From the NCBI GenBank assembly GCA_030674185.1, contig CM060306.1, positions 376,001 through 440,000 of the forward strand: 64,000 nt of DNA. Direction: 5' to 3'. A program made the position numbers and the translations under genes. Positions 1-64,000 of this stretch are shown here, in pieces. This stretch comes from Monoplex corrugatus. Its lineage: Eukaryota > Mollusca > Gastropoda > Littorinimorpha > Ranellidae. The stretch's first letter is position 1, and each line of letters begins with the position of its first letter. The notes beneath the pieces were generated by a model. The model was not told the origin of the DNA. It saw nothing but the letters and a program-made list of their open reading frames with translations, and ran no database searches.

Positions 1-88
1 CGTGCTTACGTGTGTGTGTGCTTCAGCGCTTAGATTTGATTTTATCAAGATTTTGCGCTATATAAATATTGTAATTATTATTATTATT
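1..88 (+). mobile_element. 3' tail of a CR1/L2-like LINE (5' part outside window)
   Basis: The sequence GT-rich stretch, then CTTCAGCGCTTAGATTTG, then the GCGCTATATAAATATTG motif and (ATT)n is almost identical to the 3' end of the LINE at 3180-6000 (offset 5911). Only the terminal part is visible. The array that follows is the same one that follows the second copy, so this is probably one half of a duplication and not a separate insertion. Confidence 0.8.
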
Positions 89-3000
89 GTATCTGATTAG
101 TGGAATGATGACAAGTGTTACAATGTTTGTCGTGCCTGATGAGGAGTGTTGACAGGTGTTACAATGTTTGTATCTGATTAGTGGAGTGATGACAGGTGTT
201 ACAATGTTTGTCGTGCCTGATGAGAGGAGTGTTGACAGGTGTTACAATGTTTGTATCTGATTAGTGGAGTGATGACAGATGTTACAATGTTTGTCGTGCC
301 TGATGAGGGGAGTGTTGACAGGTGTTACATTGTTTGTCGTATCTGATGAGAGGTGTGATGACAGGTGTTACATGTTGTTTGTGTCTAGATGAGGGTGTAT
401 GACAGGTGTTACAATGTTTGTGTCTGATGAGGGGTGTGATGACAGGTGTTACAATGTTTGTGTCTGATTAAATGAGTGATGACAGGTGTTACAATGTTTG
501 TGTGCCTGATAAGGGGTGTGATGACAGGTGTTACAATGTTTATCTGTCTGATGAGGGGTGTGATGACAGGTGTTACAATGTTTGTCTGTCTAATGAGGGG
601 TGTGATGACAGCTGTTACAATGTTTGTCTGATGAGGTGTGTGATGACAGATGTTTAATTTGTTGTGATCTGATGAGGGTGTTGATGACAGGTGTTAAAAT
701 GTTTGTGATCTGATGACAGGTGTGATGACAGGTGCTACATGTTTTTGTCTGATGAGGGTGTGTAATGACAGGTGTTACAATGTTTGTGTCCGATGAGGGG
801 TGTGATGACAGGTGTTACAATGTTTGTGTCTGATGAAGGTCTTGATAGACAGGTGTTACAATGTTTGTTGTCTGATGAGGGGTGAAAGACAGGTGTTACA
901 ATGTTTTGTGTCTGATGAGGGGTGTGATGACAGGTGTTACATGTTTGTGTCTGATGAGGTGTGTGATGACAGGTGTTACAATGTTTGTCTGTCTGATGAG
1001 GGGTGATGACAGGTGTTACAATTTTTGTCTGACATGAGGTGTGTGATGACAGGTGTTACAATGTTTGTGTCTGATGAGGGTGTGTAATGACAGGTGTTAC
1101 AATGTTTGTGTTGATGAGGGGTGTGATGACAGGTGTTACAATGTTTGTATCTGATGAGGGGTGTGATGACAGGTGTTACAATGTTTGTGTCTGATGAGGG
1201 GTGTGATGACAGGTGTTACAGTGTTTGTTTTCTGATGAGGGGTGTGATGACAGGTGTTACAGTGTGTGTGTCTTATGATGGGTGTGATGACACGTGTTAC
1301 AATGTTTGTGACTGATGAGGGGTGTGATGACAGGTGTTACATGTGTGTGTCTTATGATGGGTGTGATGACACGTGTTACATTGTTTGTGACTGATGAGGG
1401 GTGTGATGACAGGTGTTACAGTATTTGTGTCTGATGAGGTATGTGATGTCAGGTGTTACAACATTTGACTGTATCTGATTAGTGATGTGATGACAGGTGT
1501 TACAATGTTTGTCTGTATCTGATGAGGGTGTGATGACAGGTATTACAATGTTTGTGTCTGATGAGGGGTGTGATGACTGGTGTTACAATGTTTGTCTGTG
1601 TCTGATGAGGTGTGTGATGACAGGTGTTACAATGCTTGTGTCTGATGAGGGGTGTGATGACAGATGTTACCATTTTTGTATCTGATGAGGGGTGTGATGA
1701 CAGGTGTTACAATGTTTGTATCTGATGAGGGTGTGATGACAAGTGTTACAGTGTCTGTATCTGATGAGGTGTGTGATGACAGGTGTTACAGTGTTTGTAT
1801 CTGATGAGGGGTGTGATGACAGGTGTTACAATGTTTGTATCTTATGAGGGGTGTGATGACAGGTGTTACAGTGTCTGCATCTGATGAGGTGTGTGAGTGA
1901 CAGGTGTTACGGTGTCGGTATCTGATGAGGGGTGTGATGACAGGTGTTACAATGTTTGTATCTGATGAGGGGTGTGATGACAGATGTTACAGTGTCTGTA
2001 TCTGATGAGGGGTGTGATGACAGGTGTTACAATGTTTGTATCTGATGAGGGGTGTGATGACAGGTGTTACAGTGTCTGTATCTGATGAGGGGTGTGATGA
2101 CAGGTGTTACAATGTTTGTATCTGATGAGGGGTGTGATGACAGGTGTTACAGTGTCTGTATCTGATGAGGGGCGTGATGACAGGTGTTACAGTGTTTGTA
2201 TCTGATGAGGGGTGTGATGACAGGTGTTACAATGTTTGTATCTGATGAGGGGTGTGATGACAGGTGTTACAGTGTCTGTATCTGATGAGGGGCGTGATGA
2301 CAGGTGTTACAGTGTTTGTATCTGATGAGGGTGTGATGACAGGTGTTACAGTGTCTGTATCTGATGAGGTGTGTGATGACAGGTGTTACAGTGTTTGTTT
2401 GTATCTGATGAGGGGTGTGATGACAGGTGTTACAATGTTTGTATCTGATGAGGGGTGTGATGACAGGTGTTACAGTGTCTGTATCTGATGAGGGGCGTGA
2501 TGACAGGTGTTACAGTGTTTGTATCTGATGAGGGGTGTGATGACAGGTGTTACAGTGTCTGTATCTGATGAGGTGTGTGATGACAGGTGTTACAGTGTTT
2601 GTTTGTATCTGATGAGGGGTATGATGACAGGTGTTACAATGTTTGTATCTGATGAGGGGTGTGATGACAGGTGTTACAGTGTCTGTATCTGATGAGGGGC
2701 GTGATGACAGGTGTTACAGTGTTTGTATCTGATGAGGGGTGTGATGACAGATGTTACAGTGTTTGTTTGTATCTGATGAGGGGTGTGATGACAGGTGTTA
2801 CAGTGTTTGTATCTGATGAGGGTGTGATGACAGGTGTTACAGTGTTTGTTTGTATCTGATGAGGGTGTGATGACAGGTGTTACAGTGTCTGTATCTGATG
2901 AGGGGTGTGATAAGAGTGTTACAAAGTTTGTTTGTATCTGATGAGGGGTGTGATGACAGGTGTTACAATGTTTGTTTGTATCTGATGAGGGGCGTGATGA

Positions 3001-3179
3001 CAGGTGTTACAATGTTTGTGTCTGATTAGTGGAGTGATGACAGGTGTTACAATGTTTGTTTGTATCTGATGAGGGGAGTGATGACAGGTGTTACAATGTT
3101 TGTTTGTGTCTGATGAGGGGTGTGATGACAGGTGTTACAATGTCTGTGTCTGATGAGGGTGTTGATGACAGGTGTTACA
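89..3179. repeat. 40-bp minisatellite, distal part (first segment)
   Basis: Roughly 75 tandem units built on TGATGAGGGGTGTGATGACA followed by GGTGTTACAATGTTTGT. Bases 89-340 match 6000-6260 with few differences. From about 1690 to 3040 the array alternates AATGTTTGTA and AGTGTCTGTA variants in 80-120-bp higher-order blocks. The block near 1221-1520 reappears at about 8238-8540. It lies in the intron after exon 5 of the adaptor gene. Short open frames in it (VMTGVTMFVSDEGCDDRCYN type) are repeat artefacts. Confidence 0.95.
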
Positions 3180-5667
3180 AGCCAACAAGCTCACCACATC
3201 CATGTTTCTCTCTGACTTTGATCAACTTCTTGATTACTACTGTCTCTTACCTGGAAATCTCATCATTCTAGGTGACATCAATGTCCGCTATGACAACACT
3301 CACCGTTATGACACAAGACATATCATCAACTCTCTGTCCAATCACAATATGACTCAACACATTTCTGAACCAACCCATCAAAAAGGTCACATTCTTGACT
3401 GGATCATTTCTCGTGATCACCACAATTCCGCTACTGACAACTGCTTAGTTCTTTCTACCCGTCTAACTTCAGCCCTTCCATCTGACCACTCTGCAATTCT
3501 CTGTTCTCTTGACATTCCTCCTCCTTCCCGTACCATGCGCACAGTGACTCGACGCAATCTCAAATCTATCGACCTCTCCACATTTTCATCTGATGCCTCC
3601 CGTCTCCTTTCTGAAAAGTCACATAACCTTGCCGATGAATTCTATACTACTCTCCACCATCTTCTGGACACTCATGCTCCAGCCACAACCCGTCCTTTAC
3701 CTGACCGCCCCCCTACCCCCTGGCTCACTCATGAGATCGCCTGTGCAAAACGTGCCCGCCGCAGAGCAGAGCGCCGCTGGCGCAAATCCAAACTCACTGT
3801 ACACAGGCAACTTTTCCAAGCCTCTAAAACAAAAGTATCCACCCTCATTGCATCAGCAAAAACAAGCTATTTCCAAACCAAAATCCTGAATGCCTCTTCT
3901 TCAAAAGAACTCTTTACAACCATGAATCATCTCCTTGGCACACGAAAAGATTTACCTCTCCCAACAAAACATACAAATGAAGAACTCCCATCTGTATTCT
4001 CCAACTATTTCACCACCAAAATACAAACTCTTCGTGACAGGCTTGACAGGACACCCTGTCAACCATGCCCACCTGACCCTTCCTTCTCTGGCACACCTCT
4101 TACTACTTTTACCCCAGTCTCACAAGAAGAAATTCTCAACACAATCAGATCCATGTCGTTCAAAACCTGCGAACTGGATCCTCTTCCAGGTTCTCTCTAC
4201 GCCGACTGTCTCCCTACTCTCCTCCCATTCATCACTGACATCATCAACACTTCTCTTCAAACTGGAACTGTCCCTGATTCTTTCAAATCTGCTATTGTTC
4301 ACCCTCTCCTCAAGAAACACAATTTAGATCCAAATGAACTGAAAAATTACCGGCCTATCTCTAATCTCTCTTTCTTGTCAAAACTCCTTGAAAAAGTCGT
4401 CCTCAACCAGCTGAACTCTCACCTGTCTGCCAACAATCTCCTCAATCCTTTCCAGTCAGCCTACCGCCAGTGCCATAGCACTGAAACTGCCCTACTACAC
4501 ATTCTCAACAATCTCCTCCTTGCAACTGATACTGGCAAAGTCTCTCTCCTCACACTCCTTGATCTGTCTGCAGCCTTTGATATCATTGATCATGGTATTC
4601 TCCTTTCTAGACTTCATCATACTTTTGGCATCTCTGACATTGCTCTGTCTTGGTTCACTTCATACCTATCCAACAGAAAACAACCGTTCTCATCAATGGC
4701 ACTTACTCTCAACCTGCATACCTGACCTGTGGTGTTCCACAAGGATCTGTCCTTGGCCCTGTTCTGTTCACTCTTTACACCTCCCCCCTGTCCACCATCA
4801 TCAACTCCCATTCTATAAAACACCACTTCTATGCTGATGACACCCAACTTCAAGACAGTGACTCACCTGATAATATACAGCGCCTGTTGACTCGCACCAC
4901 TGAGTGTTACTCGGACATTAAGAACTGGATGACACACAATAGACTTCAGCTTAATGACGACAAAACAGAAGCTATCCTCATTGGCACCCGTCAGAAACTT
5001 TCTCAGCTGCCTCCTCTTTCTCTCCCATTATGTAACACATCAGTCCCAATTTCTGATTCAGCTAAAAACCTTGGTGTCTGCATTGACTCTACCCTCTCCA
5101 TGAACAACTTTGTTTCTCAAACTGCCAGATCCTGCTACTATCATCTCCATCGTATAAGGCTGATCAGGAAGTATCTCTCTGTCGAAACAACTGCAAAACT
5201 CGTTCTCTCCTTCATAATGTCTCGCATTGACTATTGCAATTCACTCCTGTCTGGTCTTCCTGCCTCCACCATTCACATCCTACAGCGCATTCAAAACAAT
5301 GCTGTACGCCTTGTACTCAAAAAGAAAAAAGCTGACCACATATCTCCTCTCCTGGCACAACTTCACTGGCTCCCTGTATCAGCGCATACAGTACAAACTA
5401 GACACCATGTGCTACAAAAGCCTCAATAACGCAGCCCCCGATTACCTGTCAAGCCTACTTGAGATCTATGTTCCCTCACGTACCCTCCGCTCTGCCTCCG
5501 ATCCTCTGACTTTTCGCTTTCCACGCACTAAGCTCAATACCTATGGTCCACGAGCCTTCTCTGTTTCTGGTCCGCTCTCCTGGAACAAACTTCCTCTCTC
5601 AGTCCGTCAGCAACCTACTTTTGTCTCCTTCAAGTCCGCTCTCAAAACTCACCTTTTCTCCTCCGCA
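3180..5667 (+). pseudogene. LINE A ORF: endonuclease C-terminus and reverse transcriptase, frameshifted
   Basis: The frame from 3180 reads ILGDINV and later SDHSAIL, the C-terminal catalytic motifs of the APE-type endonuclease. It continues into a reverse transcriptase with [45 protein letters not shown] and YADDTQL. A frameshift at about 4685 separates SNRKQ from TVLINGTYS, and a second near 5385 separates the thumb region from the conserved C-terminus ending KSALKTHLFSSA. Motif order and the C-terminal PRTKL/YGPRAFSV/WNKLP block fit the CR1/L2/Rex1 group; the exact clade is not resolved. With two frameshifts and a missing N-terminus it cannot encode an active enzyme as written. Confidence 0.88.
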
Positions 5668-6000
5668 TAAAATCCTAACCTCACTCAACCCCCCCCCCCC
5701 CCCCCCCTCTGCAGCCTGTCTCCGCTCGGAGGGAATCACATGGTTATAATATATAATTGTATATGCTATGCTCTCTATAATTTTCCATTGCTTTTATTCT
5801 TGCTTTTATTGCTTTTATTCTTTCTCCCCATTTATAGCCATGCGTGTGTGTGTGTGTGTGTGTTGTGTGTGTGTGTGTGTGCGTGCGTGTGTGTGCGTGC
5901 GTGCGTGCGTGCGTGCTTACGTGTGTGTCTGCTTCAGCGCTTAGATTTGATTTTATCAAGATTTTGCGCTATATAAATATTGTAATTATTATTATTATTG
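3180..6000 (+). mobile_element. CR1/L2-like non-LTR retrotransposon, 5'-truncated (LINE A)
   Basis: The element begins inside the endonuclease domain and ends with the TATAAATATTG(ATT)n tail. Its coding part spans about 3180-5667. The 3' UTR holds a run of about 17 C at 5688-5706 and a GT/GC-rich microsatellite at 5840-5935. It interrupts the 40-bp minisatellite on both sides, so it jumped into a pre-existing array. No clear target-site duplication can be separated from the repeat background. The same 3' end occurs at 1-88, 34560-35141 (minus) and 49090-49190. Confidence 0.9.
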
Positions 6001-9000
6001 TATCTGATTAGTGGAATGATGACAGGTGTTACAATGTTTGTCGTGCCTGATGAGGAGTGTTGACAGGTGTTACAATGTTTGTATCTGATTAGTGGAGTGA
6101 TGACAGGTGTTACAATGTTTGTCGTGCCTGATGAGAGGAGTGTTGACAGGTGTTACAATGTTTGTATCTGATTAGTGGAGTGATGACAGATGTTACAATG
6201 TTTGTCGTGCCTGATGAGGGGAGTGTTGACAGGTGTTACATTGTTTGTCGTATCTGATGAGGGGTGTGATGACAGGTGTTATAGTGTTTGTCTGTGTCTA
6301 ATGAGGGGTGTTATGACAGGTGTTACAATGTTTGTGTCTGATGAGGGGTGTGATGACAGGTGTTACAATGTTTGTATCTGATTAATGGAGTGATGACAGG
6401 TGTTACAATGTTTGTCGTGCCTGATGAGGGAGTGTTGACAGGTGTTACAATGTTTGTCATATCTGATGAGGGGTGTGATGACAGGTGTTACAATGCTTGT
6501 CTGTCTAATGAGGGGTGTGATGACAGGTGTTACAATGTTTGTCTGATGAGGGGTGTGATGACAGATGTTACAATGTTTGTATCTGATGAGGGGTGTGATG
6601 ACAGGTGTTAAAATGTTTGTATCTGATGACAGGTGTGATGACAGGTGCTACAATGTTTCCTTTGTCTGATGAGGGTTGTAATGACAGGTGTTACAATGTT
6701 TGTCAGTGTCCGATGAGGGGTGTGATGACAGGTGTTACAGTGTTTGTCTGTCTGATGAAGGGTCTTATAACAGGTGTTACAATGTTTGTCTGTCTGATGA
6801 GGGGCGTGATGACAGGTGTTACAATGTTTGTCTGTCTGATGAGGGGTGTGATGACAGGTGTTACAATGTTTGTCTGTCTGATGAGGGGTGTGATGACAGG
6901 TGTTACAATGTTTGTCTGTCTGATGAGGGGCGTGATGACAGGTGTTACAATTTTTGTCTGTATCAGATGAGAGGTGTGATGACAGGTGTTACAATGTTTG
7001 TGTCTGATGAGGTGTGTAATGACAGGTGTTACAATGTTTGTGTCTGATGAGGGGTGTGATGACAGGTGTTACAATGTTTGTGTCTGATGAAATGTGTGAT
7101 GACAGGTGTTACAAGGTTTGTGTCTGATAAGGGGTGTGATGACAGGTGTTACAATGTTTATCTGTCTGATGAGGGGTGTGATGACTGGTGTTACAATGTT
7201 TGTCTGTCTGATGAGGGGTGTGATGACAGCTGTTACAATGTCTGTGTCTGTTGAGGTGTGTGATGACAGGTTTTAGAGTTTTGTCTGTGTCTGATGAGGT
7301 GTATGATGACAGGTGTTACAATGTTTGTGTCTGATGAGGGGTATGATGACAGGTGTTACAGTGTTTGTGTCTGATGAGGTGTGTGATGACAGGTGTTACA
7401 ATGTTTGTGTCTGATGAGGGGTGTGATGACAGATGTTACAATGTTTGTGTCTGATGAGGTGTGTGATGACAGGTGTTACAATGTTTGTGTCTGATGAGGG
7501 GTGTAATGACAGGTGTTACAATGTTTGTGTCTGATGAGGGGTGTGATGACAGGTGTTACGTTTGTCTGATGAGGTGTGTGATGACACGTGTTACAATGTT
7601 TGTGTCTGATGAGGGGTGTGATGACAGGTGTTACAATGTTTGTGTCTGATGAGGTGTGTGATGAAAGGTGTTACAATGTTTGTGTCTGATGAGGGGTGTG
7701 ATGACAGGTGTTACAATGTTTGTGTGTGATGAGGGGTGTGATGACAGGTGTTACAGTGTTTGTGTCTGATGAGGGGTGTGATGACAGGTGTTACAATGTT
7801 TGTGTCTGATGAGGGGTGTGATGACAGGTGTTACAGTGTTTGTGTCTGATGAGGTGTGTGATAACAGGTGTTACAATGTTTGTGTCTGATGAGGGGTGTG
7901 ATGACAGGTGTTACAATGTTTGTGTCTGATGAGGTGTGTGATGACAGGTGTTACAATGTTTGTGTCTGATGAGGGGTGTGATGACAGGTGTTACAGTGTT
8001 TGTGTCTGATGAGGGATGTGATGACAGGTGTTACAATGGTTGTGTCTGATGAGGTGTGTGATGACAGGTGTTACAATGTTTGTTTGTCTGATGAGGGGTG
8101 TGATGACAGGTGTTACAGTGTTTGTGTCTGATGAGGGGTGTGATGACAGGTGTTACAATGTTTGTATCTGATGAGGGGTGTGATGACAGGTGTTACAATG
8201 TTTGTGTCTGATGAGGGGTGTGATGACAGGTGTTACAGTGTTTGTTTCTGATGAGGGGTGTGATGACAGGTGTTACAGTGTGTGTGTCTTATGATGGGTG
8301 TGATGACACGTGTTACAATGTTTGTGACTGATGAGGGGTGTGATGACAGGTGTTACAGTGTGTGTGTCTTATGATGGGTGTGATGACACGTGTTACAATG
8401 TTTGTGACTGATGAGGGGTGTGATGACAGGTGTTACAGTATTTGTGTCTGATGAGGTATGTGATGTCAGGTGTTACAACATTTGACTGTATCTGATTAGT
8501 GATGTGATGACAGGTGTTACAATGTTTGTCTGTATCTGATGAGGGGTGTGATGACAGGTATTACAATGTTTGTGTCTGATGAGGGGTGTGATGACTGGTG
8601 TTACAATGTTTGTCTGTGTCTGATGAGGTGTGTGATGACAGGTGTTACAATGCTTGTGTCTGATGAGGGGTGTGATGACAGATGTTACCATTTTTGTATC
8701 TGATGAGGGGTGTGATGACAGGTGTTACAATGTTTGTATCTGATGAGGGATGTGATCACAGATGTTACAATGTTTGTCTGTGTTTGATGAGGTGTGTGAT
8801 GACAGGTGTAACAATGTTTGTATCTGATGAGGTGTGTGATGACCAGTGTTACAATGTTTGTCTGTGTCTGATGAGGTGAGGTGTGTGATGACAGGTGTTA
8901 CAATGTTTGTCTGTGTTTGATGAGGTGTGTGATGACAGGTGTTACCATTTTTGTCTGTGTCTGATGAGGTGTGTGATGACAGGTGTTACAATTTTTGTGT

Positions 9001-10358
9001 CTGATGAGGGGTGTGATGACAGGTGTTACAATGTTTGTATCTGATGAGGGTGTGATGACAGGTGCTTACAATGTTTGTCTGTATCTGATGAGGGTGTGTT
9101 GACAGGTGTTGCAATGTCTGTGTCTGATGAGGTGTGTGATGACAGGTGTTATAATGTTTACCCTTGTCAGATGAGTGGTGTGATGACAGGTGTTACAATG
9201 TTTGTGTCTGATGAGGTGTGTGAAGGCTGGTGTTATAATGTTTACCCTGGTCGGATAAGGGATGTGATGACAGGTGTTGCAATGTTTGTGTCTGATGAGG
9301 TGTGTAATAGTTTTGTATCTGATGAAAGGTGTGATGTCAGGTATTACAGTGTTTGTATCTGATGAGGGGTGTGATGACAGGTGTTGCAATGTTTGTATCT
9401 GATGAGGGGTGTGATGACAGGTGTTAGTGTTTGTATCTGATGAGGTGTGTGATGGCAGGTGTTACAGCGTTTGTGTCTGATGAGGGGCATGATGACAGGT
9501 GTTACAATGATGTGCCTGATGAGGTGTGTGATGACAGGTGTTACAATGTTTACCTGTGTCTAATGAGGGGTGTGATGACAGGTGTTGCAGTGTTTATATC
9601 TAATGAGGGGAGTAATGACAGGTGTTACAATGTTTGTCTGAGGTGTGATATGACAGGTGTTACAAAGTTTATCTGTATCTGATGATGTGTGATGACAGGT
9701 GTTACAGTGTTTGTGTCTGATGAGGGGCGTGATGACAGGTGTTACAATGGTTGTGTCTGTTGAGGTGTGTGATGACAGGTGTTATAATGTTTACCTGTGT
9801 CTAATGAGGGGTGTGATGACAGGTGTTATAGTGTTTGTGTCTAATGAAGGGAGTAATGACAAATGTTACAATGGTTGTGTCTGTTGAGGTGTGTGATGAC
9901 AGGTGTTATAATGTTTACCTGTGTCTGATGAGGTGTGTGATGACAGGTGTTACAATGTTTACCTGTGTCTGATGAGGGATGTGATGACAGGTGTTACAAT
10001 GTTTACCTGTGTCTGACGAGGGGTGTGATGACAGTTGTTACAACGTTTACCTGTGTCTGATGAGGGATGTGATGACAGGTGTTACAATGTTTACCTGTGT
10101 CTGATGAGGGATGTGATGACAGGTGTTACAATGTTTACCTGTGTCTGATGAGGGATGTGATGACAGGTGTTACAATGTTTACCTGTGTCTGACGAGGGGT
10201 GTGATGACAGTTGTTACAACGTTTACCTGTGTCTGATGAGGGATGTGATGACAGGTGTTACAATGTTTACCTGCGTCTAATGAAGGGTGTGATGACAGGT
10301 GTTATAATGTTTACCTGTGTCTGATGAGGCATGTGATGTCAGGTTTTTCAGTACTTAC
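6001..10358. repeat. 40/44-bp minisatellite reaching the exon 5 donor
   Basis: About 105 units. From 6001 to about 9130 units are mostly 40 bp (TTTGTGTCTG junction) with some 44-bp forms (TTTGTCTGTCTG). From about 9140 to 10358 many units are 44 bp with TTTACCTGTGTCTG, which on the gene strand reads CAGACACAGGTAAA, a good splice donor. The last unit merges with the real exon 5 donor at 10358/10359. A four-unit block of 176 bp is repeated at about 10013 and 10189. The array is intronic. Confidence 0.95.
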
Positions 10359-10422
10359 CTGGGTCAGACGACGGTTGAGAAGTAATATAGTGGTCATAGA
10401 TTTCGTTAGCGATCAACATTTC
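10359..10422 (-). CDS. PIK3AP1-like: BCAP/BANK-like adaptor, exon 5 (short tyrosine-containing segment)
   Basis: The 64-bp exon lies between CTTTTGCAG|GAAATG and GACCCAG|GTAAGTAC, both strong signals. It reads EMLIANEIYDHYITSQPSSDP, phase 0 to phase 1, continuing directly from the ankyrin repeat as in BCAP, where a helix and tyrosine motifs follow. Two tyrosines (IYDHYI) could be phosphorylation sites; neither fits the PI3K-binding YxxM consensus. The donor is immediately followed by the 44-bp form of the large minisatellite, and the acceptor is preceded by sequence resembling the 56-bp array. The exon is too short for a firm homology call; it rests on phase, position and splice signals. Confidence 0.58.
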
Positions 10423-10679
10423 CTGCAAAAGTTGAAAAACACACAATCACTGACAATGTAACTAATTTTACCTGTCTAAAATGTTGAGGAAACCATTACC
10501 ATTAACTGTTAAGCCTGTATATTTCTGCTGCAAAGGAAAGATAATACACTATTTCTATTCAACTAATTTGTTCCCACCTGCCAAAGATGTATTCACGATA
10601 TAATCATCAATTTGATACATACCTTACTGTCTAACAAATTCTAAAACAGAAAAATGACAATAATCACATATCACTAACC

Positions 10680-11320
10680 ATTTCAACCTATCTCTGTAAA
10701 CAAAAGATAACAGAAACACCATCACTAACAATTTAACCATCATGTCTGTTATACAAAGATACAGAAAACACCATCACTAACAATTTAACCCATCATTGTC
10801 TGTCTGTTACAAAGATACAGAAAACACCATCACTAACAATTTAACCCATCATTGTCTGTCTGTTACAAAGATACAGAAAACACCATCACTAACAATTTAA
10901 CCCATCATTGTCTGTCTGTTGCAAAGATACAGAAAACACCATCACTAACAATTTAATCCATCATTGTCTGTCTGCCTACAAAGATACAGAAAACATGTTC
11001 ACTAACAATTTAACCCATCATTGTCTGTCTGCCTACAAAAATACGGAAAACATGTTCACTAACAATTTAACCCATCATTGTCTGTCTGCCTACAAAATTA
11101 CAGAAAACATGTTCACTACCAATTTAATCCATTCCTGTCTGCCTACAAAGATGCAGAAAACATCACCACTAGCAATTTAACCCATTCCTGTCTGCCTACA
11201 AAGATGCAGAAAACACCATCCGCAACAATTTAACCCATTCCTGTCTGCCTATCTGTCTGCAAGATACAGAAAACACAATCACACCATCACTGACAATTTA
11301 ACTCATCCCTGCCTGTCTGC
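10680..11320. repeat. 56-bp minisatellite in intron 4
   Basis: About ten imperfect copies of a unit containing AAAGATACAGAAAACACCATC, CACTAACAATTTAACCCATC and ATTGTCTGTCTGTTAC. The best-conserved copies are at 10811, 10867 and 10923. The unit resembles the sequence beside the exon 5 acceptor (TGCAAAAGTTGAAAAACACA then ATCACTGACAATGTAAC at 10424-10462). The stretch 10463-10680 contains decayed versions and no recognisable gene. Confidence 0.85.
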
Positions 11321-11439
11321 AAAGACCATGACTATCGAACTGATTCCTTTCTGTCATACTGAACACAGCATATTTACAAAAATGACACTGCACAAGTTTC
11401 AGCAATCATGGCCACAAAACACATTTTAAAATTCATGTC

Positions 11440-11910
11440 AGTATATTTGTTACCAGGACAACGACACAGATTACCGTGACACCAGAACCCATTACCATAA
11501 CAGAACACATTGCTATGGTACCACAATCTGTCAAATGGGTTCTAGTGTCATGGTACCATGTCAACAGAACACACTTCCATGACAACAGAAGAAATTATCA
11601 CAACAAAAGAACACATTACCATGACAACATATTCTATTACCATGACAACAGATTCTATTAGCAAGACAACAGAAAACATGACCATAACAAAATACCTTAT
11701 TATCATGACAGCAGAGTACATTTCTGAGACTGCATAAGCATCACTTTGACAACATAAATACATTACCATGACAACGGCTCATATAACCATGACAACATAC
11801 ACATTATCATGACAACAGATATATTATGACAATGTATTTCCTTGATATCAGGACACATTACCTTGACAACAGAACAAATTACCCCCACACATTACCATCT
11901 ACAGAGTGAA
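11440..11910. repeat. Degenerate ~21-bp repeat next to the exon 4 donor
   Basis: Many variants of ATTACCATGACAACAGAACAC, spaced about 18-24 bases. On the gene strand the core reads CATGGTAAT, which is also the core of the real exon 4 donor (TTCATG|GTAATTC). Boundaries are vague because the units are diverged. Nothing coding is visible. Confidence 0.7.
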
Positions 11911-11914
11911 TTAC

Positions 11915-12119
11915 CATGAAGTCGATGATGTAGTTTTCCAGATCCTCAAAGCCAGCACTTGCAGCAAGTTCAGCGGGTCCCGCCCATCACAGTTACGTAT
12001 ACAGTTAGCATGAGAGCTGCCTGGACACTCGAGGAGGGCAGCGCAGAACTCGGACAGACCATGAGCAGCAGCGTAATGTAGCAGTGTTGGGTAAAGTGCC
12101 TCAGACTGTTTCGGTGGTT
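11915..12119 (-). CDS. PIK3AP1-like: BCAP/BANK-like adaptor, exon 4 (ankyrin-like repeat; one-base frameshift)
   Basis: The acceptor is TTCTGTTTATAG|AACC and the donor TTCATG|GTAATT. The reading EPPKQSEALYPTLLHYAAAHGL, then a Leu-Leu-x-Cys-Pro-Gly stretch, matches the ankyrin-like repeat of BCAP/BANK (their TLLHFAA and LLTCPG core). After the CDGRDP segment the frame breaks: the expected ELAASAGFEDLENYI continuation is in another frame, and one extra G in the CCCGCTGAA run would restore it and make the exon end in phase 0, as exon 5 requires. Either the assembly lost one G or the allele is broken. The first 29 bases of the exon plus the acceptor belong to a 46-bp unit that is repeated about five more times upstream. 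Confidence 0.72.
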
Positions 12120-12340
12120 CTATAAACAGAACATGGGTAAAGTGTCTCTGACTGTTTCGGTGGTTCTATAAACAGAACATGGGTAAAGTGCCTCTGACTG
12201 TTTCGGTGGTTCTATAAACAGAACATGGGTAAAGTGTCTCTGACTGTTTCGGTGGTTCTATAAACAGAACATGGGTAAAGTGCCTCAGACTGTTTCGGTG
12301 GTTCTATAAACAGAACATGGGTAAAGTGTCTCTGACTGTT
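12091..12340. repeat. 46-bp minisatellite spanning the exon 4 acceptor
   Basis: Five full units and one partial start at 12091, 12137, 12183, 12229, 12275 and 12321. Each holds, on the gene strand, the intron end TTCTGTTTATAG and the first 29 bases of exon 4. Units alternate between GTGCCTC and GTGTCTC forms, giving a 92-bp higher-order tendency. Only the lowest-coordinate copy joins the rest of exon 4. Bases 12341-12455 beyond the array are unique intron ending at the exon 3 donor. Confidence 0.93.
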
Positions 12341-12455
12341 AACAAGAGCTATCATTAATCAGACCAATATTGGTACCATCTCAAAAGTGCACAGATTCTT
12401 ACAGCGTGGAATAAAACGGGGAAGGACAGACAGACAGGTGGACAGACAGACTCAC

Positions 12456-12647
12456 CTGTACTCTCAGATGCCAAAAGGCAGGTTAAGGTAGATGGGGGCA
12501 GACTTGTGTTAAAGGCATCCTTCAGCTTCAGGCCCAGGTGATGAAGATCCTGCACACCTAGAGCCTGACACAGGTAGTGAGGGCTGGTGAACACACCTGT
12601 CTCTGGTCCTCGCATGGTCACGCTGCATCGCCACCGTCTATTGCCAT
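12456..12647 (-). CDS. PIK3AP1-like: BCAP/BANK-like adaptor, exon 3 (second half of DBB domain)
   Basis: The 192-bp exon ends at GAGAGTACAG|GTGAGTC, a near-perfect donor, in phase 1. The acceptor (GATGGAAG|ATGG) has a weak pyrimidine tract and was chosen because it is the only nearby AG in the right phase; the joined codon is GAT. The product segment TSPHYLCQALGVQDL followed by KLKDAFNTSLPP aligns in order with the BCAP stretch that follows the beta-rich half of DBB (a Pro-x-x-Phe/Tyr-x-Cys-Gln-Ala core, then an amphipathic helix). The 50-bp minisatellite of 12660-24640 starts within about 15 bases of the acceptor. The acceptor position is the least certain splice site of the model. Confidence 0.68.
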
Positions 12648-12659
12648 CTTCCATCACCA

Positions 12660-12755
12660 ACATGTTGTGTTTGCCAGGGCAAGCTCTGTGTACATACATT
12701 ACATTGGGTAAAACATTGTTTGCTTGGGGCCAGCTCTGTGTACACACATATCATT
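12660..12755. repeat. 50-bp minisatellite, exon 3-proximal fragment
   Basis: Two units of the CAGGGGCAAGCTCTGTGTAC / ACATTACATTGGGTAAAACA type, within about 15 bases of the exon 3 acceptor. The array is cut at 12755 by the RTE insertion, and the last 11 bases (CACATATCATT) are repeated at 19168-19178. Confidence 0.88.
12745..12755. other. Target-site duplication of RTE copy 1 (partner at 19168-19178)
   Basis: CACATATCATT is present exactly at both ends of the insertion. Confidence 0.88.
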
Positions 12756-13088
12756 ATCATCATCAGGTACCATGCCGCATGGCGTTAGCGATCATGGACT
12801 TCCATCTGTCTCTATCTCTCGTTGCCCCAAGCATCTCCTCCACTCTCCTCGTCCCCAGCCATTCTGCAAGTCCGTCCAGCATTTTCTCCCTGGGTCTGCC
12901 TGGTGCTCTCTTTCCCTCCAGCTTTCCCGTTGTGACCAGGTGCTCCAAATCCCCCTTCTTCATGAAATGGCCTATAAATGTTGCCTGTCTTTTCCTAATC
13001 TTCCTTATGAATGATCTACTTGTGTCTGCCTCCATCAAGACTGTGTCGTTTGTTTTCTTTGCTGTCCACGGAACTCTCAACATTCTTC

Positions 13089-13089
13089 T

Positions 13090-13135
<46 letters not shown>

Positions 13136-13381
13136 GTGCATTTATAGAGCGCTTTCCGAAACCTCAAAGCGCTTTACATCAGTAAACCATACATATAAAC
13201 CAAATAACAGGCTACAATACAAACAAACTCATCAAAAACTATCCACAGGAAATCAACAACCACACAGACACACCAAATAATCTCTCTCCCTCTCACCCCC
13301 TCCCCGCCCACCCCTCTCCCCCCATTTTCAAACACACACACACAACACCCACACACACACAGCCACACATCACACACACAC

Positions 13382-13417
<36 letters not shown>

Positions 13418-16400
13418 ACACACACACACACCACACAACACACAACAACCCGGCATACACCCCATTGTGCACAATTTCATCCAGAATGTCAAGCAGGATC
13501 AACCCACTAGCCAAAATCAGGAAAAACACTGTTTAAAGAAGTAAGTTTTTAAACTTGTTTTGAAAGATGGTAGCGTTTTAGAGTGGCGGACGGACTGAGG
13601 CAACAAGTTCCATGTCTGAACAGCAAAAACTGCAAAGGCTCTACCACCGTGAGTTTCTCTGTTATATTTTGGCACACGAAACTTCTTGTCATCCACAGAA
13701 GAGCGGAGTGATCGAGAAGGTACGAAGACAGTCAAGAGTTCAGAGAGATAGTCAGGAGCAGTTCCAGAAATGATGTGATAACAAAGGCAGCAAATCTTGT
13801 ATTTTATTCTTTGTTCAACCGGGAGCCAGTGCAGTGTCTGAAACAGGGTGTGCAGTGCTGTGACCTACGTGCCTTGAAGATGAGTTTAGCTGCAGAGTTC
13901 TGAACTTGTTGCAAATGTTTGAGATGTTTCTGAGGGCAACCCGCAAGGAGTGAATTGCAATAATCTAACTAGACAGAAGCATGCAGTAACTAACCCGCAA
14001 GATGAATGCAATAATCTAACCTAGACAGAATGCATGCAGTAACTAACGTCTTGGTTGCGTCTAATGTAAGGTAGTGTCTAATAGAATTAATGCGTCTAAG
14101 TTCGATGTATGCAGCCTGACATGTTTTGATGATGTGCTGGTGCATGGAGAGATTATGGTCAAAGACAAAACCGAGGTCACGAACGCAATCAGAAAAAGCA
14201 ATAGCGGTATTACCGACAGTAATAGTGGAAGGCAGAGAAGAAAGATCTGCAGGCAATGGAGAAACACGAAGGGCTTCAGTCTTGTCATCATTCAACTTAA
14301 GTCGATTTTCATACATCCAGGATTTTACTTCAGAAACGCAGTTCTGAAGAGACTGAACTAGATGATCGTAGTTAGAAGGAGAATCAGTATGATTGAGCTG
14401 GGTATCGTCCGCATACATTTCATGACGGATGGAATGTGAGTCAATAAGGTGGGTCAGAGGAAAAGTATACAATATGAAAAGCACAGGACCCAGAACAGAG
14501 CCTTGAGGCACGCCAAAATCCAAAGGCAGCTCAGAAGATTTGTTTCCGTCGACAAGTACGGTTTGCTTTCTTTCTGAAAGATAAGATCGAAACCAGTGTA
14601 AAGCAGATTTTTGAATTCCAAAGTTGTTTTCCAAACGGGAAAGCAAAATTTCATGGTCAATAGTATCGAAAGCAGCTGAAAGATCCAAAAGGAGAAGAAT
14701 AGAAATTTTGTTTTGATCCAGGGAGGTCAAAAGATCATTGAGAATACGAAGCAGAACAGTTTCTGTGCTGTGCCCTGGCCTGTAAGCAGATTGGTGAGGA
14801 CTAAGGAGGTTATGGGATGAGAGATGGGAGAAAAGCTGGTCTAGAATCAGACGTTCAAGCAGTTTAGAAAGAAATGGAAGATTGGAAATCGGTCTGTAAT
14901 TTTTCAGGTCATTTTTGTTGAGGTTAGATTTTTTCAGCAAGGGCTTAACAATGGCAGTCTTAAATTCACGGGGAACAATTCCAGTGGTAATAGACTGATT
15001 CATGATGTTTGTAATGGTCGGCAAGAGAAGATCCACATGTTGAAAGAGAAGTTTGGTTGGAATGGGATCAAGTTCACATGATTTAGGGGGAGTCTTAAGA
15101 ATGGTCTTCCGGACAAGGTCTTCAGAAACTGGAATGAAATTTACAAGTGGTGAGCCAGAAAACGACACAGTGTTTGAACCAGTACTTTGAAATGGTGGAA
15201 AACTGTCACGGATCTTTGAGAATTTTCTTATGGAAAAAATCGGCAAAAATGTGTGGGAGCAGTTTGACATCGGACACAGTGGGAAGAGACACAGGTTTGA
15301 TTTTTCCAAGAAGTGAGGACATATTGTGAAAGAGTTGTTTACAAGTGGTAGAACTGGACACTAGCGAAGAATAAAAAGCTGTTTTCGCGTCGTGTACGCA
15401 ATCTGCAACCGTTTGCTTTGCTGCGTCATAGATTTGTTTGTGTACTGTTAACCGTGATGACTGCCAACAGCGCTCGGCACGCCTACGCTCTCTCTTCAGC
15501 TGACGAAGCTGATCAGCGACAGCGCCGTACCACGGGTAGGCTTTCCGTCCCGGACTTTTCGTTGACGTACAGGCGCATGCTTGTCAAAAACAGCGGCAAG
15601 GGAACTGTTCAAATCGGACACTGACATAACGGTGGTCACAGACTGAGAAAGATCATCAGCGAACTTGTCTTGGTCAATTTTACTAATAGAGCGAGTGGAC
15701 ACAAGCTTTGCTTTACGTTTAGGCTTTTCAGCTGCTAGATAAGACAAAATTGAAAAATGGTCAGAAGAAAGATCATGATGGACACGAGTTGACAAAACAA
15801 GGTTATCGTCATCTCTACATATGACAAGGTCGAGAGTATTTCCACAGCTCTGCGTGGGTCCACTAACAGTCTGTTTAAGACCGTATATGTCAAGCTGATC
15901 AAGAAATTTTCTGGCATTAAAATCAGAAGTATCATTTACATGGATATTAAAATCACCAGCTAGAACAATACTGCCTTGACAATCAACACAAAAATCAAGA
16001 AAATCAGGTAATTCATCAAGAATTGAGATGTTGAAAGTTTGTTTTTCTTGTTGGGAGGAACTCTGTAGAGCAGAAAGAATGCCACACGTTGCTGTTGGAT
16101 CATCAAAATAAATTGAACCAGTTCAAAAGTGTCATGAGAGAAAGGAAAATTCGTTGTTGTTATACAGTTTTCAGTGAGAGAAACTTTGAGGAGGATGGCG
16201 GTGCCACCCCCACACTTGACCTTGGCGTTTGGGGGTCGTGGGAAAGACAGCAGCTTGTAGCCTGGGGGTGTCAGGTCGCGGCACTTCGCTTCGTCACCGG
16301 ACTGACGAAGCCAGGTCTCAGTCAACAGCATGACGTCAATATCGTGATCACGGACGAAGTCGCAGATCTCGGAACGTCTCTTTGACGGTCCCACAGAGTG

Positions 16401-17101
16401 CGCATTGAACAAACACAGACACAGCTGATTTGGGAGAGTGTCTAAATCTTGAATCGGGACAGTGATCAGATTGGAGAGGTTACAGCCTTGGGACGATGAA
16501 GGTAGAGTGACGTCAGACAGGATGGAGGGTGGCACCAGACCAGTACCAGCAGATGGACAGGCCAGGAGATCTCTGACGAGTGGAGTGCCGCAGACAACCC
16601 CGATCTTGCGACATTTTCTTCTGCCCCCACGCCGGGAGCGCTTGCGAGGTAGATTAATGCCCAGTGATAGAGTTTTCAGACGAGTAATCAAATTGGGATC
16701 GAGGCGAGCGCCTGTGGTCTTGGCAGCGATCAACTGATCGCGAGTGTAAACACAACGAAGAGGGGTCTGCCTTCTTGACAAGCGGGGGTCAAAGGTCAAA
16801 TTTTCACACAGCGCGGCAGGAGCCAGGGACAGTGCAGCGTGCCCCACGGAATGCGGATGCTGACGCGCTGGTAGTAATGGCGACTTGCATTCGAACAAAA
16901 TGGAAAGTCTTACCAGCAGAAGCCATGCCACAATCAACAGTCTGAGAGGTGGAGGAGCTCCGTAGAGCCACAGAAACAACGCCCGATCCATCACAAGCCA
17001 CCAGAAACAGTCTCAGGCACAATACACTCTCTCAGTCTCACAAAACAGACGAAAAACATGGGAGCAAGTGAAACCCTGCCTGCTAGGCGGACTCACTCAC
17101 A
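13089..17101 (-). mobile_element. CR1/L2-like LINE nested in RTE copy 1, nearly full length (LINE B)
   Basis: The element is about 4.0 kb with an (ATT)n tail at 13090-13135 and a terminal motif with GCGCTTTCCG and GCGCTTTACAT. The undamaged RTE sequence CATTCTTCTTAGAAACC seen at 40296-40312 is split here into CATTCTTCTTA on the left and TTAGAAACC on the right, so the target duplication is at most about 3 bases (TTA). The 3' UTR carries a (CA)n tract at 13330-13440. It differs from LINE A in its tail and proteins, so two CR1/L2-like lineages are present. Confidence 0.88.
13517..16994 (-). pseudogene. LINE B polyprotein: basic N-terminus, endonuclease, reverse transcriptase; several frameshifts
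   Basis: The N-terminal frame (16994 to about 15960) has a basic segment (PRKRSRRGGRRKCRK) and then the start of an APE-type endonuclease (LCLFNAHSVG, LLTETWLR). The endonuclease continues in other frames to about 15500 (SSDHFSILSYL). The reverse transcriptase lies at about 15130-13990 with [48 protein letters not shown] and YADDTQL. A C-terminal block (VPSRSLRSS, WNLLPQSV, SLKTYFF) is at 13735-13517. A local tandem duplication of about 50 bases at 13945-14045 damages the region after the polymerase. At least four frame breaks are visible. Confidence 0.85.
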
Positions 17102-19167
17102 TTAGAAACCACATCTCGGCTGCCTCAATCTTGTTCTGGCTTTGCTTGTTGACCGTCCACATCTCGCATCCGTACAACAGTATTGGTTCTATATAACATT
17201 CAAGAACTCTCTTCCTGATGTTAATTGATAGGAATTTGTTAGTAAGAACGCTTTTCATCTTCTTGAATGCTGTTTTGGCATGGCTGATTCTGCCGGCTAT
17301 TTCTGATGTGCATCTGCCATCTGATGAAATGATCATTCCCAAGTATTTAAATTTATCAACCTGTGTCAAGGTTGTGCCATTTGCTGTTATTTTGCATGAG
17401 GGGATTTCATGTTTTTTACTGATCACCATGACTTCAGTCTTCCTGCTGTTTTGTTAACCCCTTACCTTTGCTTTCTGTTTCTATTATATTCACAAGGTTT
17501 TGTAGGTCCCTTTCATTTTCTGCAATTAGCACAGTGTCATCTGTGTATCAAATGTTGTTTTTCATTTTCCCTCCAACCTTTAATCCAGGGTCTTCTTCTA
17601 GGTTTCTCATGATGTTTTCGCTGTAAAGTGAAAACAGATCTGGTGACAAAACACAACCCTGTCTGACTCCTCTTTTGATGTTTTGGAAAGAGCTTATATT
17701 GTTTTCTATTCTCATTGCAGCTGTTTGTTCCTAGTACATATTTCTGATTATTCGTAGATCTTTTCCATCAACATTGAGTCTCTCCAGTTGGTTGATCAAT
17801 TCTTCATGTCTTACCCGATCGAAAGCCTTGGTGTAGTCAACAAAGCATAAATACAAATCCTTATTCATCTCAATTGACCTCTCTATGATAGTTCTTAGGA
17901 TGTATATGGCATTAATAGTTCCTTTCCCTAACAGCATTTTTGTTACATGACTCATCAAACTGATTGTGCGATGGAGTTCGCATTCTATAGACCCTGTCTT
18001 CTTCGGAAGTGCAATGAAAATTGATTTTGACATATCTATGGGGATTTTTCCAGTGTCGTAAATTTCATTTAGGAGGACTGTTATTTTTTCTATGCCAAAT
18101 TTCTCCAGGGCTTCAATCATCTCTGTAGTAATGTTGTCTGGTCCTGGGGCTTTTCCTGGTTTCATCTTTTCCAGTGCTGCTCTAACTTCATCTTTCATTA
18201 TGGGTTGTCCTTCAAAGTTCTTTTTTATAATGTGTTCTTCGTTTCTGTCATCCTCAAAAAGGTCTTTAATGTACTCTCCCCATCTTTCTAATATTTTGTC
18301 TTTTTCCATGATAAGCGTGCCATCTTTTGATTTTAGGCAACCAGTTGGTGAGCATGTATTTTTCCTGTGGACAATTTCTTCAATTCGTCTGTACATACCC
18401 TGAGGATCCGTTTTGTGTCAGTCTTCCATTTCTTTGCACTTTGTTTTCAGCCAAGCTTCCTTAGCTTCATTGCGCCTACTCCTGATCTCCTTGTTTATCT
18501 TTCTGTATATCTCCTCGTTTCTCTTTGCCTTCCTCCTTTCCCCCATCAAGCCCAAAATTTCATTAGTCATCCAGCTCTTTTTTGCTTTTCTATCTGCCTT
18601 AGGGATTTCTTCACAAGCTTCATTTATCGAATTTCTCAACTTTGTCCATTGTTCCTCACTGTCACCAACGTCTTCCAGAGCACTGAATTTGTTTTGAACA
18701 TGTACGTTAAATTTTTTACGTATCACTTCATCTGCCTTTAAGAGTCCAAGATTTAGTTTGATGTTGCTTTTGGTCTGTTTCCTTTTCTTTAATTTCAGTC
18801 TAAATTTTCCCAATACAGGATTGTGGTCACTGTTGCAGTCTGCGCCTGGTAGTGTTTTTGCTGACAGTAAAGAATTTCTAAATTAGGATGTAGTCAATCT
18901 GATTTTTGGTATTATCTCCTGGATTCATCCAAGTCCATTCTCTTCTATTAGGCTGCTCAAACCAGGTGTTTCCTAATATGAACTCACTCATCTGTGTCCA
19001 TTCCACAAGTTTCTCTCCTCTTTCATTTTGCGTACCAAGGCCATGAGGTCCAACTATATCCTCCACTCTATCCTGTCCTACTTTAGCATTAAAATGTCTC
19101 ATTATTACAGTAACTTCTTGTGATTTACATTGGACCTTGGCCATCTCTAATACTTCGTAGAAGTTGT
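17102..19167 (-). pseudogene. RTE copy 1 ORF, upstream portion (endonuclease to RT palm)
   Basis: The minus frames in this stretch, read from 19167 down, give the endonuclease end (TWFEQPNRREWTW, NQIDYILI), the linker helix region (NEEIYRKINKEIRSRRNEA), and the RT fingers and palm (GPDNITTEMIEAL, PLKKT-like LPKKTG, LCFVDYTKAFDRVRHEELI). It ends with the thumb YLGMIISSDGRC and the CEMWTVNKQSQNK block. The conserved YADD region is frameshifted. The remaining C-terminal block sits across LINE B at 12763-13088. Confidence 0.85.
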
Positions 19168-20594
19168 CACATATCATTGGGTAAAACATTGTTTGCCAGA
19201 GGCAAGCTCTGTGTACACTCATTACATTGGTATAACATTGTTTGCCAGGGGCCAGCTCTGTGTACACACATTACATTGGGTAAAACATTGTTTGCCAGGG
19301 GCAAGCTCTGTGTACACACATTACATTGGGTATAACATTGTTTGCCAGGGGCAAGGTCTGTGTACACACATTACATTGGGTAAAACATTGTTTGCCAGGG
19401 GCAAGCTCTGTGTACACACATTACATTGGGTATAACATTGTTTGCCAGGGGCAAGGTCTATGTACACACATTACATTGGGTATAACATTGTTTGCCAGGG
19501 GCAAGGTCTATGTACACACATTACATTGGGTAAAATATTGTTTGCCAGGGGCAAGCTCTGTGTACACACATTACATTGGGTAAAACATTGTTTGCCAGGG
19601 GCAAGCTCTGTGTACACACATTACATTGGGTATAACATTGTTTGCCAGGGGCAAGGTCTATGTACACACATTACATTGGGTATAACATTGTTTGCCAGGG
19701 GCAAGCTCTGTGTACACACATTACATTGGGTAAAATATTGTTTGCCAGGGGCAAAGTCTGTGTACACACATTACATTGGGTAAAACATTGTTTGCCAGGG
19801 GCAAGGTCTGTGTACACACATTACATTGGGTAAAACATTGTTTGCCAGGGGCAAGGTCTGTGTACACACATTACATTGGGTAAAATATTGTTTGCCAGGG
19901 GCAAGGTCTGTGTACACACATTACATTGGGTAAAATATTGTTTGCCAGGGGCAAGGTCTGTGTACACACATTACATTGGGTAAAACATTGTTTGCCAGGG
20001 GCAAGGCCTGTGTACACACATTACATTGGGTAAAACATTGTTTGCCAGGGGCAAGGTCTGTGTACACACATTACATTGGGTAAAACATTGTTTGTCAGGG
20101 GCAAGGTCTATGTACACACATTACATTGGGTAAAACATTGTTTGCCAGGGGCAAGGTCTGTGTACACACATTACATTGGGTAAAATATTGTTTGCCAGGG
20201 GCAAGGTCTGTGTACACACATTACATTGGGTAAAACATTGTTTGTCAGGGGCAAGGTCTGTGTACACACATTACATTGGGTAAAACATTGTTTGCCAGGG
20301 GCAAGGTCTATGTACACACATTACATTGGGTAAAACATTGTTTGTCAGGGGCAAGGTCTGTGTACACACATTACATTGGGTAAAACATTGTTTGCCAGGG
20401 GCAAGGTCTGTGTACACACATTACATTGGGTAAAACATTGTTTGTCAGGGGCAAGGTCTGTGTACACACATTACATTGGGTAAAACATTGTTTGTCAGGG
20501 GCAAGGTCTGTGTACACACATTACATTGGGTAAAACATTGTTTGTCAGGGGCAAGGTCTGTGTACACACATTACATTGGGTATAACATTGTTTG
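19168..20594. repeat. 50-bp minisatellite between two RTE copies
   Basis: About 28 very homogeneous 50-bp units with CAGGGGCAAGGTCTGTGTAC and ACATTACATTGGGTAAAACA. Unit variants differ at few positions (GCAAGCTCTG or GCAAGGTCTG, TTTGCC or TTTGTC). The array continues the repeat interrupted at 12755 and resumes after 22600. Short frames such as GQGLCTHITLG are repeat artefacts. Confidence 0.95.
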
Positions 20595-22599
20595 CACAGT
20601 GAACAAATTCAGTGCTGTGGAAGACGTCACAATGGAGACAGTTGAGTAATGCGATAAATGAAGCTTGTGAAGAAATCCCTAGAATAGATAGAAAAGCGAA
20701 AAAGAACTGGATGACAAAAGAAATTCTAGGCTTGATGGAGGAATGGAGGAAGGCAAAGAGAAACGAGGAGATCTACAGGAAGATAAACAAAGAACTCAGG
20801 AATAGGCGCAATGAAGCTAAGGAAGCTTGGCTGATGACAAAATGCAAAGAAATGGAAGACCGACACAAAACGGATCCTCAGGGTATGTACATGTACAGAA
20901 GAATTGAAGAAATTGTCCACAGACAAAAGACATGCACACCAACTGGTTGCTTAAAATCGAAAGATGGTACGCTTCTCGTGGAAAAAGACAAAATAACAGA
21001 TAGATGGGGAGAGTACATTAAAGACCTTTTTGAAGATAACAGAAACGAAGAACACATAACAAAGAACGTTGAAGGACCACCCATAATAAATGATGAAGTT
21101 AGAGCAGCACTGAAAAAGATGAAACCAGGAAAAGCCTCAGGACCAGACAATATTACTACACAGATGATTGAAACTCTGGAGGAATTTGGTATTAAAAAAA
21201 TAACAGACCTCCTAAATGGGATTTATGACACTGGAAAAATACCCAAGGATATGTCAAAATCAATTTTCATTGTACTTCCAAAGAAAACAGGGGCTACAGA
21301 AAGCGAACTCCATCGCACAATCAGCTTGATGAGTCATGTAACTAAGATCCTATTAAGAATAATCATGATGAGGACAAGGAACACAATCAAAAGTGAAATA
21401 GCGGAAGAACAGTGTGGATTTTTCGAAGGGAAAGGAGCAATTAATGCCATATACATCCTAAGAACTATCATAGAGAGGTCAATTGAGATGAATAAGGATT
21501 TATATTTATCCTTTGTTGATTATACCAAGGCTTTCGATCGGGTAAGACATGAAGAATTAATCAACCAACTACAAAGACTATATATTGATGGAAAAGATCT
21601 ACGAATAATCAGAAATATGTATTGGGAATAAACAGCTGCAATGAGAATAGAAAACGATATAAGCTCTTTCCAAGATATCAAGAGGAGTCAGACAAGGTTG
21701 TGTTTTGTCACCAAATCTGTTTTCACTTTATAGCGAAAACATCATGAGAAACATAGAAGAAGACCCTAGATTATAGGTTGGAGGAAAATGATAAACAAAA
21801 TTCGGTACGCAGATGACACTGTGCTAATTGCAGAAAATGAAAGAGACCTACAAAACCTTGTGAATGTAATAGAAACAGAAAGCAAAGGTGAGGGGTTGGA
21901 GCTAAACAGCAAGAAGACTGAAGTCATGGTAATCAGTAAAAACATGAAATCCCCTCATGCAAAATAACAGCAAACGGCACAACCTTGACACAGGTTGATA
22001 AGTTTAAATATCTGGGAACGATCATTTCAACATACGGCAGATGCACATCAGAAATAGTTGGCAGAATCGGCCAAGCCAAAAACAGCATTCAAGAAGATGA
22101 AAAGCATTCTTACCAACAAATACCTATCAATTAACATCAGGAAAGGAGTTCTTGAATGCTATATAGAACCGATAATGTTATATGGTTGTGAGGCTCGGAC
22201 AGTCAACAAGCAAAGCCAGAACAAAATAGAACAAAATTGAGGCAGCTGAGATATGGTTTCTAAGAAGAATGTTGAGAGTTCCATGGACAGCAAAGAAAAC
22301 ATACGAGACAGTCTTGATGGAGGCAGACACAAAAAGATCATTCATAAAGAAGATTAGGAAAAGACAGGCAACATTTATAGGCCATTTTATGAGAAAAGGG
22401 GAATTGGAGCACCTGGTCACAACAGGGAAGCTCGAGGGAAAGAGAGCACCAGGTAGACCCAGGGAAAAAATATTGGACGGACTTGCAGAGTGGCTGAGGA
22501 CAAAGCGGGTAGAAGATGTGCTTGTGACAACAAGGGACAGATACATATGGAGGGCCATGATCGCCAACGCCATGTGGCAAGGCACTTGATGATTATGAA
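20595..22599 (+). mobile_element. RTE-type retrotransposon copy 2, 5'-truncated, plus strand
   Basis: The element is inserted in the 50-bp array. The array words AACATTGTTTG (20584-20594) and AACACTGTTTG (22600-22610) form an imperfect 11-bp target duplication. The 3' end is GGCACTTGATGATTATG, again a TGATGA-type tail. The 5' end starts between endonuclease and reverse transcriptase. Its 5' end faces that of copy 1 across 1.4 kb of minisatellite, making a large inverted repeat. Confidence 0.88.
20612..22589 (+). pseudogene. RTE copy 2 ORF: reverse transcriptase, frameshifted after the palm
   Basis: A 340-codon frame (20612-21631) runs from INEACEEIPRIDRKAKKNW through MKPGKASGPDNITTQMIETL, LPKKTG, EEQCGFFEGKGAINAIY and FVDYTKAFDRVRHEELI to a stop at YWE. 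The YADDTVLIAENERD motif (about 21800-21850), the thumb (FKYLGTIIST) and the C-terminal RMLRVPWTAKKTYETVL and PGRPREKILDGL blocks follow in other frames. It retains the 28-codon segment missing from copy 1. It is an RTE/BovB-like relative and inactive as written. Confidence 0.88.
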
Positions 22600-22600
22600 A

Positions 22601-24640
22601 ACACTGTTTGTCAGGGGCAAGCTCTGTGTACACACGTTACATCACCAGCATAATGTATTTGCCATAGCAAGCTCTGTGATACACAAGTCACATGGACATA
22701 TATTGTGTCTGCCATAGGCAAAATCTGTGATACACAAGTCACATGGACATATATTGTGTCTGCCATAGGCAAAATCTGTGATACACAAGTCACATGGACA
22801 TATATTGTGTCTGCCATAGGCAAGCTCTGTGATACACAAGTCACATGGACATATATTGTGTCTGCCATAGGCAAGCTCTGTGATACACACATCACATAGA
22901 TATATATATTGTGTTTGCCATAGGCAAGCTCTGTGATACACACATCACATGGATATATAGTGTGTTTGCCAGGGGCAAGCTCTGTGGTACACAAGTCACA
23001 TGGATATATATTGTGTCTGCCACAGGCAAGCTCTGTGATACACACATCACATAGATATATATATTGTGTTTGCCATAGGCAAGCTCTGTGATACACACAT
23101 CACATGGATATATATTGTGTTTGCCACAGGCAAGCTCTGTGATACACACATCACATGGATATATATATTGTGTTTGCCACAGGCAAGCTCTGTGATACAC
23201 ACATCACATGGATATATATATTGTGTTTGCCACAGGCAAGCTCTGTGATACACACATCACATGGATATATATATTGTGTTTGCCATAGGCAAGCTCTGTG
23301 ATACACACATCACATAGATATATATTGTGTCTGCCACAGGCAAGCTCTGTGATACACACATCACATAGATATATATTGTGTTTGCCACAGGCAAGCTCTG
23401 TGATACACACATCACATGGATATATATATTGTGTTTGCCACAGGCAAGCTCTGTGATACACAAGTCACATGGATATATATATTGTGTTTGCCACAGGCAA
23501 GCTCTGTGATACACAAGTCACATGGATATATATATTGTGTTTGCCACAGGCAAGCTCTGTGATACACAAGTCACATGGATATATATATATTGTGTTTGCC
23601 ACAGGCAAGCTCTGTGTACACACATCACATGGATATATATATTGTGTTTGCCACAGGCAAGCTCTGTGATACACACATCAGATGACTACATGTTGTGTTT
23701 GCCATGAGCAAGCTGTTTGGTACTCACGTCACATGACTACATGTTGTGTTTGCCATGAGCAAGCTGTTTGGTACTCACGTCACATGACTACATGTTGTGT
23801 TTGCCATGGGCAAGCTGTTTGGTACTCACGTCACATGACTACATGTTGTGTTTGCCATGGGCAAGCTGGTTGGTACTCACGTCACATGACTACATGTTGT
23901 GTTTGCCATGAGCAAGCTGTTTGGTACTCACGTCACATGACTACATGTTGTGTTTTGCCATGGGCAAGCTCTGTGGTACTCACGTCACATGACTACATGT
24001 TGTGTTTGCCATGGGCAAGCTGTTTGGTACTCACGTCACATGACTACATGTTGTGTTTGCCATGGGCAAGCTGTGTGGTACTCACGTCACATGACTACAT
24101 GTTGTGTTTGCCATGGGCAAGCTGTGTGGTACTCACGTCACATGACTACATGTTGTGTTTGCCATGGGCAAGCTGTGTGGTACTCACGTCACATGACTAC
24201 ATGTTGTGTTTGCCATGGGCAAGCTGTGTCGTACTCACGTCACATGACTACATGTTGTGTTTGCCATGGGCAAGCTGTGTGGTACTCACGTCACATGACT
24301 ACGTTGTGTTTGCCATGGGCAAGCTGTGTGGTACTCACGTCATATGACTACATGTTGTGATTGCCATGGGAAAACTGTGTGGTACTGATGTCACATGACT
24401 CCATGTTGTGATTCCATGGGCAAACTGTGTGGTACTCACGTCACATGACTCCATGTTGTGATTGCCATGGGCAAGCTGTGTAGTACTGACGTCACATGAC
24501 TCCATGTTGTGATTGCCATGGGCAAGCTGTGTGGTACTCACGTCACATGACTCCATGTTGTGTTTGCCATGGACAAGTTGTGTGGTACTCACGTCACATG
24601 ACTCCATGTTGTGTTTGCCAAGTGTGGTACACATACCACG
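22601..24640. repeat. 53-bp and 51-bp forms of the same minisatellite
   Basis: After one last 50-bp-like unit the array changes to a 53-bp unit (CACAGGCAAGCTCTGTGATA, ACACATCACATGGATATATA) until about 23680. It then changes to a 51-bp unit (CATGGGCAAGCTGTGTGGTA, CTCACGTCACATGACTACAT) until about 24640. The shared core is TTGCCAnnGGCAAGCT, a short palindrome-like word present in all forms. The forms are ordered blocks, so the array grew by separate local amplifications. Confidence 0.93.
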
Positions 24641-25390
24641 TGGGTATACGTTCAATCCTATAGAACAATGATTGGTGTGGTGTGATTCTACAGAAGGTGC
24701 ACAGGGCAATGACCACTATGTCAGCTTAACATCACACCACTACACTGTGCCAACGATCACTGTCAGTTGATGTCATCAGGACTCTGAATGTAAAGGGAGG
24801 ATTACACTCAGACACACCAACACAACTGGACAACCACAAGCTTCCACGTCAAAAAGTCACATGAAGGTTGAGTGGACGTGCCAAGTCGTACAGTAAGTGG
24901 CAAAGGCCTGGTTATACATGTTGTCTTCTTTTCTCTTCTTTTATTTGTTTGCTGGTACCGTGATGGAATTGCAGAAGGAATATGCTGCCAGTTAGTGGTG
25001 AGTCAAAAGGCCTGAAGAGGACAAAGGCTTGTGATGTCAGAATCACCATCGATGTTGGTCTTCCTTGGTCTGTTTCTTGCTTTCAATCCAGATATCTTCT
25101 TGTTGAACCAGCTGGTGGATTAGGTTCTGATCTGATGACCAAGCCATATATTCGCTTCTGATGAATGGGATGGTGGACTGGTGTTGCTAAAACCATTTTT
25201 TTCTGATTTAAATGTCTCTGATCATGTCATGTCTGGTCATATTGACAGCCCTTCTTAAACATCGCATATCACATGTGGTCATTTTGTGCTCAAGGGGCTT
25301 AGTCAGGGTCTAGGTCTGGCACTGGTTTGTCAAGATAAGAGGAAAATAAACCTGATGAGTTTGATATTTGTTTCAATAGGAATGTTAAAG
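24641..25390. other. Unique intron 2 sequence
   Basis: I see no open frame of note, RNA gene or repeat here. The only pattern is the transition to the 35-bp array near 25390. It is the longest non-repetitive stretch of intron 2. Confidence 0.6.
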
Positions 25391-28300
25391 TGTTTAAGGG
25401 GTAGGACAAACTGATAATCAGATGCTGTTTTAGGGGTGGGGCAAACTGATAACTAAGTGTTGTTTTAGGGGTGGGCAAACTGATAACTAGGCGCTGTTTT
25501 AGGGGTGGGGCAAACTGATAACTAGGTGCTGTTTAGGGGTGGATAAACTGATAACTAAGTGTTGTTTTAGGGGTGGGCAAACCGATAACTAGGCGCTGTT
25601 TTAGGGGTGGGGCAAACTGATAACTAGGTGCTGTTTTAGGGTAAACTGATAACTAGGTGCTGTTTTAGGGGTGAGTAAACTGATAACTAGGTGCTGTTTT
25701 AAGGGTAAGGTAAACTGATAATTGGATGCTGTTTTAGGGGTGGAGCAAACTGATAACTAGGTACTGTTTTAGGGTGGGGTAAACTGATAATTAGATGCTG
25801 TTTAGGGGTGGGGCAAACTGATAACTAGGTGCTCTTTTAGGGGTGAGTAAACTGATAACTAGGTACTCTTTTAAGGGTAAGGTAAACTGATAATTGGATG
25901 CTGTTTTATGGGTGGGGCAAACTGATAACTAGGTGGTTTTAGGGTGGGTAAACTGATAACTAGGTGCTGTTTTAGGGGTGGGGTAAACTGATAATTAGGT
26001 GTTGTTTTAGGGGTGGGCAAACTGATAATTGGATGCTGTTTTTGGGGTGGGTAAACTCATAATTAGGTGCTGTTTTAGAGGTGAGACAAATTCATAATTA
26101 GGTGCTGTTTTAGGGGTGGGTAAACTGATGATTAGGTGCTGTTTTAGGGATGGGGCAAACTGATAATTAGGTACTGTTTTAAGGGTAAGGTAAACTGATA
26201 ATTGGATGCTGTTTTAGGGGTGGGGCAAACTGATAACTAGGTGCTGTTTTAGGGGTGGGGTAAACTGATAACTAGGTGCTGTTTTAGGGGTGGGTAAACT
26301 GATAACTAGGTGCTGTTTAGGGGTTGGGTAAACTGATAACTAGGTGCTGTTTTAGGGGTTGGACAAACATAAACTAGGTGCTGTTTTAGGGGTTGGACAA
26401 ACATAAACTAGGTGCTGTTTTAGGGGTGGGGCAAACTGATAACTAGGTGTTGTTTTAGGGTGGGGTAAACTGATAACTAGGTGCTGTTTTAGGGTGGGGC
26501 AAACTGATAATTGGATGCTGTTTTTGGGGTGGGGTAAACTCATAATTAGGTGCTGTTTTAGAGGTGAGATAAATTCATAATTAGGTGCTGTTTTAGGGGT
26601 GGGTAAACTGATGATTAGGTGCTGTTTTAGGGATGGGGCAAACTGATAATTAGGTACTGTTTTAAGGGTAAGGTAAACTGATAATTGGATGCTGTTTTAG
26701 GGGTGGGCAAACTGATAACTAGGTGCTGTTTTAGGGGTGGGGTAAACTGATAACTAGGTGCTGTTTTAGGGGTGGGGTAAACTGATATATAGGTGCTGTT
26801 TTAGGGTTGGGTAAACTGATAACTAGGTGCTGTTTTAGGGGTTGGACAAACATAACTAGGTGCTGTTTTAGGGGTTGGACAAACATAACTAGGTGCTGTT
26901 TTAGGGGTGGGGCAAACTGATAACTAGGTGTTGTTTTAGGGGTGGGGTAAACTAATAACTAGGTGCTGTTTTAGGGGTGGGGCAAACTGATAATTGGATG
27001 CTGTTTTTGGGGTGGGGTAAACTCATAATTAGGTGCGTTTTAGAGGTGAGATAAATTCATAATTAGGTGCTGTTTTAGGGGGGTAAACTGATGATTAGGT
27101 GCTGTTTTAGGGGTGGGTAAACTGATGATTAGGTGCTGTTTTAGGGGTGGGGTAAACTGATAACTAGGTGCTGTTTTAGGGGTGGGGTAAACTGATAACT
27201 AGGTGCTGTTTTAGGGGTGGGTAAACTGGTAACTAGGTGTTGTTTTAGGGGTGGGGTAAACTGATAACTAGGTGTTGTTTTAGGGGTGAGGTAAACTGGT
27301 AACTAAGTGTTGTTTTAGGGGTGGGGTAAACTGATAACTAGGTGCTGTTTTAGGGGTGAGGTAAACTGATAATTGGATCTGTTTTAGGGGTGGGGTAAAC
27401 TGGTAACTAGATGCTGTTTTAGGGGTGGGTTAAACTGATAACTAGGTGCTGTTTTAGGGGTGGGTTAAACTGATAACTAGGTGCTGTTTTAGGGGTGAGG
27501 TAAACTGATAATTGGATCTGTTTTAGGGTGGGGTAAACTGGTAACTAGGTGCTGTTTTAGGGTGGGTTAAATTGATAACTAGGTGCTGTTTTAGGGTGGG
27601 TTAAACTGATAACTAGGTGCTGTTTTAAAGGTAAGGTAAACTGATAACTAGGTGTTGTTTTAGGAGTGGGGTAAACTGATAACTAGGTGCTGTTTTAAAG
27701 GTAAGGTAAACTGATAACTAGTGCTGTTTTAAAAGGTAAGGTAAACTGATAACTAGGTGCTGTTTTAGGGGTGGGGTAAACTGATAACTAGGTGCTGTTT
27801 TAGGGGTGGGGTAAACTGATAACTAGGTGCTGTTTTAAAGGTAAGGTAAACTGATAACTAGGTGTTGTTTTAGGGGTGAGGTAAACTGATAACAAGGTGT
27901 TTTAAAGGTAAGGTAAACTGATAACTAGATGCTGTTTTAAAGGTAAGGTAAACTGATAACTAGGTGCTGTTTTAAAGTTAAGGTAAACTGATAGCTAGGT
28001 GCTGTTTTAGGGGTGGGGTAAACTGATAACTAGGTGCTGTTTTAGGGTGGGGTAAACTGGTAATTAGATGCTGTTTTAGGGGTGAGATAAACTGATAACT
28101 AGGTGCTTTTTTAGGGGTGGGGTAAACTGGTAATTAGATGCTGTTTTAGGTGTTGGACAAATAGGTAACTTGGTGCTGTTTTAGGGGTAGGGTAAACTGA
28201 TAACTAGGTGCTGTTTTTGGGGTGGAGTAAACTGATAACTAGATGCTGTTTTAGGGGTGGGGTAAACTCATAATTAGTTGCTGTTTTAGGGGTGGTGTAA

Positions 28301-28885
28301 ACCCATAATTAGGTGCTGTTTTAGGGGGGGGGTAAACTGATAACTAGGTGCTGTTTTAGGGGTGGGGTAAACTGATAACTAGGTGCTGTTTTAGGGGTGG
28401 GGTAAACTCATAACTAGGTGCTGTTTTAGGGGTGGGGTAAACTGATAACTAGATGCTGTTTTTGGGGTGGGGTAAACTCATAACTAGGTGCTGTTTTAGG
28501 GGTGGGGTAAACTCATAACTAGGTGCTGTTTTAACGGTGGGGTAAACTCATAACTAGATGCTGTTTTAGGGGTGGGGTAAACTCATAACTAGGTGCTGTT
28601 TTAGGGGTGGGGGTAAACTCATAACTAGATGCTGTTTTAGGGTGGGGGTAAACTCATAACTAGATGCTGTTTTAGGGGTGGGGTAAACTCATAACTAGAT
28701 GCTGTCTTAGGGGTGGGGTAAACTCATAACTAGATGCTGTTTTAGGGGTGGGGGTAAACTCATAACTAGATGCTGTTTTAGGGGTGGGGGTAAACTCATA
28801 ACTAGATGCTGTTTTAGGGGTGGGGTAAACTCATAACTAGATGCTGTTTTAGGGGTGGGGTAAACTCATAACTAGGTGCTGTTTG
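25391..28885. repeat. 35-bp G-rich minisatellite
   Basis: About 100 units of TTTTAGGGGTGGGGTAAACT plus GATAACTAGGTGCTG. Variation is mainly in the number of G in each run, in GCAAAC versus GTAAAC, and in ACTGATAAC versus ACTCATAAC. The last third (28300-28885) is homogeneous in the ACTCATAAC form. Each plus-strand unit has two G4 runs. It lies in intron 2. Confidence 0.95.
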
Positions 28886-29189
28886 CTTTCAGGATTCTGG
28901 TTCTAATCTCTCTGTTGAAGCTTCCATCTTCTGTGAAATTACTGCTGTGCTATTTAAATTCACTCACCTGTTTGAGTTAGTGCATGCCACTAAGTTGATG
29001 CTAAAGTTGTCTGATATTCTGCTGACCCTCACAGTATCCGTTTATCTGATGCTGATTTTCAGTTCAGGTCATGCTGTTTACAGCCCAGCTGACCACTAAG
29101 GCTATCTCAGGGCTGGTACAGCGTTAAAAACGACCCAAGTAAAAAAAAAAGCTAATAGTTACTACCCATGCACCTGATTTGCCTTCAGG
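28886..29189. other. Unique intron 2 sequence
   Basis: Non-repetitive, with a short A-rich tract at 29140-29150. No gene is seen. Confidence 0.5.
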
Positions 29190-29362
29190 TGTCAAATGCT
29201 GTACCTATGATCATGTAACATGTGCTTTTCACACGTGATGTGCAGGTTGAAGATGTGTGCCTGTAGTCTTTCTGGTTCTCCATGTGCTAGGATCTCATCG
29301 TCTGCAAACAACAGATTGTTCACAGATTCTGGCTGGGGTTTGATTTTTTTGTGATCCTGTCC
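29190..29362 (-). mobile_element. Small reverse-transcriptase fragment
   Basis: The minus strand reads PQPESVNNLLFADDEILAHG followed by EPERLQAHIFNL. The FADD box with flanking hydrophobic residues and the following helix is the RT palm motif seen in RTE-like elements. No other part of an element can be joined to it. It abuts a 30-bp array on its 5' side. The family is not assigned. Confidence 0.55.
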
Positions 29363-29640
29363 ATGCAAATTATAACCAACAGTGGTGATAGCATGCAAAT
29401 TATAACCAACAGTGGTGATAGCATGCAAATTATAACCAACAGTGGTGATAGCATGCAAATTATAACCAACAGTGGTGATAGCATGCAAATTATAACCAAC
29501 AGTGGTGATAGCATGCAAATTATAACCAACAGTGGTGATAGCATGCAAATTATAACCAACAGTGGTGATAGCATGCAAATTATAACCAACAGTGGTGATA
29601 GCATGCAAATTATAACCAACAGTGGTGATAGCATGCAACC
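29363..29640. repeat. 30-bp minisatellite, nearly perfect
   Basis: Nine tandem copies of a 30-bp unit with ATGCAAATTATAACCAACAG and TGGTGATAGC, essentially identical, indicating very recent expansion. All frames are open (HAITTVGYNL on the minus strand), which explains the long frame joined to the RT fragment. Confidence 0.95.
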
Positions 29641-29662
29641 TTATCACAGCCCTGATGTGACC

Positions 29663-29771
29663 TCAAACTGGTGACTTAAAGCCGTCTTTCATCAAGAGTG
29701 ATCAGTGTCTACATCAAACTGGTGACTTAAAGCCGTCTTTCATCAAGAGTGATCAGTGTCTACATCAAACT
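29663..29771. repeat. 51-bp direct duplication
   Basis: The segment CAAACTGGTGACTTAAAGCC through GATCAGTGTCTACAT is present twice and begins a third time. This looks like an early-stage tandem array in the intron. Confidence 0.85.
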
Positions 29772-29874
29772 GTAATGAGCCCGTTGATTCTCTGCAATTA
29801 ATGAAAACACTGATTTAAAAAGCGTTCAAATAAAAGCGAAAGAACATGCATCACAAAAAGTTATCAAAGTGACT

Positions 29875-30165
29875 TTGATCTGCCGCCACAGACGTGAAGA
29901 CGTTATCTCACCTGATGCCACAAAATGAACTTTATCTCACCTGGCGTAACAAATGTAAAGATGTTATCTCACATAGCGCCACAAAAAGAAGACTTTATCT
30001 CACTTGGCGCCACAAAGGTGAAAACTTTTATCTCACCTGGCGCCACAAAGAGGAAGACTTTTATCTCACCTGGCGCCACAAAGAGGAAGACTTTTATCTC
30101 ACCTAGCGCCACAAAGAGGAAGACTTTTATCTCACCTGGCGCCACAAAGGTGAAGACTTTGTCAT
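29875..30165. repeat. 33-bp array of the exon 2 donor region
   Basis: About eight copies, the best at 29999, 30032, 30065, 30098 and 30131 (exact 33-bp spacing). On the gene strand each reads CTTTGTGGCGCCAG|GTGAGATAAAA, i.e. the last bases of exon 2 and its donor. Only the copy at 30131 is attached to the rest of exon 2. Older copies at 29877-29970 are spaced 29-33 bases and diverged. Confidence 0.92.
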
Positions 30166-30265
30166 TTTCCCGATCAGCAGTCAGTTGTATATCCGTCTGC
30201 TCCATCCTGAGAGTGACCTCACCTTTTACGTCCTCTCTGAACACTATGGCAACACGCACACCATC
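30136..30265 (-). CDS. PIK3AP1-like: BCAP/BANK-like adaptor, exon 2 (first half of DBB domain)
   Basis: The 130-bp exon begins after TTGTTTCAG and ends at GCGCCAG|GTGAG, both good splice signals. It reads VRVAIVFREDVKGEV...KVFTFVAP, which follows the pattern of the Ig/TIG-like DBB domain of BCAP (short beta strands, then a conserved AP before the next strand). The DBB domain mediates dimerisation or scaffold function in Dof, BCAP and BANK. It joins exon 1 in phase 0 and exon 3 in phase 1. The donor end is embedded in a 33-bp tandem array that repeats the exon end and donor several times at 29875-30165, so several almost identical donors follow the exon. A (TATG)n tract begins about 35 bases upstream of the acceptor. 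Confidence 0.7.
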
Positions 30266-30298
30266 CTGAAACAACGTCACTATGACTTTGACAACACA

Positions 30299-30745
30299 TG
30301 TATGTATATATGTATGTATGTCTGTATGTAAGTATGTATGTATCTATGAATGTATGTATGTATGTATGTATGTATCTATGAATGTATGTATGTAAGTATG
30401 TATGTATCTATGAATGTATGTATGTATGTATGTATGTATCTATGAATGTATGTATGTAAGTATGTATGTATCTATGAATGTATGTATGTATGTATGTATG
30501 TATCTATGAATGTATGTATGTATGTATGTATCTATGAATGTATGTATGTATGTATGTATCTATGAATGTATGTATGTATGTATGTATCTATGAATGTATG
30601 TATGTATGTATGTATCTATGAATGTATGTATGTATGTATGTATCTATGAATGTAAGTATGTACGTATGTATGTAGGTATGTGTGAATGTATGAATGTATT
30701 ATGTATGTATGTAGGTATGTATGTATGTAGGTATGTATATATGTC
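30299..30745. repeat. (TATG)n microsatellite with CTATGAATG interruptions
   Basis: A tetranucleotide tract with a higher-order unit of about 28-36 bases marked by TATCTATGAATG. It starts about 35 bases upstream (in gene sense) of the exon 2 acceptor. Confidence 0.95.
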
Positions 30746-30938
30746 TGCCTTTCTGTGTGTCTGTGGAACAGTATGAGTGTTGAGAGGTATGGCCAGTGTA
30801 AACGGATTGTTTGTGTGTGTCTGTTCGCGCGTGTGTATATGACATGTATGCACGGTCTGCATGTGTGCGCGCATACAAAGATTCACACACACGTACACTT
30901 TCTCAAACATTATAATGTCCGCAGCACAAATCACAAAG

Positions 30939-31168
30939 GATCCTGCATGGTTAGGACAAAGAGACTGATCCTGCATGGTTAGGACAAAGAGACTGATCCT
31001 GCATGGTTAGGACAAGAGACTGATCCTGCATGGTTAGGACAAAGAGACTGATCCTGCATGGTTAGGACAAAGAGACTGATCCTGCATGGTTAGGACAAAG
31101 AGACTGATCCTGCATGGTTAGGACAAAGAGACTGATCCTGCATGGTTAGGACAAAGAGACTGATCCTG
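30939..31168. repeat. 28-bp minisatellite
   Basis: About eight copies of AAAGAGACTGATCCTGCATG plus GTTAGGAC, nearly identical, one with a missing A. Intron 1. Confidence 0.93.
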
Positions 31169-31189
31169 CATCTTTGCTTCCATATCATC

Positions 31190-32458
31190 TGGGAGCCTAT
31201 CATAGCACTGACGGAACAGTAACGTGCTATGGCCTTGGCTCGGCTGAGGGGCAGGCCTCAAGTTTTAAGTCCGCTTGTGATTTGATGATGGACGTGGCCA
31301 AGTGATCACGACAATGAGCACAATCATTTTACATGGATAGCCCATGTCGCCTGTTCTTTACACTTGTTTTGGTCGCATTCACTACTGAATACATCAAAGG
31401 TGACGGCCATCTCTACTAATAAACAAGCCTTGTTTCTTTTGTCAATCACACACACATCTGGCCTCGTGTGCACAACACCGTCAGTTGAAACATTAAAACT
31501 GTCATCAAAATGTGAGGTTTTACTGTCTGTCTTTCGGTGTGTATGCACCTTGATTAGTGTCACTGACTGCATTTACAACGATGTTTAGTATTCTGTTGTG
31601 GCGGTTTGGGATACAGGTCTTGTTCCCTAGGCAACCATTCAGCAAGTGACCGTTTCTGTACAGAAACCACATGTAGCACATTGTTGTGGGAATGACTCTG
31701 GGCAGTAGGTGTATAGCCAGGCATTACAGTCAAGTAGCTACAGTCTGACTTTCACCACGAAGTTAACAAGTGTGTCGTTCAGGTGTAGGTTGGACAGGTG
31801 GGAGGAGAACAGGGAGTGGTCGATATTGTCGACACCTGCCAATCGTCCCTGGCTCTCCAGCTGTCTCCAGTCCCTCAGTCTGCCCTGTAGCTGACTGCAC
31901 TTCAAAATGGTGAAAAAATACCTTGGGATCAATGAAAGATAGCAGAATCCCTCATTGTTCTTGTATCTCATAATGTGCAGCTGGTGGTCAGTAAGGTGGA
32001 GCTGTACTCCAAGCTTTACACAAAGATCGTTCTGGTGGATCCAAGGGGATTTGTGCAAGGTGACCGTATGGACACGATGACCAGTCTTCCTTTGTCGTTT
32101 GTCTTGAAGCTGGCGAAATTTTGCTCATTAGCGTCACCTGCTGCTGTGCATTTCCGTTTGGTGAGATGAAGTGGAAATGTCGACCTGACGGTGTGTCTGG
32201 TCTGCTCATCGTTACTGTTCAGCACACTCAACATGAAGGATGGCTTCTTGACGTAGTACACGGAGCGTGGATGGTACGCTGATTGCCTGTCTTCTGGCAG
32301 TCACTGCTAGTGGGGCTACATCAATGCTGGCCATGGTGTTTTTGATACCACTGATGATCTGGTCCAGCTACTCTTCTTCAAATGTTGCGCTAATATTGAT
32401 CTGATGGCCCAGGTATGTGTAAGAGCGATTCTTGTCAAACATGGGAATGGGCGAGTGC
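31190..32458 (-). mobile_element. Degraded LINE remnant with Cys-rich and PD-type C-terminal motifs
   Basis: The minus frames give, in order, an RT thumb-like piece (RSYTYLGHQINIS, then a stop, then ISGIKNTMASIDVAPLA), a WRQLESQGRLAG segment, a Cys-rich piece near 31610-31660 (QCATCGFCTETVT) and RPDVCVIDKRNKACLLVEMA at 31400-31480. A zinc knuckle followed by RPD...(D/E) is the pattern of restriction-like-endonuclease LINEs such as R2 relatives. It is frame-broken in several places. The clade call is weak. Confidence 0.45.
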
Positions 32459-33068
32459 TGGACATACATACATACATACATACATACATACATACATACA
32501 TACATACATTCATACATACACACACACATTCATACATACATACATACATACATACATACACACATTCATACACACATACATACATACATACATACATACA
32601 TACATACATACACACACACATTCATACATACATACATACATACATACATACATACATACATACATACACACACACATTCATACATACATACATACATACA
32701 TACATACATACACACACACATTCACATACATACATACATACATACATACATACAAACATACTACATACATACATACATACATACACACATGCATACATAC
32801 ATACATACATGCATACATACATACATACATACATACATACTACATATATTCATACATACATACATACATACATAAATACATGCATGCATACATACATACA
32901 TGCATGCATACATACATACATACATACATACATGCATGCATACATACATACATACATACATGCATACATGCATACATATATACATACATACATATGTACA
33001 TACATATGTACATACATACATACATACATACATATATGCATGCATGCATGCATACATACATACATATA

Positions 33069-33100
<32 letters not shown>

Positions 33101-33106
33101 ATTATA

Positions 33107-33138
<32 letters not shown>

Positions 33139-33285
33139 ATATATACATACATACATACATACATACATATAATTATATACATACATACATACATTAATAT
33201 ATATACATACATACATACATACATACATACATACATACATAAAAATTATATACATACATACATACATGCATGCATATATGCATTA
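32459..33285. repeat. (CATA)n microsatellite
   Basis: A long CATACATA tract with CACACA, TGCATGCA and TATATA interruptions. All frames are open on both strands (THTYIHTYIHTYI or MYVCMYVCM), which creates several long false frames. Confidence 0.97.
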
Positions 33286-33299
33286 CATGTTCATATAGA

Positions 33300-33995
33300 A
33301 TTACATGTTCATACTTCCGTAAAAGAAGCTTGCAACATGCTCGAATCAGCTTCATGGATTTGATTTCAAGAACATTTAAATGAACAGTTTGTGTCACAAC
33401 AAATGATAAAACTTTCCGTTCAAAATTTATACCAAAAAATGCACTATTCTTCCATGTATCATTTGCGATCGATTAATGCTGTTCGTTTTCGTATTCAGCT
33501 AAACGCATTGAAAACAAAACATTATAGAAATGTCAAGTGTATTTGCGGCAAACAGTTCACATTGTTTCACTATTTATTTTATTGCAAAATGCTACGTTCT
33601 TTTCTACCGAAAATGTTTACACAAGAAAACTGTTCTGAAACTCATTTCAAAAAAGTAACATCAGATCAATCTTTGTTACTTAAAATTTCAGAATCATTAG
33701 TTCACAGTCCTGTTAATGCATTACTTTAATTTATGCAGTTTGTGTTTTAGTGTTTCCCTTCACATTGTTGAAGTTAATTTTTGTTACTAATGTTAGAGTT
33801 AAGATTTCGTTCCATTTTACTATTCTACCACCTATTTATGACTTTTTCCTCTGTCTCCTCTCTGCCCCAATCCAACCCGTCCAACTATCGTTCTCCATTT
33901 TATTTTATTTATACATTTTTTCTTCCCCCCCCCCCCCTCCCCCGTCTAATATCACTTACAGTGAAAAGAAGTTAAATCAAAGAACGAACGAACAT
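33300..33995 (+). mobile_element. 3' fragment of a non-LTR element inserted in (CATA)n
   Basis: A 112-codon frame (33391-33729) contains CICGKQFTLFHYLFYC, a CxC...H...C knuckle as found at the C-terminus of several LINE clades, followed by a 3' UTR with a C-run at about 33925-33937. The tail is (GAAC)n at 33980-33992. Both flanks are (CATA)n, so it was inserted in the microsatellite. The 5' limit is approximate and no family was assigned. Confidence 0.5.
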
Positions 33996-34275
33996 ACATG
34001 CATACGTGCATACATACATACATACACGCATACATGCATGCATACAGACAGACATACACACATACATATTATATATATACTACATACATAATACATACGT
34101 ACATACATACACGCATGCATGCATACATACATGCATGCATACATACATACATGCATGCATACATACATACATACATATATATATATATACATACATACAT
34201 ACATACATGCATGCATACATACATACATACATACATACATACATGCATACGTACATACATACATGCATGCATACA

Positions 34276-34311
<36 letters not shown>

Positions 34312-34507
34312 TATATATACATACATACATACATACATACATACATACATACATAACATACATACATATCATACATACATAGACAGACAGGCAGACAGAT
34401 TGATGGATGGATGGATGAATGGATGGATGAACGGACAGACAGAAAGACAGGTAAATAGATAAATGGATAGACAGACAGACAGATAGATAGATAGATCAGA
34501 TAGACAG

Positions 34508-34538
<31 letters not shown>

Positions 34539-34556
34539 AAGACAGAGAGACAGACA
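33996..34556. repeat. (CATA)n, (GATG/GACA)n and (TA)n microsatellites
   Basis: The CATA tract (to about 34380) is followed by GACAGACA, GATGGATG and GATAGATA tracts and a (TA) run at 34508-34533. The adjoining LINE tail begins at 34560. Confidence 0.95.
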
Positions 34557-34559
34557 GAG

Positions 34560-35141
34560 ACATAATAATAATAATAATAATTACAATATTTATATAGCGC
34601 AAAATCTCGATAAAAATCAAATCTAAGCGCTGAACATACACTTACGCACGCGCGCACACACACGCACACACACAGTTACACATGGCCATAAATGGGGAAA
34701 AAGAATAAAAGCAATGGAAAATTATAGAGAGCATATTATATACAAATATATATTACAATGTGATTCCCCTCCGAGTGGAGACAGGCTACAGAGGGGGGAT
34801 GAGTGAGGTCAGGATTTTATGCAGAGGAGAAAAGGTGAGTTTTGAGAGCGGACTTGAAGGAGACAAAAGTAGGTTGCTGACGGACAGAGAGAGGAAGTTT
34901 GTTCCAGGAAAGTGGACCAGAAACAGAGAAGGCTCGTGGACCATAGGTATTGAGCTTGGTGCGTGAAAAGCGAAAAGTCAGAGGATCGGAGGCAGAGCGG
35001 AGGGTACGTGAGGGAACATAGATATCAAGTAGGCTTGACAGGTAATCGGGGGCTGCGTTATTGAGGCTTTTGTAGCACATGGTGTCTAGTTTGTACTGTA
35101 TGCGCTTTGAAACAGGGAGCCAGTGAAGTTGTGCCAGGAGA
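34560..35141 (-). mobile_element. LINE A family, 5'-truncated copy, minus strand
   Basis: The left end is the reverse complement of the (ATT)n tail with the GCGCAAAATC and AAATCTAAGCGCTGAAC words seen at 5930-6000. The coding part reads [19 protein letters not shown] and the C-terminal block through KSALKTHLFSSA, intact here, which shows where the second frameshift of LINE A lies. Both flanks are GACA/GATA microsatellite, which hides any target duplication. Bases 35142-35220 are the GATA/GACA flank and 35221-35339 are unique. Confidence 0.88.
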
Positions 35142-35339
35142 GATAGACAGACAGATAGAAAGACAAACAGAGAGATAGAGATAGCTAGATAGACAGACAA
35201 ATAGACAGATAAGTCAGAAAGAAAAATACACATTTTCAGTCAACAAAAGACAGTCTACAAGTGCTTCAGAGCATGTCAATTCCCACTAATCGCACCCTAG
35301 ATCCTCCTCAAGATAAAACAACAATACATGTAATATGGC

Positions 35340-35351
35340 ACGATCACTTTT
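35340..35351. other. Target-site duplication of RTE-like family 2 (partner at 38079-38090)
   Basis: ACGATCACTTTT is present exactly at both ends of the element. Confidence 0.9.
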
Positions 35352-38078
35352 CATCATCATGTCCAGCTTGCTCGGCTATCCATGACACGTTTCTTCCATC
35401 CTTCTCTGTCAGACATTGCAGTAGGTAGTTCATCATACTGACAGCTCGTATCATCGACCAGTTGGTCGATGAAGGTCTTCTTTGGACGTCCTGGTCTTTG
35501 TTTGCTGTGGCTGGGTCTCCATAGTAGAACATTCCCCACCAGTTCTCCTTTGCTACCCAGTCTTTGTTGACGTATTGATTTACTGATTAGTGGGATCTTA
35601 CCATGTAACTGTTAGTTGGATGTTCTCTCCAGGATTTGTTCAGGGCTGCACGCAGCATTCGTGTGTATGCTCCATCAATCTTCTTCTCCAATGTTGCTGT
35701 TAGTGTCCAAGAGATTCAGCCATATGTATGAGCGGACTCTACTGCTGCTCAGAAGAAGTTCCTTTTCAGTTTGTCTGGTAGTTTGGATTTCCAGATTTTG
35801 TCCAGTTGATTTAGTGCGCCCCAGGCATTTCCGAGTCTGGTGTTGACGTCTTGTTCTGTGGAGTTAATGTAGCTGCCAAGGTATTTAAAGTCTTGAACTT
35901 GTTTGATCGTACCTCCATTGAGACTTCTCATACGTACAGATGCGACTTGATTCAGACAGATGAACTCTGTTTTGTTTGCACTGAGGTGGAGCTTGATCTC
36001 CATTGCTGTTCTTTCGACATTGTGAAGGAGAGATGTTGCATCCTTTAGGAGATCTGCGAGAACAGCCAGGTCATCAACATAATCCGCATCTGTTATCTTT
36101 ACCGCAGGGTAGCGTCTGCTCTTCTGTTCTGTGAGGGTAAAGCCGAGTTTTTTGTTCTTATCCACTGCTTTCCTCAGCAACAGATGATGAAAATGTAGGG
36201 GCAAGCGTGTCTCCTTGAAGGACTCCAGCAGTGATGTTGAAGAAGTCTGTGTGTCCGTCGGGGGAGCGAACCATACCAACGGGTATTCTGATACAGCATC
36301 ATGATGGCGTCTACTGTTTCCTTAGGTAGTCCATATGCAGTTAGAATCTCCTTCATCTTTCCTTGGTGGATCGAATCAAAAGCTTTGGAAAAGTCGATAA
36401 TTAGGAGAACAGCTGGGAGGCTTTTGGTTTTTATGCCTTCCAATATACGTCTGATAGTGAGTATTTGTCCAGATGTCGATCTGTTTTGGCGAAACCCGTT
36501 TTGGTTTTTCCTCAGAACTGGGTCTATCTCCGGCCTTATCCTATTTAGGAGCATAAGGTTGTAGATCTTTGCAGAAATTGAGTTAATGTGATTTCGCGGT
36601 AGTTCTTTGTGATGCCGAGGTCACCTTTCTTGGGGAAAGGAAGCAGGCATCCTTTAGTCCATTTGTCTATTGGGTCTTGGTTATAAACGTTGTTGCAGCA
36701 TTCCAGCAGTATCTGGTAAAATTCCTCTATTTTCCATACTTCCGCTGGTATCTCATCGAGTCCGCATGCTTTTCCACACTGAATGCTTTTCACTGCTGTC
36801 GGTAGTTCGTCCAACGTAAACGGCCCTTTCTTGATATTCAGATCCTCCGTGAAGACTGGAGTTATTTCTTCTTCAGAGATGTCTGGAGGTTTCCCGAGTA
36901 GATCTTGGAAGTGTTGTTGCCACAGTTTTACTTGCTCTTCTTTGCTAGATGCTTTTAGCTTAGCTCTGTTGCAGCTTTTTCTACCACTAATTTCGTTCAC
37001 GGTTTTCCAAGCAACAGCAGACTTTTTGTTGCTGACAGCATTTGTGATCTGGTCGATTTTGCTTTGTAGGTATTTCGTTTGCTCCGCTTCATAGGCCTCT
37101 GTGACTAGCATCACGAGCATTACTGAGGTAAAAGATGTTCTCAGGGGATGGTTGAGAGTCTTTTAGTTGTGTCTTTTAATTGTTTGCGTTTTTGACAGAT
37201 TTCCTCATTCACCCATGGAGTTTGATTTTTTACTTTGGGTTTCAGCGGGATAAGTGTCTGCAGCTGTTTCTTTACACAGCTGTTTCTTTACACATGTTTC
37301 TTAGTGTTGTTTACACAGTGTTTTACAGCTTCTTTACACAGCTGTTTCTTTACACGCTTTTCATTTACAGTGTTTCATTTCACAGTGTTCTTTACTAGCT
37401 GTTTCTTTACACGCCATTTCATTGTAGTTGTATGTCATGTTAGCAGTCTTTGCTGAGGTGTATCTTGTAGGGCAGCAAATCTATTTCTCACCCTTGTAAT
37501 GAAGATGTTCCGAATTTCAGGGTTGTCGTTTAGATTTGACCAGTCATATGGGGTACATGTAGTATTGCAAGATTTCTTTTTATTTGCTCGAAGGCTCATC
37601 GAAGTCGAGCAGAAACGATGCGGTGGTCTGATGCAACACTGACAAACGAGTTGAATACTCTGCAATTTTTTGTACTATTTTTCCATTTCTTATTATGATG
37701 ATATAGTCGAGTTGTGCTTTGCTCCCATTTGGTGATTTGTGTGTCCCTAGCTGACCTGGTCTTTTCTGGTATAGAGTGTTGAGGCATAAAACATTGTTTT
37801 CATTGTTTTCATTGAGATAGTCTTTTAGCATAGAGCCGTTTCTGTTAGTCTGAGAGTGATATGCATATTTGAAGCCATCAAGGTTTCCAAGTTGTGCACT
37901 GAAGTTGCCACCAGTAGTGAGGATGTTGTGCTTCGGGACTTGTCTGGTGGCTGATGTTAAGTCCTGATAAAATCTTTCGACTTCCACTTCATCACTTACA
38001 TTAATGGGACTGTAACAGGAGACTCTCGAGGTTCGAGGATTTCCGTTGATAGCTACTTTCAACGGAAATCCAACGGCA
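35352..38078 (-). mobile_element. Second RTE-like non-LTR family, 5'-truncated, with exact target duplication
   Basis: An exact 12-bp target-site duplication, ACGATCACTTTT, lies at 35340-35351 and 38079-38090. The 3' tail on the minus strand is CATGATGATGA, the short TGA tail of RTE-type elements. Protein motifs on the minus strand are endonuclease pieces (QLGTHKSPNGSKAQLDYII), RT (GFRQNRSTSGQILTIRRIL, LLIIDFSKAFDSIHQGKM), a YADD box changed to YVDD (ITDADYVDDLAVLADLL), the thumb (DFKYLGSYI) and the C-terminal QRPGRPKKTFIDQLVDD block. Stops and frame changes are spread throughout. It differs clearly from RTE copies 1-3. Confidence 0.85.
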
Positions 38079-38090
38079 ACGATCACTTTT

Positions 38091-38460
38091 ACACTGTAGA
38101 AATCATCTCACTTCCGCCAAGGCATGGCACTTGTCTCCCCTGCTTCCCTGGCAGTTACCACAGTCCTTCAACACTCAGTGATTTCATATCGGTATATTGT
38201 CCTGCACAATGAAACACCAGACAAGCCTTGCTGATTTTCTTCGCTAAGCTTTGTGTGTGTGTGTTCTATGTTGTCCCTTGTGTACGCTTGACAAATGCCA
38301 GTTGGTCCAACATTTGAGTTTGTCTTGTTCTGTGTACTGGAATACGTGTTCTTATTTTATTTCGTGTGCTTCTGGTTCCTGTTTGCTTGGTGAACGCTGG
38401 CAGTCAGTTTGGTTGACACTTCTTTAAACGGACGTCATTGTATGACAACACAACGCAATG
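38091..38460. other. Unique intron 1 sequence
   Basis: Non-repetitive. I see no gene, RNA or mobile-element signature. Confidence 0.5.
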
Positions 38461-39560
38461 GTCACTGTACTCTAACTTAAACGATTAGCCCCTGTAATCT
38501 AAGTTTCACGAATGGTCCCTGTGATCTAACTTTAACGAATGGTCCGTTCAATCTAACTTTAACAATTAGCTCCTGTAATCTAAGTTTAACGAATGGTTCC
38601 TGTAATTTTTGTTTAATTTAACAAATGGTCAGTAGAATTTATGTGTAACAAATGGTCAATATATTTTATGTTTAACAAATTCTCAATATAATCTATGTTT
38701 AACGAATGGTCAATATAATCTAAGTTTAATTAATAACGCCTGCAATCCAAGTTTAATTAACAACGCCTATAATCAAAGTTTAATTAATAACGTCTGTAAT
38801 CTAAGTTTAATTAATAACACGTAATCTAAGTTTGATTCATAACGCCTGTAATCTAAGTTTAATTAATAACAGCTGTAATCTAAGTTTAATTAAAAACGTC
38901 TGTAATCTAAGTTTAATTAATAATGCCTGTAATCTAAGTTTAATTAATAACGCCCGTAATCTAAGTTTCACAAATAAACCTTGTAATCTAAATTTAACGA
39001 ATAACCCTTGTAGCCTAAGGTTAACGAATAACCTCTAATCTAAGTTCAACGAATGACCCTTTAATCTAAGTTTAACGAATAACCCTTGTTATCTAAGTTT
39101 AACAAACCATCCCTATAATCTAAGTTTAACAAATTGTCCCTGTAATGTAAGTTTAACGAATAACCTCTGCAATCTAGGTTTAATGAATAACTTCTGTAAT
39201 CTAAGTTTAACGAATAACCCCTGTAATCTAAGTTTAACGAATAACCCCTGTAATCTAAGTTTAACGAATAACCCCGTAATCTGAGTTTAACGAATAACCT
39301 CTGTAACCTAAGATTAACGAATAACCTTTGTAATCTAAGTTTAACGAATAGTCCTGTAATCTAAGTTTAACAAATAACCCCAGTAATATATGTTTAAGAA
39401 AAAAAAACTGTAATCTAAGCTTAACGAATAACCCCTGTAATCTAAGTTTAACGAATAACCCCTGTAATCTAAGTTTAACGAATAACCCCTGTAATCTAAG
39501 TTTAACGAATAACCCCTGTAATCTAAGCTTAGCGAATGGTCCCTGTAATCTAACAAATGG
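38461..39560. repeat. 27-bp minisatellite
   Basis: About 38 units of GTAATCTAAGTTTAACGAAT plus AACCCCT, with a TTTAATTAATAAC variant block at 38725-38950. Units at 39195-39540 are most uniform. Intron 1. Confidence 0.93.
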
Positions 39561-39658
39561 TCATAATGACTTTAAGTCCTGTTGCAGTAAATCATGGCCA
39601 CAATTGTATTAACAGTCACAGATAATTTAGGGCTGGACCCAGACATGGGTCACTTGGG

Positions 39659-39659
<1 letters not shown>

Positions 39660-39733
<74 letters not shown>

Positions 39734-39832
39734 CCACACACATACATACATACACACACATACACACACACACATACACACACACACACACACATACAGA
39801 CACACACACACACTCTCTCTCTCTCTCTCTCT
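39660..39832. repeat. (CA)n and (CT)n microsatellite
   Basis: An uninterrupted CA tract of about 70 bases, then CA with CATA interruptions and a CT tract. Flanking bases to 39953 are unique. Confidence 0.97.
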
Positions 39833-39953
39833 TCAAAAAAAGAAGAGAGACAGTGAGAGAATGTTTAAAAATTGTAAAAGCCACAAAAAAGAGAAGAGGA
39901 AAGATTTTACATCTGGACTTTTTTCACATTTACATCATAGTGACTGTCTCCAT

Positions 39954-39963
39954 TTAAGCAAAT
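39954..39963. other. Target-site duplication of RTE copy 3 (partner at 42107-42116)
   Basis: TTAAGCAAAT is present exactly at both ends of the element. Confidence 0.88.
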
Positions 39964-42106
39964 CATCATCATCATCATCAAGTGCCTTGCCACATGGCGT
40001 TGGCGATCATGGCCTTCCATCTGTTTCTATCCCTTTTTGCCGCAAGCACATTTTCCACCATATCTGTCTTCAGCCACTCTACAAGTCCGTCCAATATTTT
40101 TTCCCTGGGTCTACCTGGTGCTCTCTTTCCCTCCAGCTTTCCTGTTGTGACCAGGTGCTCCAATTCCCCTTTCCTCATAAAATGGCATATAAATGTTGCC
40201 CGTCTTTTCCTAATCTTCCTTATCAATTATCTTATTGTGTCTGCCTCCATCAAGACTGTCTCGTTTGTTTTCTTTGCTGTCCATGGAACTCTCAACATTC
40301 TTCTTAGAAACCACATCTCGGCTGCCTCAATCTTGTTCTGGCTTTGCTTGTTAACTGTCCACGCCTCATAACTGTATAACATTATCGGTTCTATATAATA
40401 TTCAAGAACTCTCTTCCTGATTTTAATTGATAGGCATTAGTTGGCAAGAATGCTTTTCATCTTCTTGAATGCTGTTTTGGCATGGCCGATCCTGCTGGCT
40501 ATTTTCTGATGTGCATCTGCTATCTGATGAAATGATCATTCCCAGATATTTAAACTTATCAACCTGTCTCAAGGTTGTGCCGTTTGCTGTTATTTTGCAT
40601 GAGAAGATTTCATGTTTTTTACTGATCACCATGACTTCAATCTTGCTGCTGTTTAGTTCCAACCCCTTACCTTTGCTTTCTATTTCTAGTATATTCACAA
40701 GGTTTTGTAGGTCCCTTTCATTTTCTGCAATTAGCACAGTGTTATCTGCGTATCGAATGTTGTTTATCATTTTCCCTCCAACCTTTAATCCAGGGTATTC
40801 TTCTACGTTTCTCATGATGTTTTCGCTGTAAAGTGAAAACACATCTGGTGACAAAACACAACCTGGTCTGACTCCTCTTTTGATATTTTGGAGAAAGCTT
40901 ATATCGTTTTCTATTCTCATTGCTGCTGTTTGTTCCCAATACATATTTCTGATTATTCGTAGATCTTTTCCATCAATATTGAGTCTCTCCAGTTGGTTGA
41001 TCAATTCTTCATGTCTTACCCGATCGAAAGCCTTGGTATAATCAACAAAGCATACATAAATTCCTTATTCAACTCGACTGACCTCTCTATGATAGTTCTT
41101 AGGATGTATATGGCATTAATACTTCCTTTTCCTTCGACAAATCCACACTGTTCTTCTGCTATTTCACTTTTGATTCTATTCCTTGTCCTCATTATGATTT
41201 TTCTTAATAGGATTTTTGTTTCATGACTCATCAAACTGATTGTCCGATGGAATTCGCATTCTATAGCCCCTGTCTTCTTTGGAAGTGCAATTGAAAATGG
41301 ATTTTGACATATCTTGGGGGATTTTTCCAGTGTCATAAATCCCATTTAGGAGGAATGTTATTTTTTCAATACCAAATTCCTCCAGGGCTTCAATCATCTC
41401 TGTAGTAATGTTGTCTGGTCCTGAGGCTTTTCCTGGTTTCATTTTTTTCAGTGCTGCTCTTACTTCATCTTTCATTATGGGTGGTCCTTCAACGTTCTTT
41501 TTTATAATGTGTTCTTCGTTTCTGTCATCTTCAAAAAAGTCTTTGATGTACTCTCCCCATCTGTCTAATATTTTGTCTTTTTCCATGATAAGCATACTAT
41601 CTTTCGATTTTAAGCAACCAGTTGATGTGCATGTATTTTTCCTGTGAACAATTTCTTCAATTCTTCTGTACATACCCTGAGGATCCGTTTTGTGTCGGTC
41701 TTCTATTTCTTTGCATTTTGTTTTCAGCCAAGCTTCCTTAGCTTCATTACACCTATTTCTGATTTCTTTGTTTATCTTCCTGTATATCTCCTCGTTTCTC
41801 TTTGCCTTCTTCCGTTCCTCCATCAAGCCTAGAATTTCTTTTGTCGTCCCGTTCTTTTTTGCTTTTCTATCTACTCTAGGGATTTCTTCACAAGCTTCAT
41901 TTATCGAATTTCTCAACTTTGTCCATTGTTCCTCACTGTCACCAACGTCTTCCAGAGCACAGAATTTGTTTTGAACATGTACGTTATATTTTTTACGTAG
42001 CACTGCACCTGGTAGTGTTTTGGCTGTCAGTAAAGAATTTCTAAATCTTTAATTGATCAGGATGTAGTCAATCTGATTTTTGGTATTATCTCCTGGACTC
42101 AGTGTA
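39964..42106 (-). mobile_element. RTE-type retrotransposon copy 3, 5'-truncated, exact target duplication
   Basis: A 10-bp target duplication, TTAAGCAAAT, lies at 39954-39963 and 42107-42116. The tail is (ATC)n on the plus strand, i.e. (TGA)n on the element strand. The element is the same family as copies 1 and 2. It lacks about 114 bases near 42003 relative to copy 1 (TAGCACT joins GCACCTGG directly). Its uninterrupted sequence at 40290-40330 defines the target into which LINE B jumped in copy 1. Confidence 0.9.
39978..42003 (-). pseudogene. RTE copy 3 ORF, frameshifted
   Basis: A frame at 42003-41221 covers NEACEEIPRVDRKAKKN to the FNCTSKEDRG frameshift. A further frame at 41345-41016 has EEQCGFVEGKGSINAIY, and a frame at 41004-40423 contains GVRPGCVLSPDVFSLY, NNIRYADNTVLIAENERD (the ADD box is changed to ADN) and FKYLGMIISS. 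The C-terminal block (PGRPREKILDGL) is at 40226-39978. Three frame breaks are visible, and the catalytic change plus the breaks make it inactive. Confidence 0.87.
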
Positions 42107-42116
42107 TTAAGCAAAT

Positions 42117-42765
42117 AGGAATCAGAAAAAGAAAAAGAAAAAATATTATCACAACGCTTATCTCTTATATCAAATGCGCTGTGTGGTTCTATTTTTGCTT
42201 TCAAATGACAACAATACCGTCACCACATGGGGCAACCCCCACCTGTGGCTTTACCCTTGGCCCCCGTGTGTAACTCCCTCCCTCACTGTTCTCACATCCA
42301 GCTCTGTAAACTACAACGGCAACTGGACAACTGAGTCCGCAGTCAGCTGGGTCAGGCACTAGTGAGTCACTGTCAGTGCAGTGATACCGAGTCAAACATA
42401 CATGTACTGCCTTCAACACATGACTTAGTGTCCTAAAGAAAGATTTGTCTGAGACTGATCAGACATGACAGAGTGGATCTAATCTTGTTTGAATTTACAT
42501 ATAAACAGAAAACACCTTTCCTTTGTTTGACATGTAACTGATTATGCATAGTTATCATAATCATGACATTTTCTCACCAGATACCAACACACAGTTACAG
42601 AAGAGAAACGTACATAGTTTCATTCAAGTTTTTTTCCCCAAGATGGCATATCCACGTTCAGAAAATCCAGTGCCGTGCAAAAATGCTGAAAATGCAACGT
42701 GACGGAAAAGAAACATGCCTGTAGTGGCCGACCATCCACAACCCGTGGGGTCTCAACTGACACGT
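42117..42765. other. Unique intron 1 sequence
   Basis: Non-repetitive apart from a short A-rich stretch at 42121-42145. No convincing exon or mobile element. Confidence 0.5.
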
Positions 42766-45700
42766 CAATGGCAGATGTCCTGTCACACATACCAGTTATG
42801 ACACATCAATGGCAATGTCATGTCACACATACCAGTTATGACACATCAATGGCAGATGTCATGTCACACATACCAGTTATGACACATCAATGGCAGATGT
42901 CATGTCACACATACCATTATGACACATCAATGGCAGATGGCCTGTCACACATACCAGTTATGACACATCAATGCAGATGTCATGTCACACATACCAGTTA
43001 TGACACGTCAAGGCAGATGTCCTGTCACACATACCAGTTATGACACATCAATGCAGATGTCATGTCACACATACCAGTTATGACACATCAATGGCAGATG
43101 GCCTGTCACACATACCAATTATGACACTCAATGGCAGATGTCCTGTCACACATACCAGTTATGACACATCAATAGCAGATGCCTGTCACACATACCATTA
43201 TGACACATCAATGCAGATGCCTGTCACACATACCATTATGACACGTCAATGGCAGATGTCCTGTCACACATACCGTATGACACATCAATGGCAGATGTCC
43301 TGTCACACATACCAGTTATGACACATCAAGCAGATGTCTGTCACACATACCAGTTATGACACATCAATGGCAGATGCCTGTCACACATACCAGTTATGAG
43401 ACACATCAATGGCAGATGTCTGTCACACATACCATTATGACACATCAATGGCAGATGTCCTGTCACACATACCAGTTGACACATCAAGCAGATGTCCTGT
43501 CACACATACCATTATGACACGTCAATGCAGATGTCCTGTCACACATACCAGTTATGACACATCAATGCAGATGTCCTGTCACACATACCAGTTATGACAC
43601 ATCAATGGCAGATGTCTGTCACACATACCAGTTATGACACATAAAGCCAGATGTCCTGTCACACATACCAGTGATGACACATCAATGGCAGATGTCCTGT
43701 CACACATACCAGTTATGACACATCAATGGCAGATGGCCTGTCACACATACCAGTTATGACACATCAATGGCAGATGTCCTGTCACACATACCAGTTATGA
43801 CACATCAATGGCAGATGTCCTGTCACACATACCAGTTATGACACATCAATGGCAATGTCCTGTCACACATACCAGTTATGACACATCAATGGCAGATGTC
43901 CTGTCACACATACCAGTTATGACAATCAATGGCAGATGTCTGTCACACATACCACTTATGACACATCAATGGCAGATGTCCTGTCACAGATACCACTTAT
44001 GACACATCAAAGCCAGATGTCCTGTCACACATACCAGTTATGACACATCAAGGCAGATGTCCTGTCACACATACCAGTTATGACACATCAATGGCAGATG
44101 TCCTGTCACACATACCAGTTATGACACATCAATGGCAGATGTCCTGTCACACATACCAGTTATGACAGACATCAATGGCAGATGTCCTGTCACACATACC
44201 AGTTATGACACATCAATGGCAGATGTCCTGTCACACATACCACTTATGACACATCAATGCAGATGTCCTGTCACACATACCAGTTATGACACATCAATGG
44301 CAGATGTCCTGTCACACATACCAGTATGACACATCAATGGCAGATGTCCTGTCACACATACCAGTTATGACACATCAAAGCCAGATGTCCTGTCACACAT
44401 ACCAGTTATGACACATCAATGGCAGATGTCCTGTCACACATACCAGTTATGGACACATCAATGGCAGATGATCCTGTCACACATACCAGTTATGACACAT
44501 CAAGCAGATGTCCTGTCACACATACCAGTTATGACACATAAAAGCAGATGTCCTCTCACACATACCAGTTATGACACATCAATGGCAGATGTCCTGTCAC
44601 ACATACCAGTTATGACACATCAATGGCAGATGTCCTGTCACACATACCAGTTATGACACATCAATGGCAGATATCCTGTCACACATACCAGTTATGACAT
44701 GACACATCAAAGCCAGATGTCCTGTCACACATACCAGTTATGACACATCAATGGCAGATGTCCTGTCACACATACCAGTTATGACACATCAATGGCAGAT
44801 GTCCTGTCACACATACCAGTTATGACACATCAATGGCAGATGTCCTGTCACACATACCAGTTATGACACATCAATGGCAGATGTCATGTCACACATACCA
44901 GTTTTGACACATCAATGGCAGATATCTTGTCACACATACCAGTTATGACACATCAATGGCAGATGTCCTGTCACACATACCAGTTATGACACATCAAAGC
45001 CAGATGTCCTGTCACACATACCAGTTATGACACATCAATGGCAGATGTCCTGTCACACATACCAGTTATGACATGACACATCAATGGCAGATGGCCCTCT
45101 GTCACACATACCAGTTATGACATGACACATCAATGGCAGATGACCTTCTGTCACACATACCAGTTATGACACATCAATGGCAGATGTCCTGTCACACATA
45201 CCAGTTATGACACATCAATGGCAGATGTCCTGTCACACATACCAGTTTTGACACATCAATGGCAGATATCCTGTCACACATACCAGTTATGACATGACAC
45301 ATCAATGGCAGATGTCCTGTCACACATACCAGTTATGACACATCAATGGCAGATGTCCTGTCACACATACCAGTTATGACACATCAATGGCAGATGTCCT
45401 GTCACACATACCAGTTATGACACATCAATGGCAGATGGCCTTCTGTCACACATACCAGTTATGACACATCAATGGCAGATGTCATGTCACACATACCAGT
45501 TATGACACATCAATGGCAGATGGCCTTCTGTCACACATACCAGTTATGACACATCAATGGCAGATGGCCTTCTGTCACACATATCAGTTATGACACATCA
45601 ATGGCAGATGGCCTTCTGTCACACATACCAGTTATGACACATCAATGGCAGATGGCCTTCTGTCACACATATCAGTTATGACACATCAATGGCAGATGGC

Positions 45701-46240
45701 CTTCTGTCACACATACCAGTTATGACACATCAATGGCAGATGGCCTTCTGTCACACATACCCGTTATGACACATCAATGGCAGATGTCATGTCACACATA
45801 CCAGTTATGACACATCAATGGCAGATGTCCTGTCACACATACCAGTTATGACACATCAATGGCAGATGTCCTGTCACACATACCAGTTATGACACATCAA
45901 TGGCAGATGTCCTGTCACACATACCAGTTATGACACATCAATGGCAGATGTCCTGTCACACATACCAGTTATGACACATCAATGGCAGATGTCATGTCAC
46001 ACATACCAGTTATGACACATCAATGGCAGATGGCCTTCTGTCACACATACCAGTTATGACACATCAATGGCAGATGGCCTTCTGTCACACATACCAGTTA
46101 TGACACATCAATGGCAGATGGCCTTCTGTCACACATACCCATTATGACACATCAATGGCAGATGGCCTTCTGTCACACATACCAGTTATGACACATCAAT
46201 GGCAGATGGCCTTCTGTCACACATACCAGTTATGACGTCA
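42766..46240. repeat. 41-bp minisatellite
   Basis: About 85 units of GACACATCAATGGCAGATGT plus CCTGTCACACATACCAGTTAT. Units at 42900-44700 carry many one-base losses (GG to G, CC to C); units after 45150 are cleaner and include a GGCCTTCTGTC subfamily. On the gene strand each unit contains CTGGTATGTG, a donor-like word. Intron 1. Confidence 0.95.
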
Positions 46241-46430
46241 GCTTGCCCACATGTACGAAAGAGCAGTCCGGTGACGGTTTCTATCATGACGGGATGAACG
46301 GCACTTGGCAAGGCCGAATCAGGAAAATACCCCATACGTCCTATGACAGAGCCAACAGGCAGATAACGGCCACCTACAGCCCTACCCCTTTGAGCCAAAG
46401 ATGGGTAACACTTACAGAAAACCTAGATGG
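46241..46430 (-). other. Non-repetitive island bordering the 41-bp array; possible cryptic exon
   Basis: The minus strand is open from about 46398 into the array and could be read as an exon between GTCATAG (about 46346) and ACTG|GTATGTG (about 46227). Its phase (1 to 1) does not fit between exon 1 (ends phase 0) and exon 2 (starts phase 0), and I recognise no domain in it. I do not call it as coding. Confidence 0.25.
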
Positions 46431-46612
46431 CTGAAGTCAGAGGTACCGTTACTTCTAACTGACCACGGTACCATGCAATACAACACACATGTCTACACGG
46501 TCATCTACATCAGACAGAGGGCTGAAGTCAGAGGTACCGTTACTTCTAACTGACCACGGTACCATGCAATACAACACACATGTCTACATGGCCATCTACA
46601 TCAGACCAGAAC
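46431..46612. repeat. 91-bp direct duplication
   Basis: A segment beginning CTGAAGTCAGAGGTACCGTT and containing CCATGCAATACAACACACAT is present twice (46431 and 46522), with two or three differences. Confidence 0.9.
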
Positions 46613-46734
46613 AGCGCTAACCTACTGAGCCACCTCCAGGTGCCGCTTTCTGTGCCTCAACAGGATCAAGCAGAACAACAGGGGTTTGTTTAATAATAAT
46701 TCATCGCACGCGGACAATTCAATATGCCCTCCAC

Positions 46735-47050
46735 CCACATCTGCCAGCAATTACCAGGCATGCCCGCCACCCAAATCTGCCAGCAATTACCAGGCATGCC
46801 CGCCACCCAGATATGCCAGCAATTACCAGGCATGCCCGCCACCCAAATCTGCCAGCAATTACCAGGCATGCCCGCCACCCAAATCTGCCAGCAATTACCA
46901 GGCATGCCCGCCACCCAGATATGCCAGCAATTACCAGGCATGCCCGCCACCCAAATCTGCCAGCAATTACCAGGCATGCCCGCCACCCAAATCTGCCAGC
47001 AATTACCAGGTATGCCCGCCACCCAGATATGCCAGCAATTACCAGGCAGA
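46735..47050. repeat. 36-bp minisatellite with three-unit higher-order structure
   Basis: Nine units of CCAGCAATTACCAGGCATGC plus CCGCCACCCAAATCTG. Every third unit has AGATATG in place of AAATCTG, giving a 108-bp higher-order repeat. All frames are open, producing false frames such as ACPPPKSASNYQ. Intron 1. Confidence 0.93.
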
Positions 47051-47149
47051 CGCCTTGATCCTGTGCAAACCCATACACAGTTGCAAGATCTTCAAATGGG
47101 AAGAGAGGAACGGGGGTGGGGGTGGGCGCAAGACCTTTACACACTTAGC

Positions 47150-47516
47150 TGTTGTTTTTGTTGTTATTGCTGTTTTTCTTGTTGTTATGCTTGTCAATGT
47201 TGTCCTTGCTGTGGTTGTTATCGTTGTCGTTGTCGTTGTTGCTGTTATTGTTCTTTATGCTTTTACCGCTGTTGATTGTTGTCGATCCTTGTCGTGTTAT
47301 TGTTTTTGTTGTTGTTATTTTTGTTGGCATTTATTGTTTACTGTTGTCTTTGTTCTTGCCATTGTTGTTGTGGTTTTTGTTGGGGTTTTTTATGTTTGGT
47401 TGTGTGTCTGTTGAAGTGATGGAGGTAAAATGCTGTTTGTAAGGTCGTCTTCAAAGTTTGCTTCTGACAGACACAGCAATGCTGTCTTTCCTGCTGAGTT
47501 TTTTTTTTTTATAGTT

Positions 47517-47579
<63 letters not shown>

Positions 47580-47639
47580 CTTTGTCTCACTCTCTCTCAG
47601 TCTCTCTCTCTACTTCTCTCAATCTCAGTCTCTCTCTCC

Positions 47640-47671
<32 letters not shown>

Positions 47672-47815
47672 GATTCTCTGTCTCTCTCTCTCTCAGTCTC
47701 TCTATCTCTCTACCTCTCTCTATCTCAGTCTCTCTCTCTCTCTGTTTCTCTCTCTACCTCTCTCTGTCTCAGTCTCTCTCTCTGTCTCTCCCTCTCTCTC
47801 TTCCTCTCTCTCTGT
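47150..47815. repeat. TTG-rich low-complexity tract and (CT)n tract
   Basis: Bases 47150-47400 are dominated by GTTGTTGTT-type words, and 47519-47815 is an almost pure CT tract with TGTCT and CAGT interruptions. Bases 47401-47518 are unique. The gene-strand purine tract (GAGA) could be a nucleosome-poor or enhancer-like region, but nothing shows it. Confidence 0.9.
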
Positions 47816-48197
47816 CCAAACCTGGATACACTCAGCAGTCTATCAAGACTACAGACAAAAATTTAAAAAATGAGAAGGGCTACACTTTCTGCTGTTTCTA
47901 AGGAGATACAGCACAGTTCTAGACTTGCAGCTGATGATATACAGCGCAGCCATGTTTAAACTGTGAGAAAGGTTCCAAGTAAAAAAAAAATCAGTCTACA
48001 GGATGAGTCGACAAGAGATTATTTTAGCGAATAGATCTGACACCATGTCTAAAGATCTATTACACGGAGTTTAGTTGAAATTATGGCCTAATATAGACGG
48101 AAACCTGCCAAAAATGGCACGATGGAATAAATTCTTCGCTTGTTTATTGTGTTTCCTTTTCTTTAAAATGTACATGTATATGCCACAAGCAGCTTAC
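47816..48197. other. Unique start of intron 1
   Basis: Sequence directly after the exon 1 donor, without repeats. Nothing further is recognised. Confidence 0.5.
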
Positions 48198-48899
48198 CTT
48201 GTATATAACCGAAGGAAAAAGCTGCACTTGGTTTCTCGGTGTCACTGGGGGACGAGAGGACGTCTGGTTCTTGACGGAAGACAAACAACTTGTTTCTGCT
48301 GTCTCTCCTTCCTGTCCCTCTTTCTCTGTCTCCCATCTGTCTCCCCCTGTGTCGGTCTGAACACAAGTCGCTCCACTCTCGCCCTCCGTGTCTCCCTCCT
48401 GCTTCTGATCAGTCTTGTTACGCGTCACTTCTTTCTGAGCCTCCTCAGCCGTTTTCCTGGCTGTCTGGCACTTTTCCACAATGTCCAGCACTTTAGCGAT
48501 CGTCCGCTGCACTTCCCGCATTTCGCAGCCAGGATCAACGTAAACCCACTCTCTCGAAACGTACATGTTCTTGGTGACGTCATACAACTTGTCCGAGGCA
48601 TCCGAATCCAAGAGGATAAAGAGGACGACGGCGGAAGTAGAGGGTGTTCTCTGCAGAGCCTGGCAAAACCAGCCACATTTCAGCTCCAGAAACTTCAGCA
48701 GCTGCGGCGTCACTATCAACAGCAGCACAGCTGACTGCTCACAGGCCATGGTCACTTCCGGTGGATTTTCATACTCAAGTTGGTCCAGGTCGATGGACTG
48801 ATGGAGGACTTGTGGGGACTTGTTTAGTTGTTTCTTCAGGAACGTGTCCCAGTCTTTGCCGTCTGATGACAGAAGTACCGTGAGGTCATACATCGACAT
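48198..48899 (-). CDS. PIK3AP1-like: BCAP/BANK-like adaptor, exon 1 (TIR-like domain and acidic linker)
   Basis: The frame encodes 234 residues. The start ATG at 48899 is supported by an in-frame TAG nine bases upstream and by a TTTTCAG acceptor at about 48926, which would begin a short 5' UTR at 48925. The exon ends at a strong donor, TACAAG|GTAAGC, in phase 0. Residues 4-135 read as a TIR-like fold: a box-1-like first strand (YDLTVLLSSDGKDW), a hydrophobic strand after the CEQS segment (AVLLLIVTPQLL), and a VVLFILLDSD strand, in the same order as the TIR domain of vertebrate BCAP. Residues of about 140-215 form a Glu/Lys/Thr-rich, probably disordered linker. The last residues (QLFPSVIYK) match the start of the DBB domain. 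TIR domains here are expected to mediate contact with other TIR adaptors. No catalytic NADase role can be claimed. An unrelated TIR protein is the main alternative, made unlikely by the downstream exons. Confidence 0.75.
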
Positions 48900-48925
48900 G
48901 GCTTTGGTCTAGAAGACAGTGGCAT

Positions 48926-49085
48926 CTGAAAACAGTAACACAAATCTACGTCATGGTTTATAATGTGTAAGCATGTGTCTGCGTCATAGTTTAAAGTGCG
49001 CAAGTAGCATCTGTTCAGAGCAATACAAGTCTATCTCATGGTTGGAAGATACATCAGTAGAAAACAGTAAAACGTGTCTTCGTCA
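48926..49085. other. Intron upstream of exon 1 with degenerate acceptor-like duplications
   Basis: Three diverged versions of GCATCTGAAAACAGTAACAC followed by a CTACGTCATGGTT-like word occur at about 48922, 49008 and 49050. The first is the proposed exon 1 acceptor. Confidence 0.45.
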
Positions 49086-49089
49086 CGTG

Positions 49090-49190
49090 CGTGCGTGCGT
49101 GCGTGCGTGTGTGTCTGCTTCAGCGCTTAGATTTGGTTTTATCAAGATTTTGCGCTATATAAATATTGTAATTATTATTATTATTATTAT
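49090..49190 (+). mobile_element. Short LINE A family 3' tail
   Basis: GTGC repeats, CTTCAGCGCTTAGATTTGG, GCGCTATATAAATATTG and (ATT)n reproduce the last 100 bases of LINE A. This is a severely truncated insertion. Confidence 0.85.
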
Positions 49191-49244
49191 GTAAGCTTAG
49201 TTTCAATTTGTTGCTACCAATCTCTGGTCTTTCTGTTGTGCACT

Positions 49245-51425
49245 GCTTAACATTCTAGTCCTTTTGTTGTGCAAGTTTTAACACCCTGCTCCTTTTGTTG
49301 TGTACTGTTTAACACTCTGGTCCTTTTGTTGTGTACTATTTAACACTCTGGTCCTTTTGTTGTGTACTGTTTAACACTCTGGTCCTTTTGTTGTGTACTG
49401 TTTAACACTCTGGTCCTTTTGTTGTGTACTATTTAACACCCTGGTCCTTTTGTTGTGTACTGTTTAACACTCTGGTCCTTTTGTTGTGTACTGTTTAACA
49501 CTCTGGTCCTTTTGTTGTGTACTGTTTAACACTTTGGTCCTTTTGTTGTGTACTATTTAACACTCTGGTCCTTTTGTTGTGTACTGTTTCACACTCTGGT
49601 CCTTTTGTTGTGTACTGTTTAACACTCTGGTCCTTTTGTTGTGTACTGTTTCACACTCTGGTCCTTTTGTTGTGTACTGTTTAACACTCTGGTCCTTTTG
49701 TTGTGTACTGTTTCACACTCTGGTCCTTTTGTTGTGTACTGTTTCACACTCTGGTCCTTTTGTTGTGTACTGTTTAACACTCTGGTCCTTTTGTTGTGTA
49801 CTGTTTAACACTCTGGTCCTTTTGTTGTGTACTGTTTCACACTCTGGTCCTTTTGTTGTGTACTGTTTAACACTCTGGTCCTTTTGTTGTGTACTGTTTA
49901 ACACTCTGGTCCTTTTGTTGTGTACTGTTTAACACTCTGGTCCTTTTGTTGTGTACTATTTAACACTCTGGTCCTTTTGTTGTGTACTGTTTAACACTCT
50001 GTTCCTTTTGTTGTGTACTATTTAACACTCTGGTCCTTTTGTTGTGTACTATTTCACACTCTGGTCCTTTTGTTGTGTACTATTTCACACTCTAGTCCTT
50101 TTGTTGTGTACTATTTAACACTTTGGTCCTTTTGTTGTGTACTGTTTAACACTCTGCAAGTTTTAACACCCTGCTCCTTTTGTTGTGCACTATTTAACAC
50201 TCTGCTCCTTTTGTTGTGCACTATTTAACACTTTGGTCCTTTTGTTGTGTACTGTTTAACACTCTGCAAGTTTTAACACCCTGCTCCTTTTGTTGTGCAC
50301 TATTTAACACCCTGCTCCTTTTGTTGTGCACTATTTAACACCCTGCTCCTTTTGTTGTGCACTATTTAACACCCTGCTCCTTTTGTTGTGCACTATTTAA
50401 CACCCTGCTCCTTTTGTTGTGCACTATTTAACACCCTGCTCCTTTTGTTGTGCACTATTTAACACCCTGCTCCTTCTGTTGTGCACTATTTAACACCCTG
50501 CTCCTTCTGTTGTGCACTATTTAACACCCTGCTCCTTCTGTTGTGCACTATTTAACACCCTGCTCCTTTTGTTGTGCACTATTTAACACCCTGCTCCTTC
50601 TGTTGTGCACTATTTAACAACTTGGTCCTTTTGTTGTGCACTATTTAACACTCTGGTCCTTTGTTGTGTACTGTTTAACACCCTGGTCCTTTTGTTGTGT
50701 ACTGTTTAACACTCTGCTCCTGTTGTTGTGCACTATTTAACACCCTGGTCCTTTTGTTGTGCACTATTTAACACTCTGGTCCTTTTGTTGTGCACTGTTT
50801 AACACTCTGCTCCTGTTGTTGTGTACTGTTTAACACTCTGGTCCTTTTGTTGTGTACTGTTTAACACTCTGGTCCTTTTGTTGTGTACTATTTCACACTC
50901 TGGTCCTTTTGTTGTGTACTGTTTAACACCCTGGTCCTTTTGTTGTGTACTATTTAACACTCTGGTCCTTTTGTTGTGTACTGTTTAACACTCTGGTCCT
51001 TTTGTTGTGTACTGTTTAACACTCTGGTCCTTTTGTTGTGTACTATTTCACACTCTGGTCCTTTTGTTGTGTACTATTTCACACTCTAGTCCTTTTGTTG
51101 TGTACTATTTAACACTCTGGTCCTTTTGTTGTGTACTATTTCACACTCTGGTCCTTTTGTTGTGTACTATTTCACACTCTAGTCCTTTTGTTGTGTACTA
51201 TTTAACACTCTGGTCCTTTTGTTGTGTACTATTTAACACTCTGGTCCTTTTGTTGTGTACTATTTAACACTCTGGTCCTTTTGTTGTGCAAGTTTTAACA
51301 CCCTGCTCCTTTTGTTGTGTACTGTTTAACACTCTGGGTCTTTTGTTGTGTACTATTTCACACTCTGGTCCTTTTGTTGTGTACTATTTCACACTCTGGT
51401 CCTCTTGCTGTGTACCATTTAACGT
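49245..51425. repeat. 31-bp minisatellite
   Basis: About 70 units of TCCTTTTGTTGTGTACTGTT plus TAACACTCTGG. Subfamilies form blocks: GTACTGTTTAACAC, GTACTATTTCACAC, and GCACTATTTAACACCCTGC (50160-50620). Upstream of exon 1. Confidence 0.95.
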
Positions 51426-51609
51426 GAACAATGACAGTGAAATACTTCGCGCCCTTGGCTCAACTTTCTGGGCTTTTACAGCCTACGTATTTTTACAGGC
51501 GAAGTACTCACGGAAATGACATCATTGTGTCGACATTTTCTCATAAAATTCAGTTGTTTCAAAGGGGAAATAAATATTTCCTCACCACTAACTTGCTGGT
51601 CGTCAAGCC

Positions 51610-52596
51610 CTTATCTCAAAGCAACTTTGTGTCAGGGACATTTCAGTTATTGTCAATACAGACATTGTAGTCCATTTGTGTCAGGGACATTTCAGTCATT
51701 GTCAAGACAGACATTGTAGTCCATTTGTGTCAGGGACATTTCAGTCATTGTCAAGACAGACATTGTAGTCCATTTGTGTCCGGGTCATTTCAGTCATTGT
51801 CAAGACAGACATTGTAGTCCATTTGTGTCAGGGTCATTTCAGTCATTGTCAAGACAGACATTGTAGTCCATTTGTGTCAGGGTCATTTCAGTCATTGTCA
51901 ATACAGACATTGTAGTCCATTTGTGTCAGGGTCATTTCAGTCATTGTCAAGACAGACATTGTAGTCCATTTGTGTCAGGGTCATTTCAGTCATTGTCAAG
52001 ACAGACACAATAGTCCATTTGTGTCAGGGTCATTTCAGTCATTGTCAAGACAGATACTGTAGTCCATTTGTGTCCGGGACATTTCAGTCAGTGTCAAGAC
52101 AGACACTGTAGTCCATTTGTGTCAGGGACATTTCAGCCATTGTCAAGACAGACACTGTAGTCCATTTGTGTCCGGGACATTTCAGTCAGTGTCAAGACAG
52201 ACACTGTAGTCCATTTGTGTCCGGGACATTTCAGTCATTGTCAATACAGACATTGTAGTCCATTTGTGTCAGGGACATTTCAGTCATTGTCAAGACAGAC
52301 ACTGTAGTCCATTTGTGTCCGGGACATTTCAGTCAGTGTCAAGACAGACACTGTAGTCCATTTGTGTCTGGGACATTTCAGTCATTGTCAATACAGACAC
52401 TGTAGTCCATTTGTGTCTGGGACATTTCAGTCAGTGTCAAGACAGACACTGTAGTCCATTTGTGTTAGGGCTGTCAGGGACATTTCAGTCATTGTCAAGA
52501 CAGACACTGTAGTCCATTTGTGTCCGGGACATTTCAGTCATTGTCAAGACAGACACTGTAGTCCATTTGTGTCAGGGACACTTCAGTCATTGTCAA
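51610..52596. repeat. 49-bp minisatellite
   Basis: About 20 units of TAGTCCATTTGTGTCAGGGA, CATTTCAGTCATTGTCAAGA and CAGACATTG. Variants CAGGGTC, CCGGGAC and CTGGGAC group in blocks. Bases 51426-51609 are unique. The array ends at the SINE. Confidence 0.95.
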
Positions 52597-52920
52597 GAAA
52601 GCTACGGTAGCACAGTGGCTAAACGCTGGACTTCCAATCACAACGCCTGGGTTCGATCCTGCCAGGAAACCTTCCGCCTGGTGGCTAAATGGGGGAGGGG
52701 GGGGACACCTTTTCCTCATTTTTCAGATGTGCACAGACCTGCTAGTGCTTAACCACGCCACGCGTGTATACACATGCAGAACATCGACTGCGCACGTTTA
52801 AGATCCCGTAAGTCATGTGTGTGTCTGGTGACCTGTGGAAACATAACATCATCCAGCATGCACACCTACCAATGACAGAGTATGCAAAATGTGTGGCGAC
52901 ATATTGTATGCATAATCAAC
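52597..52920 (+). mobile_element. tRNA-derived SINE
   Basis: A tRNA-like head starts near 52601. The A box TAGCACAGTGG is at 52608-52618 and the B box GGTTCGATCC at 52650-52659, with spacing normal for a polymerase III internal promoter. The body includes GCAGACCTGC-like (ACAGACCTGCTAGTGCTTAA), CGTGTATACACATGCAGAA and CCAGCATGCACACC words that I associate with widespread mollusc SINEs; the family name is not assigned. It lies at the end of the 49-bp array. Confidence 0.75.
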
Positions 52921-52926
52921 GTCAAA

Positions 52927-53100
52927 CCTGACAGTTGTGACAGACTATACACGTGACAGTTGTGACAGACTATACACATGATAGTTGTGACAGACTATAC
53001 ACGTGACAGTTGTGACAGACTATACACCTGACAGTTGTGACAGACTATACACGTGACAATTGTGACAGACTATGCACTGACAGTTGTGACAGACTATACA
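52927..53100. repeat. 25-bp minisatellite
   Basis: About seven units of GACAGTTGTGACAGACTATA plus CACGT. Confidence 0.92.
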
Positions 53101-54340
53101 TGGTGTTCGTCTGTCGTCGTTGACAATGACCACGGCTTCATGAAGTTGATTTGAGTCAGTGTGTCCGGAGGTGACTGATCAATCCGATCCGGGCACGGAA
53201 GTAACGTCCACAGGTTGGACATCTGTGGTCGGTTACTGTGGTTGAAGGGTTTGCAGCCCTAGCTTTCCGTGCAGCTCGTTTTTCTTGTGCAGATTGGATA
53301 CGAGACACTTCTGAAGTGGTACATCCGGTTTCGATTCTTCTACGCCAGACTGTACGGTCGAGGGCAAGGTTTTCCGAATTCTCCCAGTCTATGTTGAGGG
53401 ACTTTAGCGATGCCTTCAAGCTGTCTTTAAACCGTTTTCTCTGGCCTCCAACTGTTCTCTTGCCAGACGCTAGTTCCCCGTAGAGGAGTTGCTTCGGAAT
53501 TCTGGTGTCAGACATCCGGTACACATGGCCAGCCCAGCGAACTTGACTCTATATCAGGGATCTTCTCTTGCCATCGGATATTGAGAATCTTTGTGAGGCT
53601 TTTGGTGTGAAAATGATTCAATTTCCTTGCGTGTCTACTGTAAACAGTCCAGGTCTCACTGCCGTAGAGGAGATTGGTGAGGACCACCGCTTTGTACACT
53701 TTGAGTTTAGTTGTGGCCGAGATACCTCTTCTGTCCATACAGTAAGACGCAGCCTCCCAAATGCAGTGCTGGCCTTAGATATGCATTTGTTGACTTCGTC
53801 GTCGATATGCACACAACGTGATAGGGAACTGCCGAGATATGTGAAGTTGTCGACTGCATGTAGTTTTGTGCCCTTGACCTCGATATTTGGTTCAGTATAT
53901 GGAACACCTGGAGGAGGCTGATACATGACTTCGGTTTTCTTGGTGCTTATTGTAAGACCGAAGTTGTCGCAAGCAGTTGAAAATTTGTCCATGCATTGTT
54001 GCATCTGTTCACCACTGTAAGCATTTAACGCACAATCGTCTGCGAAAAGGAGGCCACGAAGAGTGCTGTAACTGCATTTAGTGGTCGCCTTGAGGCGTCT
54101 TGTGTTGTACAACTTGCCGTCTGTGCGGTAGCGTATATCTATGCCAGGGTCTTCTGGAGAGAATGCATCTGATAACATTGCCGAGAACATCATAGAGAAC
54201 AGTGTAGGCGCAAGGACGCATCCTTGTTTCACGCCATTGCTGACTAGAAAGTCTCTGGACATTTCTCCGTCATCAAGGACCCGTGCCATCATACCATCGT
54301 GGAATTGTCGCACCATATTTACGAAGGCTGGAAGGCAGCC
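53101..54340 (-). mobile_element. Non-LTR retrotransposon, 5'-truncated, with C-terminal C2H2 finger
   Basis: On the minus strand the RT palm (VSNGVKQGCVLAPTLFSMMF), GLLFADDCALNAYS, the thumb (NFTYLGSSLS) and a LLYGSETWTVYSRHARKLN block are followed by a C-terminal CPTCGRYFRARIGLISHLRTH finger (CxxC, 12 residues, HxxxH). Frameshifts occur near 53618-53740 and 53520. The 5' truncation at about 54340 sits exactly against the 15-bp array. The clade is undetermined. The 3' end position is approximate. Confidence 0.75.
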
Positions 54341-57300
54341 TGTTATTGTGGTCACTGTTATTGTGGTCATTGTTATTGTGGTCAACTGTTATTGTGGTCA
54401 CTGTTATTGTGGTCATTGTTATTGTGGTCACTGTTATTGTGGTCACTGTTATTGTGGTCAGACTGTTATTGTGGTCACTGTTATTATGGTCCTCTTATTG
54501 TGGTCACTCTTATTGTGGTCACTGTTATTATGGTCACTGTTATTGTGGTCAGACTGTTATTGTGGTCACTGTTATTGTGGCAGACTGTTATTGTGGTCAC
54601 TGTTATTGTGGTCAGACTGTTATTGTGGTCACTGTTATTGTGGTCACTGTTATTGTGGTCACTGTTATTGTGGTCAGACTGTTATTGTGGTCACTGTTAT
54701 TGTGGTCACTGTTATTGTGGTCACTGTTATTGTGGTCACTGTTATTGTGGTCACTGTTATTGTGGTCACTGTTATTGTGGTCATGTATTGTGGTCACTGT
54801 TATTGTGTCACTGTTATTGTGGTCATGTTATTGTGGTCACTGTTATTGTGTCATGTTATTGTGGTCACTGTTATTGTGGTCATGTTATGTGTATGTTATT
54901 GTGGTCACTGTTATTGTGGTCACTGTTATTGTGTCAGTTATTGTGGTCATGTTATTGTGGTCACTGTTATTGTGGTCATGTTATTGTGGTCAGACTGTTA
55001 TTGTGGTCACTGTTATTGTGGTCATGTTATTGTGGTCACTGTTATTGTGGTCAACTTATTGTGGTCACTGTTATTGTGGTCACTGTTATTGTGGTCACTG
55101 TTATTGTGGTCAACTGTTATGTGGTCACTTTATTGTGTCATGTTATGTGGTCACTGTTATTGTGGTCACTGTTATTGTGGTCAACTGTTATTGTGGTCAC
55201 TGTTATTGTGGTCACGTTTATTGTGGTCACTGTTATTGTGGTCACTGTTATTGTGGTCAACTGTTATTGTGGTCACTGTTATTGTGGTCACTGTATTGTG
55301 GTCACTGTTATTGTGGTCACTGTTATTGTGGTCAGACTGTTATTGTGGTCACTGTTATTGTGGTCACTGTTATGTGGTCACTTTATTGTGGTCACTGTTA
55401 TTGTGGTCATGATTGTAGTTATTGTGGTCAACTGTTATTGTGGTCACTGTTATTGTGGTCATGTTATTGTGGTCAACTGTTATTGTGGTCACTGTTATTG
55501 TGGTCACTGTTATTGTGGTCACTGTTATTGTGGTCACTGTATTGTGTCACTGTTATTGTGGTCACTGTTATTGTGGTCACTGTTATTGTGGTCACTGTTA
55601 TTGTGGTCACTGTTATTGTGGTCACTGTTATTGTGGTCACTGTTATTGTGGTCATGTATTGTGGTCAACTGTTATTGTGGTCACTGTTATTGTGGTCACT
55701 GTTATTGTGGTCACTGTTATTGTGGTCACTGTTATTGTGGTCACTGTTATTGTGGTCACTGTTATTGTGTCACTGTTATTGTGGTCACTGTTATTGTGGT
55801 CACTGTTATTGTGGTCAGACTGTTATTGTGGTCAGATGTTATTGTGGTCACTGTTATTGTGGTCATTGTTATTGTGGTCACTGTTATTGTGGTCACTGTT
55901 ATTGTGGTCAGATGTTATTGTGGTCAACTGTTATTGTGGCAGATGTTATTGTGGTCACTGTTATTGTGGTCACTGTTATTGTGGTTGTTCATGTATGTGT
56001 CAGTTATTGTGTCAGTTATTGGTCACTGTTATTTTGTGTCACTGTTATTGTGGTCACTGTTATTGTGGTCACTGTTATTGTGGTCACTGTTATTGTGGTC
56101 ACTGTTATTGTGGTCACTGTTATTGTGGTCACTGTTATTGTGGTCACTGTTATTGTGGTCACTGTTATTGTGGTCATTGTTATTGTGGTCACTGTTATTG
56201 TGGTCAGACTGTTATTGTGGTCACTGTTATTGTGGTCACTGTTATTGTGGTCACTGTTATTGTGGTCACTGTTATTGTGGTCACTGTTATTTGTGGTCAT
56301 ATGTTATTGTGGTCACTGTTATTGTGGTCACTGTTATTGTGGTCACTGTACTGTTTTATTGTGGTCAGACTGTTATTGTGGTCAACTGTTATTGTGGTCA
56401 CTGTTATTGTGGTCATTGTTATTGTGGTCACTGTTATTGTGGTCACTGTTATTGTGGTCACTGTTATTGTGGTCAGACTGTTATTGTGGTCACGTTATTG
56501 TGGTCAGACTGTTATTGTGGTCACTGTTATTGTGGTCACTGTTATTGTGGTCACTGTTATTGTGGTCACTGTTATTGTGGTCACTGTTATGTGGTCACTG
56601 TTATTGTGGGTTATGCACTGTTATTGTGGTCACTGTTATTGTGGTCACTGTTATTGTGGTCACTGTTATTGTGGTCAGACTGTTATTGTGGTCACTGTTA
56701 TTGTGGTCATGTTATTGTGGTCATGGGTCACTGTTATTGTGGTCACTGTTATTGTGGTCACTGTTATTGTGGTCAGATGTTATGTGGTCACTTTTGTTTT
56801 ATTGTGGTCACTGTTATTGTGGTCAACTGTTATTGTGGTCACTGTTATTGTGGTCAGTGTTATTGTGGTCAGACTGTTATTGTGGTCACTGTTATTGTGG
56901 TCAGACTGTTATTGTGGTCACTGTTATTGTGGTCAACTGTTATTGTGGTCACTGTTATTGTGGTCACTGTTATTGTGGTCAACTGTTATTGTGGTCAACT
57001 GTTATTGTGGTCACTGTTATTGTGGTCACTGTTATTGTGGTCAGACTGTTATTGTGGTCAACTGTTCATTTTTGTGGTCAGACTGTTATTGTGGTCACTG
57101 TTATTGTGGTCAGATGTTTTGTGGTCGACTGTTTATTGTGGTCACTGTTATTGTGGTCACTGTTATTGTGGTACTATTGTGGTCATTATGTTACTTATTG
57201 TGGTCAGACTGTTATTGTGGTCACTGTTATTGTGGTCAGACTGTTATTGTGGTCACTGTTTGTGTCATTTATTGTGGCACTTTTTGGGTCACTGTTATTG

Positions 57301-60300
57301 TGGTCAACTGTTATTGTGGTCAATGTTATTGTGGTCACTGTTATTGTGGTCACTGTTATTGTGTCAGTATGTTATGTTGTGGTCACTGTTATTGTGGTCA
57401 CTGTTATTGTGGTCACTGTTATATTGTGGTCACTGTTATTGTGGTCACTGTTATTGTGGTCACTGTTATTGTGGTCAGACTGTTATTGTGGTCACTGTTA
57501 TTGTGGTCACTGTTTTTGTGCGTGGGTCACTGTTATTGTGGTCATGTTATGTGGTCAGTTATTGTGGTCAGACTGTTATTGTGGTCATGTTATTGTGTCA
57601 TGTTTTTGGGGTCATGTTATTGTGGTCACTGTTTGTGGTCACTGTATTGTGGTCAGACTGTTATTGTGGTCACTGTTATTGTGGTCACTGTTATTGGTTG
57701 GTCACTGTTATTGTGGTCAGACTGTTATTGTGGTCAGACTGTTATTGTGGTCACTGTTATTGTGGTCAGATGTTATTGTGGTCACTGTTATTGTGGTCAC
57801 TGTTATTGTGTCAGACTGTTATTGGGGTCACTGTTATTGTGGTAATGTTATTGTGGTCATGTTATTGTGGTCACTGTTATTGTGGTCACTGTTATTGTGG
57901 TCATGTTTTTGGTCACTGTTATTGTGGTCACTGTTATTGTGGTCACTGTTATTGTGGCATGTTATTGTGGTCACTGTTATTGTGGTCAGACTGTTATTGT
58001 GGTCACTGTTATTGTGGTCACTGTTATGTGGTCACTGTTATTGTGGTCACTGTTATTGTGGTCATGTATTGTGGTACTGTTATTGTGGTCATGTTATTGT
58101 GGTCACTGTTATTGTGGTCACTGTTATTGTGGTCACTGTTATTGTGGTCATGTATTGTGGTCACTGTTATTGTGGTCACTGTTATTGTGGTCAATGTTAT
58201 TGTGGTCAGACTGTTATTGTGGTCACTGTTATTGTGTCACGTTATTGTGGTCAACTGTTATTGTGGTCACTGTTATTGTGGTCACTGTATTGTGTCACTG
58301 TTATTGTGTCAGACTGTTATTGTGTCACTGTATTGTGGCAGATGTTATTGTGGTCATGTTATTGTGGTCACTGTTTTGTGTCACTGTTTTGTGGTCAGAC
58401 TGTTATTGTGCACGTTATTGCACTGTATTGTGGTCACTGTTATTGTGGTCACTGTTTTGTGGTCAGACTGTTATTGTGGTCACTGTTATTGTGTCACGTT
58501 ATTGTGTCAACTGTTATTGTGGTCACTGTTATTGTGGTCATGTTATTGTGGTCACTGTTATTGTGGTCAGACTGTTATTGTGGTCACTGTTATTGTGGTC
58601 ACTGTTATTGTGGTCACTGTTATTGTGGTCAGACTGTTATTGTGGTCACTGTTATTGTGGTCACTGTTATTGTGGTCAGACTGTTATTGTGGTCACTGTT
58701 ATTGTGGTCGATGTTATGTGGTCACTGTTATTGTGTCACTGTTATTGTGGTCACTGTTATTGTGGTCACTGTTATTGTGGTCACTGTTATTGTGTCACTG
58801 TTATTGTGGTCAGATGTTATTGTGGTCAACTGTTTTGGCGACGTTATTGTGGTCACTGTTATTGTGGTCACTGTTATTGTGGTCACTGTTATTGTGGTCA
58901 CTGTTATTGTGGTCAGACTGTTATTGTGGTCAGACTGTTATTGTGGTCACTTATTGTGGTCACTGTTATTGTGGTCACTGTTATTGTGGTCACTGTTATT
59001 GTGGTCACTGTTATTGTGGTCAGACTGTTATTGTGTCACTGTTATTGTGGTCACTGTATTGTGGCACGTATTGTGGTCACTGTTATTGTGGTCACTGTTA
59101 TTGTGGTCACTGTTATTGTGGTCATGTTATTGTGGTCACTGTTATTGTGGTCACGTATTGTGGTCAACTGTTATTGTGGTCATGTTATTGTGGCATGTTA
59201 TTGTGGTCGACTGTTATTGTGTCAGACTGTTATTGTGGTCATTGTTATTGTGTCATGTATTTGGTCAGACTGTTATTGTGGTCACTGTTATTGTGGTCAC
59301 TGTTATTGTGGTCATTGTTATTGTGGTCACTGTATGTGGTCAGACTGTTATTGTGGTCACTGTATTGTGCACTGTTATTGTGGTCACGTTATTGTGGTCA
59401 CTGTTATTGTGTCATGTATTGTGTCATGTTATTGTGGTCACTGTTATTGTGGTCATTGTTATTGTGGTCACTTTGTGGTCAACTGTTATGTGGTCACTGT
59501 TATTGTGGTCTGTTATTGTGGTCAGATTGTATTGTGTCACGTTATTGTGGTCACTGTTATTGTGGTCACTGTTATTGTGGTCACTGTTATTGTGGTCACT
59601 GTATTGTGGTCACTGTTATGTGGTCAACTGTTATTGTGTAACTGTTATTGGTCAGATGTTATTGTGGTCACTGTTATTGTGGTCATTGTTATTGTGGTCA
59701 CTGTTATTGTGGTCACTGTTATTGTGGTCAGACTGTTATTGTGGCACTGTTATTGTGTCACTGTTATTGTGGTCACTGTTATTGTGGTCACTGTTATTGT
59801 GGTCAACTGTTATTGTGGTCACTGTATTGTGGTCATTGTTATTGTGGTCACTGTTATTGTGGTCACTGTTATTGTGGTCAACTGTATTGTGTCAGACTGT
59901 ATTGTGGCAGATGTTATTGTGTCACTGTTATTGTGGTCAACTGTTATTGTGGTCATGTTATTGTGTCACTGTTATTTGGTCAGACTGTTATTGTGTCACT
60001 GTTATTGTGTCACTGTTATTGTGGTCATGTTATTGTGGTCACTGTTATTGTGGTCAGACTGTTATTGTGGTCACTGTTATTGGGTCACTGTTATTGTGGT
60101 CACTGTTATTGGGTCAGACTGTTATTGTGGTCAGATGTTATGTGGTCATGTTATTGTGGTCACTGTTATTGTGGTCACTGTTATTGTGGTCAGACTGTTA
60201 TTGTGGTCACTGTTATTGTGTCAGACTGTTATTGTGGTCAGACTGTTATTGTGGTCACTGTTATTGTGGTCACTGTTATTGGGTCAACTGTTATTGTGTC

Positions 60301-62508
60301 AATGTTATTGTGGTCACTGTTATGTGGTCAGACTGTTATTGTGTCACTGTTATTGTGTCAACTGTTATTGTGGTCACTGTTATTGTGTCACTGTTATTGT
60401 GGTCACTGTTATTGTGTCACTGTTATATGGTCACTGTTATTGTGTCACTGTTATTGTGGTCACTTATTGTGGTCGACTGTATTGTGGTCACTGTTATGTG
60501 GTCACTGTTATTGTGGTCAATTGTTATTGTGGTCAGACTGTTATTGTGGTCACTGTTATTGTGGTCACTGTTATTGTGGTCACTGTTATTGTGGTCACTG
60601 TTATTGTGGTCAACTGTTATTGTGGTCAGACTGTTATTGTGGTCACTGTTATTGTGGTCACTGTTATTGTGGTCAGACTGTTATTGTGGTCACTGTTATT
60701 GTGGTCATGTTATTGTGGTCACTGTTATTGTGGTCAGACTGTTATGTGGTCACTGTTATTGTGGTCATGTTATGTGGTCAGACTTTATTGTGGCACTGTT
60801 ATTGTGGTCATTTTATGTGGTCAGTTATTGGGCACTGTTATTGTGGTCACTGTTATTGTGGTCACTGTTATTGTGGTCACTGTTATTGTGGTCACTGTTA
60901 TTGTGTCACTGTTATTGTGTCAGACTGTTATTGTGGTCATTGTTATTGTGGTCACTGTTATTGTGGTCACTGTTATTGTGGTCACTGTTATTGTGTCACT
61001 GTTATGTGGTCACTGTTATTGTGGTCACTGTTATTGTGGTCAACGTTATTGTGGTCAACTGTTATTGTGGTCACTGTTATTGTGGTCATTGTTATTGTGT
61101 CACTGTTATTGTGGTCACTGTTATTGTGGTCAGACTGTTATTGTGGTCACTGTTATTGTGCAGATGTTATTGTGGTCAGACTGTTATTGTGGTCAGATGT
61201 TATTGTGGTCATGTTTTGTGGCACTGTATTGGTCAACTGTTATTGTGGTCACTGTTATTGTGGTCACTGTTATTGTGGTCATGTTATTGTGGTCACTGTT
61301 ATTGTGGTCAACTGTTATTGTGTCACTGTTATTGTGGTCACTGTTATTGTGGTCACTGTTATTGTGGTCACTGTTATTGTGGTCATGTTATTGTGGTCAT
61401 TGTTATTGTGGTCACTGTTATTGTGGTCACTGTTATTGTGGTCAACTGTTATTGTGGTCAGACTGTTATTGTGGTCAACTGTTATTGTGGTCAGACTGTT
61501 ATTGTGGTCACTGTTATTGTGGTCAGACTGTTTTGTGGTCAGACTGTTATTGTGGTCAGACTGTATTGTGGTCACTGTTATTGTGGTCAGACTGTTATTG
61601 TGTCACTGTTATTGTGGTCAACTGTTATTGTGTCACTGTTATTGTGGTCACTGTTATTGTGGTCACTGTTATTGTGGTCACTGTTATATGGTCACTGTTA
61701 TTGTGGTCACTGTTATTGTGGTCACTGTTATTGTGGTCGACTGTCATTGTGGTCAGACAGTTATTGTGGTCACTGTTATTGTGTCAGATTGTTATTGTGG
61801 TCAGACTGTTATTGTGGTCACTGTTATTGTGGTCACTGTTATTGTGGTCAACTGTTATTGTGGTCAGACTGTTATTGTGGTCACTGTTATTGTGGTCAGA
61901 CTGTTATTGTGGTCACTGTTATTGTGGTCACTGTTATTGTGGTCAGACTGTTATTGTGGTCAGACTGTTATTGTGGTCACTGTTATTGTGGTCACTGTTA
62001 TTGTGGTCACTGTTATTGTGGTCACTGTTATTGTGGTCAGACTGTTATTGTGGTCAGACTGTTATTGTGGTCACTGTTATTGTGGTCAGACTGTTATTGT
62101 GGTCACTGTTATTGTGGTCAGACTGTTATTGTGGTCACTGTTATTGTGGTCACTGTTATTGTGGTCACTGTTATTGTGGTCAGACTGTTATTGTGGTCAG
62201 ACTGTTATTGTGGTCACTGTTATTGTGGTCACTGTTATTGTGGTCACTGTTATTGTGGTCAGACTGTTATTGTGGTCACTGTTATTGTGGTCACTGTTAT
62301 TGTGGTCACTGTTATTGTGGTCAGACTGTTATTGTGGTCACTGTTATTGTGGTCACTGTTATTGAGGTCAGACTGTTATTGTGGTCACTGTTATTGTGGT
62401 CAGACTGTATTGTGGTCAGACTGTTATTGTGGTCACTGTTATTGTGGCAGAGTGTTATTGTGGTCACTGTTATTGTGGTCACTGTTATTGTGGTCACGTT
62501 GGAGTGAA
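54341..62508. repeat. 15-bp minisatellite, about 8.2 kb
   Basis: More than 500 units of TGTTATTGTGGTCAC with AACTG- and AGACTG-extended 16- and 17-bp variants. Because the unit is a multiple of three, all plus frames can stay open (VTVIV, CYCGH, LLLWS), which gives a false frame of 2,760 codons. Damaged units (TGTGTCAC, CTGTATTG, CATGTTATTG) are concentrated in 54780-55430 and 57000-61250, and are nearly absent after 61800. Confidence 0.97.
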
Positions 62509-62599
62509 CACTGGACTAGTTGTGAGACAGGTTCAATGGGACGTAATGCTACTGGCCTTGAGTAATACAGTAATAAACTGTTCAGAAGTTCAAATTTTA

Positions 62600-62888
62600 A
62601 ACACAACCACACACCAACACACAACCACACACCACACACACACACACTATAACACACCCCAAAAACACACACACACACACACGTATAACACCACACACTA
62701 CACACACACACACCAACACACTATAACACACACACACACACACATATAACACACACACACACACACACACACACGCGTATAACACACACACACACGTATA
62801 ACACACACACACACACACCACACACCCACACACACACCGTATAACACACACACACACACACGTATAACACACACACACACACACGTAT

Positions 62889-62967
<79 letters not shown>

Positions 62968-63020
62968 ACACACACACACGTATAACACACACATACATAC
63001 ACACACACACACGTATAACG

Positions 63021-63075
<55 letters not shown>
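62600..63075. repeat. (CA)n microsatellite with GTATAA interruptions
   Basis: CA tracts broken by ACGTATAACAC words about every 30-60 bases. It creates false VCVCV frames. Bases 62509-62599 are unique. Confidence 0.97.
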
Positions 63076-63076
<1 letters not shown>

Positions 63077-63329
63077 GTCAAGTGTCATTCTGGGATATAA
63101 TCTCACGCACAAGGATCTAAAACCTCCTTTTTAAATTGGTTGAAATTAACAACAAAAATCCCAAAAATTTTAAAAGGTGTGCGTGTATGTGTGTGTGCGC
63201 GTGCGTATGTGTGGGGGTGGGGGTGGGGAGACCATAGAGCAGCAGTAGTGTGGGACACACTATAACCAGGACAGTTTCCCAGCAATCACAGGGATCCTGT
63301 AAATCAGTTACAACACGACTAGCTTAAAT
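63076..63329. other. Unique sequence with short GT and G-rich tracts
   Basis: No gene recognised. Confidence 0.5.
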
Positions 63330-64000
63330 GTATTGTATTAACTTATAACACAATAAAATACATGACGATACGGTATCACACAAGATATGACAAAACAGGA
63401 ACAATACAAACATTGTGTAGAACAATATAGCCGACAGTCAAAGCAGTGTGTAAACAATACAAACACTGTGTAGAACAATATAGCCGACAGTCATATCAGT
63501 ACCTAAACAATACACACACTGTGTAGAACAATATAGCCGACAGTCAAAGCAATGTGTAAACAATACAAACATTGTGTAGAACAATATAGCCGACAGTCAA
63601 AGCAATGTGTAAACAATACAAACATTGTGTAGAACAATATAGCCGACAGTCAAATCAGTACCTAAACAATACAAACATTGTGCAGAACAATATAGCCGAC
63701 ATTCAAATCAGTACCTAAACAATACAAACATTGTGTAGAACAATATAGCCGACAGTCAAATCAGTACCTAAACAATACAAACATTGTGTAGAACAATATA
63801 GCCGACAGTCAAAGCAGTACCTTAACTATACAAACATTGTGCAGAACAATATAGCCGACAGTCAAAGCAGTACCTAAACTATACAAACATTGTGCAGAAC
63901 AATATAGCCGACAGTCAAATCAGTACCTAAACAATACAAACATTGTGTAGAACAATATAGCCGACAGTCAAATCAGTACCTAAACAATACAAACATTGTG
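63330..64000. repeat. 53-bp minisatellite, continues past window
   Basis: About 12 units of ACAATACAAACATTGTGTAG, AACAATATAGCCGACAGTCA and AATCAGTACCTAA, period 53 in the uniform part from 63640. The array is cut by the window edge. Confidence 0.93.

Follow-up and report, generated by a model that had tools for sequence, protein, structure and literature searches.

Probable mirage-type minisatellites at exon–intron boundaries of a PIK3AP1-like gene near a chromosome end and of other genes in a mollusc-like genome

From the 64,000-nucleotide stretch of DNA analysed here (the window), it is clear that minisatellite units cross exon edges of an adaptor gene. The original prediction had placed six of the nine junctions of the gene model within or next to a unit of an array, and 6/9 were indeed found to be spanned by a unit, a junction being scored as spanned at z of at least 6 if the match took in no fewer than 4 bases to either side. 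This observation is thus confirmed. We interpret the exon-edge arrays as mirage-type minisatellites that were founded on segments of the junctions and whose copies were multiplied intronward, a reading to which we assign a probability of roughly 0.8.

The gene is on the minus strand and is predicted to encode a PIK3AP1/BCAP-like adaptor. Its predicted product aligns with a Haliotis rubra PIK3AP1-like protein (P0001) over 99% of the 402-residue query, and the splice phases of the model are consistent and agree with those of the abalone homologue. Pfam matched TIR_3 and DBB, both below their cut-offs, and the sole match in a search of solved structures was a weak one to an ankyrin (E 0.41). A small splice-site scoring matrix was used only for viewing candidates. 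The exons in the window are as follows.

48198-48899, minus strand: exon 1, with a TIR-like domain; its donor is outside any array
30136-30265, minus strand: exon 2, where the DBB-like region begins
12456-12683, minus strand: exon 3
11915-12119, minus strand: exon 4, ankyrin-like, with a one-base frameshift relative to the homologue
10359-10422, minus strand: exon 5

The arrays associated with these exons have units of 21–56 bp.

29880..30160: 33-bp array of 8.8 copies, whose unit spans the exon 2 donor and contains 25 exonic bases; GT in 8/8 copies scored
22605..24620: 51-bp array related to the 50-bp one, further along the same intron
19168..20595: 50-bp array with the unit seen at the exon 3 acceptor; retrotransposon-like sequence lies between array and exon
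12668..12755: 50-bp unit copies nearest the exon 3 acceptor, which the unit spans with 16 exonic bases; outer bound set by eye
12088..12340: 46-bp array of 5.5 copies (96% matches), whose unit takes in the acceptor of exon 4 together with 32 exonic bases; AG in 4/4 copies scored
11554..11914: degenerate 21-bp array (TRF 11554-11819 and 11836-11883); unit-like sequence reaches the exon 4 donor
10423..11330: 56-bp array (TRF 10703-11282), with a further, diverged copy lying at the acceptor of exon 5; outer bounds set by eye
5998..10365: 40/44-bp array spanning the exon 5 donor; the exon-side 44-bp units carry a donor-like AG|GTAA and 22 aligned exonic bases, which the 40-bp consensus lacks
87..3180: second block of the 40-bp family, beyond a retrotransposon-like stretch and running on outside the window (L007 4161-7263)

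At four of the six spanned junctions, the unit includes 16–32 exonic bases; for the exon 4 acceptor the spanning was borne out, with 32 such bases in place of the 29 predicted. The exon 4 donor is a weaker case, its unit being short and degenerate with 5 exonic bases (z 6.1 in a direct copy-to-copy test and 8.9 in the spanning test). The weakest of the six is the exon 5 acceptor, which depends on the alignment of some 55 intronic bases with the array consensus (z 6.4–6.6) in a copy about 280 bp away from the TRF array; here the exonic bases do not match the unit (3/19) and the direct copy-to-copy test fails (z=1.5). No spanning unit was detected at the exon 1 donor, exon 2 acceptor or exon 3 donor. 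Four further junctions of the gene were found later outside the window. A 53-bp unit reaches the exon 7 acceptor (z=9.2), and arrays lie 4 and about 30 bp from the edges of exon 6, the donor array starting 4 bp into the intron. In the direct copy-to-copy test, neither the exon 6 acceptor (z=1.4) nor the exon 7 donor (z=0.9) is within a unit, and the exon 7 donor has no array beside it.

Splice signals are retained to varying degrees: AG in 6/6 copies of the 56-bp unit and 41/65 of the 50-bp unit, GT in 9/16 of the 21-bp unit, and no signal in the 40-bp consensus. In six of nine arrays, no copy resembles the consensus less than the one next to the exon; the exceptions are the exon 4 acceptor, the exon 2 donor and the L046 acceptor. 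As predicted, each array repeats a different sequence, no unit being common to the sites when 15 units were compared in 105 pairs (the top local score was 24, and L077 reached z 6.4–6.6 in two of its pairs on such short matches). A dispersed repeat inserted at exon edges was therefore rejected. The expected lengthening of introns is also evident, since the 40-bp family alone makes up about 10.6 of the 17.4 kb of intron 5.

In a region so full of minisatellites, exon edges might inevitably be touched by arrays without being special in any way. The comparison with random anchors suggested in the original prediction did not set the junctions apart: 410 of 1000 random non-coding anchors across the gene span (41%) were spanned by an array unit, against 6/9 junctions (P 0.11). 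The test does not discriminate here, given how large a share of the region the arrays occupy. Judged by eye, array cover also looked flat with distance from the exon, since arrays extend away from the junction into the intron; the edges of arrays and the content of their units therefore served as measures. When the gaps between arrays in introns 1–4 were shuffled, 0.7–1.4 of 8 junctions were expected to be touched, whereas 5 were observed (P 1 × 10−5 to 1.6 × 10−3), or 4/8 without the weak exon 5 acceptor (P 3 × 10−4 to 0.02). Array edges thus meet junctions more often than under shuffling, and contact alone would not place coding bases in a unit. Together with the results from other genes below, this makes chance meeting unlikely, even though the zone is dense in minisatellites.

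The pattern of exon-edge arrays recurs in other genes. We have scanned chaperonin CCT loci (55 matches, two apparently intronless ones left out) and myosin loci (the first 9 of 73 matches), using 123 of 124 exon edges, the L039 acceptor being dropped as mostly N; 10/123 edges lie inside a tandemly repeated stretch. Of the CCT arrays near an exon with at least three copies, judged within 350–400 bp of flank, 8/12 contain a junction or end at one rather than lying elsewhere in the flank (P 5 × 10−5, for an assumed expected share of about 1 in 7), a result that also speaks against chance. With the two myosin arrays included the share falls to 8/14 (P 2 × 10−4), and under a wider, edge-only criterion 9/12 CCT arrays qualify (P 2.8 × 10−4). 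Arrays at L070, L092 and L098 and the upstream array of L095 were counted against our reading. The L046 donor and L086 acceptor arrays (z 11.2 and 10.8), which abut the edge without containing it, were excluded from the count, and L083 (donor with 2.3 copies by TRF, acceptor with a single extra copy) is in the edge scan, not among the arrays of at least three copies.

The units at CCT genes measure 22–92 bp, and that of L067 includes 26 exonic bases reading VGDGTTSVT, a conserved chaperonin motif. Since these bases encode such a motif, copying probably ran from the exon into the array. The reverse history, in which the arrays are older and exon edges moved into the last unit, would suit the several arrays that end at the splice site and whose exonic part is 0–5 bases long (those at the exon 7 acceptor and the exon 4 donor, and at L077, L097 and L071); other units, however, carry 9–32 coding bases, including the VGDGTTSVT and EVQIGGER stretches, and we consider such splice-site capture very unlikely.

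Exon edges in repeats are concentrated towards chromosome ends: 8/31 edges within 4 Mb of an end lie in a repeated stretch, compared with 2/92 elsewhere (Fisher P 2.3 × 10−4, the 4-Mb cut-off having been picked after the data were seen; cut-offs of 3.3 to 15 Mb give P 7 × 10−6 to 4 × 10−4). All 8 near-end edges come from two genes, and the two other near-end loci sampled (one on C22 and a myosin on C13) have no edges in repeats. Near the ends, where the myosin locus L102 (3.7 Mb from its chromosome end) is counted, 6/9 arrays are at a junction once the two myosin arrays are included, which lowers the share (P 5 × 10−4), while away from them 2/5 CCT arrays contain one, which is not significant and is within chance. 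The excess over chance is thus significant only for the sampled near-end genes, namely two genes and the window gene. The original prediction stands in part: the founding of arrays on exon edges is supported, as is its recurrence in other genes, but a significant excess is confined to the sampled genes near chromosome ends. Duplication may be favoured at junctions, or the arrays there may survive better.

Minisatellites cover 21–88% of C2:316-376 kb, compared with 0–23% across 12 interior 10-kb samples, three of which are all N (L015, L020 and L026) and others partly N; the background is 0.90 arrays per 10 kb over 66.7 kb of readable interior sequence. Thirteen samples were taken about 0.4 Mb from other chromosome ends (4 all N, 1 nearly so), and 6/8 well-readable ones are array-rich. 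The chromosome that carries the window gene measures 135.7 Mb, and its end is 0.38 Mb from the gene; minisatellites account for much of the DNA of this zone, which would explain why junction arrays are common there. Vertebrate minisatellites cluster subtelomerically and are likewise dense toward chromosome ends; we know of no link of that clustering with splice junctions.

The original prediction knew of no repeat class with this property, yet one had already been described, the mirages of amphioxus. Their source paper is reportedly Canestro et al. 2002. In the portions of the reports available, mirages are minisatellite-like tandem duplications of exon–intron boundaries, present in Adh3, the globin genes BflGb6 and BflGb9, TnC and PGBD5 (PMC3087553, PMC3902484), with units of roughly 10–160 bp (PMC3087553). 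As in mirages, the units found here straddle the junction, affect both donors and acceptors, fall within the same range of tens of bp up to about 160 bp, and keep GT or AG in many, not all, copies. In contrast to them, the host is mollusc-like and not a lancelet, six or seven occur in one gene, and they have been counted over sampled exon edges and are more frequent near chromosome ends. Length instability (germline or somatic) and undisturbed splicing are reported in the lancelet, whereas the present arrays are known from the sequence of one assembly. The accessible open-licence literature searched yielded no report of mirages outside lancelets. What is new here is the mollusc-like host, the array density and the link with chromosome ends.

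Other systems are related less closely. The splice donors of the human IFI6 (6-16) minisatellite are said to have been described by Turri et al. 1995. The available text on IFI6 describes multiple splice donors inside repeat units, as here, but at a single locus where the repeat-borne donors are used; ours are recognized from sequence alone (PMC4526556). Human segmentally duplicated genes have internal tandem repeats with units averaging about 30 bp, some at exon–intron boundaries; according to the part of that study available, recent paralogues were compared and novel introns linked to the repeats, whereas in our case the homologue to which the exon edges align is a distant one (PMC2812944). 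Intron repeats are not described as crossing junctions in the available parts of the reports on abalone TSSK1-like (PMC6905558), earthworm metallothionein (PMC12783039), gastropod hemocyanin (PMC7931591), Daphnia (PMC3152781) and C. elegans (PMC4039745).

Copies of splice signals could also be functional alternative sites, for example if the 33-bp array at the donor of exon 2 supplied in-frame additions of 11 residues. The GT of this array is kept in every copy scored and the frame is open through several copies, and IFI6 sets a precedent in the portion of that report available (PMC4526556). The 40-, 46-, 50- and 56-bp units, however, are not multiples of three, the next 46-bp acceptor would lead into a stop if used, and conservation in the splice columns does not clearly exceed that of the other unit positions; alternative splicing is thus a quite unlikely explanation of the arrays.

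In the mirage-type reading, a segment of about 20–90 bp straddling or ending at an exon–intron boundary would first be duplicated in tandem, and slippage or unequal exchange would then multiply the copies on the intron side. Selection would maintain the working splice site and the codons in the copy attached to the exon, and splicing would probably use this exon-side site. The other copies, bearing repeated exon ends and splice signals, would leave with the intron, so that introns may grow while the protein is unchanged. Survival, rather than mutation, may account for the pattern if duplications arise evenly and those founded on a junction persist longest, their outermost copy being needed and the array never deleted whole. 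The exon-side copy is necessarily kept, and some arrays are old enough for homogenisation and for interruption by retrotransposon-like sequence, but arrays within introns persist too (the 35-bp array at 25391-28884); we hold this to be a real possibility, somewhat short of even odds. More tentatively, and on balance doubtfully, in animals whose chromosome ends are rich in minisatellites, junctions might be the sites at which new minisatellites preferentially arise, by way of the junction DNA or of co-transcriptional splicing, and this might be a main route of intron growth common to molluscs and lancelets.

Taken together, mirages at a sizeable share of the exon edges of some near-end genes in a distant phylum would amount to a recurrent mode of intron growth, not a lancelet oddity. 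The genome offers a system in which counting could separate mutational preference from selective survival, and the junction copies could also give rise to cryptic splice sites and to new introns.

The original prediction held that, at six of the nine splice junctions of the adaptor gene, a unit of the nearest tandem array contains or abuts the junction, and that every array repeats a different sequence. Both points are borne out, since a unit of the nearest array spans each of the six junctions and the units are unlike one another on comparison. Clear exonic sequence lies inside the unit at four of the six. Exons 6 and 7 were located downstream, outside the window, the former by an open frame and matching phases and the latter by tblastn, and their junctions are listed as well.

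Junctions of the adaptor gene (minus strand) and their arrays
Exon 4 acceptor: unit holds 32 exonic bases, clear exonic sequence
Exon 2 donor: unit holds 25 exonic bases, clear exonic sequence
Exon 5 donor: 22 exonic bases, 11 of the nearest 15 identical, clear exonic sequence
Exon 3 acceptor: unit holds 16 exonic bases, clear exonic sequence
Exon 4 donor: spanning unit short and degenerate
Exon 5 acceptor: match from intronic bases alone, copy-to-copy test failed (z = 1.5)
Exon 7 acceptor (outside the window): a 53-bp unit ends at the junction, with 0 exonic bases in it (z = 9.2)
Exon 6 donor (outside the window): array begins 4 bp into the intron
Exon 6 acceptor (outside the window): array ends about 30 bp off, cross-junction match absent (z = 1.4)
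Exon 7 donor (outside the window): no array match (z = 0.9)

When the five minus-strand exons are spliced together their phases are consistent, and the sole match of the product at E ≤ 0.001 in a protein search is the Haliotis rubra PIK3AP1-like adaptor (E 1.8e-34); Pfam finds TIR_3 and DBB, each under its curated cut-off. The homologue agrees with the product at residues near several exon edges, so those edges were not created by the repeats. Exon 4 (window 11915-12119) has a one-base frameshift relative to the Haliotis homologue, reflecting either an assembly error or a decaying gene copy, and the rest of the gene is open. In the 33-bp exon 2 donor array (window 29969-30343, minus strand) the exon's frame stays open through several copies, and use of an inner donor would therefore add 11-residue repeats. 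Open frames that by eye look like retrotransposon proteins break up both the 50-bp array in intron 2 and the 40-bp array in intron 5; the family of the latter extends past the window (fetched stretch L007, 4161-7263). Such frames occur at window 3169-5670, 12763-19150, 20603-22589 and 35749-42048, some of them between blocks of a single minisatellite. Upstream of the gene, repeats of a 15-bp unit extend for 8 kb (window 54340-62497) within a 2773-codon open frame, which is probably artefactual, the unit length being a multiple of three.

The anchor check does not discriminate: although the count of six of nine itself holds, it is unremarkable by this test (P 0.11), because array cover is so extensive that a unit also spans 410 of 1000 anchors drawn at random from non-coding sequence. 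As an exon can meet an array only at its edge, array gaps were shuffled within introns 1-4. With array bounds that were set by the analyst and already extended to junctions, 5 of 8 junctions were touched versus 0.7-1.4 expected (P 1e-5 to 1.6e-3, according to how much overhang is permitted and whether transposon-like stretches are removed); leaving out the weak exon 5 acceptor, 4 were touched (P 3e-4 to 0.02).

Elsewhere in the genome, 53 of the 55 matches to PF00118 (CCT chaperonins) were retrieved together with 350-400 bp of flanking sequence, and 9 of the 73 myosin matches with 200 bp, giving 123 readable edges (105 CCT and 18 myosin). An automatic scan, which takes the end of a family match as the edge, scored z > 8 at 12 of the 123. 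The repeated stretch includes the edge in 10, one each in the fetched stretches L039, L042, L046, L067, L071, L077, L095 and L097 and both in L083; none of the 18 myosin edges is among them. The L083 CCT exon has repeated stretches on both sides, one extra copy at the acceptor and, at the donor, 2.3 copies of a stretch encoding EVQIGGER.

Near CCT exons there are 12 arrays with a unit of at least 20 bp and at least three copies. Eight include a junction, as read from the sequence, or end exactly there (exonic bases 19, 19, 14, 26, 4, 0, 9 and 2), giving P 5e-5 under an assumed rate of 1 in 7, the analyst's estimate for the seed of a 50-bp unit in 350 bp. Of the others, L070 falls short of the junction by 34 bp and the remaining three are at distances of 80-238 bp. 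Adding two non-spanning L102 myosin arrays, which lie 39 and 65 bp outside the matched segment, gives 8 of 14 (P 2e-4, same assumed rate). By a plainer rule, a near array edge at most 40 bp from the exon, the count is 9 of 12 CCT arrays (P 2.8e-4). Readable interior sequence totalling 66.7 kb has a background density of 0.90 arrays per 10 kb; 4 of 12 CCT loci have junction arrays in all.

In the 3.02-Gb assembly, the window (G000:C2:376001-440000) is 0.38 Mb away from an end of chromosome C2. Edges fell in repeated stretches at 8 of 31 sites less than 4 Mb from a chromosome end versus 2 of 92 elsewhere (Fisher P 2.3e-4), with a cut picked after the data were seen; cut-offs of 3.3 to 15 Mb give P 7e-6 to 4e-4. 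All eight come from two genes, one on C7 and one on C5; a near-end CCT gene on C22 and a near-end myosin exon on C13 had no edge in a repeated stretch. Among CCT arrays of at least three copies, 6 of 7 near ends include or end at a junction (P 5e-5), which becomes 6 of 9 (P 5e-4) when myosin is added; away from ends the figure is 2 of 5 (P 0.15). Minisatellites cover 21-88% of C2:316-376 kb versus 0-23% of 12 interior samples (three all N). At other chromosome ends, thirteen 1.2-kb samples were taken roughly 0.4 Mb inward, and eight could be read well. Six of these are rich in arrays (C1 start, C3 end, C4 end, C5 start, C7 start and C7 end), the C5 end is chiefly microsatellite and the C6 end sample has no arrays. 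Samples L047, L051, L053, L054, L058, L059 and L060-L063, near several chromosome ends, are minisatellite-rich, and on C2 this richness reaches up to 2 Mb inward.

The L067 unit holds 26 exonic bases translating to VGDGTTSVT and the L083 unit bases translating to EVQIGGER, so copying ran from exon to array there. This direction applies to these two cases; for arrays ending at the splice site (0-5 exonic bases) copying may have run either way. Nine arrays were compared for how far each copy departs from the consensus: the exon-side copy departs most in six, but not at the L046 acceptor, the exon 4 acceptor or the exon 2 donor. Splice dinucleotides are retained in 8/8 (33 bp), 9/16 (21 bp), 6/6 (56 bp), 4/4 (46 bp) and 41/65 (50 bp) copies. 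Since this is not clearly above other unit columns, and the 40-bp consensus lacks the dinucleotides (lost or never present), there is no sign of selection on them. The arrays may have grown by slippage or unequal exchange. A junction preference of duplication is not established, because the same picture would arise if arrays founded on junctions survived better.

Mirages are minisatellite-like tandem duplications of exon-intron boundaries in amphioxus, one of which, at Adh3, was reportedly described by Canestro et al. in 2002. TnC and PGBD5 are added as mirage genes in PMC3902484; the mirage papers, including it, describe undisturbed splicing and unstable repeat length. Exon-edge tandem repeats being thus already known, the suggestion that no such class had been described does not stand. 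PMC2812944 places tandem repeats at exon-intron boundaries of human genes, as in the adaptor gene here. Searches of open-licence literature, as far as its text was accessible, yielded no mollusc account of repeats spanning exon edges. We file the exon-edge arrays of M. corrugatus under this already known kind of repeat, the mirages.
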